Source: Arthrobacter sp. Br18 (lineage in GTDB: Bacteria > Actinomycetota > Actinomycetes > Actinomycetales > Micrococcaceae). Taken from it: a stretch of 38,929 nt of DNA. The stretch spans positions 59,765 to 98,693 of the forward strand of contig NZ_KI914857.1 of NCBI RefSeq assembly GCF_000520555.1, in the 5' to 3' direction. A program made the position numbers and the translations under genes. Below the pieces are notes generated by a model, which was not told where the DNA came from, made no database searches, and saw only the letters and a program-made list of their open reading frames with translations. Position 1 is the first letter of the stretch, and each line of letters starts with the position of its first letter. Below, in pieces: positions 1 to 38,929 of the stretch.

Positions 1-404
1 CCTGGCTCGGGAGCCTCCCGTCGGGCGCTCCGCCGGCGGTTCTGGGGCCGGGTGCCGTCCTGTTGTTCGCCGTCGGGCTGGTCCTGTTCCTCCTCGCAGT
101 GCTGCCAGGGAGGCGTATCCGCTACGTTATCCCGAGCGAACGGGCGGCAGTGGTGGTCGACGCCGAGGTCCTCGCGTCCTCGCTTGCCCGCAGGGCCCGG
201 CTCGCGGCCGGCGTGGCGCCGGAGCAGGTGGTGGTGACGGTAAGCCGGAGAACCGCCGACGTGCAGGTTCGTCCCACCTCCGGGGTTCCGGTCCACGGCG
301 CGAGCGTGCAGGCCGCGGTGGAGGATGACCTGCAGCGCGCCTTCCTGGAGCCCCTGCCGGTCGTGCGGGTGCAGATCGCACCGTCGGGAGTGATCGGACA
401 GTGA
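1..404 (+). CDS. DUF6286-like membrane protein, 3' part only
   Basis: The reading frame is open to the left edge, so the true start lies outside the window; 133 C-terminal residues are visible. A hydrophobic segment (about residues 17-36 of the visible part, ending in LLAVLPG) is followed by a soluble domain containing IPSERAAVVVD and a VxxVxVxPTSG-type beta-alpha pattern like the small Asp23/DUF6286 fold. The stop overlaps the GTG of the next gene by 4 bases (GTGA at 401-404), so the two are translationally coupled. In actinobacteria such genes sit in a block with Asp23/Gls24 envelope-stress proteins. The fold assignment comes from pattern recognition; the membrane segment and coupling are direct. 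No enzymatic role is suggested. Confidence 0.6.
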   Translation, partial: WLGSLPSGAPPAVLGPGAVLLFAVGLVLFLLAVLPGRRIRYVIPSERAAVVVDAEVLASSLARRARLAAGVAPEQVVVTVSRRTADVQVRPTSGVPVHGASVQAAVEDDLQRAFLEPLPVVRVQIAPSGVIGQ

Positions 405-1021
405 ACAGCACACCCCGGGCGCTCAACCGCATACTTCTCGGTCTCTGCGGCCTGGTCCTGATGATCGCGGGAGCGTGCGGTGCTGCGCTCGCGTACCTTC
501 CGGGCTTTGCCGGGCCCTGGCAGGCGCTCACCTCGAGGGCCGGATCGCGGCTTGAAGGGATCCAGCAGGCAACGACGCTCGATGGCCAGCAGGATTCCTG
601 GCTGTGGATTGTGCTGGCGGCGGTGCTCCTGCTCGTCGCGGTACTCGCAATAGCCTGGATCGCAGCGCAGGGAAGGGGACGGACGGGCGTCTTCGCCGAC
701 AGCCCGGGGCCCGACGACGGCTCCGCCGTCAGGGGCTCCGTCACGATCAATTCCGGTGCCGTCGAGCAGGCGTTGCGGGCCGCCCTGCTGGAGCGGAACG
801 ATCTGGTCAATGCCGCCGTCACCACGTGGCATTTCCGCGGGGGTCCGGCCCTGAAGGTTCGCGTCTTTCCCCGCAAGGGCGTGGCGCCCTGCACCCTGGC
901 GGCCGCGGTGACAGAGCTGGTGGAGGCGCTGGACCTCGTGGTGGGGCAGCGCACCCCGGTGCTGATCCGCATCAGTTCCGGGGCGCGCTCGCGCCTCACG
1001 CGCTCGGAACGGGTCAGCTAG
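401..1021 (+). CDS. AmaP-like alkaline shock membrane anchor protein
   Basis: A 206-residue protein starting with GTG inside the stop codon of the previous gene. Two membrane helices (about residues 11-33 and 66-89) bracket a short extracytoplasmic loop. The soluble C-terminal part (about 105-200) begins GSVTINSGAVEQ and has the alternating strand/helix pattern of Asp23-type domains. AmaP-type proteins anchor Asp23 at the membrane in Gram-positive bacteria and are linked to envelope stress; that role is inferred here from architecture and neighbour. The last 8 bases overlap the end of the convergent alpha-glucosidase gene. Without the upstream genes the identity of the Asp23 partner cannot be seen. 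Confidence 0.65.
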   Translation: MNSTPRALNRILLGLCGLVLMIAGACGAALAYLPGFAGPWQALTSRAGSRLEGIQQATTLDGQQDSWLWIVLAAVLLLVAVLAIAWIAAQGRGRTGVFADSPGPDDGSAVRGSVTINSGAVEQALRAALLERNDLVNAAVTTWHFRGGPALKVRVFPRKGVAPCTLAAAVTELVEALDLVVGQRTPVLIRISSGARSRLTRSERVS

Positions 1022-2849
1022 CGTCCTGTTGAACCGCCCGAAGCCATACCGAAGCATTCGGTGCAAGGACAGCGTCGGGACCAGGGACAGCGCCGGAAGC
1101 AAGGCCAGCGTCGGGTGCAAGAACGCCGGTACCGATCGACACGGCGTCGGGGGCGCTCGCTGCCAGCACGCTGGAACCGGCGGGCAGCTGCACCGGAGCG
1201 GTCCCCAGATTCGCCACGACGAGTACGGTGCCGTTCCGGAAGGACAGCACGCCCCGTGCGGAGTCATTTCGCTCGGAGAACTCGATCGAGCCCGACCCCA
1301 GGCGGTGTTCCCGGCGCAGTTCCAGTGCCGCGCGGTACAGCTCGAACGTCGACCCCCCGACGTCGACCTGCTGGTCGGCGGCATAGGCTGCGAAGACGTC
1401 GGGTTGGGGAAGCCATGGCCGGATGCCACCCTCGTCGGGCCCGCTGGACTCCGGATAGTCGCCGAAGCCGAATCCCGGAGCGGAGGCACTCCAGGGAAGT
1501 GGAACGCGGCAGCCGTCGCGGCCCCGCTCCACCCCACCCGTGCGGAAGAACGCCGGGTCCTCGCGCACGGAGTGCGGCAGGGTGGTGTGTTCCGGGAGTC
1601 CGAGTTCGTCGCCCTGGTAGAGGTAGGCGGAACCCGGCAGTGCGAGCATCACCAGGGTGGCGGCTTTGCCCCGGGCAAGTCCGAGGGCTTCGTCGGGCTG
1701 CTCGTCGTCGGCGCTGATGCCCTTCGGGAAGGTCGTCGGATCCCCCAGGCCGAAGCGGCTGGTGTGCCGCACGGTGTCGTGGTTCGACAGCACCCAGGTG
1801 CTCGGAGCTCCCACTTTCCCGGCCTCGAACAGGGATTCCTCGATACTGGCCTGGAGGCGGCCTGCGTCCCAGCCGGCCAGCAGGAAGCCGAAGTTGAATG
1901 CCTGCTGCATCTCATCCTCGCGCACGTAGTGGAACAGCCGCTCGGCGGGTTCGACCCATGCTTCCGCCACGAGCATGCGGTTTCCCTCGTACTCGGCAAG
2001 TACGCCGTTCCACTCCCGGTAGATCGCGTGGACGCCGGGCTGGTCGAAGTACGGCGCGGTCGGTTCCGTCTCGAGCCCGGAGTCGGCAGCCGCATCGGCG
2101 CCATCGCCGGAATGCTCGCGTCCCTCCACCATGCTGGCACGCTCGGACCAGTCGGGGAGGCCCTCTGCCTTCACCAGGCCGTGGGCCACGTCGATCCGGA
2201 ACCCGTCCACGCCGCGGTCGAGCCAGAACCGGAGCACCGATATCATTTCCTCGCGTACTTCGGGGTTCTCCCAGTTCAGGTCGGGCTGCTTGGTGTCGAA
2301 GAGGTGCAGGTACCACTGGCCGTCCTCCACACGCGTCCAGGCGTTGCCGCCGAAAATGGACTGCCAGTTGTTCGGCGGCAGTGAGCCATCCACCCCCGAG
2401 CCGTCGCGGAACATGTAGCGCTCGCGTTCAACGGAGTGCTGGCCGGCGGCAAGCGCGGCCTGGAACCATTCGTGCTCATCGGAGGTGTGGTTGGGAACGA
2501 GGTCCACAATCACCCGGAGGTCGAGGGCGTGCGCTTCGCCGAGCATCGCGTCGAAGTCGTCCAGCGTGCCGAACCGCGGGTCCACCTCGCGATAATCCGC
2601 GACGTCGTAGCCGGCGTCCGCCTGCGGCGACACATAGAAGGGGGACAGCCAGACGGCGTTGACGCCGAGTTTCGCCAGGTAGGGCAGGCGGGACCGGATC
2701 CCCGGGAGATCGCCCATGCCGTCCCCGTTGCCGTCGGCGAAGGAGCGGGGGTAGATCTGGTAGATCACTGCATCGGCCCACCAGGGGCGCAGGTCCGCAG
2801 CCGTTCCGCCGATGAACGTCGCTGCTCCGGCCGGGGGTGTGCTGGTCAT
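1014..2849 (-). CDS. aglA: GH13 alpha-glucosidase
   Basis: A 611-residue intracellular glycoside hydrolase family 13 enzyme, expected to hydrolyse imported alpha-glucosides such as maltose, trehalulose or isomaltose to glucose. The family motifs are all present: DLVPNHT (116-122), GFRIDVAH with nucleophile D220, VAEAW with acid/base E296, and SNHD with D358. There is no signal peptide. AAGGAG lies 8 bases before the ATG. It is divergent from the sugar ABC genes and shares the LacI-type operator at 2975-2986 with them. Oddities: an acidic insertion at about 245-265, and a repetitive hexapeptide stretch near the C terminus encoded by an 18-bp tandem repeat. The exact substrate cannot be read from the sequence; the symbol is by analogy with agl clusters. 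Confidence 0.88.
   Translation of the reverse strand: MTSTPPAGAATFIGGTAADLRPWWADAVIYQIYPRSFADGNGDGMGDLPGIRSRLPYLAKLGVNAVWLSPFYVSPQADAGYDVADYREVDPRFGTLDDFDAMLGEAHALDLRVIVDLVPNHTSDEHEWFQAALAAGQHSVERERYMFRDGSGVDGSLPPNNWQSIFGGNAWTRVEDGQWYLHLFDTKQPDLNWENPEVREEMISVLRFWLDRGVDGFRIDVAHGLVKAEGLPDWSERASMVEGREHSGDGADAAADSGLETEPTAPYFDQPGVHAIYREWNGVLAEYEGNRMLVAEAWVEPAERLFHYVREDEMQQAFNFGFLLAGWDAGRLQASIEESLFEAGKVGAPSTWVLSNHDTVRHTSRFGLGDPTTFPKGISADDEQPDEALGLARGKAATLVMLALPGSAYLYQGDELGLPEHTTLPHSVREDPAFFRTGGVERGRDGCRVPLPWSASAPGFGFGDYPESSGPDEGGIRPWLPQPDVFAAYAADQQVDVGGSTFELYRAALELRREHRLGSGSIEFSERNDSARGVLSFRNGTVLVVANLGTAPVQLPAGSSVLAASAPDAVSIGTGVLAPDAGLASGAVPGPDAVLAPNASVWLRAVQQDAS
1061..1129. repeat. 18-bp tandem repeat inside the alpha-glucosidase gene
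   Basis: Units lie at 1061-1078, 1079-1096 and 1097-1114, followed by a 15-base partial unit at 1115-1129. The shared core is CARGGMCAGCGYCGG. The period of 18 keeps the frame and encodes consecutive Ala/Pro/Val/Leu-rich hexapeptides (VLAPDA, GLASGA, VPGPDA, VLAPNA) just before the last beta-strand of the C-terminal domain. It probably lengthens a surface loop and may vary in copy number. Confidence 0.75.
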
Positions 2850-2974
2850 GAAGGTCTCCTTGGGGCGTCGTGGTGCGTTGCCCGGTCACCGGGAGGAACG
2901 CGGGGGGCGATGGCGTAAATCACAATTCGGCATCAACCACGGGTCCGAGTCCGGACGCAGTTGTCGGCATTTAC

Positions 2975-2986
2975 GTAAGCGCTTAC
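2975..2986. promoter_or_regulatory. LacI-family operator, perfect palindrome
   Basis: GTAAGCGCTTAC is a perfect 12-bp palindrome with the central CG step typical of LacI/GalR-family operators. It sits in the 241-bp space between the divergent alpha-glucosidase (start 2849) and the binding-protein gene (start 3091), about 105 bases before the latter. The LacI regulator encoded at 6473-7489 at the end of the same cluster is the obvious candidate to bind it and to control both directions. A weak TTACGT / TATCAA pair (2971-2976 and 2995-3000) overlaps it and may be the forward promoter. Confidence 0.75.
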
Positions 2987-3090
2987 TCTCAGGATATCAA
3001 TTTGGTGAGGCGGCGGCACGGTGAGACCCCTGGACCCATTGGGACCGGCAACAAGCCCGTGCGTGTCGTCAGACGAAGGAGTCTGTTTCA

Positions 3091-4440
3091 ATGACGATTT
3101 TCCGCTCGAAGAAAGCAGTGCTGCCGGTCGCGGCGCTGAGCGTACTCACACTTGCCCTCTCCGCCTGCGGTTCAGGCGGTTCCGAAGACGCCGGGGGGTC
3201 CGGGGACGCGGACTGCGCCCTGTACGAGTCCTACGGACAGCACGAAGGCACCGAGGTCAGCGTGTACTCCACGATCGTGGACATCGAAGCAGAGAGGCTT
3301 GAGACGTCCTGGGCGGACTTCTCCGAGTGCACCGGCGTCGAGGTCGCGTACGAGGGTTCGAAGGAATTCGAGACGCAGATCGGCGTCCGAGCACAGGGCG
3401 GTACCGCACCCGACCTCGCGATCTTCCCGCAGCCGGGTCTGCTCGCCACCCAGGCCGAGTTCCTGAAGCCGGCCCCCCAGGAGGTGTCCGACCTCGTCGA
3501 CGAGGGCTGGTCGGAGGACTGGAAGGCCTACGGCACCGTCGACGGAACCTTCTACGCCGCCCCCATGCTTGCCAGCATCAAGGGCTACGTCTGGTACGAC
3601 CCGGCCACCTTCGAGGAGAAGGGCTGGGAGGTTCCTGCCACCTGGGACGAAATGGTGGAACTGACGGAGACGATCGCCAACGAGGAAGAAGAAATGAAGC
3701 CCTGGTGCGCGGGATTCGAATCCGGTGAAGCCACCGGGTGGCCCGGCACCGACTGGGTGGAGGACGCCGTCCTCCGCGACCACGGACCCGAGGTGTACGA
3801 CCAGTGGGTTGCGCACGAGATCCCCTTCAACGATCCCCAGATCGTCGAGTCCTTCGACAGGGTGGGCGACATCCTCAAGAACGACGACTACGTCAACGGC
3901 GGGTTCGGGGACTCCCGCTCCATCCTGTCGACGCCCTTCGCCGAGGCCGGTCAGCCAGTGATCGACGGCAGCTGCGCCATGCACCACCAGGCATCCTTCC
4001 AGGCAGCGAACTGGGCCGAGGGAACCAATGTTGCCGAAGACGGCGATGTTTGGGCGTTCATGACACCTCCCGTCGATCCCGCCGACGGGCTTGCAGTCAC
4101 CGGTGGCGGCGAATTCATCGGTGCCTACACGGACCGCCCCGAGGTCCAGGCCCTCCAGGCCTTCATGGCAAGCGCCGACTTCGCCAACATCCGCGTCGCT
4201 CTGGGTGGGAATATCAGCGCCAACAAGGGACTCGATCCCGAGGTGGCGACGTCGGACCTCGACCGCCAGTCGATCGAGCTGCTGCAGGACCCCGAAACGG
4301 TCTTCCGCTTCGATGCATCCGACCTGATGCCGGGCGCCGTCGGTTCCAACTCCTTCTGGAGCGGCATCGTCAACTGGATCAACGGTTCCTCCACCGAGGA
4401 GATCACCGATGCCGTCGAGGACAGCTGGCCCAGCTCCTAA
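3091..4440 (+). CDS. aglE: Alpha-glucoside ABC transporter substrate-binding lipoprotein
   Basis: A 449-residue CUT1-family solute-binding protein (SBP bacterial family 1). A lipoprotein signal peptide ends in LALSAC, with lipidated Cys26, followed by a Gly/Ser/Asp-rich linker. The mature part includes VSVYSTIVDIEAERL and the GTAPDLAIFPQPG region typical of AglE-like proteins. GAAGGAG lies 9 bases before the ATG. It is the first cistron of a binding protein, permease, permease, regulator operon divergent from the alpha-glucosidase, which supports alpha-glucosides as ligands. A strong hairpin directly downstream probably lets it be made in excess over the permeases. The precise sugar is inferred only from the GH13 neighbour. 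Confidence 0.88.
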   Translation: MTIFRSKKAVLPVAALSVLTLALSACGSGGSEDAGGSGDADCALYESYGQHEGTEVSVYSTIVDIEAERLETSWADFSECTGVEVAYEGSKEFETQIGVRAQGGTAPDLAIFPQPGLLATQAEFLKPAPQEVSDLVDEGWSEDWKAYGTVDGTFYAAPMLASIKGYVWYDPATFEEKGWEVPATWDEMVELTETIANEEEEMKPWCAGFESGEATGWPGTDWVEDAVLRDHGPEVYDQWVAHEIPFNDPQIVESFDRVGDILKNDDYVNGGFGDSRSILSTPFAEAGQPVIDGSCAMHHQASFQAANWAEGTNVAEDGDVWAFMTPPVDPADGLAVTGGGEFIGAYTDRPEVQALQAFMASADFANIRVALGGNISANKGLDPEVATSDLDRQSIELLQDPETVFRFDASDLMPGAVGSNSFWSGIVNWINGSSTEEITDAVEDSWPSS

Positions 4441-4451
4441 TCCGGGTCAGC

Positions 4452-4503
4452 GGCAGCGCCGCCGGCTGTTTCCGGAAGGGAAGCCGCCGGCGGCGTTGCT
4501 GCC
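4452..4503 (+). terminator. Intercistronic hairpin after the binding-protein gene
   Basis: Left arm 4452-4466 (GGCAGC plus GCCGCCGGC) pairs with 4486-4494 (GCCGGCGGC) and 4498-4503 (GCTGCC), with a 3-base bulge (GTT) and an 18-20 base loop: 15 GC-rich base pairs in all. No U-run follows, so it is more likely an RNA-stabilising or partially terminating hairpin between aglE and the permease genes than a full terminator. Confidence 0.6.
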
Positions 4504-4545
4504 CTCGACCGTTCCCTTTCTACCGCGCACCAAGGAGGCTGGGCT

Positions 4546-5511
4546 GTGGAAGATCTGGCAGGCAAAGGTTTACAAGTGGTGGTGGGCCTGGCGGTCTTCG
4601 CCGCCATCATCGGTCTGATCATGCTCGTGGTGGACCGCGCGCCGAAGTCGTCCCGGGAGAAGCTGCAGATCGCAGGGTTTCTGGCCCCGGCCATGATCCT
4701 GCTGGCTGTGGGCCTGGTGCTCCCGGCGCTGCAGACCACCTACCTGTCGTTCACCGACCGCAGCGGTGCGCTGGTGGGCCTCGACAACTACATCTGGATG
4801 TTCACGCAGCCCGAGGCGCTCGTCACGCTGCGCAACACCGTCATCTGGGTGGTGATCGTGCCGCTGCTGGCATCAGGCATCGGCCTCGCCTACGCGGTGT
4901 TCATCGACAAGGCACGGGGCGAGAAGGCGCTGAAGGCCCTGGTCTTCATGCCCATGGCCATCTCCTTCGTCGGAGCGGGCGTCATCTGGCGCTTCGTCTA
5001 CGCGTACAAGGGTCCCGAACAGGACCAGATCGGCCTGTTCAACCAGATCCTCGTGTGGTTCGGGCAGGAGCCGAAGCAGTTCCTGCTCGACGCCCCTGAA
5101 AATACGTTCTTCCTGATCGCCGTGCTGATCTGGATCCAGACCGGTTTCGCGATGGTGGTCCTCTCGGCTGCCATCAAGGGAATCCCCACGGAGATCGTCG
5201 AGGCCGCCCGCCTTGACGGCGCCAGCGCCTGGCAGCAGTTCCGGAACGTCACGATCCCCACCATTCGGGGGTCCCTCATCGTGGTGGTCACCACCATCAC
5301 CATCGGCACGCTGAAGGTCTTCGACATCGTGCGGACCATGACCGCCGGCCAGTACGAGACCTCGGTCGTCGCCAACGAGATGTACACCCAGGCGTTCCGT
5401 GCAGGTGAACCCGGCAGGGGCGCCGCCCTCGCCCTGATCCTGTTCCTGATGGTGCTGCCAGTCGTCGTCTACAACGCCCGGCTGCTCCGCAAGCAGAAGG
5501 AAATCCGATGA
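4546..5511 (+). CDS. aglF: Alpha-glucoside ABC transporter permease 1 (MalF/AglF type)
   Basis: A 321-residue CUT1 inner-membrane permease with two N-terminal helices before the usual six-helix core. The cytoplasmic EAA loop that docks the ATPase is clear (EIVEAARLDGAS, about residues 215-226). The start is GTG 4546, preceded at 8 bases by AAGGAGG. Its 3' end overlaps the next permease by 4 bases (ATGA, 5508-5511). It forms the membrane channel with the 5508-6470 product and takes ligand from the 3091-4440 lipoprotein. The cluster has no ATP-binding subunit. Confidence 0.88.
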   Translation: MEDLAGKGLQVVVGLAVFAAIIGLIMLVVDRAPKSSREKLQIAGFLAPAMILLAVGLVLPALQTTYLSFTDRSGALVGLDNYIWMFTQPEALVTLRNTVIWVVIVPLLASGIGLAYAVFIDKARGEKALKALVFMPMAISFVGAGVIWRFVYAYKGPEQDQIGLFNQILVWFGQEPKQFLLDAPENTFFLIAVLIWIQTGFAMVVLSAAIKGIPTEIVEAARLDGASAWQQFRNVTIPTIRGSLIVVVTTITIGTLKVFDIVRTMTAGQYETSVVANEMYTQAFRAGEPGRGAALALILFLMVLPVVVYNARLLRKQKEIR

Positions 5512-6470
5512 GCGCCATCCCGGCAGAGAACACCAGGGACGTCTTCCCCGAACTCAAGGAAACCGGGAGTGAGCCGCCGCCGATGCAGCGCCGCGTCAAG
5601 CAGCGCCTGACTTCGCGCGGAGCGACGATCGCCGCCGTCGTCATCGCGGTGATCTGGACCATCCCCACCTTCGGACTGTTCATCTCGTCCTTCCGCCCCG
5701 AAGCGAACATCAAGGGCAACGGCTGGTGGAACGTGTTCACCGACTTCGAATTCACCCTCGCCAATTATGAGGACGTCCTCAGCCCGGGCGGCAGCCAGTC
5801 GCCCAACCTGTTGTCCTACTTCGTCAATTCACTGGCCATCGTGATCCCCGGAACCGTCTTCACCCTGGTCCTCGGCGCCATGGCCGCCTACATGTTCGCC
5901 TGGGGGAGGTTCAAGGGGAAGGACAGCCTGTTCATCGTCGTCTTCGCCCTGCAGATCGTCCCGCTGCAGATGGCACTCATCCCGCTCCTGCAGCTGTTCA
6001 ACCAGGTACTCACCATCGGCGATTTCCAGCTCCTACCGAGCGGCACCTACGCGCAACTGTGGGTGGCCCACACCATCTTCGGGTTGCCGCTGGCGATCTT
6101 CCTGCTGCACAACTTCATTGCCGAGATACCGGGGGAGGTGATCGAGGCCGCACGCGTGGACGGCGCGGGACACAGCACCATCTTCTGGCGCATCATCGTG
6201 CCCCTCGCGACCCCGGCGCTTGCCTCTTTCGGCATCTTCCAGTTCCTGTGGCTGTGGAACGACCTCCTGGTGGCACTGGTTTTCTCGGGCGGGGGAGCCG
6301 ACGTCGCGCCCATCACCCAGCGCCTCGCCGAACTCCAGGGTTCACGCGGCGGCGAGTGGCAGCGGCTCACCGCCGGTGCCTTCGTCTCGATCATCGTGCC
6401 GCTCGCGGTGTTCTTCGGCCTGCAGCGGTACTTCGTCCGGGGACTGCTGGCCGGCGGCCTCAAGGGCTGA
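5508..6470 (+). CDS. aglG: Alpha-glucoside ABC transporter permease 2 (MalG/AglG type)
   Basis: A 320-residue CUT1 permease with a roughly 40-residue cytoplasmic N-terminal tail and six membrane helices. The EAA loop EVIEAARVDGAG lies at about residues 211-222. AGAAGGAAA precedes the ATG, which overlaps the stop of the first permease, so the two subunits are translationally coupled. The regulator gene begins 2 bases after its stop. It forms a heterodimeric channel with the preceding gene product; energising must come from an ATPase encoded elsewhere. Confidence 0.88.
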   Translation: MSAIPAENTRDVFPELKETGSEPPPMQRRVKQRLTSRGATIAAVVIAVIWTIPTFGLFISSFRPEANIKGNGWWNVFTDFEFTLANYEDVLSPGGSQSPNLLSYFVNSLAIVIPGTVFTLVLGAMAAYMFAWGRFKGKDSLFIVVFALQIVPLQMALIPLLQLFNQVLTIGDFQLLPSGTYAQLWVAHTIFGLPLAIFLLHNFIAEIPGEVIEAARVDGAGHSTIFWRIIVPLATPALASFGIFQFLWLWNDLLVALVFSGGGADVAPITQRLAELQGSRGGEWQRLTAGAFVSIIVPLAVFFGLQRYFVRGLLAGGLKG

Positions 6471-6472
6471 CG

Positions 6473-7489
6473 GTGACGAGCATCGACGACGTCGCCCGGT
6501 CGGTGGGGGTCTCCACCGCAACGGTGTCCCGGGCACTTCGCGGGCTGCCCGGGGTCTCCCCGGGCACCCGTGCCCGGGTGGAGAGCACCGCCAACCGGCT
6601 GGGCTACGTGCCGTCGTCGTCCGCTTCCGGCCTTGCCTCCGGACGCACGATGGCCATGGGCGTGCTGCTCCCGCTGGTCGACCGCTGGTTCTTCTCGGCG
6701 ATGCTGGACGGCGTGGACCGCCGGCTCCGGGCCGCCGGCTACGACCTGATCGTCTTCAGCCTCGGCGGAACCGGGGTGAACCGTGAGCGGGTCTTCTCCC
6801 GCTCCATCCTGCGCAAACGCATCGATGCCCTGCTGGTGATGTGCATGGAACTGACCCCCGACGAGCGCCGTGCCCTGCAGGATCTCGATTCCCCGAGCGT
6901 GGTGGTGGGAGGTTCGGTGCAGGGGATGCGTGGTGTGAGCATCGACGACGACGCCGCGATGACCGAGGCGGTGGAGTACCTCATCGGCCTCGGCCACACG
7001 CGGATCGCGCACCTGCGGGGAGGGGACTCCTACGGCATCGAGTTCGAGGTTCCCCGGATCCGGGAGGAAGCGTTCAACCGCACCATGCGCGCCCACGGGC
7101 TGCGTGTGCGCACGAAGTGGGACGCCAGGGGGAACTTCCGGGTCCTCGACGGCAAGGCCGCCGCCGGAGAGCTGCTCAAGGATCCCCTCGACCGCCCCAC
7201 CGCCATCCTCTGCTCGTCCGACGAGATGGCTTTCGGTGCGCTCCTGGCCGCGGGTGAACGTGGCATCGCCGTCCCGGGGGAACTCTCGGTCATGGGCATC
7301 GACGACCACGAGTTCGCTGAACCGATGGGGCTCACCACCATTGCGCAGCGCCCGGAGGAGCAGGGTGCCTACGCGGCGGGGCTGCTGCTCGATGAACTTG
7401 CGGGCGAACCGGCGGTTGAGGTCCCGGTCATCCAGCCCCACCTGCTGGTCCTTCGGAGCTCGACGGGCCCGCCGAGGCCCGGCCCGTAG
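6473..7489 (+). CDS. aglR: LacI-family transcriptional regulator of the alpha-glucoside cluster
   Basis: A 338-residue regulator. The LacI headpiece is at residues 2-55, with helix-turn-helix VARSVGVSTATVSRALRG, followed by a periplasmic-binding-protein-like sensor domain that includes GHTRIAHLRG and AILCSSDEMAFG. The GTG at 6473 is chosen because it places the headpiece at the N terminus and follows the permease stop by 2 bases; a much longer open frame upstream lies inside the permease gene. Being last in the operon it would regulate itself together with the transporter. The likely target is the palindrome at 2975-2986. The inducer is probably an alpha-glucoside, by context only. Confidence 0.88.
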   Translation: MTSIDDVARSVGVSTATVSRALRGLPGVSPGTRARVESTANRLGYVPSSSASGLASGRTMAMGVLLPLVDRWFFSAMLDGVDRRLRAAGYDLIVFSLGGTGVNRERVFSRSILRKRIDALLVMCMELTPDERRALQDLDSPSVVVGGSVQGMRGVSIDDDAAMTEAVEYLIGLGHTRIAHLRGGDSYGIEFEVPRIREEAFNRTMRAHGLRVRTKWDARGNFRVLDGKAAAGELLKDPLDRPTAILCSSDEMAFGALLAAGERGIAVPGELSVMGIDDHEFAEPMGLTTIAQRPEEQGAYAAGLLLDELAGEPAVEVPVIQPHLLVLRSSTGPPRPGP

Positions 7490-7507
7490 CGTTTCCGATG
7501 CTCGTGG

Positions 7508-8362
7508 TCAGGACGCCCGGGCGAGCTGCCGGATGGGGATCCACCGGGAGGCGAGCCGTCGATAGGACGCCGCGGCACCGGTCATGTCGGCCTCGGCGAG
7601 GCTCTCGATGCCCAGCCGCACGTCCAGGGGGGACTCGTCGGGGAACACGCGGTCGGCCACCGGTCCGTAATCCACTTCCACGACGGCATCCAGCCGGAAA
7701 ATTCCGAGCCACTCGATGATGTCGGTCAGTTCCTCGAGGAGGTCCAGCTCGGGAGCGCCGACAGCCAGCTGGGCCACGGCTTTGCGGCCGCGGTCGATGC
7801 ACTCGTTGATCCGCACCGAGACACGCACGGTGCTGACCTTCCCGCCGTCCTCGATGACCTCGGTGAGATCGTCCTCGTGGATCAGCACGAACCATGCGAA
7901 GGGCACACCCCACGTGGCGGACCGGGTGTGCAGCTTGGCCACCGAGTCAGCGAACGTGTCGGGATCGAGACGCGCCTGCTGGGCTTCCCGCGCCGCTTCC
8001 GGTACGAGCACGTCGACGAGGGGTCCGCGCAGGCTGGAGTCCAGTGATTCGGCCGCCAGTGTGGTGCGGACGGCCAGCTGGTTGGGGCAGTAGTAGGGAG
8101 CCGTGGTGCCGCTGACCATGGGGAAATGGAGTACCCGCACGAGGTCGGCCTCGTGATGGGGGAAGGGGTCCGAGACCGGCCGCAGCATCCGCCGCAGTGA
8201 CTGCTCCCGGTCAAGCTCCTCGGTGATGCGGCGTTCCCGCGAGCGTTGCCCGAGGATGCTGAGTTGCTGGGCATCGCTGAAGGCGTCCAGCGGCTCATAG
8301 ACCCGGAGGAAGGAGACATAGGGAAAGGGCCTGAGGGTGCCCGCGGATTTCCGCTGCGTCAT
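7508..8362 (-). CDS. Uncharacterised protein co-translated with exonuclease III
   Basis: A 284-residue soluble protein without signal peptide or membrane helix; I do not recognise its family. The N terminus (RPFPYVSFLRVYEPLDAFSD) and the middle (LHTRSATWGVPFAWFVLIHEDD) look like well-packed globular protein, and an Arg-rich stretch (ERRITEELDREQSLRRMLR) spans about 42-60. The ATG overlaps the stop of the exonuclease III gene by 4 bases (8359-8362), so the two are coupled; nadE is the next gene upstream. The longer open frame upstream lies inside the exonuclease gene. It ends 19 bases from the convergent LacI gene. A DNA-repair link is suggested only by position. Confidence 0.7.
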   Translation of the reverse strand: MTQRKSAGTLRPFPYVSFLRVYEPLDAFSDAQQLSILGQRSRERRITEELDREQSLRRMLRPVSDPFPHHEADLVRVLHFPMVSGTTAPYYCPNQLAVRTTLAAESLDSSLRGPLVDVLVPEAAREAQQARLDPDTFADSVAKLHTRSATWGVPFAWFVLIHEDDLTEVIEDGGKVSTVRVSVRINECIDRGRKAVAQLAVGAPELDLLEELTDIIEWLGIFRLDAVVEVDYGPVADRVFPDESPLDVRLGIESLAEADMTGAAASYRRLASRWIPIRQLARAS

Positions 8363-9168
8363 GAGTCCCGCAGCTCCACGATCACCGGAGCGTGGTCCGA
8401 GGCGCCCTTGCCCTTGCGTTCCTCGCGGTCCACCGACGCCCCGGTGACACGACCCGTAAGGGCGGGGGAGCCGAGCACGAAGTCGATGCGCATGCCCTCC
8501 TTCTTCGGAAACCGCAGCTGAGTGTAGTCCCAGTAGGTGTAGAGGCCGGGGCCGGGGGTGAAGGGCCGGGCGACGTCGGTGAAACCGGCGTCGAGGAACG
8601 CCTGGAACGCGGCACGCTCGGGCGGGCTGACGTGGGTGTAGCCTCCCTTGACGAAGAGCTCGATATCCCACACGTCCTCGTCCTGCGGGGCGATGTTCCA
8701 GTCACCCATGAGGGCGAGCTGCACGCCGGGATCGGCGGCGAGCCACTCCTGCGCGTGCCCCCTGAGGGTGTCCAGCCAGGAGATCTTGTAGGGCATGTGC
8801 GGATCGTCCAGCGCTCGTCCGTTGGGAACGTACAGGCTCCAGACGCGCACTCCGTTGCAGGTTGCCGCAATGGCCCGAGCTTCCTGCACGGGCTCCACCC
8901 CGGGCTTTCCGAAGGTGGGCTGGTCCTCGAAGGTGCGGATCACGTCGTCGAGCCCCACCCGGGAGGCGATCGCGACGCCGTTCCACTGGCTCAGCCCGAA
9001 ATGCGCCACCTCGTAGCCGGCGTTCTCGAACATCTCCCACGGAAAGTTCTCGTCCTTACACTTGGTCTCCTGGATGGCGAGGACATCGACGTCGGAGCGC
9101 TGCAGCCAGGCCTCCACGCGGTCGGTGCGGGCACGGAGGGAGTTGACGTTCCAGGTGGCAATCTTCAC
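8359..9168 (-). CDS. xthA: Exodeoxyribonuclease III
   Basis: A 269-residue AP endonuclease / 3'-5' exonuclease of base-excision repair (EEP superfamily). Motifs in order: KIATWNVNSLRAR at the N terminus, AIQETKCKD with the metal-binding Glu (about 34), LMGDWNIAP with Asp/Asn (about 150), and SDHAPVIVEL at the end with the catalytic Asp-His pair. The start is GTG 9168, because the family begins with the KIATWNVNS strand; the frame stays open about 30 residues upstream, but that part runs back into the end of nadE. It begins 5 bases after the nadE stop and its own stop overlaps the next gene. Confidence 0.92.
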   Translation of the reverse strand: MKIATWNVNSLRARTDRVEAWLQRSDVDVLAIQETKCKDENFPWEMFENAGYEVAHFGLSQWNGVAIASRVGLDDVIRTFEDQPTFGKPGVEPVQEARAIAATCNGVRVWSLYVPNGRALDDPHMPYKISWLDTLRGHAQEWLAADPGVQLALMGDWNIAPQDEDVWDIELFVKGGYTHVSPPERAAFQAFLDAGFTDVARPFTPGPGLYTYWDYTQLRFPKKEGMRIDFVLGSPALTGRVTGASVDREERKGKGASDHAPVIVELRDS

Positions 9169-9173
9169 GGGTC

Positions 9174-10019
9174 CTACGTTACCAATGCGGGTCCCGGGGA
9201 CCTCCACCAGGAATCGATGAGGGTCACGGGTACCGTCCGCTTGTGGCGTGTGATCCAATACCGGTGCTCGATCGCCTCCGCGGCCGACTCCTCGACCTCC
9301 CGGCCCTCGAGGTAGTCGTCGATCTGGTCGTAGGTGAGGCCCAGTTCGGATTCGTCGGACCTGCCCGGCAGTGCGTCGAGGAGGTCGGCGGTGGGCGTCT
9401 TGTCGTAGAGCTGGGGAGGCGCGCCGAGCTCCCGCAGCAGGGCGCGGTTCTGACGTTTGTTCAGCCCGAACAGGGGGAGGATGTCCGCTCCGCCGTCGCC
9501 GAATTTCGTGAAGAATCCGGTCACCGACTCGGCGCCGTGATCCGTGCCGATGACCAGCAGGTTGTGCTGCCCGGCCACTGCGTACTGGGCGGCCATCCGG
9601 GCGCGGGCCTTCGTATTGCCCTTGGTGAAGTCGGCCATGTCCCCGCCGGTCGCCCTGGCGTATTCCTCCTGGAAGCCGTCGACCGCGGGCGCCACGTTGT
9701 AGACCCGGGGCGAACGCGGTTCGATGAACGCCAGTGCCGCCTGTGCATCGTCCTCGTCGTGCTGCACCAGATAGGGCAGGCGCATCGCGATAAAGTCGGC
9801 GTCGGCGCCCTCGGACCGCAGCTCGTCGACGGCGAGCTGGGCAAGCTTACCCGCGAGTGTGGAGTCCAGTCCGCCGCTGACGCCCAGCACGAAACCGCGG
9901 GTTTCCGTTGCCCTGGCGTAGTCCTTCAGGAATCCGACGCGTTTCCGGATCTCCGCAGCGGGATCAATGGTGGGCAGGACGCCCATTTCCTCGATGATGA
10001 TTGCCTGCAGTTCGCGCAT
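9174..10019 (-). CDS. nadE: Ammonia-dependent NAD+ synthetase
   Basis: A 281-residue enzyme for the last step of NAD biosynthesis: deamido-NAD, ATP and ammonia to NAD+. The PP-loop SGGLDS is at 48-53, and the substrate loop is seen in [23 protein letters not shown] and LTKRQ-like LNKRQN. There is no N-terminal glutaminase domain, and the length fits the single-domain E. coli/B. subtilis type (about 275). A -10 box (TAGCCT, 10026-10031) lies 6 bases before the ATG with no Shine-Dalgarno sequence, which indicates a leaderless mRNA. First gene of the operon with xthA and the unknown gene. Confidence 0.93.
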
Positions 10020-10025
10020 GTTTCT

Positions 10026-10031
10026 AGGCTA
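10026..10031 (-). promoter_or_regulatory. -10 box of leaderless nadE promoter
   Basis: On the minus strand TAGCCT is followed by 6 bases (AGAAAC) and then the nadE ATG, so transcription should begin at or within a base of the start codon. No Shine-Dalgarno sequence fits in between. A good -35 box is not evident. Confidence 0.55.
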
Positions 10032-10208
10032 CGCGCGCAACGTTTCAGCGGCGTTACGGCAAATCCCCGCGCCGGGCGGGCCGACAGCGGCAGAAGATCT
10101 CTTTGATACGCGAGCCCCAGCAAGATCAACCAGGAGTACGCGCAGGGTTGTCAGAGAATGTCAGCTCCGCCCTCGGCACGCGTAGTCGCGCTCGCAAGGC
10201 TGCCGCTC

Positions 10209-11237
10209 CTACTGCTCGGGGAAGGGCTCGATGAGTGCCGGCTGGGCGAAGGCGGCGTCGAAGGGGGTGTCCGATGGTGCGAAGTTGAACTGCTTGAGGA
10301 AGGCCAGCGCCTCGGGAGCCCCCCGCAGGCGGTCCATCCCCGCATCCTCCCACTCGACAGAGATCGGGCCGTCATAGCCGATGGCCGTGAGTGCGCGGAA
10401 ACTGTCCTCCCAGGGCACGTCGCCCCGCCCGGTCGAGACGAAATCCCAGCCACGGCGCGGGTCACCCCACGGCAGGTGGGAGGAGAGGATGCCGTTCCGG
10501 CCGCCACCCATCCGCATCTTCGTGTCCTTGCAGTCCACATGGTAGATGCGGTCCGCGAAGTCGGAAATAAATGCGACCGGATCGATCTGCTGCCACAGGA
10601 AGTGGCTGGGATCCCAGTTCAGGCCGAACGCCGGGCGATGCCCCACCGCGTCGAGGGCGCGCTGGGTGGACCAGTAGTCGTACGCGATCTCGGAGGGATG
10701 CACCTCGTGGGCGAACCGGACCCCGCACTCGTCGAACACATCGAGGATGGGATTCCAGCGGTCCGCGAAGTCCTGGTAGCCGGCGTCGATCCTGCTCGCG
10801 GGGACGGGCGGGAACATGGCGACATACTGCCAGATGGCCGACCCGGTGAAACCGACGACGGTTCGAACGCCCAGCTTCTGCGCCAGGCGCGCCGTCAGCT
10901 TCATTTCCTCCGCGGCCCGTCCGCGGACACCCTCGGGATCGCCGTCGCCCCATACTTTCGGTCCCACGATGGCCTCGTGCCGGAAATCGATGGGGTCATC
11001 GCACACCGCCTGGCCCGTGAGATGGTTCGAGATGGCCCACACCTTCAGGCGATTGCGCTCCAGGATGTCGAGGCGGTTCTGGATGTAGGCGTCGTCGTCC
11101 CACCGCCACGCATCGAGGTGATCGCCGGACACCGCGATTTCGAGGCCGTCATAACCCCACTGCCCGGCAAGCTCGGCGACCTTCTCGAACGGGAGATCGG
11201 CCCACTGGCCGGTGAACAGGGTGTAGTTGCGGGTCAT
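10209..11237 (-). CDS. Sugar isomerase/epimerase-type TIM-barrel protein (1 of 3)
   Basis: A 342-residue xylose-isomerase-like TIM barrel. Divalent-metal ligands of the family are visible as Glu in FAHEVHPSE, Asp in LNWDPSHF, His in IYHVDCKD and Glu in ISVEWED. It ends with an extension ending FPEQ. Its ATG overlaps the stop of the oxidoreductase gene by 4 bases (11234-11237). It is the last gene of the nine-gene sugar operon. Members of this broad family isomerise, epimerise, dehydrate or beta-eliminate sugars and keto-sugars; the reaction here is not known. The frame is open far upstream, but that stretch is a shadow of the oxidoreductase gene. Confidence 0.85.
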   Translation of the reverse strand: MTRNYTLFTGQWADLPFEKVAELAGQWGYDGLEIAVSGDHLDAWRWDDDAYIQNRLDILERNRLKVWAISNHLTGQAVCDDPIDFRHEAIVGPKVWGDGDPEGVRGRAAEEMKLTARLAQKLGVRTVVGFTGSAIWQYVAMFPPVPASRIDAGYQDFADRWNPILDVFDECGVRFAHEVHPSEIAYDYWSTQRALDAVGHRPAFGLNWDPSHFLWQQIDPVAFISDFADRIYHVDCKDTKMRMGGGRNGILSSHLPWGDPRRGWDFVSTGRGDVPWEDSFRALTAIGYDGPISVEWEDAGMDRLRGAPEALAFLKQFNFAPSDTPFDAAFAQPALIEPFPEQ

Positions 11238-12379
11238 GATTTTCCTTTTCGTCCGGAAAGCGTCGATGCGGTGGGGTCCCAGGCCTCGTCCAGCAGTGGA
11301 GCTGCTTCCGCCGGGCTCGTCACCGGGACGAAGGCCGCCGTGTCGATCGACTCCGAAATGGCCGCCAGAACATCGAGTACATGGAAGGCTGTGAGGCCCT
11401 GGGCGCGGTGGGGAACCCCGGCCCGGATGGCGCGGGCCATCTCCAGGACTCCGACACCCCGTCCGGAGGTCGCACCGACGGCTTCCACGGTTTCGTCCTC
11501 CTGGGAACCCGCACGCCGCACCCGAAGGGCGCCGTCGAACCGATTGGGGTCCGGGAAGGACAGTGTGGCCTCGGTCCCGGTGATCTCGAGGAAGCTCTGG
11601 CGGACCAACGGGGATTCGAAGCTGAAGACACTCTGACCCGATTGTCCTCCGGAGAACTGGAGGAGGGCGCCCACATGCGTGGGAACCGTCACCTCGAACT
11701 CCTCGCCGGTCCGGGGCCCCGAACCGATCACGCGGGTTGCGCTGGATGTCGAACCGACCGCAGCCACCCGGCTGATCGGCCCGAAGGCCTGGAGAAGCGC
11801 CGTGAGGTAGTAGGGCCCCATGTCGAACAGCGGGCCGGCCCCCTCCTGGAAGAGGAAGGCCGGGCTGGGGTGCCAGGCCTCCGGGCCGGGGCTCTGCATC
11901 AAGGTGAGGGCGGTGAGCGGCGTGCCGATGTCGCCCCGTGCGATCATCCGTAGTCCTGTCTGCAGGCCGGCACCCAGGAAGGTGTCGGGCGCGCACCCGA
12001 GCCGCACCCCGGCGTCGTCGGCCGCCTGCAGCAGTTTCCGCCCGCCGGCGCGGTCCAGCGCAAAAGGTTTCTCGGACCAGACGTGCTTCCCTGCTGCCAC
12101 GGCGGCAAGCCCCACCTCGACGTGGGCGGCAGGCGGAGTCAGGTTGACGAGAATCTCCACGTCCGGGTGGTTCAGCGCCGCAGCGATGCTCCCGGACTCC
12201 GCTATCCCGTACTGCGCGGCCCGGGCCTTCGCGGCGTCCTCCACGAGGTCCGCGACGACGTGGACCGTGACGTCGGGGAAAGCGGCGAAACTCGTCAGGT
12301 ACTGCTCGCTGATGACCCCGGCTCCGATGATGCCGATGCCCACGGGCCCGCTTCCGCGCGTCCCTGCGCCGTGTCTCAC
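11234..12379 (-). CDS. Gfo/Idh/MocA-family oxidoreductase (1 of 2)
   Basis: A 381-residue NAD(P)-dependent sugar dehydrogenase-like protein. The Rossmann motif GIIGAGVISEQYL is at about 17-29, the conserved EKPFA with Lys104 follows, and then DMGPYYL with Asp186. The position four residues after that Asp, His in many active dehydrogenases, is Tyr190 here, as in a recognised DMGPYY subgroup. The GTG start overlaps the stop of the upstream TIM-barrel gene (GTGA, 12376-12379), and its end overlaps the downstream one. The role is probably oxidation or reduction of a ring hydroxyl/keto group of the sugar taken up by the operon's transporter. Substrate and direction are unknown. Confidence 0.88.
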   Translation of the reverse strand: MRHGAGTRGSGPVGIGIIGAGVISEQYLTSFAAFPDVTVHVVADLVEDAAKARAAQYGIAESGSIAAALNHPDVEILVNLTPPAAHVEVGLAAVAAGKHVWSEKPFALDRAGGRKLLQAADDAGVRLGCAPDTFLGAGLQTGLRMIARGDIGTPLTALTLMQSPGPEAWHPSPAFLFQEGAGPLFDMGPYYLTALLQAFGPISRVAAVGSTSSATRVIGSGPRTGEEFEVTVPTHVGALLQFSGGQSGQSVFSFESPLVRQSFLEITGTEATLSFPDPNRFDGALRVRRAGSQEDETVEAVGATSGRGVGVLEMARAIRAGVPHRAQGLTAFHVLDVLAAISESIDTAAFVPVTSPAEAAPLLDEAWDPTASTLSGRKGKS

Positions 12380-13122
12380 GCGTCGTACCGGGTGAGGTAG
12401 GTGTAGCTGTCCTCGAGCGCGGTGAAGAGGTTCCCCGAACTGTCGTCGAGTTCCACCACGAAGGTCTCGACCGCCGCGGCGGCGGCCAGCACGGCCGGGA
12501 TGTCCATCCGCCCCGACCCCACCGCGACCTGCGCCCGATTGTCGCGGGAGACGTCGCCGTCCTTGACGTGGATGAGCTTCACACGGTCACCGAGCTTCCG
12601 GAGGAGATCTGCCGGCGATTGTCCGCCGACGGCGACCCAGTAGGTGTCGACCTCGAGGACCACCTCCGGCGAAAGATGGCTGCCCAGCACCTCCAGTCCG
12701 GTCCTGCCGCCGAAGTCGGTTTCCACCTCGAACCAGTGGTTGTGGTAGCCGACGCGGAGGTCGTAGGAGGAAGCGGCGTCGGCAGCCGAATTCAGTGCAT
12801 CGGCGGTGACCTTGATGTCGTCCTCGGTAGTCCAGCGGGCAGGATCGACGAAGGGGTCGATCACCGTGGCCATGCCGAGGGTGCGCGCCGCCTCGAAGAT
12901 CGGGGCCTGCTCCGAGGACAGCAGCGAAGCGTGGCCCGAGGGCGCGCTGAGGCCGTTGCGGCCGAGGGCGGAGGCCAGCTCGGCCGCCCGGGAGGTGAAG
13001 CCGTACGGTTCCACCGAGGTGAAGCCGATCGCGGCGATGCGATCGATCGCGGTGTCGAGATCGGCCTTGATGGCATCCCGGACGGAGTAGAGCTGGACTG
13101 AAAGTGAGGTGCGGTTGGGCAC
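12376..13122 (-). CDS. Sugar isomerase/epimerase-type TIM-barrel protein (2 of 3)
   Basis: A compact 248-residue TIM barrel starting SLSVQLYSVRDAI, a typical opening of the YcjR/3-keto-sugar-processing subgroup. Likely metal or acid-base residues sit in VGYHNHWFEVE, VLEVDTYW, LIHVKDGD and FVVELDDS. GTG 13122 is chosen because AGGAG lies 6 bases upstream and the first beta-strand starts right after it; the frame stays open to 13203 without a comparable site. Lies 43 bases after the second oxidoreductase gene and is coupled by overlap to the first one. Enzymes of this shape act on 3-keto-glycosides as lyases, hydratases or epimerases in described pathways; that role is an inference here. Confidence 0.85.
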   Translation of the reverse strand: MPNRTSLSVQLYSVRDAIKADLDTAIDRIAAIGFTSVEPYGFTSRAAELASALGRNGLSAPSGHASLLSSEQAPIFEAARTLGMATVIDPFVDPARWTTEDDIKVTADALNSAADAASSYDLRVGYHNHWFEVETDFGGRTGLEVLGSHLSPEVVLEVDTYWVAVGGQSPADLLRKLGDRVKLIHVKDGDVSRDNRAQVAVGSGRMDIPAVLAAAAAVETFVVELDDSSGNLFTALEDSYTYLTRYDA

Positions 13123-13165
13123 AAAATCTCCTGGAAGTTCTCGGGGTTGGAACAGGTCGGCTGCA

Positions 13166-14356
13166 TCAGGTGATTCGAACGACGGCGCTTCCCGCCCGCG
13201 CACTGTCTTCCAGGGCTGCGAGCACCCGCTGCACGTCCCGACCGGCCTCGAAGGACGGCTGCGGGGCGGTACTGGACGCGATCCCGGTGAGGAAGTCCGC
13301 GGCCTGGGTGGTGAACGTGTGGTCCCAGCCGAGGGTGTGGCCCGTGGGCCACCAGGCGGAGAGATAGGGGTGCGTCTCCTCGGTCACCAGGATCCTGCTG
13401 GAGCCCTGCACATCGCCCGGTGCGGTGGAATCGAAGTACTGCAGCTCGTTCAAACGCTCGAGGTCGAAACGCAGGGAGCCAAGCGACCCGTACACCTCGA
13501 TCTGCAGGGCATTCCGCCGTCCGGTGGCGAAGCGGGACACCTCGAGGCTCGCGATCGCTCCGGAGGCGAGGTGGAGGGTAGCCCAGGCGGCGTCGTCGAC
13601 GGTGACGGGCTCCATGCCGTCCGCGCCCATCCGCTCGGGGACGAAGGTGTTCACTGTCCCGGAGATGGCGGTCACCGTGCTGCCGAGAAGGAACTGGATC
13701 TGATCGACGGCGTGGGAGGCCAGATCACCGAGTGCGCCGGACCCCGCTGTCTCCCGGCGCAGTCGCCAGCTCATCGGTGCATTCTCGTCCGCAAGCCAGT
13801 CCTGCAGGTAGCTGACGCGGACCTGGCGCACCTCGCCCAGCCGGCCCGCGGCCAGCAGGTCCCGTGCCAGTGCCAGTGCCGGCAGCCGCCGGTAGTTGAA
13901 GCCCACCATCGACTGCACTCCCCTGGCCCGCGCCGCGACGGCCGCCGCCACCATCGTGTCGGCCTCCGCGACGGAGTTCGCCAACGGTTTCTCGACGAGG
14001 ACATGCTTGCCCGCCTCGAGGGCCGCCACCGCCAGTTCGGCGTGGAGGTGCCCGGGCGTACAGATGTCCACGATGTCGATATCGTCGCGCTCGAGTACTG
14101 CTCGCCAGTCCGTCGCGGTGTCGGCCCACCCGAGCCGCTGCGCTGCCGGAACGAGCTGGTGAGCATCGCGTCCCACGAGCAGCCGCTGCTCGACGCGGGG
14201 CGAATCATAGAAGGCGTTGACGTTCCGCCAGGCATTCGAGTGCGCCCGGCCCATGAACGAATAGCCGACGACGGCGACTCCGAGCGTTCGCGGCGGAGAG
14301 GCTGGAACCGAAGCAGGGCTGAAAGCCGCCGCGTGGCCGGGGGAAGAGGTGGTCAT
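13166..14356 (-). CDS. Gfo/Idh/MocA-family sugar dehydrogenase (2 of 2)
   Basis: A 396-residue NAD(P)-dependent oxidoreductase with an extra Ala/Pro/Ser-rich tail of about 22 residues before the Rossmann motif (VAVVGYSFMGRAHS). The catalytic pattern is complete: EKPLA with Lys123, then GDLASH with Asp211 and His215 spaced as in active dehydrogenases of this family. FNYRRLPA and YLQDWLAD also match what I recall of levoglucosan dehydrogenase-type enzymes, which oxidise C3 of a sugar; this is a family resemblance, not an alignment. The ATG overlaps the stop of the upstream TIM-barrel gene by 4 bases (14353-14356). Best candidate for the first oxidation step of the operon. Confidence 0.88.
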   Translation of the reverse strand: MTTSSPGHAAAFSPASVPASPPRTLGVAVVGYSFMGRAHSNAWRNVNAFYDSPRVEQRLLVGRDAHQLVPAAQRLGWADTATDWRAVLERDDIDIVDICTPGHLHAELAVAALEAGKHVLVEKPLANSVAEADTMVAAAVAARARGVQSMVGFNYRRLPALALARDLLAAGRLGEVRQVRVSYLQDWLADENAPMSWRLRRETAGSGALGDLASHAVDQIQFLLGSTVTAISGTVNTFVPERMGADGMEPVTVDDAAWATLHLASGAIASLEVSRFATGRRNALQIEVYGSLGSLRFDLERLNELQYFDSTAPGDVQGSSRILVTEETHPYLSAWWPTGHTLGWDHTFTTQAADFLTGIASSTAPQPSFEAGRDVQRVLAALEDSARAGSAVVRIT

Positions 14357-15231
14357 AGGGAGTTTCCTTCATCGAGGCCTGCCGAAGCGCTCCGCAGGAA
14401 CGCGAGCCCGTCCTCGGCAAGCCGGTCCTGGGTTACCGCCAGCGGACGCCAGATCGACGCCGCCGTGGCAATGCTTGCGTTGGTGGAGGTAAAACTTTCG
14501 ATATTCAGTGCGCCGGAATAGCCCACGTCGTCGAGCGCCGGAAAGATCTGCTGCCAGTTGGTCGAGTCCCCGCCCGGGGCGCCGCGGTCGTTCCCGCACA
14601 CCTGCACGTGGACCAGATGGCGGCCTGCCCGCCGGATGGCGTCCGCGGACGAGCGTTCCTCGATGTTCAGGTGATAGGTATCGAGCGCCAGTCCTACGCC
14701 GCTGCCCAGGAGTGGGCCCAGGGCGCCAAGTGCCTGCTCGACGGTGTTCAGCAGTGACGTCTCGTAGCGGTTGAGGGGTTCGATTCCCAGCACGACGCCG
14801 CTCTCCAGTGCCTGCGCGGCCAACGGCTCGAGGTTCTTTCGAAGCTCCGCGTAGGCGCGCTCGCGCTCGCCGTCGTCCATCCGCCACAGTCGGCCGGTGG
14901 CCGAGTAGAACGGACCGCACACGGCGGGAGCGCCGATGTCGGACGCAAGCTCGATGCACGAGCCGAGGTACTGCTGGGTGGCTTCGATGGTTCCGGCGTC
15001 GGCGGCGACAAGGTCCCGTCCGGGAGCCATGGCGCCTACGACGTAGGGGATGAGGCCCGTCGCGGCGAGTGCGTCCTGCACTGCCGGGGCAGAGAGGTCA
15101 CCGGCGTTCTCCAGTGGAAGTTCCACCGCGTCGAAGCCCATGCGGGCAATCTTCGTGAGGAGGGGAAGCAGGCCGGAGTCCGTGAGGGGTGATTCCCACA
15201 CCCAGGTGTTGATGCCGATTGCCCGTTCCAC
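14353..15231 (-). CDS. Tagatose/allulose 3-epimerase-like TIM-barrel protein (3 of 3)
   Basis: A 292-residue TIM barrel resembling D-tagatose/D-allulose 3-epimerases. The four metal ligands can be placed: Glu in GIEPLNRYE, Asp in LALDTYHLN, His in LVHVQVCGND and Glu in LNIESF. The NDRGAPG segment matches the substrate loop of that family. GTG start at 15231, preceded by GAAGGAAGG. It follows the binding-protein gene by 45 bases and overlaps the dehydrogenase gene downstream. It could interconvert C3 epimers or process a keto-sugar; the substrate is not known. Confidence 0.85.
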   Translation of the reverse strand: MERAIGINTWVWESPLTDSGLLPLLTKIARMGFDAVELPLENAGDLSAPAVQDALAATGLIPYVVGAMAPGRDLVAADAGTIEATQQYLGSCIELASDIGAPAVCGPFYSATGRLWRMDDGERERAYAELRKNLEPLAAQALESGVVLGIEPLNRYETSLLNTVEQALGALGPLLGSGVGLALDTYHLNIEERSSADAIRRAGRHLVHVQVCGNDRGAPGGDSTNWQQIFPALDDVGYSGALNIESFTSTNASIATAASIWRPLAVTQDRLAEDGLAFLRSASAGLDEGNSL

Positions 15232-15276
15232 GGCCTGCTTCCCTTCCTTCTCGTTGGTGCCTGTTCTTGCGCTGCC

Positions 15277-16506
15277 CTAGGGGATCTGGCGTTCCTGCCA
15301 CACGGTGGGGTAACCCGGCAGGTCCTCGCCGCCGAACTTGGCGTAGTGCCCGTCCGGCATGCCCTCATTGGCCTCGAGGAACTCGCCGCGGTCCTCCTCC
15401 GTGATGGGCGACTGGGGCAGAACCCACTCAGCGGGCACTTCCTCGCCCGCGAAGATCTTCTCGAGGGCCAGGAGCGGGGTGCGCCACTGGAAGTTCGAGT
15501 AGACGGGGGCCATGGCGTCAAGACCGGTCTCCTCCCACTTGCGCAGGAAGCTCAACTCGTCCTCGCCGGTCATGACGGGCAGATCGGCGCCCGCGTCCTC
15601 GAAGGCCTCGATGGCTGCGACAGCGCCGTCGCCGGCGTCCATCCATACTCCCTGCACATCACCGGTGGCCAGTTCGTCCGCGATGATCTTCTTGATTTCG
15701 GTGGGATCTGCGCCGGTGAAGTAGTCGACGGCCTCGATGCCGTTCTCCTCGAAGAGCCGCTCCGCAGCGGCCCATCGCTGCTCGAGGACATCGACGCCGG
15801 GCAGAATGCGCAGGGCAACCACCTTGTCGCCCTCCTGGAGCTTCCCGGACAGGAATTCCGCGGTGTCGATGCCCCACGCGAAGCCACCGATGGGGTGGAT
15901 GAAGGAGGTGGCGCAGTCGGTCTCCACGCCGCGGTCGAAGACGACCACGGGCTTGCCCGTCTCACACGCACGCTCGACCGCGGGAGTCAGCGCCGCCGTG
16001 GAGTTCGGGGAGATGATGAAGGCGTCGCAGTTTCCCTCGCTGATGAAGTAGTCGATGTCGGAGATCTGGGTGTTGTCGTCGTCCTGCGCGTCGCGGGTCT
16101 CCATCTCGGACACGACGCCGGAGTCCTGCAGCGCCTTGAGCTGCTCGTTCATGGTGATCCAGCCGGTCTGCCGCCAGGGATTCGAGATCGAAGCATTGGC
16201 GAAGCACACCTTCTTCGCCCCCTCCGAGGCGAAGGCCGCGGTGTCGGTCATGTCGCCCGCGAGATATTGCAGGTGCGGCTGTGCCGGATCTCCCTCGAAC
16301 GTGGCCGAGCGCTGCTCGTCCTGCGTATCGTAGACGGCCTGGTCGAACCACTCGTCGGTGCTCTCCGCCGGCGCCGCTTCGGTCGCGGCCGGCTCGGCCT
16401 CCGCCGATGGTGGATCCTCGATCGATGAGTCGGTGGTGCAAGCCGTCAGTGCCAACAGCGACGTCGCTGCAATAACCGTGAGCCGGGTGAGTACTTCCCT
16501 GTGCAT
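15277..16506 (-). CDS. CUT2 sugar ABC transporter substrate-binding lipoprotein
   Basis: A 409-residue periplasmic-binding-protein (RbsB-like fold) with a lipoprotein signal ending LLALTAC, Cys23 lipidated, followed by an Ala/Glu/Pro/Ser-rich linker to about residue 50. The ligand-binding lobes include KKVCFANASISNPWRQTGW and AFIISPNSTAALTPAVERAC, in line with CUT2 binding proteins. AGGAAGGA lies 6 bases before the ATG. The frame stays open well upstream, but that part overlaps the permease gene. Together with the two permeases and the double ATPase it forms a complete importer; the ligand is unknown, probably a monosaccharide, glycoside or anhydrosugar. Confidence 0.88.
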   Translation of the reverse strand: MHREVLTRLTVIAATSLLALTACTTDSSIEDPPSAEAEPAATEAAPAESTDEWFDQAVYDTQDEQRSATFEGDPAQPHLQYLAGDMTDTAAFASEGAKKVCFANASISNPWRQTGWITMNEQLKALQDSGVVSEMETRDAQDDDNTQISDIDYFISEGNCDAFIISPNSTAALTPAVERACETGKPVVVFDRGVETDCATSFIHPIGGFAWGIDTAEFLSGKLQEGDKVVALRILPGVDVLEQRWAAAERLFEENGIEAVDYFTGADPTEIKKIIADELATGDVQGVWMDAGDGAVAAIEAFEDAGADLPVMTGEDELSFLRKWEETGLDAMAPVYSNFQWRTPLLALEKIFAGEEVPAEWVLPQSPITEEDRGEFLEANEGMPDGHYAKFGGEDLPGYPTVWQERQIP

Positions 16507-16559
16507 GGTGTTCCTTCCTGAGAGTGCCCTTGCGGGCGTGATCCTTGTTGGGTAACGCC

Positions 16560-17651
16560 TCAACCGGCGGTACCGGGTTGCGGAGGTGGAACCTGGGACG
16601 CCGCCGGGGGAGCCCCGCGCCGCTTGCGCTGCCACGTCTGGGCCGCGACCGCCACGGCGACGATGATGATCAGTCCCTGGACCGAGTCGCGCCACGTCGA
16701 CTGCACGCCGAGGAAATTGAGCAGCGTGAACAGCAGTTCGAGGGAAAAGGCGCCGGCCGCTGCCGAGAGCACCCAGCCGCGGCCTCCACCGAGGACGACG
16801 CCGCCCAGCACGACGGCGGTGATCGCCGTGAATTCGTAGCCGCGGCCCACTGACGGGTGGACGCCCGCGTACCCGACGAGGATGATCCCGGCTGCTGTCG
16901 CGGCAAGCGACGACAGCATGAACGCCCGGGTCTTCACCCACCACACCGGAGTTCCGGCGAGAGCCGCCGCACGGGGATTGTCACCAGCGGCGAGCAGTGT
17001 GCGGCCGAAGGGACGGCGCATCAGCCAGAAGGCGGCGCCCGCGACCACCACCAGGATGATGAGGGGGTAGGGAATCACCTCGACCACCGGGACATCGGGG
17101 ATGCCGCCGCGCCCGATCTGCCGGAAGCTGTCCGCCGGGTTGCCGGTGGCGGCGCCGCCCGTCCAGTACATGACCAGGCCCAGCAGGGCGAGCATGGTCC
17201 CGAGCGTCACGATGAAGCTCGGGACACCCAGCAGGGTCGTCACGCAGCCATTGAGGAACCCCACGAAAGCTCCGAAGACCAGCATCAGCAGCAGGACCGG
17301 GATGGCCCTGCTCTCATCCTGCCCGATCAGGTTCCCGGCGATGATCACCTGCGCCGTGACGACCGATCCCATGGACAGATCGAACTCGCCCGAGGCGATC
17401 ACAAAATACTGCCCGATGGCGGCGATGGCGATGGGAGCGGTGCGCCCCAGGAAACGGATCAGGGAACCGGGCTCCCCGAAGGACGGGTTCGCTGCGATGA
17501 CGGCGGCCAGGAGCGCGAGGAGCAGGACGAATACGGCTCCGCCGGGAGTGCGGAGGAACCTCAGGAGGCGTTCGCCCCGGGAGGACCGGTTCCGGGACAG
17601 GGGCTGCCGGGTGCTCCCGGATTCCGCCCGGGCCGTCGGATGAGCGCTCAT
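16560..17651 (-). CDS. CUT2 sugar ABC transporter permease (RbsC-like, 1 of 2)
   Basis: A 363-residue membrane protein of the BPD_transp_2 family with eight to ten helices, a basic cytoplasmic N terminus (about 1-33) and a Pro-rich C-terminal tail. Family signatures include IASGEFDLSMGSVVT (about 85-99) and AGDNPRAAALAGTPV. The ATG overlaps the stop of the other permease gene by 4 bases (17648-17651). Two different permeases suggest a heterodimeric channel. The binding-protein gene follows after 53 bases. Confidence 0.88.
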   Translation of the reverse strand: MSAHPTARAESGSTRQPLSRNRSSRGERLLRFLRTPGGAVFVLLLALLAAVIAANPSFGEPGSLIRFLGRTAPIAIAAIGQYFVIASGEFDLSMGSVVTAQVIIAGNLIGQDESRAIPVLLLMLVFGAFVGFLNGCVTTLLGVPSFIVTLGTMLALLGLVMYWTGGAATGNPADSFRQIGRGGIPDVPVVEVIPYPLIILVVVAGAAFWLMRRPFGRTLLAAGDNPRAAALAGTPVWWVKTRAFMLSSLAATAAGIILVGYAGVHPSVGRGYEFTAITAVVLGGVVLGGGRGWVLSAAAGAFSLELLFTLLNFLGVQSTWRDSVQGLIIIVAVAVAAQTWQRKRRGAPPAASQVPPPQPGTAG

Positions 17652-18697
17652 GCCGTCACCCCGGTGTCCTTCTGGATACGCTCCGGCCGGGTGTCGGGAG
17701 GGCCGGCCGGTCCGGTGGTGTCAGAGAATCTCGCCGGGCGGCCCAACGTCCTGCGGCGGGCATAGACGGCGACCGCGGCGACGATGACGACGCCGCGCAC
17801 CACGTCCTTGAGAAAGGGATTGATCTGCAGGACGCTCATGATGTTGTCCATCATCGCGAAGATCAGCACCCCGCCCAGCGTTCCGACCAGCGACCCTTTT
17901 CCACCGGCGAGCAGGGTCCCGCCGAGGACCACCGCCGCGATGGACAGCAGGTCATAGCCGCCCTGCGATCCGATGGTGGGGCTGCCCACCCCGAGGCGCG
18001 CCGCAAGCAGGAGCCCGGCGAGCCCCGCCAGGACGGAGCACAGCACGTGTGCGGCGATCACGGGAACTCGCGTCTTGATTCCGGACATCCGGGCGACGGT
18101 GAGGTCGCCTCCGACAGCGAACATGTGGGAACCCAGCCGCGAGCGGTTCAGCAGGAGCAGGACCGCTCCGGCGCAGGCGAGCATGATGAGGGTGGATACC
18201 GGAACGGGTCCGATCCCGGTGGCCCCGATGAGCCGGAATGCCAGCGGAGTCTGGCCGGCGCTCCCCTTGTAGTTGGAGGCAAGGTATCCGCTGATGATCA
18301 GTCCCATGCCGAGGGTCGCTATGAAACCGTGCACCTTGAGGCCGGACACGATCAGTCCGTTGGCAAGGCCGATGGCGGCGGCCAGGGCGAGGGCTGCCAG
18401 CACGCCCGGGAGGATGTTGCCGGTTTCGTTCGCCATGACGGTGGCAGCGACGAGGCTCGACAGGCTGATGACGTAGGGCACCGACAGGTCGAGGCTTCCG
18501 ACCAGGATGACGAGGGTCTGCCCGATCGCGATGAAGCCCAGCACGCTGGTTCCGGTGAGGATGTCCGAGATGTTGCCGGTGCTGAAGAAGTTCCGGCCGG
18601 CGCTGCCCACGAGCACTGCGCCGACGGCGATGGTCACCAGGACCACGGCGTAGACGATGTGGGTCGACGTCAGGGCGGGTGTCTTTCGCGGGCTCAC
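17648..18697 (-). CDS. CUT2 sugar ABC transporter permease (RbsC-like, 2 of 2)
   Basis: A 349-residue permease of the same family, with VGSLDLSVPYVISLS (about 63-77) as the conserved segment and AVGGDLTVARMSGIKT in the cytoplasmic loop. GTG start at 18697 overlaps the ATPase stop (GTGA, 18694-18697), showing translational coupling along the transporter genes. Hydrophobic helices fill nearly the whole length. Confidence 0.88.
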   Translation of the reverse strand: MSPRKTPALTSTHIVYAVVLVTIAVGAVLVGSAGRNFFSTGNISDILTGTSVLGFIAIGQTLVILVGSLDLSVPYVISLSSLVAATVMANETGNILPGVLAALALAAAIGLANGLIVSGLKVHGFIATLGMGLIISGYLASNYKGSAGQTPLAFRLIGATGIGPVPVSTLIMLACAGAVLLLLNRSRLGSHMFAVGGDLTVARMSGIKTRVPVIAAHVLCSVLAGLAGLLLAARLGVGSPTIGSQGGYDLLSIAAVVLGGTLLAGGKGSLVGTLGGVLIFAMMDNIMSVLQINPFLKDVVRGVVIVAAVAVYARRRTLGRPARFSDTTGPAGPPDTRPERIQKDTGVTA

Positions 18698-20220
18698 TGG
18701 GATGCCTCCTGATCGGCTCGGACGCCGGCGGCCAGCGCCAGCACTTCTTCCTCCGTCGACTCCGGTGGGGCAGTGCCGGCGATCCGCCCGTCACGCAGCA
18801 CGAGGATCCGGTCCGCCATGCCGAGGACTTCGGGGATTTCGCTCGACACCATCAGGATCGCGGCGCCGTTCGCGGCGAGGGAGCGCATGAGCTGGTACAC
18901 GGCAAGCTTGGCGCCGACGTCGATCCCGCGGGTGGGTTCGTCAAGCAGCACCACGCGCGGGTTCACGGCGAGCCACTTCGCGAGGACCACCTTCTGCTGG
19001 TTGCCGCCGGAAAGGTACTGGACCTCCTGGCTCAGGTCCCTCGCCCCTACTTCCAGCGAGGAGAACATCGCGGGGATGCCGGCCCGGGCCTTGCGGTTCC
19101 GCGACGGAAAGACCGACCGGACCACGCTGAGTGCATTGTCGAGGATCGACTGGTTCAGGCTGAGCCCCTCGGACTTGCGGTCCTCGGTGATCAGGGCGAT
19201 ACCGCGCCGGACGGCCTCCCGGGGGGATCGGCCCGCGTACCTGACGCCCGAGAGCTCCATAGTGCCGCGGGTGAAGGGCGCGGCGCCGAAGAGGGCCTCG
19301 AGCAGTTCGGTCCGGCCAGACCCCTGCAGGCCCGCGACGCCGACGATCTCGCCGGTCCGGAGGGACAGGTCGATCGAATCGAGCTGGTCGTTGCCGCACT
19401 TCTCGGCCCGCAGTACCACCTCGCCGACGGCGGTGCCCGGTTCGATGTCCGGGAAATAGGCGGAAATGGGTCGTCCCACCATGAGCCGGACGAGTGCGGC
19501 GTCGTCGAGTTCCGACGCAGGGTGGCAACCCACCACCTGCCCGTCCTTCAGCACCGTGATGATGTCGCACAGGTCGAAGATCTCCTTCAGCCGGTGGGAC
19601 ACATAGAGCACTGCGACGCCGCGCGAGGTGAGCCGCCGGATGATCTCGTACAGCAGCTCCACCTCCGGTCCGGCCAGGGCTGCGGTGGGCTCATCCATCG
19701 AGATGATCCGCGCGTCATAGCTGATGGCCTTCGCGATCTCGACGATCTGCTGTTGCGCCACGGACAGCGAGCTCACCGGGCTGCCCGGCCTGATGCTCGA
19801 GACACCGAGTTCGGCGAGGAGTTCCGAGGTTCGCGCCTGCATGGTCCGGGTGTCGGTCAGGATGCCACGGCGCGGCTCCCTGCCGAGGAAGATGTTCTCC
19901 GCCACCGAGCGTTCGGGCAGCAGGTTGAACTCCTGGAACACCGTCGACAGCCCGGCGGCATGCGCCTGGGTGGGGTGGGAGAAATCCACCGCCTGACCGG
20001 CGATCTCGATCGTTCCGGAATCGCGCTGGTGGACACCCGCGAGCAGCTTCATCAGCGTCGATTTTCCTGCGCCGTTCTCCCCGACCAGCCCATGGACCTG
20101 CCCGGGGAACAGCGTGAGGTCGGCGTTGCTCAGCACCGGTACGCCGAAGAAACTCTTCGACAGTCCGGCTGCGCGCAGAACGGCTTCCGAACCGGCGGGG
20201 GAGTCGACGTCGTTATCCAC
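18694..20220 (-). CDS. CUT2 sugar ABC transporter ATP-binding protein (RbsA/MglA-like)
   Basis: A 508-residue protein with two fused nucleotide-binding domains. NBD1: Walker A GENGAGKST (about 43-51), signature LSVAQQQIVEIAKAI, Walker B IISMDEPTAAL. NBD2: degenerate Walker A GLQGSGRTE, usual in this family, signature LSGGNQQKVVLAKW, Walker B VVLLDEPTRGID. The GTG at 20220 gives the usual family length, about 500; no strong Shine-Dalgarno sequence is visible before it, and the open frame continues upstream without support. First gene of the nine-gene operon, 23 bases downstream of the inverted repeat 20243-20274. Confidence 0.88.
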   Translation of the reverse strand: MDNDVDSPAGSEAVLRAAGLSKSFFGVPVLSNADLTLFPGQVHGLVGENGAGKSTLMKLLAGVHQRDSGTIEIAGQAVDFSHPTQAHAAGLSTVFQEFNLLPERSVAENIFLGREPRRGILTDTRTMQARTSELLAELGVSSIRPGSPVSSLSVAQQQIVEIAKAISYDARIISMDEPTAALAGPEVELLYEIIRRLTSRGVAVLYVSHRLKEIFDLCDIITVLKDGQVVGCHPASELDDAALVRLMVGRPISAYFPDIEPGTAVGEVVLRAEKCGNDQLDSIDLSLRTGEIVGVAGLQGSGRTELLEALFGAAPFTRGTMELSGVRYAGRSPREAVRRGIALITEDRKSEGLSLNQSILDNALSVVRSVFPSRNRKARAGIPAMFSSLEVGARDLSQEVQYLSGGNQQKVVLAKWLAVNPRVVLLDEPTRGIDVGAKLAVYQLMRSLAANGAAILMVSSEIPEVLGMADRILVLRDGRIAGTAPPESTEEEVLALAAGVRADQEASQ

Positions 20221-20242
20221 GGGCTCACTGTGACACAACGAA

Positions 20243-20274
20243 GCGACTTTTGTCGATAGAACTACAAAAGTCGC
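20243..20274. promoter_or_regulatory. Probable ROK-regulator operator, 11-bp perfect inverted repeat
   Basis: GCGACTTTTGT (20243-20253) and ACAAAAGTCGC (20264-20274) are perfect inverted copies separated by 10 bases. They stand in the 100-bp gap between the divergent sugar operon (start 20220) and the ROK regulator (start 20321). A/T-rich arms around a roughly 10-base spacer are usual for NagC/Mlc/XylR-type operators. The site is placed to control both directions. Confidence 0.75.
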
Positions 20275-20320
20275 GTGTTGGCGATGGATAGCCGGGTGCC
20301 GGACGTGGTTTACTTCAGGA

Positions 20321-21556
20321 ATGCTGACCACGACGCAGATGCAGGGGGCAGGGGTTACCGCGGTTCCACAGGGGGTACGTGCTGCTCCTCCCGCCCCCGG
20401 TGCGAGCGAGATCTTCCAGTTGCTGCGCGACGGGCAGCCCCGTACCCGCGCCGAACTGGCGCAGCTCACAGGGCTCGCCCGGTCCACCGTGGCGTCGCGC
20501 GTGGACACCCTGATGGAACTCGGATATGTGGCTCCCTATGGAGGCGGCGCTTCCACCGGTGGCCGCCCGCCGTCATTGTTCGCCCTCAACCCGGCCGCGC
20601 GCGTGGTGATCGGCGCTGATCTCGGGGCCACGCACGCGCTGGTCATCCTCTCCGACCTGGCGGGTACCGAGCTCGGCTCCGAGCGGACGGAACTCGACAT
20701 CTCCGAGGGCCCGGAAACCGTCCTCGGCTGGCTGATCGGGGCCGTGTCCCGGCTTCTGGCGGCCGGACAGCGCGACACGGGCGAACTCGCGGCCATCGGC
20801 ATCGGCCTCCCCGGTCCGGTGGAGCACGACACCGGCCGGCCCATCAATCCGCCGATCATGCCCGGCTGGGACAGGTTCGACGTTCCGGCGATGGTGCAGC
20901 GGGCGTACCGCGTTCCCGTGCTCGTGGACAACGACGTGAACATCATGGCCCTGGGGGAACAGAACGCCAACTGGCGTGACACGGGTGACCTGATGTTCAT
21001 CAAGGTGGCAACCGGAATCGGCGCCGGAATCATCTCCGGCGGGACACTGCAGCGCGGCGCCCAGGGCACGGCGGGCGATCTGGGCCATGTCCGGATCCTC
21101 CGCGGCGGCGAGTTGCCGTGCAGGTGTGGGAATACCGGGTGCCTTGAAGCGGTGGCCGGCGGTCCGGCGCTCGCGGCGGCACTCAGTACCGGCACCGGGC
21201 ACCGGCTCTCCTCGGGCAGCGAGGTCATTTCCCTCGTACGCGCCGGTGATGCCGCGGCGATCCAGGTGATCCGCCAGGCGGGGCGCGACATCGGGGACGT
21301 CCTGGCCACCTGCGTGAACCTCATCAACCCGTCGGTCATCGTGGTGGGCGGCATTATGGCCTCGGCCGGGGAACACCTGCTGGCGGGGATCCGCGAAGTG
21401 GTCTACCGGCGGTCGCTTCCCCTGGCGACCGAGCACCTGCGGATCGTCCCCTCGGTGTCGGGTGAACGGGCCGGTGTCTCGGGCGCCGCGGCGATGGCCA
21501 TAGCCCACGTGCTGTCGCCGGAATCGATCGAGGCCGCGACACTGTCGGCTCCGTGA
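20321..21556 (+). CDS. ROK-family transcriptional regulator
   Basis: A 411-residue repressor-type protein. A winged helix lies at about 28-85 (RTRAELAQLTGLARSTVASRVD, then GGRPPSLFALN), followed by the ROK sugar-kinase-like domain with GADLGATHA, GIGLPGPV and the zinc motif CRCGNTGCLE (about 267-276). Divergent from the nine-gene sugar operon and adjacent to the inverted repeat 20243-20274, its likely operator and autoregulatory site. The AGGA before the ATG is only 3 bases away, and TTTACT lies 6 bases before the ATG, so a leaderless transcript is possible. The effector is presumably the sugar or a breakdown product. Confidence 0.9.
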   Translation: MLTTTQMQGAGVTAVPQGVRAAPPAPGASEIFQLLRDGQPRTRAELAQLTGLARSTVASRVDTLMELGYVAPYGGGASTGGRPPSLFALNPAARVVIGADLGATHALVILSDLAGTELGSERTELDISEGPETVLGWLIGAVSRLLAAGQRDTGELAAIGIGLPGPVEHDTGRPINPPIMPGWDRFDVPAMVQRAYRVPVLVDNDVNIMALGEQNANWRDTGDLMFIKVATGIGAGIISGGTLQRGAQGTAGDLGHVRILRGGELPCRCGNTGCLEAVAGGPALAAALSTGTGHRLSSGSEVISLVRAGDAAAIQVIRQAGRDIGDVLATCVNLINPSVIVVGGIMASAGEHLLAGIREVVYRRSLPLATEHLRIVPSVSGERAGVSGAAAMAIAHVLSPESIEAATLSAP

Positions 21557-21588
21557 CCACACCGGCCGGCAGGCCTGCCCGCCGTCGA

Positions 21589-21594
21589 TAGACT
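21589..21594 (+). promoter_or_regulatory. -10 box of leaderless pyrE promoter
   Basis: TAGACT followed by 6 bases (GGCCGC) and the pyrE ATG. Nothing resembling a Shine-Dalgarno sequence lies before the start, so translation probably begins on a leaderless mRNA. No clear -35 box is seen. Confidence 0.55.
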
Positions 21595-21600
21595 GGCCGC

Positions 21601-22176
21601 ATGACCGCAGATACTTCCTCCGCCCCCTCCGACCGCGCCCGGCTCCTTGAGCTGATCAAGGAGCTCGCCGTCGTGCACGAGAAGGTGACGCTTTCCAGTG
21701 GCATCGAGGCCGACTACTACATCGACCTGCGCCGCGTCACGCTGCACTCCGAGGCCTCGGCCCTGGTGGGACGGGTGATGCTGGCACTGCTCGACGACGC
21801 CGGCATCCGGTTCCGGAGCGCCGGCGGCCTGACCATGGGGGCGGACCCGGTGGGCACCGCCGTGATGCACGCTGCCTCCCAGGCAGGCCGTGCCGTCGAT
21901 GCGTTCGTGGTGCGCAAGGCACAGAAGACGTACGGGATGGCGCGCCAGGTGGAGGGACCCGACGTCGCGGGCCGCCCCGTCGTCGTCCTCGAGGACACCT
22001 CCACAACCGGCGGGTCGGCGCTGACGGCCGTCGAGGGCGTGCGGAAGGCCGGCGGCGAGGTGCAGGCCGTCGCCGTCATCGTGGACCGCAGCACCGGCTC
22101 GAAGGAGCGGATCGAAACCGAAGCGGGGGTCCCCTATCTCTTCGCGTTCGGGAAGGACGAGCTCGGTCTCGCCTAG
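21601..22176 (+). CDS. pyrE: Orotate phosphoribosyltransferase
   Basis: A 191-residue enzyme converting orotate and PRPP to orotidine 5'-phosphate in pyrimidine synthesis. The PRPP-binding motif VVLEDTSTTGGSAL is at about 127-140, the flexible-loop lysines are in VRKAQKTYG, and the N-terminal part has the substrate signature SGIEADYYIDLR. Length is typical. It stands alone rather than with other pyr genes; the downstream hydrolase has its own ribosome-binding site 38 bases later. Confidence 0.93.
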   Translation: MTADTSSAPSDRARLLELIKELAVVHEKVTLSSGIEADYYIDLRRVTLHSEASALVGRVMLALLDDAGIRFRSAGGLTMGADPVGTAVMHAASQAGRAVDAFVVRKAQKTYGMARQVEGPDVAGRPVVVLEDTSTTGGSALTAVEGVRKAGGEVQAVAVIVDRSTGSKERIETEAGVPYLFAFGKDELGLA

Positions 22177-22214
22177 CGGCCTGATCGTCGTCCTGGGTGG
22201 GAGGAAGGGCCTGC

Positions 22215-23216
22215 ATGACCGGTGATGCAGAGCGGTTCCTTGCCTCCTCGAGCGACCTCTCCGGCTTCTCCCGGAGGGCATTCCTGATCGGCTCCGGACT
22301 GGGGGTGACACTCGCCGCGGACCTCGCAGTGACCCGGCGCATCCAGCGGCAACGCGAGGAACTGCGCATTTTGCCGCTCGATGACGACTCGGCCGGCACC
22401 AGTTTCCCCGACGCGAGCTGGGTCCTCTTCCCGGGGTACAAGACCAGCTGGGAGGAGGGCCTCTGGATCCTCAACTCCCTCCGGCCGACACTGTCGCGGC
22501 GCGGCCGGATGGCTGTGGTGGGCTACTCGAACCGGGGCCTGGACATCAACAACATCGTGGCGGCGATGAACCGGTACGTGCGGAATTTCCAGCTGGAGAA
22601 GCTGTATTTGTACGGCCACAGCTTCGGCGGCATGGTGGCGGTCGAGGTGGCGGCGCGCCTCGCGGAGCGGGGAATCCCGGTGGAACTGATCCTGCTCGAC
22701 TCGAGCCCGCACGGCCGGGACGACGTGCTGGACCAGCGGATGTTCGAGGGCGTGGTCTTCCTCTACGAGGCCGGATACCGGGTACCCATCGTGGTGCGCG
22801 GCGGTTATGAGCTCGGTGAGCGGATCGTCCACAAGAATGAGCGCTCGTGGCGCCAGATCGTGGACCAGACTCTTGAACAGCTCTCACCCCTGGCCCCCAG
22901 CAGCGCCCTCATCCAGTCCCAGGCCTCCTACATCTACCGCTTCAATGTCGGGCGCTTCGCGGGCGCGCTCGGGGAGGCCCGCATGGCGTTCATCGGCAAC
23001 CCGAACGACGCCGTCGTCAATTACGCGCTCGCACGCCCCGGGTGGGCCGCGGCGTTCCCGGAGCATATGGTTTCGGCCGACCTCGTGACCACCGGCGCCC
23101 TCCCCGCCCACGCGAGCCCCCAGTGGAATCCGCTGATCTACCGGACGGTCGTCCAGACCATCCAGGACGAACTGATCCCGCTGCCGGCCGGCGGCGGGCG
23201 GAAGTCGGCTATCTGA
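22215..23216 (+). CDS. Alpha/beta hydrolase with Tat-like signal/anchor
   Basis: A 333-residue alpha/beta-hydrolase-fold protein. The nucleophile elbow GHSFGG is at about 135-140, preceded by the strand KLYLYG, and LILLDSSPHG may carry the acid region. The N terminus has SRRAFL (19-24) followed by a hydrophobic stretch, close to a twin-arginine signal, so the enzyme is probably exported or membrane-anchored outside the cell. GGAGGAAGG lies 6 bases before ATG 22215, which decides this start over an upstream in-frame ATG at 22197. Substrate unknown; esterase, lipase or thioesterase activity is possible. Confidence 0.75.
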   Translation: MTGDAERFLASSSDLSGFSRRAFLIGSGLGVTLAADLAVTRRIQRQREELRILPLDDDSAGTSFPDASWVLFPGYKTSWEEGLWILNSLRPTLSRRGRMAVVGYSNRGLDINNIVAAMNRYVRNFQLEKLYLYGHSFGGMVAVEVAARLAERGIPVELILLDSSPHGRDDVLDQRMFEGVVFLYEAGYRVPIVVRGGYELGERIVHKNERSWRQIVDQTLEQLSPLAPSSALIQSQASYIYRFNVGRFAGALGEARMAFIGNPNDAVVNYALARPGWAAAFPEHMVSADLVTTGALPAHASPQWNPLIYRTVVQTIQDELIPLPAGGGRKSAI

Positions 23217-23228
23217 TGTCGGCTATCT
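23204..23228. repeat. Two-copy direct repeat with 14-bp period
   Basis: GTCGGCTATCT occurs at 23204-23214 and again at 23218-23228. The first copy carries the end of the hydrolase gene and the second the stop of the convergent HAD gene. It looks like a small tandem duplication at a convergent gene junction. Confidence 0.7.
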
Positions 23229-24006
23229 AGACCTGATCGATGAGGTCGGCCACGGAGTCGAGGATCTGGGCCGGCCGGAAGGGGTAGGCGTCGATGTCGC
23301 TGCGCTGGGTGATGCCGCTGAGGACGAGGACCGTGTGGAGCCCGGCCTCCATGCCCGCGATGATGTCGGTGTCCATCCGGTCCCCGATCATCGCCGTCGT
23401 TTCCGAGTGCGCGTCGATCTGGTTCATGGCGGAGCGGAACATCATGGGATTGGGCTTGCCGACAATGTAGGGGGCCCGGTTGGTCGCGGCGGTGATCATG
23501 GCGGCGATCGCGCCGGTGGCGGGAAGCGGGCCCTCCTTCGAGGGCCCCGTGACATCGGGGTTGGTGGCGATGAAGCGGGCGCCGTCGAGGATCAGCCGGA
23601 CCGCCTTGGTGATCGCCTCGAAGGAGTACGTGCGGGTTTCGCCGAGCACCACGTAGTCGGGAGTGGAGTCGGTGAGGACGAAGCCCGCTTCGTGCAGCGC
23701 CGTGGTCAGCCCGGCCTCGCCGATCACGTAGGCGCGGCCTCCGGGAAGCTGGTCCTTGAGGAACTGCGCCGTGGCCAGGGCCGAGGTCCACAGGTTCTCC
23801 TCGGGAATCTCGAGCCCGGAGGATTTCAGCCGAGCGGCGAGGTCCCTCGGAGTGTAGATCGAGTTGTTGGTCAGCACGAGGAAGCGTTTCGAGGTGGCCA
23901 CCCAGCGGTCGATGAGCTCGGCCGCACCGGGAATGGCGGAGTTCTCGTGAACGAGCACGCCGTCCATGTCGGTGAGCCAGCATTCGATGTGTTCGTTCTC
24001 CCGCAT
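23227..24006 (-). CDS. HAD-IIA phosphatase, NagD-like
   Basis: A 259-residue haloacid dehalogenase-superfamily hydrolase of subfamily IIA. Motif I DMDGV (about 13-17) has the catalytic Asp pair, motif II is VLTNNS, motif III Lys is in GKPNP and motif IV is GDRMDTD. The cap inserted between motifs II and III is of the C2 type. Family members dephosphorylate small phosphorylated metabolites such as nucleotides, glycerol phosphate or p-nitrophenyl phosphate. GAAGGAAG precedes the ATG. Convergent with the hydrolase gene and divergent from the SpoU gene. Confidence 0.88.
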   Translation of the reverse strand: MRENEHIECWLTDMDGVLVHENSAIPGAAELIDRWVATSKRFLVLTNNSIYTPRDLAARLKSSGLEIPEENLWTSALATAQFLKDQLPGGRAYVIGEAGLTTALHEAGFVLTDSTPDYVVLGETRTYSFEAITKAVRLILDGARFIATNPDVTGPSKEGPLPATGAIAAMITAATNRAPYIVGKPNPMMFRSAMNQIDAHSETTAMIGDRMDTDIIAGMEAGLHTVLVLSGITQRSDIDAYPFRPAQILDSVADLIDQV

Positions 24007-24057
24007 GGGCTTCCTTCGCTGGTGGGGATGCTGACGATCAGGCCCAGTCTTTCACCT

Positions 24058-24063
24058 TAGGCT
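24058..24063 (+). promoter_or_regulatory. -10 box of leaderless SpoU-gene promoter
   Basis: TAGGCT followed by exactly 6 bases (GGAGTG) and the GTG at 24070, matching the spacing seen at nadE and pyrE. This favours 24070 over the GTG at 24067 as the start codon. Confidence 0.5.
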
Positions 24064-24069
24064 GGAGTG

Positions 24070-24732
24070 GTGAAAGAGAGCATCGAGGTTGCCGTGCCCG
24101 GCACGAAGCCGCCGGAGCCCGCGCCTGCCGTCGGCGTCGGCCCCTGGGAGGGCGAGTGGCCGGAGGGCGGGCAGTGGGATGAGGAACTGCTGGCCGCGGG
24201 GGATACACGCAATGTGGTGGACGCCTACCGGTACTGGAGGCACGAGGCGATCGTCGCCGACCTCGACACCCGGCGGCACCCGTTCCACGTGGCCATCGAA
24301 AACTGGCAGCACGACCTGAACATCGGCTCGGTGGTCCGAACGGCCAACGCGTTCCTCGCGAAGGAGGTCCACATCATCGGACGACGCCGGTGGAACCGGC
24401 GCGGTGCGATGGTCACCGACCGCTACCAGCATGTGCGGCACCATTCCACCGTGGAGGAGTTCGTCGCCTGGGCACAGGGTGAGGGCCTGCGGATCGTGGG
24501 AATCGACAATTTCCCCGATTCGGTGCCGCTCGAGACCTATGAGCTTCCCGAGAGGTGCGTCCTCGTGTTCGGGCAGGAGGGCCCCGGCCTGACGGAGGAC
24601 ATCCACGCCGCCGCCGATGCGACCCTGTCCATTGCGCAGTTCGGGTCGACGCGGTCCATGAACGCCTCAGCCGCTGCGGCCATCGCGATGCACGGCTGGG
24701 TGCGCCGGCACGTCTTCGCGCAGCCGGTCTGA
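24070..24732 (+). CDS. SpoU/TrmH-family RNA 2'-O-methyltransferase
   Basis: A 220-residue SAM-dependent RNA methyltransferase with a SPOUT knot. Motif 1 NIGSVVRTANAF is at about 84-95, motif 2 LVFGQEGPGL at about 165-174 and motif 3 SMNASAAAAIAMHGW at about 196-210. The N-terminal 50 residues are acidic and Pro/Gly-rich. Target is a tRNA or rRNA ribose, not identifiable from sequence. GTG 24070 is chosen for the -10 box spacing; GTG 24067 would add one residue. Confidence 0.88.
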   Translation: MKESIEVAVPGTKPPEPAPAVGVGPWEGEWPEGGQWDEELLAAGDTRNVVDAYRYWRHEAIVADLDTRRHPFHVAIENWQHDLNIGSVVRTANAFLAKEVHIIGRRRWNRRGAMVTDRYQHVRHHSTVEEFVAWAQGEGLRIVGIDNFPDSVPLETYELPERCVLVFGQEGPGLTEDIHAAADATLSIAQFGSTRSMNASAAAAIAMHGWVRRHVFAQPV

Positions 24733-24760
24733 TGGCGTTCCCGGGCGCGGCGGCCGTCGG

Positions 24761-24802
24761 CTGACCGCAGGTTCGTCGGCGGCGTGAACCCTGCGCGGTC
24801 AG
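24761..24802 (+). terminator. Imperfect hairpin between the SpoU gene and fba
   Basis: CTGACCGC-AGG-TTC (24761-24774) pairs with GAACCCTGCGCGGTCAG (24786-24802) through 8+3+3 base pairs with two small bulges. It begins 28 bases after the SpoU-gene stop and lacks a U-run. It may be a weak terminator, or a dyad in the fba promoter region. Confidence 0.4.
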
Positions 24803-24813
24803 GCCCTGATCGC

Positions 24814-24819
24814 TAGGAT
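24814..24819 (+). promoter_or_regulatory. Possible -10 box of the fba promoter
   Basis: TAGGAT lies 37 bases before the fba ATG, leaving a leader that contains the ribosome-binding site AAGGAG (24843-24848). The -35 region is poor. Confidence 0.4.
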
Positions 24820-24856
24820 GAAGCAAGCAGTTCCCATCCATGAAGGAGTCAGCAGC

Positions 24857-25876
<1,020 letters not shown>

Positions 25877-25879
25877 GAC

Positions 25880-26299
25880 ATGTCGGACAGCTTCCGCAAG
25901 AACCTGATGGGCCCCGAGCCCACCTACCTTCCCGAGGAGCCGGAGGTTCTGCAGCGATTGGCGGCCGGAGATGAAGCCGTCGACCTCGCGGCCCGGCACC
26001 CGACGTCGTCCCTGGTCTGGGCCATCCTCGCGGACGAGGCGTACGCGGAGGGCCGCACCATCGAGTCCTACGCCTACGCGCGCACCGGCTACCACCGCGG
26101 GCTCGATTCCCTGCGCCGCAGCGGGTGGCGCGGAACCGGTCCGGTGCCCTACTCCCATGAGCCGAACCGCGGCTTCCTCCGGGCGCTCTACGCGCTCGGG
26201 CGTGCCGCGGCGTCGATCGGCGAGATAGAGGAAGCAGAACGGATTGCGGCGCTCCTCCGGGACTCCGATCCGGAAGCGAGCGCACAGCTGGGGTCGTAA
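25880..26299 (+). CDS. DUF3151 family protein
   Basis: A 139-residue soluble protein of the actinobacterial DUF3151 family. Recognisable parts are NLMGPEPTYLP at the N terminus, the helical WAILADEAY, and RTGYHRGLDSLRRSGWRGTG followed by NRGFLRALYALGRAA. The sequence reads like a few TPR-type helical hairpins. It starts 3 bases after fbaA and is conserved beside that gene in actinobacteria as far as I know, so a role linked to the aldolase is possible but unproven. A strong terminator follows. Confidence 0.88.
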   Translation: MSDSFRKNLMGPEPTYLPEEPEVLQRLAAGDEAVDLAARHPTSSLVWAILADEAYAEGRTIESYAYARTGYHRGLDSLRRSGWRGTGPVPYSHEPNRGFLRALYALGRAAASIGEIEEAERIAALLRDSDPEASAQLGS

Positions 26300-26340
26300 C
26301 GACCGGCGCACAACCTCTAACACATACCACGCCGTACCAG

Positions 26341-26375
26341 AAAAAGGGAGCCACCATTCCGGTGGCTCCCTTTTT
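26341..26375. terminator. Strong bidirectional intrinsic terminator
   Basis: AAAAAGGGAGCCACC (26341-26355), loop ATTCC, and GGTGGCTCCCTTTTT (26361-26375): a perfect 15-bp stem whose ends form an A-run and a U-run. It closes the fbaA-DUF3151 operon 42 bases after the stop and would also work on the minus strand. Confidence 0.93.
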
Positions 26376-26429
26376 GCCCTCAAAGTCCAGTGAAGGACGC
26401 GGGATGCCCGTAGTGCGGCGTCGGACTAC

Positions 26430-26459
26430 TTGGTCAGACCGGGTAGAAACAGGTAGCAA
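26430..26459 (+). promoter_or_regulatory. Possible promoter of the HTH gene
   Basis: TTGGTC (26430-26435), 18 bases, then TAGCAA (26454-26459). It lies about 80 bases before the ATG of the small HTH gene and just after the terminator. Confidence 0.35.
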
Positions 26460-26538
26460 TGACGGTTGTGCAACCTTCAATCACGAGTCCACAGTTAAAG
26501 GAGTCAACCAACGTGTTTCAGGAGACGAAAGGTACACG

Positions 26539-26733
26539 ATGTCGCTTGCTGGAGTTGTTACGGGAGAGCTCTACACAGTGTCCGAGGTGGCCGCACTGAT
26601 GCGGGTATCGAAGATGACGGTTTACCGCATGGTCCAGTCGGGGGCCATGAACAGCATCCGGTTCGGGCGCTCCTACCGAGTTCCCGAGGACGCTGTCCGG
26701 AAGTACCTGGAGCAGATGAACCCGGGCCACTAG
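26539..26733 (+). CDS. Small excisionase/BldC-type HTH protein
   Basis: A 64-residue protein that is almost entirely one MerR/excisionase-type helix-turn-helix: LYTVSEVAALMRVSKMTVYRMVQSG followed by the wing IRFGRSYRVPEDAVRKYLEQ. GAAAGG is 6 bases before the ATG; the frame upstream has no better start. Proteins of this type in actinobacteria include BldC and Rv0500A-like factors that bind DNA and regulate development or redox genes. The stop TAG shares the CTAG at 26730-26733 with the stop of the convergent gene. The tiny bS22-like ribosomal gene that often accompanies this family is not adjacent here. Confidence 0.85.
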   Translation: MSLAGVVTGELYTVSEVAALMRVSKMTVYRMVQSGAMNSIRFGRSYRVPEDAVRKYLEQMNPGH

Positions 26734-27341
26734 GCAGCTTGTCCCGTGGCGTGAAGAATCGTCGTCACCACCGCCACCAGGGCCGGCGCCGGCGGAGCCG
26801 AGCTGAATCCGAAACGCACGGGTGGGGTCACGGGCGCGAGGGCGCCGAGGTCCTGACCGTTCCAGGACGCTGAAGCGCCCGTGATGGAGCGGATGGAGAG
26901 CACCCCGTAGTACTCCCGCCGGCCGTTGCCTGCGGACCCAGCGGTGCGGACACCCTTCATCATCATGCGGGCCAGCGGATTGACCAGCGTGAGCCAGCGC
27001 GGGCTGGCGGCAAGCCGCGCCGGGATGAGCGCGAGCGCGCGTCCGAGAACCGTCGTCCGGCCGATGTCGGCCGAAAGCCGAAGCACCCCCGCGTCGAGGG
27101 TCAGCTGCTGACGGGTGAGCGTCCACGTCACCGGCGTGATGACGACCTCGTCGAAGGTGTAGGTGGCACGCACGTAGTCGGCGATGCCGCGCTCCGGAGC
27201 GAGCAGCGTCCGGTGGCCGGCCGCGGTCTCGACCATCACGTCGGCGAACCGTCCGAAGCGGGACGAGTCCCACAGGCCCACCACCAGCCGGGTCCCCGCC
27301 GCTGTGCCGATGCCGGCGATGTGTCCAACGAATCGATCCAT
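26730..27341 (-). CDS. Uncharacterised protein
   Basis: A 203-residue protein I do not recognise. It starts MDRFVGHIAGIGTAAGTRLVVGLWDSS, with short alternating strands, and has SIRSITGASASWNGQDLGAL near the C terminus. There is no signal peptide or clear membrane helix, though the last 25 residues are hydrophobic (APALVAVVTTILHATG). ATG 27341 is chosen because the protein-like sequence begins there; the frame stays open to 27590 but crosses the purA leader and start. Weak ribosome-binding site (GGGG). Divergent from purA and convergent with the HTH gene. Confidence 0.65.
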   Translation of the reverse strand: MDRFVGHIAGIGTAAGTRLVVGLWDSSRFGRFADVMVETAAGHRTLLAPERGIADYVRATYTFDEVVITPVTWTLTRQQLTLDAGVLRLSADIGRTTVLGRALALIPARLAASPRWLTLVNPLARMMMKGVRTAGSAGNGRREYYGVLSIRSITGASASWNGQDLGALAPVTPPVRFGFSSAPPAPALVAVVTTILHATGQAA

Positions 27342-27406
27342 GGCCCCATTCTGCCCGACCGGGCACCCGCCTCCGGCCCCTTTCGACGGCCCCTTGCCTG
27401 CTCGGC

Positions 27407-27412
27407 TAAACT
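27407..27412 (+). promoter_or_regulatory. Probable -10 box of the purA promoter
   Basis: TAAACT with TTCGAC (27382-27387) 19 bases upstream. Transcription would begin near 27419, right before the first stem of the structured leader. Confidence 0.5.
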
Positions 27413-27418
27413 CGGGGA

Positions 27419-27537
27419 GTAAGAGCCCCAGGGTCCGCGCCGGAAACGGCAAGAATCCTTGGGGCGTTCTCATGCATGGCTCCAGGCGGGCCCCGGAACG
27501 GGGACCCGAGGATCCGTGACGATTGGGGGAGGATCCC
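27419..27537 (+). promoter_or_regulatory. Structured 5' leader of purA, candidate regulatory RNA
   Basis: About 119 bases with three helices. Helix 1: GCCCCAGG (27426-27433) with CCTTGGGGC (27458-27466), enclosing a perfect GCCG-GAAA-CGGC tetraloop hairpin (27440-27451). Helix 2: GGGCCCCG (27488-27495), loop GAA, CGGGGACCC (27499-27507), one bulge. Helix 3: GGATCC (27510-27515) with GGATCC (27531-27536), whose right arm overlaps the GGAGGA ribosome-binding site (27528-27533). The arrangement suggests translational control; I know of no described riboswitch with this layout. Confidence 0.45.
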
Positions 27538-28827
27538 ATGCCAGCAATCGTGATTGTCGGAGCCCAGTGGGGCGACGAGGGTAAGGGCAAGGCAACCGAT
27601 CTGCTCGGAGGGCGCGTCGACTACGTCGTCAAGCCCAACGGCGGCAACAACGCCGGCCACACGGTGGTGGTGGGTGGTGAGAAGTACGAGCTGAAGCTCC
27701 TTCCCGCCGGTATCCTCAGCCCCAACGCCATTCCGATCATCGGCAACGGCTGCGTGATCAACCTCGAGGCACTCTTCGAGGAGATCGACGGCCTCCAGGC
27801 GCGCGGCGCGGACACCTCGAAGCTGCGCGTGTCGGCGAACGCCCACCTCGTGGCCCCCTACCACCAGGTCCTCGACAAGGTCACCGAACGTTTCCTCGGC
27901 AAGCGCGCCATCGGCACCACGGGACGCGGCATCGGCCCCGCCTACATGGACAAGGTGGCGAGGCTGGGCCTCCGCGTCCAGGACGTCTTCGACGAGTCGA
28001 TCCTCCGCCAGAAGGTCGAGGGTTCGCTCAAGCAGAAGAACGAACTGCTGGTCAAGGTCTACAACCGCCGCGACGTCGAGGTGGACGAGGTGGTCGAGTA
28101 CTTCCTGGCTTTCGCGGAACGCCTGCGGCCGCTGGTCATCGACTCCACGTTCGTCCTCAACCAGGCGCTCGACGCCGGCAAGGTGGTCCTCATGGAGGGC
28201 GGCCAGGCCACCTTCCTCGACGTGGACCACGGCACCTACCCCTTCGTGACGTCGTCGAACCCCACCGCGGGCGGCGCGTCGGTGGGCTCGGGCATCGGCC
28301 CCACCCGGATCAGCCGCGCGGTGGGCATCATCAAGGCCTACACGACGCGCGTGGGTGCCGGTCCGTTCCCCACGGAGCTCTTCGACGACATGGGCCTGTA
28401 TCTGCAGAAGAAGGGCGGCGAGTTCGGAGTCAACACCGGCCGCCCCCGGCGCTGCGGCTGGTACGACGCCGTGCTGGCCCGTCACGCCTCCCGCGTCAAC
28501 GGCTTCACCGATTACTTCGTGACCAAGCTCGACGTCCTCACCGGCATCGAGCGGATTCCCGTCTGCGTGGCTTACGACGTCGACGGCGTGCGGCACGATG
28601 AGATGCCCATGACGCAGACCGAGTTCCACCACGCGAAGCCCGTCTTCGAGTACTTCGACGGCTGGACCGAGGACATCACGACGGCCCGCACGATCGAGGA
28701 CCTGCCCGACAATGCTCAGGCCTACGTGCGTGCCCTCGAGAAGATGTCCGGTACGAGGTTCTCGGCCATCGGTGTGGGCCCCGACCGCGACCAGACCATC
28801 GTGGTCAACGACCTTATCGCGGGCTGA
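27538..28827 (+). CDS. purA: Adenylosuccinate synthetase
   Basis: A 429-residue enzyme joining IMP and aspartate with GTP to adenylosuccinate, the first committed step to AMP. The N-terminal [10 protein letters not shown]-type motif has Asp13 in WGDEGKGK and catalytic His41 in NNAGHTV. Further signatures are [17 protein letters not shown] and [10 protein letters not shown]. Length is typical. GGAGGA lies 4 bases before the ATG; an in-frame GTG at 27523 is not supported. Monocistronic or nearly so: the next gene is convergent. Confidence 0.96.
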
Positions 28828-28837
28828 TAACGCTCCG

Positions 28838-29332
28838 CTACCAGCCCCAGGTGCCGGGGGCTCCCTTGAACGGGCCGACGATCGCTGCGGTGATCCAGCC
28901 GCCGTAGAAGTCTCCGTCCTGCGCCTGTACCGTCTCGCCGTCGACCTCGCAGCTGTCCATCCTGCTGGGATAGATGGCGGCCCGCGTTGCCAGATCCCCG
29001 TAGCCGTGTACCGGCCGGGGGTAGGTCCACGCTGCGCGCAGGGCGCGTGAGGCGCCGGCCACGACGTCGAAATAGGCCGCTTCCCCCTTGAATTCGCAGA
29101 AGCTGGTGCCCGCGGCGGGCACCAGTGCGCCGGGCGCGAAATCGGCCAGCGGCAGGTAGTAGACCGGAGGATGGCTTGTCTCGAGCACCCGGACGGCGCT
29201 GGTCGTTTCCGCGATGAGAACTCCTCCGAAACGCACCACGATCTTCTCGGCAAGCTGCTCGACCCGTGGTGGCCGGGGGTAGTCCCACACGCTTTCCTGG
29301 CCCGGGCCGGGGATGATCCGCGATTTCTTCAT
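28838..29332 (-). CDS. DUF427 domain protein
   Basis: A 164-residue protein of the DUF427 family: HPPVYYLPLADF, then FCEFKGEAAYFD, and WTYPRPVHGYGDLATRAAIYP. These compact beta-rich domains are common in actinobacteria and their biochemical role is not established. A -10 box (TACGGT) stands 6 bases before the ATG on the minus strand with no ribosome-binding site, suggesting a leaderless message. Convergent with purA, divergent from the amidohydrolase gene. Confidence 0.88.
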   Translation of the reverse strand: MKKSRIIPGPGQESVWDYPRPPRVEQLAEKIVVRFGGVLIAETTSAVRVLETSHPPVYYLPLADFAPGALVPAAGTSFCEFKGEAAYFDVVAGASRALRAAWTYPRPVHGYGDLATRAAIYPSRMDSCEVDGETVQAQDGDFYGGWITAAIVGPFKGAPGTWGW

Positions 29333-29338
29333 GACCTA

Positions 29339-29344
29339 ACCGTA
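29339..29344 (-). promoter_or_regulatory. -10 box of leaderless DUF427-gene promoter
   Basis: TACGGT on the minus strand followed by 6 bases (TAGGTC) and ATG 29332, the same geometry as at nadE, pyrE and the SpoU gene. Confidence 0.45.
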
Positions 29345-29421
29345 ACAACGCGCCCGGAGGAAAAGGGTGGCAAGTCTGTAGGCTGGAAGCAAACGTCATC
29401 GGTGGAGTTAGGGCGGCACGA

Positions 29422-30228
29422 ATGTTGGTCAGCGTAGGGCAGTTCCGGCCGGGTGGGGATACCGCCGCCAATCTCGAGGTGATGCGCGGGCTCGCTGCGG
29501 AGGCGAGCGCCGAGGGATCGGACCTCATAGTCTTTCCCGAGGAATCGATGTTCTCGATCGGGAAGGTCGAGGGTCCGCTCGAGGCCGCGGTCGACGCCAA
29601 CTGGACCGGTTTTGTGCAGCAACTGTCCTTCATCGCCGCCGAGCACGGCATCGCCGTCGTGGCCGGTGGCTATGAGTCCAGCGGGGAGGAGCGCCCGTTC
29701 AACACGCTCGTCCTGATCGACAGCACGGGCCGGATCGCGGACACCTACCGGAAGCTGCACCTGTACGACGCCTTCAGCTACCGGGAGTCCAACCGGATCA
29801 AGCCGGGTGACGGCGGCATCACGGTGGTGCCGGTGGGAGACATGTCGGTGGGCCTCATGACCTGCTACGACGTCCGGTTTCCCGAACAGGCGCGGGCGCT
29901 GGCCGACGCCGGGGCTGACCTCATCTGCGTCCCCGCGGCCTGGTTCAAGGGCGAACACAAGGTTGAACATTGGGAGACCCTGTTGAAGGCGCGGGCCATC
30001 GAGAACACAGTATGGGTGGCCGCCGCCGGAACCTCGAGCGGGCACACGATCGGCCACTCCGCCATCCTCGACCCGATGGGCGTTGCGCACGTTCACCTCG
30101 AGGACGAGGAGCGCGGAGTCGTCACCACGGAGGTGACCCGGCGCAGGGTCGACGACGTCCGCGAGTTCCTGCCCGTCCTGAGGAACCGCCGCTTTGCCCG
30201 CAACAGCGAGATCGTCGAGTCGCTCTGA
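29422..30228 (+). CDS. Carbon-nitrogen hydrolase (nitrilase superfamily amidase)
   Basis: A 268-residue nitrilase-superfamily enzyme that cleaves C-N amide bonds. The catalytic triad is visible: Glu in VFPEES (about 40), Lys in YRKLHLYDAF (about 113) and Cys in MTCYDVRFPE (about 148). Close relatives include omega-amidases and deaminated-glutathione amidases; which one applies is not readable. TAGGCT at 29379-29384 may be its -10 box. It ends 56 bases before a GC-rich terminator hairpin. Confidence 0.88.
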   Translation: MLVSVGQFRPGGDTAANLEVMRGLAAEASAEGSDLIVFPEESMFSIGKVEGPLEAAVDANWTGFVQQLSFIAAEHGIAVVAGGYESSGEERPFNTLVLIDSTGRIADTYRKLHLYDAFSYRESNRIKPGDGGITVVPVGDMSVGLMTCYDVRFPEQARALADAGADLICVPAAWFKGEHKVEHWETLLKARAIENTVWVAAAGTSSGHTIGHSAILDPMGVAHVHLEDEERGVVTTEVTRRRVDDVREFLPVLRNRRFARNSEIVESL

Positions 30229-30283
30229 CCGGCACGCCGCTGGCCGCGTTCACCACGGGTTCACCTATGCTGGGGAACGAAGT

Positions 30284-30326
30284 GCCGCACCGGAGCTGAC
30301 CCCCATCAGGCCCCGGTGCGGCCTTT
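30284..30326 (+). terminator. Intrinsic terminator after the amidohydrolase gene
   Basis: GCCGCACCGG (30284-30293) pairs perfectly with CCGGTGCGGC (30313-30322), loop 19 bases, followed by CTTTTC. The right arm is repeated at 30333-30342 (CCGGTGCGGC, followed by TTT), so the left arm could pair with either copy. Confidence 0.75.
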
Positions 30327-30368
30327 TCATCGCCGGTGCGGCTTTCCAGCGCCGCGTTCAGCAGCTGG

Positions 30369-30887
30369 TCAGGTCGTGATCTGCCGCTTCGAGGAAATGA
30401 CGCCGGTGTTGAAGCCGGCGAGATTGAGCCCTCCGTGGAACCTCGCGTGCTCTATCTTGATGCAGCGGTCCATCACCACGTTCATGCCCGCAGTTTCCGC
30501 TTCCCGCGCCACGTCCTCATGCCAGGAGCCGAGCTGCAGCCACAGGGTTCCCGCTCCCACGTCGCGCGCCTCGGCAAGCACCGACGGCAGGTCATCGTGC
30601 CTGCGGAACACATCGACGACGTCGGGCACTTCCGGGAGGTCGGCCAGCGACGCGTAGGCAGGTTGGCCGAGGATCTCCCTGGCCACCGGGTTGACGAAAT
30701 ACAGGCGGTAGGGCGACGACGACTGCAGGTACGTCGCCACGAAGTACGAGGCGCGCGACGGTTTGTCCGAGGCGCCGACGATGGCGATCGACCGGGCCGA
30801 ACGCAGCAGATTGAGCCGCTCCGGCGCCGACGGGCCTTCCCAAGTCCGGGCCGGCACCGTTGGATGTTCCTCGCTGATGGTGCTCAT
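30369..30887 (-). CDS. CoA-binding (Rossmann) domain protein, metY-linked
   Basis: A 172-residue single-domain protein of the CoA_binding family: IAIVGASDKPSRASYFV with the nucleotide-binding glycine turn, YFVNPV, then TLWLQLGSWHEDVAREAETAGMNVVMDRCIKIEH. The ATG overlaps the metY stop by 4 bases (30884-30887), so it is translated together with MetY and falls under the same SAM riboswitch. Function of the family is not established; a Cys in VVMDRCIKIEH is conserved in the paralogue at 37483-37896 (VVMDACPVIEA). A possible sulfur-metabolism role is inferred from linkage. Confidence 0.85.
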   Translation of the reverse strand: MSTISEEHPTVPARTWEGPSAPERLNLLRSARSIAIVGASDKPSRASYFVATYLQSSSPYRLYFVNPVAREILGQPAYASLADLPEVPDVVDVFRRHDDLPSVLAEARDVGAGTLWLQLGSWHEDVAREAETAGMNVVMDRCIKIEHARFHGGLNLAGFNTGVISSKRQITT

Positions 30888-32266
30888 GCTCCGACTCCTA
30901 CCGCACTGGTGCGGGACTGGTCCTGCTCGTTGTTTGCGGCCGGCACCTGTGGGAGCTCGGCGTCGTCGGTCGGGTCCCCCGACTCGACGGCAGTCTCCAG
31001 GGCCTGGTCGAGGTCCCACAGGATGTCCTCGAGGTCCTCGAGTCCCACCGAGATGCGGACGAGGTCCTCGGGGATGCCCGCCGCCGCCAGCTGATCCGCG
31101 GAAAGCTGCTGGTGGGTGGTGGATCCGGGGTGGATCACGAGGGTTCGCGAATCCCCGACGTTCGCCAGGTGCGAGGCCAGCTGCAGTGACTCGATGAACT
31201 TCTGCCCCGCTGCGCGTCCGCCCCTGACACCGAAGCTGAAGACCGAACCGGGGCCGTGAGGGAAGTACTTCTGCGCCCGGGCGTGGTGCTGATGCGTCGG
31301 CAGTCCCGCATAGTTCACGTACTCGATCCGGGGATCCGCCTGCAGCCACTCGGCGACGGCCTGCGCGTTCCTGAGGTGCTCGTCGAGGCGCTGCGCCAGG
31401 GTCTCGACGCCCTGCAGCAGCTGGAACGCGGACATCGGCGACAGCGAGGGACCGATGTCGCGCAGCTGCTCGGTGCGGAGCTTCGTGAGGAACCCGTACT
31501 CGCCGAAGTTGGCCCACCACTGGATGTTGCCGTAGGAGGGCACCGGCTCGGTCATCATGGGGAACTTGCCGTTGCCCCAGTCGAAGCGGCCGCTCTCCAC
31601 GATCACCCCGCCGAGCGTGGTGCCGTGCCCGCCGATGAACTTCGTGGCGGAGTGGATGACGATGTCGGCACCGTGCTCGATCGGCCGGATGAGGTACGGC
31701 GTGCTCAGCGTGGAGTCGACGATGAGCGGCACCCCGGCGTCGTGCGCGACCTTCGCAAGCCCTTCGAGGTCGGCGATCTCGCCGGAGGGGTTGGCGATGA
31801 CCTCGGCGTAGACGGCTTTCGTGTTGTCCTGGATGGCGGCCGCGTAGTCTGCCGGGTCGGTGCCGGGAACGAAGGTGGTCTCGATGCCGAACCGGCGCAG
31901 CGTGACATCGAGCTGCGTCACCGTCCCGCCGTACAGCTGGGACGCCGCGACGATGTGATCGCCGGCCTGGCAGAGAGCGGCGAAGGTGAGAAATTCCGCG
32001 CTCATGCCCGACGCGGTGGCCACCGCTCCGATGCCGCCCTCGAGGGAGGCGATGCGCTCCTCGAACGCGGCCACGGTGGGGTTCCCGATGCGGGAGTAGA
32101 TGTTGCCGTACTTCTGCAGTGCGAAGAGGTTCGCGGCGTCGTTGGTGTCCTTGAACACGAACGACGTCGTCTGGTAGATGGGCACTGCGCGGGCGCCGTG
32201 CGTCGCGTCGGGGGTGCCGCCGGCATGGAGTGCGCGGGTACGGAAACCGAAGGTCTTTTCTGCCAT
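30884..32266 (-). CDS. metY: O-acetylhomoserine sulfhydrylase
   Basis: A 460-residue PLP enzyme making homocysteine and acetate from O-acetylhomoserine and sulfide. YSRIGNPT (57-64) is the family phosphate/PLP contact, and HSATKFIGGHG contains the PLP lysine Lys209. The C terminus has a hydrophilic tail of about 35 residues beyond the usual end. ATG 32266 is preceded by AAGGCAGG; upstream the frame continues through the riboswitch and is not coding. Transcribed behind the SAM riboswitch at 32285-32380 and coupled to the CoA-binding protein gene. Confidence 0.93.
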   Translation of the reverse strand: MAEKTFGFRTRALHAGGTPDATHGARAVPIYQTTSFVFKDTNDAANLFALQKYGNIYSRIGNPTVAAFEERIASLEGGIGAVATASGMSAEFLTFAALCQAGDHIVAASQLYGGTVTQLDVTLRRFGIETTFVPGTDPADYAAAIQDNTKAVYAEVIANPSGEIADLEGLAKVAHDAGVPLIVDSTLSTPYLIRPIEHGADIVIHSATKFIGGHGTTLGGVIVESGRFDWGNGKFPMMTEPVPSYGNIQWWANFGEYGFLTKLRTEQLRDIGPSLSPMSAFQLLQGVETLAQRLDEHLRNAQAVAEWLQADPRIEYVNYAGLPTHQHHARAQKYFPHGPGSVFSFGVRGGRAAGQKFIESLQLASHLANVGDSRTLVIHPGSTTHQQLSADQLAAAGIPEDLVRISVGLEDLEDILWDLDQALETAVESGDPTDDAELPQVPAANNEQDQSRTSAVGVGA

Positions 32267-32284
32267 CAAACGCCTGCCTTGTTG

Positions 32285-32380
32285 TCGTCGAAGTTCCAGT
32301 TGGTGCGCTGCGGGACCCAGGTTTGCTGCGGCGTCGGTGAGCCGGATCTCCCGGCCGCTCGGGATGGTCGTGTCCAAGTC
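32285..32380 (-). promoter_or_regulatory. SAM riboswitch (S-box, actinobacterial variant) upstream of metY
   Basis: The minus-strand leader contains CCATCCCGAGCGGCCG, GAGA, GGCTCA and GACGCCGCAGCAAACC in order. GCGGC pairs with GCCGC across a kink-turn-like GAGA...GA segment, and the GCAGCAAAC block corresponds to the S-box core GGCAAC. The same elements recur before the ABC transporter genes at 37275-37360. SAM binding should reduce metY expression. The distance from aptamer to ATG is only about 25-30 bases, which suggests control of translation initiation. Confidence 0.8.
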
Positions 32381-32477
32381 TGACAGGGTGCGGGGTAGCC
32401 GGCCAACAATGTGTCGGGCCGGGAACGTCACATTGGGAACCGGGCGGCGCCCAACGACGGGCTGCAGGGTAGGCCTG

Positions 32478-34403
32478 CTACCGCTTCGCCAGTACCGCCG
32501 CGATCCCCGGAATGCAGTCCTCGTTCTGCAGCGAGGTGGTGTCCCCGAGCGTCCCGCCCTCGTACAGCTGCGTCAGCAGGCGGCGCATAATCTTGCCCGA
32601 GCGCGTCTTGGGAACATCGTCCACCACGACGACGGCGGAGGGCCGGGCGACCGCCCCGATCACCGTCGTGACGTGGGCCCGCAGGTCGGCGGCGATGTCC
32701 TGCGAGCGGTCGGCGCCGGGCGCGAGGACGACGAAGGCCGCGATCGCATGCCCCGTGAGCGGATCCGCGACCGGACATACGCCCGCCTCGGTGACGAAGG
32801 GATGCGCCACGAGCGCTGACTCGATCTCGATCGTCGACAGCCGGTGGCCCGACACGTTGATGACGTCGTCGACGCGGCCGAGGATCCAGGTGTCCCCGTC
32901 GTCGTCGTACTTCGCGCCGTCCCCTGCCAGGAACCAGCCCTGCGCCGCGAACTTCCGCCAGTAGGAGTCCAGGTAGCGCTGCGGGTCGCCCCAGACGGTG
33001 CGGGCCATGGCGGGGCCGTGCCGGTCCACCACGATCAGGCCCTGCACGCCGGACGGCACGGGGTCTCCGGCGTCATCGACGATGCGCGTGCTCACCCCGG
33101 GGAGCGCGCGCGAGGCGCAGCCCGGTTTGAAGGATCCGTCCAGCTGGCTGGGCGAGAGCACCGTGGCTCCCGTTTCGGACTGCCACCAGGTGTCCACCAC
33201 GGGCACCGTTCCCCGGCCGAGGTTGGCGCGGAACCAACGCCAGGCCTCGGGGTTCACCGCCTCGCCGACGGTCCCCAGCACGCGGATGCTCGACAAGTCG
33301 TAGTTCCCGGGCACGCCGTCGGGGAACCAGCCCATGAGCGAGCGCACCAGCGTGGGAGCCGTGTAGTAGCTGGTGACGCCGTAGCGCTCGATGACCTCGA
33401 AGTGGCGGCCGGGATGCGGCGTATTCGGCGTCCCCTCGAAGATCACCTGCGTGGCGCCGTTCGAGAGCGGGCCGTAGATCTCATAGGTGTGGGCCGTGAC
33501 CCAGGCGAGGTCGGCCGTGCACCAGTGGACATCGGCGGAGCGCAGCGCCGGGTCGGGATTGCTGAAGAGGTGCTCGAAGCTCCACGAGGCCTGCGTCAGG
33601 TACCCGCCGGAGGTGTGGACCAGGCCCTTCGGCTTCCCGGTGGTGCCCGAGGTGTACATGATGAACAGCGGCGTTTCGGCGTCGAACGCCTCCGCCTCGT
33701 GCTGCGGCGACGCGGCCGCCACGGCGTCATGCCACCAGACGTCGCGCTCCGGTGTCCAGTCGATGTCCGAGCCCGTGCGGCAGATCACGAGCACGTGCTC
33801 GATGGACTCCACGCCGGCCACGGCGGCATCGGCGTTCGCCTTGACGGGTACTGCCTTTCCCCGGCGGTACTGCCCGTCGGTGGTGACGAGCAGCTTCGCC
33901 CCGGTGTCCTCGACCCGGAACCGCAGTGCCTCGGCCGAGAAGCCGCCGAAGACGAGTGAGTGGACGGCTCCGATCCGGGCGCAGGCAAGGGTCACCACCA
34001 CCGTCTCCACCAGGACCGGAAGGTAGATGACCACGCGGTCGCCCTTCCCGACGCCGAGGGCCAGCAGGGCGTTCGCGGCGCGGGCGACCTCCTCCTGCAG
34101 ATCGGAGTAGGTCACGGTGCGCCGGTCGCCGGGCTCGCCTTCGAAGAACAGGGCGGTTGTGCTGCCGTTGCCCGCGGCGACATGCCGGTCCACGCAGTTC
34201 TCGGCGACGTTGAGCTTCCCGCCCGAGAACCATTCGAGAACGGGCACCGACAGCTCGCCGTCCGGCGCCGGACGCGCAGGCTCGAAGGTGTGGGCGGTAT
34301 GCCATTCCTCGGCCCAGTCGAGCCGGCGGGCCTGCTCTTCCCAGAACGCGATGCGCGCGGCTTCGGTGAGTAGGGGATCCTGCTCAGTGACGTTCAGGCC
34401 CAT
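32478..34403 (-). CDS. acsA: Acetyl-CoA synthetase (AMP-forming)
   Basis: A 641-residue acyl-adenylate enzyme activating acetate to acetyl-CoA. The P-loop-like YTSGTTGKPKGLVHTSGG lies near residues 245-262, WVTAHTYEIYGPL and VDTWWQSETG keep the Trp that restricts the pocket to acetate, and TRSGKIMRR near residue 600 carries the catalytic lysine. ATG 34403 starts 10 bases inside the end of the permease gene, so it belongs to the riboswitch-controlled ABC operon; an in-frame ATG at 34418 is possible. It lies directly upstream of the metY transcription unit. Acetate released by MetY may be its physiological substrate. Confidence 0.9.
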   Translation of the reverse strand: MGLNVTEQDPLLTEAARIAFWEEQARRLDWAEEWHTAHTFEPARPAPDGELSVPVLEWFSGGKLNVAENCVDRHVAAGNGSTTALFFEGEPGDRRTVTYSDLQEEVARAANALLALGVGKGDRVVIYLPVLVETVVVTLACARIGAVHSLVFGGFSAEALRFRVEDTGAKLLVTTDGQYRRGKAVPVKANADAAVAGVESIEHVLVICRTGSDIDWTPERDVWWHDAVAAASPQHEAEAFDAETPLFIMYTSGTTGKPKGLVHTSGGYLTQASWSFEHLFSNPDPALRSADVHWCTADLAWVTAHTYEIYGPLSNGATQVIFEGTPNTPHPGRHFEVIERYGVTSYYTAPTLVRSLMGWFPDGVPGNYDLSSIRVLGTVGEAVNPEAWRWFRANLGRGTVPVVDTWWQSETGATVLSPSQLDGSFKPGCASRALPGVSTRIVDDAGDPVPSGVQGLIVVDRHGPAMARTVWGDPQRYLDSYWRKFAAQGWFLAGDGAKYDDDGDTWILGRVDDVINVSGHRLSTIEIESALVAHPFVTEAGVCPVADPLTGHAIAAFVVLAPGADRSQDIAADLRAHVTTVIGAVARPSAVVVVDDVPKTRSGKIMRRLLTQLYEGGTLGDTTSLQNEDCIPGIAAVLAKR

Positions 34404-35251
34404 CGGCGGACGGCCCACCTTTCCGCCAAGCCCAGCAGGGCATCGGTGGTCTTGCCGATGACCGCGAGCAGGATGATCGCCAGGAGGATGCGGTCCACCC
34501 GGCCGTTGTTCTGTGAGTCGATGAGCAGGAACCCGAGGCCCATCGAGGAGGCGATCAGTTCAGCCGCGACGAGGAACAGCCACGACTGCGCCAGGGCGAG
34601 CCGCAGTCCGGAGAAGAGGGCAGGAACGACGGCGGGCAACTGCACCGTGGTCAGCAGCCGGATGCCTTTCAGGCCGAAGGCCCGCCCCGCCTCCACGAGG
34701 TTCCGGTCCACATGGCGCAGTCCGAGGTAGAGCGTGGTGAAGACGGGGAAGAAGGCTCCGATCAGGATGAGCGTGACCTTCGAATCCTCGTTGATGCCGA
34801 TCCACAGGATGAGCAGCGGAACCCACGCGAGCGAGGGCACTGCGCGGATCGCCCCGACCGTGGGAGTCAACAGCAGGTCCGCGATGCGGGAGAGCCCGAG
34901 CAGGGCGCCGAAGACGACGCCCAGCGCTGCACCCGCGAGGAATCCGATAAGGACGCGCTGCGTCGAGATGAGGATGTGGTTGAGAAGTTCGCCACGGTTG
35001 AGAAGCTCGACGGCGGCAGTTCCCACTGCGCGCGGCGACTGCAGTTCGGCAGGACTGAAGTAGCCGGTCTCGGTGCTGATGTGCCACGCCACGAGGAGGG
35101 CCGCCGGGACGATCAGGCCGATCAGGACGGCCGAGAGCCGGTTGACGGCGCGACCGGCCGGCCGGGACGGAGCGGGGGTCCTTCCCGCTTCCGACCCGTC
35201 AGGGCCCTGTTGGTTCACCGGCGTGCTGCCGGTGCCGATCAACCCACTCAT
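34394..35251 (-). CDS. ssuC: Sulfonate/nitrate-type ABC transporter permease
   Basis: A 285-residue SsuC/TauC-type permease with a roughly 30-residue polar N-terminal tail and six membrane helices. The EAA-like loop VEAGRAFGLKGIRLLTTVQLPA is visible in the second half. The ATG overlaps the binding-protein stop by 4 bases (35248-35251). Substrate family by homology: aliphatic sulfonates, taurine or related organosulfur compounds; the SAM riboswitch upstream favours a sulfur source. No monooxygenase (SsuD/TauD) is encoded nearby. Confidence 0.82.
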   Translation of the reverse strand: MSGLIGTGSTPVNQQGPDGSEAGRTPAPSRPAGRAVNRLSAVLIGLIVPAALLVAWHISTETGYFSPAELQSPRAVGTAAVELLNRGELLNHILISTQRVLIGFLAGAALGVVFGALLGLSRIADLLLTPTVGAIRAVPSLAWVPLLILWIGINEDSKVTLILIGAFFPVFTTLYLGLRHVDRNLVEAGRAFGLKGIRLLTTVQLPAVVPALFSGLRLALAQSWLFLVAAELIASSMGLGFLLIDSQNNGRVDRILLAIILLAVIGKTTDALLGLAERWAVRRWA

Positions 35252-36291
35252 GAGGAGGCCGCGATGGCTACCGGATCAGCGCTCTTCACCAGCGAGTCGT
35301 CGAAGAGGGTGTCCAGTGCGTCGTCGATCTGTTCCTGGCTGGCGACGTCGCCGGTTTCGACGAAGACGGGACCGATCTTCTCGAGCACCGTGCGCTGGGC
35401 ATCACCGGGGGCCGGATCGACGTCGAGGTTGGTGCGGTCGAGAATCACTGCACTCGCGACCGCCGGATCGATGCCCGCGACGTCGGCGAGGATTGCAGCG
35501 GTCTCCTCGGGATTGGCCTGAGCCCATTCCCGCGCCCTTTCGTAGGCATTCACCACCGTCTGGGCGACGTCGGGTTTCTCGGTCAGGAAGGTCTCGGTGG
35601 CGTTGAGGAAGCCGTAGGTGTTGAAGTCGATGTCTCGGAAGAAGAGCCCGGCGCCGTCCTGCTCCGCCGACGCCATAATGGGGTCCAGGCCGGACCAGGC
35701 GTCCACCGCACCGCTCGCAAGAGCGGCACGCCCGTCGGCGTGCTGGAGGTTCTGCACCTCGACCTCGGACACGTCCACGCCCGCGGATTCGAGGGCCTGC
35801 AGGAGGAAGAAGTAGGGGTCGGTGCCCTTGGTGGCTGCAACGGACTTGCCGCGGAGGTCCTCCACGCTCTCGATACCCGAACCCGGCAGCGCCACGAGGG
35901 CAGCCCACTCCGGCTGCGAGTAGATGTCGATGGTCTTGATCGGCGACCCGTTCGACCGGGCGAGCAGGGCAGCCGATCCGGCGGTGGATCCCACGTCGAT
36001 GGCACCGGCACGCAGCGCCTCGTTGGCCTTGTTGGAGCCGGCCGACTGCACCCAGTTCACGGTGATGTCCTGCTCGGCCAGCTCATCCTCCAGCCAGCCC
36101 TGCTCCTTGATGATGAGGCTCAGGGGGTTGTAGGTGGCGAAGTCGATGTTGAGCGTGCCGCCTTCGGTGACTCCCTCCGCTGCCGCGGTATCGGCCGATG
36201 TTGACGCGTTCTCGCCTGCAAGGCATCCGGTGAGACTCAGGGAGAGGGCTGTGGCGAGGGCTGCGGTACTGATGAGCGAACGGCGTTTCAT
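35248..36291 (-). CDS. ssuA: Sulfonate-type ABC transporter substrate-binding lipoprotein
   Basis: A 347-residue SsuA/TauA-like binding protein. The lipoprotein signal ends LSLTGC with Cys23, followed by an Ala/Ser/Thr-rich linker. The NMT1-type core shows LSLIIKEQGWLEDEL, ALRAGAIDVGSTAGSAAL and LRGKSVAATKGTDPYFFLLQAL. AAAGGA precedes the ATG. Second cistron of the riboswitch-controlled operon, 78 bases after the ATPase gene. The real ligand is unknown. Confidence 0.85.
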   Translation of the reverse strand: MKRRSLISTAALATALSLSLTGCLAGENASTSADTAAAEGVTEGGTLNIDFATYNPLSLIIKEQGWLEDELAEQDITVNWVQSAGSNKANEALRAGAIDVGSTAGSAALLARSNGSPIKTIDIYSQPEWAALVALPGSGIESVEDLRGKSVAATKGTDPYFFLLQALESAGVDVSEVEVQNLQHADGRAALASGAVDAWSGLDPIMASAEQDGAGLFFRDIDFNTYGFLNATETFLTEKPDVAQTVVNAYERAREWAQANPEETAAILADVAGIDPAVASAVILDRTNLDVDPAPGDAQRTVLEKIGPVFVETGDVASQEQIDDALDTLFDDSLVKSADPVAIAASS

Positions 36292-36369
36292 GGGAATCCT
36301 TTGGAGGTGGCATGCGGGAAGGAGGGATGCCCGGAGGAATGCCGGGGTCGAACGGGAGCTGAGCGCGGG

Positions 36370-37185
36370 TCAGTGCCCGGTAACGCCCAGCATTCGCAGG
36401 AGCGAGCTGCGCAGGGCGCCGAGCTCGGCGGAGTTGCGGTCGCGGGGACGCTCTCCGGGAACGGAAACGAGCTCCGAGATGGTGTAGCCCGGGCCGTCGT
36501 CGTCCCTGCGCCCCAGCACGAGGATCCGGTCGGCGAGTTGGAGGGCTTCGTCGACGTCGTGGGTCACCAGGAGTACCGTGGTGGGCTGCGCCTGGTGGAT
36601 CTCCAGGAGGAGGTCCTGCATCCTGATCCGGGTGAGCGCATCGAGGGCGCCGAACGGTTCGTCGAGCAGGAGGACGCCGGGGTTGCGTGCCAGCGCCCTG
36701 GCCAGCGACGTGCGCTGGGCCATGCCGCCGGACACCTCGCGCGGCCGGTGCTTGGCGAAGCGGTCCAGGCCCACCAGATCCAGGAGCTCGAGGACTTTGG
36801 CCTTGCCGGCACTGGCACTGGAGGTCTTCGGCAGGCCGATGGCGACGTTCGCCTGCAGCGTGTGCCAGGGGAGCAGGCGCGGTTCCTGGAAGGCCACGGC
36901 GCAGCGCTCGTCGATTCCGTTGACCGGTGTTCCGTCGATCAGGACGGCGCCGGTGTCGGGAATGTCGAGGCCGGCCGCGGCGCGGAGCAGCGTGGACTTG
37001 CCGCAGCCGCTGGTACCCAGGATGGCGAGGATCTCGCCGGCCTTCACGTCCACGGTGATGTCGCGCAGCACCACCTGACGGGCCCCGGCGGCGCCGAAGC
37101 TGCGGCCGAGCTGCGAGAAAGTCACGCCGAGCGCCTGCTTGCTGCGCGTTTCGGTCGTGCTGGTGCGGGATGCCAAAACAGTCAT
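36370..37185 (-). CDS. ssuB: Sulfonate-type ABC transporter ATP-binding protein
   Basis: A 271-residue ABC ATPase of the SsuB/TauB family. Walker A GTSGCGKST is at about 54-62, the signature VSGGMAQRTSLARAL follows, Walker B is LLLDEPFGALD and the switch His is in LLVTHDVDEA. The C-terminal tail is polar. GGAG lies before the ATG. First cistron behind the SAM riboswitch at 37275-37360. Confidence 0.88.
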   Translation of the reverse strand: MTVLASRTSTTETRSKQALGVTFSQLGRSFGAAGARQVVLRDITVDVKAGEILAILGTSGCGKSTLLRAAAGLDIPDTGAVLIDGTPVNGIDERCAVAFQEPRLLPWHTLQANVAIGLPKTSSASAGKAKVLELLDLVGLDRFAKHRPREVSGGMAQRTSLARALARNPGVLLLDEPFGALDALTRIRMQDLLLEIHQAQPTTVLLVTHDVDEALQLADRILVLGRRDDDGPGYTISELVSVPGERPRDRNSAELGALRSSLLRMLGVTGH

Positions 37186-37219
37186 GGTTACTCCATCGGT
37201 CCTGGCGGTAGCACCCTAC

Positions 37220-37270
37220 GGAACAAGCCTTGCCGGCGCCCTTCGGCGTACGGTGCCCGTGGCTTGCTCC
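37220..37270 (-). promoter_or_regulatory. Possible expression-platform hairpin between riboswitch and ABC operon
   Basis: In the minus-strand transcript GGAGCAAGCC (37270-37261) can pair with GGCTTGTTCC (37229-37220) through 10 pairs including one G-U, enclosing a CGCC-GAAG-GGCG hairpin (37248-37237). No U-run follows. It sits between the aptamer and the ATPase ATG. Confidence 0.45.
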
Positions 37271-37274
37271 TTGT

Positions 37275-37360
37275 TATTGCCGGTATCAGGGGGATACGGA
37301 CAACCAGGGTTGCTGCGGCTTCACTGATCCAGGTCTCTCGGCCGCTCGGGATGGTCAATA
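37275..37360 (-). promoter_or_regulatory. SAM riboswitch (S-box, actinobacterial variant) upstream of the ABC operon
   Basis: The minus-strand sequence reads CCATCCCGAGCGGCCGAGAG, then ACCTGGATCAGTGA, then AGCCGCAGCAACCCTGG. GCGGC/GCCGC forms the P2-like helix around a kink-turn GAGA...GTGA, and GCAGCAACC is the S-box core. GTATC-CCCCT-GATAC forms the following hairpin (P3-like). Nearly identical to the metY leader in its conserved positions but diverged between them, as expected for a functional RNA. SAM should lower uptake of the sulfur source. Confidence 0.82.
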
Positions 37361-37482
37361 TCAATGAAACGCCCGGAAACCCCTTCACCACAAGTCGACG
37401 CCGTAACAAAGCGACACCCTGCACCGGCGGTGTTTCGAAGCCACAACGCCTAGGCTGGACGGGATTCGACGAAAGGTGAGCC

Positions 37483-37896
37483 ATGACGCATCGAAACGAC
37501 CCCGCCCTCATCCGCCGGTTGCTGACCTCCCGCGGGCGCTGGGCGGTTGTCGGCCTGTCCGGTAATCCGGGACGCGCCGCCGTGGGGGTGTCACGTTTCC
37601 TCCGCGACCTCGGTATGGAGATCATTCCGGTCAGTCTGAAGGGCGACGACGTCCACGGTGCGACCGGCTATCGAACGCTCGCGGAGATCCCCGGGGAAAT
37701 CGACGTCGTCGACTGCTTCGTGAATTCCATGCGGGTCGGCGCGGTGGTGGACCAGGCGATCGCTGAAGGAGCCCGGGCCGTGTGGCTGCAGCTGGGAGTG
37801 GTCGACGAGGCTGCGGCGGAGCGCGCGAAGGCGGCGGGGCTGGACGTCGTCATGGACGCCTGCCCGGTGATCGAGGCGCCGCAGCTGGGGTTGTAA
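37483..37896 (+). CDS. CoA-binding (Rossmann) domain protein, stand-alone paralogue
   Basis: A 137-residue single-domain CoA_binding protein: WAVVGLSGNPGRAAVGVSRFL, IIPVSLKG, DVVDCFVNSMRVGAVVDQAI, AVWLQLGVVDEAAAERAKAAGLDVVMDACPVIE. AAAGGTGAG precedes the ATG, and TAGGCT (37451-37456) may be its -10 box. Divergent from the SAM-riboswitch-controlled transporter operon and paralogous to the metY-coupled protein at 30369-30887. It is shorter, without the N-terminal 25 residues and the C-terminal tail. Function unknown. Confidence 0.85.
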   Translation: MTHRNDPALIRRLLTSRGRWAVVGLSGNPGRAAVGVSRFLRDLGMEIIPVSLKGDDVHGATGYRTLAEIPGEIDVVDCFVNSMRVGAVVDQAIAEGARAVWLQLGVVDEAAAERAKAAGLDVVMDACPVIEAPQLGL

Positions 37897-37904
37897 TCCG
37901 GCGG

Positions 37905-38723
37905 TTACATGCGCTGGTAGCGGGAACGCACCACCAGAAAGGCCCCGTAGCAGATGAGTCCTACGGCTACCGCGCCGAGTATCCAGATGCCGAACGGCTG
38001 CTCCTGGAGGGACTTCAGCGCGCCATCGATCCCCGTCGACTCCTCGGGGTTGTTTCGTACCGTTGCCAGGACCAGCAGCACGCCGAGCACCAGGAGGGCC
38101 AGGCCCTTGGCTATATACCCGGTCGACCCGAGGGCGGTGATCGCCCGCCCCGTACTGCCGCCCGGAAGTGCCGCCAGGTCCCTGCGGAACCGTTTGGTTG
38201 CGCCGCTGTAGATGAAGTAACCCCCGGTGGCGATGACACCTACTCCTACCGCGATGAGCAGTGCAGACCCTGCCGGATTGGACATCAGCGAGGCACTGAG
38301 CGATTGCGTGGAACCGCTGCTGCTCGTGGACCCGCCGAGTGCATAGATTCCGAAGGTAGCGCCGATGGCCCCGTAGGCCGCGGCCTGGCCTACGAACTTC
38401 AGTTGCCGCCCCAGTTTCTCCTTGCCGTCGAGTCGCCTCGTCGCGAAAAATGCCTCGCTGAGCATGAACAGGGCAAGGGCGCTGCAACCGAGGAAGCATG
38501 CCCAGAGGAGAATACCGCCGCCGGGGCTTGCCGCCAATTGCCCGACGGCGCCGCTCTGGTCGGCACTGCCCGACCCGCCGGAGGCAATGCGGAGGGCGAT
38601 GGCGCCGATCAGAATGTGGAGCAGCCCGGCGGCGATGTATCCTGCTCGGGCTGCAAGGATGAAGCCCTTCGAATCGGTGGCGTCGTCAGCTGCCTTCGTG
38701 ACTTGCCGTTCAACCTGTCCCAT
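37905..38723 (-). CDS. DUF1206 membrane protein
   Basis: A 272-residue integral membrane protein made of three repeats, each with two helices joined by a short loop (about 25-95, 110-180 and 195-268). Each repeat starts with an ARAGYIAAGLL, GQAAAYGAIGA or GSTGYIAKGLA-like segment, the DUF1206 signature. The N terminus is charged and cytoplasmic. Function unknown. Convergent with the CoA-binding gene, 8 bases apart. Confidence 0.9.
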   Translation of the reverse strand: MGQVERQVTKAADDATDSKGFILAARAGYIAAGLLHILIGAIALRIASGGSGSADQSGAVGQLAASPGGGILLWACFLGCSALALFMLSEAFFATRRLDGKEKLGRQLKFVGQAAAYGAIGATFGIYALGGSTSSSGSTQSLSASLMSNPAGSALLIAVGVGVIATGGYFIYSGATKRFRRDLAALPGGSTGRAITALGSTGYIAKGLALLVLGVLLVLATVRNNPEESTGIDGALKSLQEQPFGIWILGAVAVGLICYGAFLVVRSRYQRM

Positions 38724-38854
38724 GGATCCTCCTGCGGATGTGTTCCCTCATCCTGCCACCCCGGAGGTGATGGGGCGCTCATTCCCAGCGATACGCTGGA
38801 ACTGTCCCGGGGATTCCCGGGGCGTTTCGTCGATTCCGGAAGGTACAGGGCAGT

Positions 38855-38929
38855 ATGAGGCAGTTCACGTATCCGGAGGTGGGTGCGACGGACCGGCAGT
38901 ATCCCGAGCCGCTCGACGGGGACTGGCCC
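38855..38929 (+). CDS. DUF1990 family protein, 5' end only
   Basis: Twenty-five residues are visible before the right edge. The opening FTYPEVGATD matches the characteristic N terminus of DUF1990 proteins. GGAAGG lies 11 bases before the ATG, and TACGCT (38792-38797) could be a -10 box. Function of the family is not established. Confidence 0.6.
   Translation, partial: MRQFTYPEVGATDRQYPEPLDGDWP

Follow-up and report, generated by a model that had tools for sequence, protein, structure and literature searches.

A probably ROK-controlled sugar operon of Arthrobacter sp. Br18 as a candidate for glycoside breakdown without hydrolysis

A probably ROK-controlled operon of the soil bacterium Arthrobacter sp. 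Br18, located in a stretch of 38,929 nucleotides that we analysed as a whole (the window), has in our judgement about an even chance of importing a sugar by a CUT2 ABC transporter and dismantling it with neither hydrolysis nor a kinase, by oxidation at C3, elimination, hydration and reduction. A 3-keto pathway had been put forward in the preliminary description, and this class of chemistry is supported by the tree placements and conserved active-site residues of the proteins that we call TIM2, TIM3 and GFO1. In the proposed scheme, the importer would take up a glycoside, an anhydrosugar or a similar pyranoside, and GFO1 would oxidize its C3 with NAD+. TIM1 might epimerize or isomerize a position beside the new ketone (C2 or C4), bringing a non-gluco substrate into register. 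TIM2 would beta-eliminate the C1 substituent to yield a 2-hydroxy-3-keto-glycal, TIM3 would add water to give a 3-keto-hexose, and GFO2, or GFO1 in reverse, would reduce the latter to the free hexose. The scheme builds on direct observations of gene content, gene order, conservation, clade membership and active-site residues, from which we infer each reaction, the position of the TIM1 step, the reductase role of GFO2 and the substrate.

Glycoside cleavage by oxidation and elimination was elucidated only recently, chiefly in bacteria of the gut, in Proteobacteria and in users of levoglucosan. The operon family would extend it in Actinomycetota, with interchangeable modules and a conserved operator, and it draws attention to two clades of enzymes with no known activity, those of TIM1 and GFO2. 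It is also linked to large dehydrogenase-eliminase fusions, would-be one-chain non-hydrolytic glycosidases.

Organization and regulation of the operon

Nine minus-strand genes between positions 10209 and 20220 adjoin a divergent plus-strand ROK gene (Table 1). The preliminary description of a nine-gene operon with overlaps at most junctions was accurate, as stop and start overlap by 4 nt at five of the eight junctions; the remaining gaps are 53, 45 and 43 nt. Its list of open reading frames had all genes in the right place, but the frames were maximal, and likelier starts are 20220 for the ATPase, 16506 for the binding protein, 13122 for TIM2 and 11237 for TIM3. A domain scan of the nine proteins yielded two Gfo/Idh/MocA dehydrogenases, three PF01261 TIM barrels, one Peripla_BP_4 binding protein, two BPD_transp_2 permeases and an ABC ATPase with two ABC_tran stretches. 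The full CUT2 importer described beside the barrels and dehydrogenases is thus present, and, as also described, none of the nine proteins matched a sugar-kinase or glycosidase family.

Table 1. Features of the operon region (positions in the window)
Feature	Position	Strand	Remarks
ABC ATPase, CUT2-type sugar	18694..20220	-	start uncertain, 20220 or 20238
ABC permease 1	17648..18697	-	PF02653
ABC permease 2	16560..17651	-	PF02653
Sugar-binding lipoprotein	15277..16506	-	Peripla_BP_4
TIM1, predicted epimerase/isomerase	14353..15231	-	D-tagatose/allulose 3-epimerase clade; Gln210 instead of the metal-site His
GFO1, predicted NAD(P)-dependent sugar dehydrogenase	13166..14356	-	sister clade to levoglucosan dehydrogenase; probable C3 oxidation
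TIM2, probable 3-keto-glycoside beta-eliminase	12376..13122	-	AtOGE clade; tree and active-site residues
GFO2, Gfo/Idh/MocA oxidoreductase	11234..12379	-	Lys/Tyr for Lys/His; start 12379 or 12343; probable 3-keto-sugar reductase
TIM3, probable 2-hydroxy-3-keto-glycal hydratase	10209..11237	-	AtHYD/2zds clade; tree
ROK-family transcriptional regulator (HTH + ROK)	20321..21556	+	PF00480 205 bits; HTH_IclR 33 bits
Inverted repeat, probable ROK operator	20243..20274		11-nt perfect arms, 10-nt spacer, core CTTTTG-N12-CAAAAG

We consider the nine genes real rather than chance frames, because dN/dS against L041, the closest relative carrying this operon, is 0.05-0.21 in eight of them (over 233 codons only for permease 1, and with GFO2 omitted, as its aligned stretch overran the natural stop), and because L041, L046 and L047 share the identical gene order.

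The ROK protein carries its HTH at the N-terminus, and a divergent ROK gene is found in 72 of 103 loci with TIM1. The inverted repeat between regulator and operon is probably the operator: with at most one mismatch, its 24-nt core pattern occurs in 54 of 73 ROK/operon gaps (that of the window included), as against 34 of 3650 stretches of 300 nt drawn at random from these loci. The exact pattern matches a single site in the Br18 genome and therefore links no further genes to the regulon.

We sought the substrate in the importer and the surroundings of the operon. The best curated model for the ATPase is AraG, at 493 bits under a cut-off of 689. The closest solved chain to the binding protein (4pe6) scores just 71 bits, from which a ligand is not inferable, and the scanned flanking genes (phosphoribosyltransferase-like, alpha/beta hydrolase, NAD synthase and exonuclease) give no clue.

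Predicted functions of the dehydrogenases

The complete Lys/Asp/His set reported for one dehydrogenase is indeed present in GFO1 (K123, D211 and H215), as in levoglucosan dehydrogenase (LGDH), and GFO2 has the reported Tyr190 (K104, D186 and Y190 in the 381-residue frame). GFO1 groups with Kribbella 4h3v, beside yet outside the LGDH clade, with moderate support (92/76) in a tree in which YcjS forms a long branch. It is 38% identical to LGDH and 28% to YcjS, and it probably oxidizes a sugar at C3.

Tyr replaces His in all 25 aligned GFO2 orthologues. In the tree, GFO2 falls in a separate clade devoid of characterized members. KijD10, a sugar 3-ketoreductase, and glucose-fructose oxidoreductase also have a Lys/Tyr pair; a search of the open-access literature on such a pair returned nothing. 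GFO2 is probably a 3-keto-sugar reductase, but given its isolated position and the invariant Tyr, it could be a second oxidase. The best matches in a fold search with its model (pLDDT 90) are scyllo-inositol/L-glucose dehydrogenase, 1,5-anhydrofructose reductase, LGDH and glucose-fructose oxidoreductase, which represent the general family and are not decisive.

Predicted functions of the TIM barrels

TIM2 groups with the O-glycoside beta-eliminase AtOGE (100/98), and next with LgdB1 (98/94). At 29% identity to AtOGE, it holds all eight of its named residues (E39, H66, H132, H134, E161, D163, H189 and E233), and thus the metal site and catalytic His expected of beta-eliminases of the OGE, LgdB1 and CGE kinds. 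TIM3 groups with the 2-hydroxy-3-keto-glucal hydratase of Agrobacterium tumefaciens, solved as 8ro4 (100/98), which makes it a predicted hydratase of this kind and suggests a likely function for the solved protein 2zds of the same clade. In the barrel tree YcjR, 7ern and OtnI are on long branches, and long branches meet at its deepest split.

TIM1 falls among the ketose (D-tagatose/allulose) 3-epimerases. Aligned with them, it keeps E151, D184, E245, E157, H187 and R216, but Gln210 replaces the metal-site His in 13 of 13 aligned TIM1 sequences, as Gln likewise does in Hyi and OtnI. The Glu-Asp-His-Glu set, which we take to be the metal ligands of the 3-epimerases (with Glu, His and Arg as presumed substrate residues), is hence incomplete. 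TIM1 is 28.6% identical to YcjR, which lies outside its clade. Three barrels had been proposed as a possible sign of an extra step or a new substrate. TIM1 does look like an additional step, epimerization or isomerization; the number of barrels is less distinctive, because a plasmid of Xanthomonas sacchari bears an AtOGE-type locus with three as well and Caulobacter crescentus, in the published account as accessed, has two epimerases.

Relationship to described systems

Judged by sequence, most enzymes of the operon belong to recently described kinds, and we found no tested counterpart of the combination or of two of the enzymes. A conserved non-hydrolytic pathway has reportedly been described by Kastner and others, a structure paper is said to cover levoglucosan dehydrogenase, and a 2024 Nature paper reportedly presents a broad-specificity 3-keto pathway of gut bacteria. 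A survey of the open-access literature, mostly by titles and the beginnings of abstracts, found no description of the operon or of its link with ThuA proteins (see below).

In the accessible portions of the report on the A. tumefaciens AtOGE/AtHYD/Gfo operon, glycosides undergo C3 oxidation, Mn-dependent beta-elimination, hydration and reduction (PMC10628242). TIM2 and TIM3 resemble its eliminase and hydratase. In contrast, the oxidase there is the flavoenzyme GlycDH, a GMC family absent among our nine proteins in the domain scan, whereas here it is a Gfo/Idh/MocA protein, and the window operon adds TIM1, the CUT2 importer and the ROK regulator. GFO2, with its Tyr for His, also falls outside the clade that contains the Gfo gene from the related operon in Xanthomonas.

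The lgdA-lgdB1-lgdB2-lgdC levoglucosan pathway of Bacillus smithii and Paenarthrobacter, as outlined in the accessed parts of PMC7676230 and PMC10066097, shares with the operon two Gfo/Idh/MocA proteins, PF01261 barrels and an ABC importer, and ROK-type regulators are among its reported neighbours. The window operon, unlike it, lacks an LGDH equivalog and LgdB1- or LgdC-clade genes and has one barrel more. The Escherichia coli YcjQRS proteins are annotated (NC_000913) as D-guloside and D-glucoside 3-dehydrogenases and 3-dehydro-D-guloside 4-epimerase. This set likewise has, next to its 3-dehydrogenases, a PF01261 epimerase acting on a 3-keto-glycoside, but TIM1 belongs to the 3-epimerase clade, and no eliminase or hydratase is annotated in the E. 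coli set. Near the lactose 3-dehydrogenase of C. crescentus lie genes for a transporter, two epimerases and a reductase that contribute to growth on lactose, according to the accessed text of PMC9007349. Going by that description, the LacABC and DUF1080 system resembles the operon in its importer-epimerase-reductase set proposed for a 3-keto-hexose; it differs in that oxidation and hydrolysis occur outside the cytoplasm, and the Br18 genome is devoid of PF06439.

Variants of the operon and associated fusion proteins

The operon is modular: sister species have, in the same slot, versions without TIM2-GFO2 or with another importer and first dehydrogenase. TIM2 (at least 38% identity) is directly followed by GFO2 in 40 of 40 cases, including the window, and this pair is also found, differently arranged, in TIM1 operons of Pseudarthrobacter (L105), Microbacterium (L126, L127, L131, L166 and L171) and A. 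agilis (L102). Six relatives (type B; L044, L045 and L048-L051) keep the TIM2-GFO2-TIM3 back end, at 65-69%, 71-72% and 90-91%, respectively, but differ in importer and GFO1 and lack TIM1. Such a pattern would fit a back end that acts on a shared intermediate and a front end that determines the substrate. A Gfo gene is present in the fetched stretch of all 68 TIM1 loci with TIM3, and the eight dehydrogenases from sister TIM1 operons that we included in the tree share a group with LgdC and with the Gfo gene from an AtOGE-type operon (11 rows, 99/97). TIM1 occurs without TIM2/GFO2 in 91 of 103 loci and without TIM3 in 35, a few loci ending at contig ends, and the five-step scheme is therefore not the general role of the operon family.

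In 36 of the 103 TIM1 loci, a ThuA-domain protein of 809-2617 residues is encoded on the same strand less than 400 nt downstream of TIM1. The seven that we scanned all contain ThuA, glucose/sorbosone-dehydrogenase, PKD and CBM6 domains; one also has PF06439 (3-keto-disaccharide hydrolase) and one a PF01261 barrel. Among 113 open reading frames of at least 700 residues from 140 loci, four contain an AtOGE-like barrel, each together with sugar-dehydrogenase, ThuA or PF06439 domains. Gln occupies the AtOGE position E161 in all four, and the other seven residues are kept in three of them, with six kept in the incomplete fourth. By eye, the large fusion proteins are probably exported. ThuA and TIM3 occur together in just nine of 103 TIM1 loci (raw counts that ignore genome kinship), and the two forms might therefore serve different purposes.

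Alternative interpretations

Some relatives, with these ThuA/sugar-dehydrogenase proteins and barrel fusions, may cleave glycosides extracellularly and import 3-keto-sugars, and the fused AtOGE-like barrels favour such cleavage there over the five-step scheme. Salvage is a possible, if unlikely, role for the window operon too: 3-keto-hexoses or 2-hydroxy-3-keto-glycals formed extracellularly, whether by this bacterium itself or by others, would be imported, epimerized by TIM1, hydrated by TIM3 and reduced to hexose by a Gfo enzyme, with no internal oxidation. ThuA is present in one of 37 fetched region loci that lack TIM1 (L068), one barrel fusion directly follows a GFO1-TIM3 pair (L069), and the C. 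crescentus transporter, two epimerases and reductase are proposed to serve 3-ketogalactose in the accessed part of PMC9007349. However, ThuA and TIM3 seldom coincide, the window operon has a GFO1 from the LGDH side and its own eliminase, and searches of its genome found no ThuA gene, PF06439 gene or match to the fused barrel. A slightly better prospect, still doubtful, is that the importer-TIM1 core and the GFO1-TIM3 pair form the inner half of an actinobacterial system of extracellular, water-free glycoside cleavage. Large exported proteins would unite, in a single chain, a sugar dehydrogenase and binding modules with an AtOGE-like eliminase barrel or a 3-keto-disaccharide hydrolase; the released 3-keto-glycals or 3-keto-hexoses would be imported, epimerized by TIM1 with its new Glu-Asp-Gln-Glu metal site, hydrated by TIM3 and reduced. 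The outer half would have disappeared from the window lineage or never have existed there, and TIM2-GFO2 would have been gained instead as an eliminase-reductase module opening intact glycosides inside. If true, this would also provide a context for the fate of 3-ketogalactose.

The Br18 operon agrees less well with pathways already characterized. An Lgd-type route for levoglucosan or another anhydrosugar, with GFO1 as LgdA, TIM2 as LgdB1, TIM3 as LgdB3 and GFO2 as LgdC, appears improbable. GFO1 belongs to the clade closest to LGDH, and a 71% relative of TIM3 sits with LGDH and LgdC-like genes in L064, so TIM3 may correspond to the LgdB3 group left unassigned in the accessible part of PMC10066097. 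Nevertheless, the 314 bits of GFO1 fall short of the 650-bit cut-off for levoglucosan dehydrogenase (NF052479), for which the Br18 genome has no match at E<=1e-100, three LgdB1 genes form a clade separate from TIM2, and GFO2 has Tyr at the catalytic His185 of LgdC; we rejected membership in the levoglucosan pathway on the curated cut-off, the clade and this His, although the substrate may be a different anhydrosugar. Even less probable is a pathway for a rare ketose or an inositol (allulose, tagatose, L-glucose or scyllo-inositol), with TIM1 acting as an ordinary ketose 3-epimerase and TIM3 as an inosose-dehydratase-like enzyme. The clade of TIM1 agrees with it, and both dehydrogenases have scyllo-inositol/L-glucose dehydrogenase among their top matches of solved structure; against it, TIM1 lacks the metal His, TIM2 and TIM3 are in eliminase and hydratase clades, and the scores are far below the cut-offs for IolE (36 and 46 of 290 bits), IolG (113 and 64 of 355) and psicose epimerase (128 of 300), which led us to discard it. 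As all five enzymes stay below the NCBIfam equivalog cut-offs for inositol, levoglucosan and ketose enzymes, and given their clades, there is no tight clustering with a characterized inositol or sorbose pathway, the outcome named beforehand as contradicting a 3-keto route.

Stand-alone TIM2-GFO2 pairs

We also inspected 10 loci in which the TIM2-GFO2 pair stands alone. Five of them show no neighbour pattern. The scanned neighbour in L052 is a LacI-type regulator, which those of L057, L075 and L078 resemble by eye. L055 has two permease-like open reading frames upstream, along with a binding protein that scores 77 bits to GanS, for which the cut-off is 700.

Organization of the operon

The window (G000:C33:59765-98693, G+C content of approximately 67%) belongs to a genome of 3.54 Mb. 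Its minus-strand operon codes, in this order, for an ATPase, two permeases, a binding lipoprotein, the barrel protein TIM1, the Gfo/Idh/MocA dehydrogenase GFO1, TIM2, GFO2 and TIM3, and the gene of a ROK regulator is divergent from these nine genes. The preliminary description reported start/stop overlaps at most junctions, and 4-nt overlaps are indeed present at five of the eight. A re-check of both dehydrogenases also confirmed the active-site residues described for them, namely Lys123/Asp211/His215 in one and Tyr190 in place of His in the other. The best two TIM1 matches from named genomes are those of Arthrobacter sp. B0490 and A. agilis, and Arthrobacter sp. 260 (L106) has the same operon.

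Phylogenetic placement of the barrel proteins

The three barrels fell into separate groups in a tree of 47 sequences, which is flagged for long branches that meet at its deepest split. TIM3 (10209-11237 in the window) groups with 2-hydroxy-3-keto-glucal hydratase (100/98). It scored 531 bits against 2zds, a Streptomyces protein filed as a putative DNA-binding protein, compared with 126 bits against the hydratase 8ro4. Judging by sequence, 2zds belongs to the hydratase clade, and its current name is probably wrong. TIM3 is also the best conserved of the five enzymes within the genus (89-95% identity), which would fit a step on a shared intermediate. At another locus (L064:13106-15225), downstream of a levoglucosan dehydrogenase gene, an LgdC-like gene overlaps that of a TIM3 relative (71%). 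This arrangement suggests that TIM3 may be LgdB3, a protein left without an assigned role in PMC10066097.

TIM2 groups with the O-glycoside beta-eliminase of A. tumefaciens, AtOGE (100/98), and LgdB1 joins them next (98/94). Its closest solved relative is 8BVK, the deposited structure of AtOGE, and TIM2 retains all eight residues to which metal binding at two positions or catalysis is ascribed in that enzyme (PMC10628242). TIM1 groups with D-allulose 3-epimerase (97/94), and a fold search with its predicted model (pLDDT 83) returned ketose 3-epimerases at the top. It retains E151, E157, D184, H187, R216 and E245. The position of residue 210 is occupied by Gln in TIM1, Hyi and OtnI and by His in 7ern and YcjR; Q210 is unchanged in all 13 aligned TIM1 sequences, that of the window included.

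Dehydrogenases

In a tree of 46 Gfo sequences, GFO1 is found in a clade with Kribbella 4h3v (14 sequences, 94/94), apart from the levoglucosan dehydrogenase (LGDH) clade (five sequences, 100/100), one member of which is 98% identical to the solved enzyme. GFO2 belongs to a third clade (15 sequences, 100/100), in which we know of no member with tested activity. We found 31 GFO2 orthologues and left out six before alignment because their extended reading overran the stop; Tyr replaces His in all 25 that were aligned. An LgdC-like clade (11 sequences, 99/97) includes eight genes of TIM1 operons, a Gfo gene that belongs to an AtOGE-type operon, and one gene of L061, whose product has E95 and H185 in the numbering of LgdC in PMC10066097.

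GFO1 scored 314 bits with the levoglucosan dehydrogenase model, for which the cut-off is 650. At E<=1e-100 this model has matches in 111 of 248 genomes of the order, five above the cut-off. TIM3 is present at all five below-cut-off places examined (L066-L070) and directly adjoins the Gfo gene in four, the two being separated by ~1.4 kb in L070. Coordinates indicate a direct GFO1-TIM3 pair in three more genomes (G058 contig 15, G111 and G180). From the places examined, this pair thus seems common in the order.

One genomic slot with several operon forms

In the window and in L041, L042, L082, L101 and L106, the operon occupies the same slot, with a phosphoribosyltransferase-like gene on one side and NAD synthase and exonuclease genes on the other. 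In L082 and L101 the slot contains importer-TIM1-GFO1-TIM3, with the GFO1 stop overlapped by TIM3 in L082; the window, L041 and L106 carry the TIM2-GFO2 pair between GFO1 and TIM3. L046 and L047 have the same nine-gene set adjoining NAD synthase. Six loci (L044, L045, L048-L051) keep the TIM2-GFO2-TIM3 back end next to NAD synthase with a different importer (ATPase 42-43% identical), no TIM1 and a first dehydrogenase of 54-56% identity; the two of these included in the Gfo tree (L044 and L048) form a separate branch. L042 (11519-13242) has lost the importer along with most of TIM1 and keeps GFO1-TIM2-GFO2-TIM3 beside the ROK gene, which looks like a natural deletion. We read these forms as a putative shared back end that can be combined with different front ends.

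Distribution of the modules

The 140 loci examined comprise 60 whole-genome regions and, from named genomes, the best 80 of 585 relatives; some of the 140 are the same place counted twice (e.g. L047 and L106). TIM1 is present at >45% identity in 103 of them (23 whole-genome regions and 80 named-genome loci). Among these 103 loci, the four-part importer is complete in 98, and a divergent ROK gene is found in 72, TIM3 in 68, GFO1 at >=50% identity in 31, a Gfo match at 28-45% in 54, and TIM2 and GFO2 in 12 each; the flank on one side of TIM1 is short in six loci, so that some absences may reflect cut contigs. In the best 80 of 585 named loci alone, the importer was counted in 75, ROK in 55, ThuA in 30, TIM3 in 50 and TIM2 in eight. 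Wherever TIM2 has at least 38% identity, GFO2 follows it directly (40 of 40, counting the window); L072 has a TIM2 at 37.5% without GFO2 alongside.

Plasmids of Xanthomonas sacchari (L184:3452-12341) and Paracoccus (L185:6899-11997) carry AtOGE-type gene sets with a GMC oxidoreductase and DUF1080. The Xanthomonas set has three TIM barrels, the third of which is not close to TIM1. A haloarchaeal TIM1 relative (46%) is encoded on plasmid 2 of Halalkalicoccus jeotgali (L187:4800-13550), beside two further TIM-barrel genes, an alcohol dehydrogenase gene and an ABC importer.

Large ThuA proteins and fused barrels

A ThuA-domain protein of 809-2617 residues starts <400 nt downstream of TIM1 in 36 of the 103 TIM1 loci, in Streptomyces, Jiangella, Cellulosimicrobium and other hosts. 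All seven that we scanned contain ThuA, glucose/sorbosone dehydrogenase, PKD and CBM6 domains, and one also has PF06439 (3-keto-disaccharide hydrolase), PF06439-like sequence being found in eight of the 103 loci. By raw counts, nine loci have both ThuA and TIM3, 27 ThuA alone, 59 TIM3 alone and eight neither. Searches of the window's genome for ThuA and PF06439 found neither.

Among the 113 ORFs of at least 700 residues in the 140 loci, four include a barrel resembling AtOGE (29-30% identity, 69-74 bits), in frame with sugar-dehydrogenase, ThuA or PF06439 domains in each case. At the eight AtOGE positions they have E H H H Q D H E, with the last residue missing from the truncated L068 ORF. Their N-termini and binding modules, judged by eye, indicate that the four proteins are probably exported. 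With an AtOGE-like barrel joined to a sugar-dehydrogenase or 3-keto-disaccharide-hydrolase domain, together with CBM6, they are possible one-chain non-hydrolytic glycosidases. The L069 barrel domain matched 46 of 396 genomes of the order at E<=1e-20 and had no match in that of the window; 12 of the 46 matches are in open frames of >800 residues and the rest in shorter ones, other domains having been checked in the four fused proteins only.

Coordinates of proteins with fused barrels and of ThuA-domain proteins encoded after TIM1
Feature	Coordinates	Remarks
Fused barrel	L096:10409-17509	directly after TIM1
Fused barrel	L096:1-3903	with PF06439
Fused barrel	L069:2438-8185	directly after GFO1-TIM3 pair; two barrels
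Fused barrel	L068:1-4179	ORF cut at end of stretch; barrel not reported by Pfam
ThuA-domain protein	L132:10869-14417	directly after TIM1 homologue
ThuA-domain protein	L135:10931-18742	directly after TIM1 homologue
ThuA-domain protein	L145:10903-14034	directly after TIM1 homologue
ThuA-domain protein	L147:10970-15934	directly after TIM1 homologue
ThuA-domain protein	L163:10966-14529	directly after TIM1 homologue
ThuA-domain protein	L165:10983-15332	directly after TIM1 homologue
ThuA-domain protein		30 other TIM1 loci

Proposed pathway

We propose, with an even chance of being right, that the sugar would be imported and oxidized at C3 by GFO1, that TIM1 would epimerize or isomerize the product next to the ketone, and that beta-elimination by TIM2, hydration by TIM3 and reduction by GFO2 would follow. 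The elimination and hydration steps are suggested by the presence of tested members in the TIM2 and TIM3 clades (PMC7676230 and PMC10628242). The reaction of TIM1 and its place in the sequence are the weakest part of the scheme.

Alternatively, the importer might take up 3-keto-sugars that are ready-made. This accounts better for the operons devoid of an eliminase and for those with large proteins than for that of the window, and we consider it rather unlikely. The fused barrels led us to lower intracellular oxidation and elimination from slightly better than even to even, and to raise uptake of 3-keto-sugars from a more improbable standing. The underlying chemistry is already known. Our literature search found no description of a Gfo-type first oxidation combined with TIM1, TIM2-GFO2, TIM3, a CUT2 importer and a ROK operator.

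Putative ROK operator

An inverted repeat with perfect arms of 11 nt precedes the ATPase gene. Its core, absent from 19 of 73 homologous gaps, is present with at most one mismatch and fixed spacing in the other 54, compared with 34 of 3650 stretches drawn at random from these loci; related genomes are not independent. In the window's genome, an exact match to the core is found at a single site. Elsewhere in the window (34394-37185), genes for a permease, a binding protein and an ATPase resemble, by eye, a sulfonate/nitrate-type importer.
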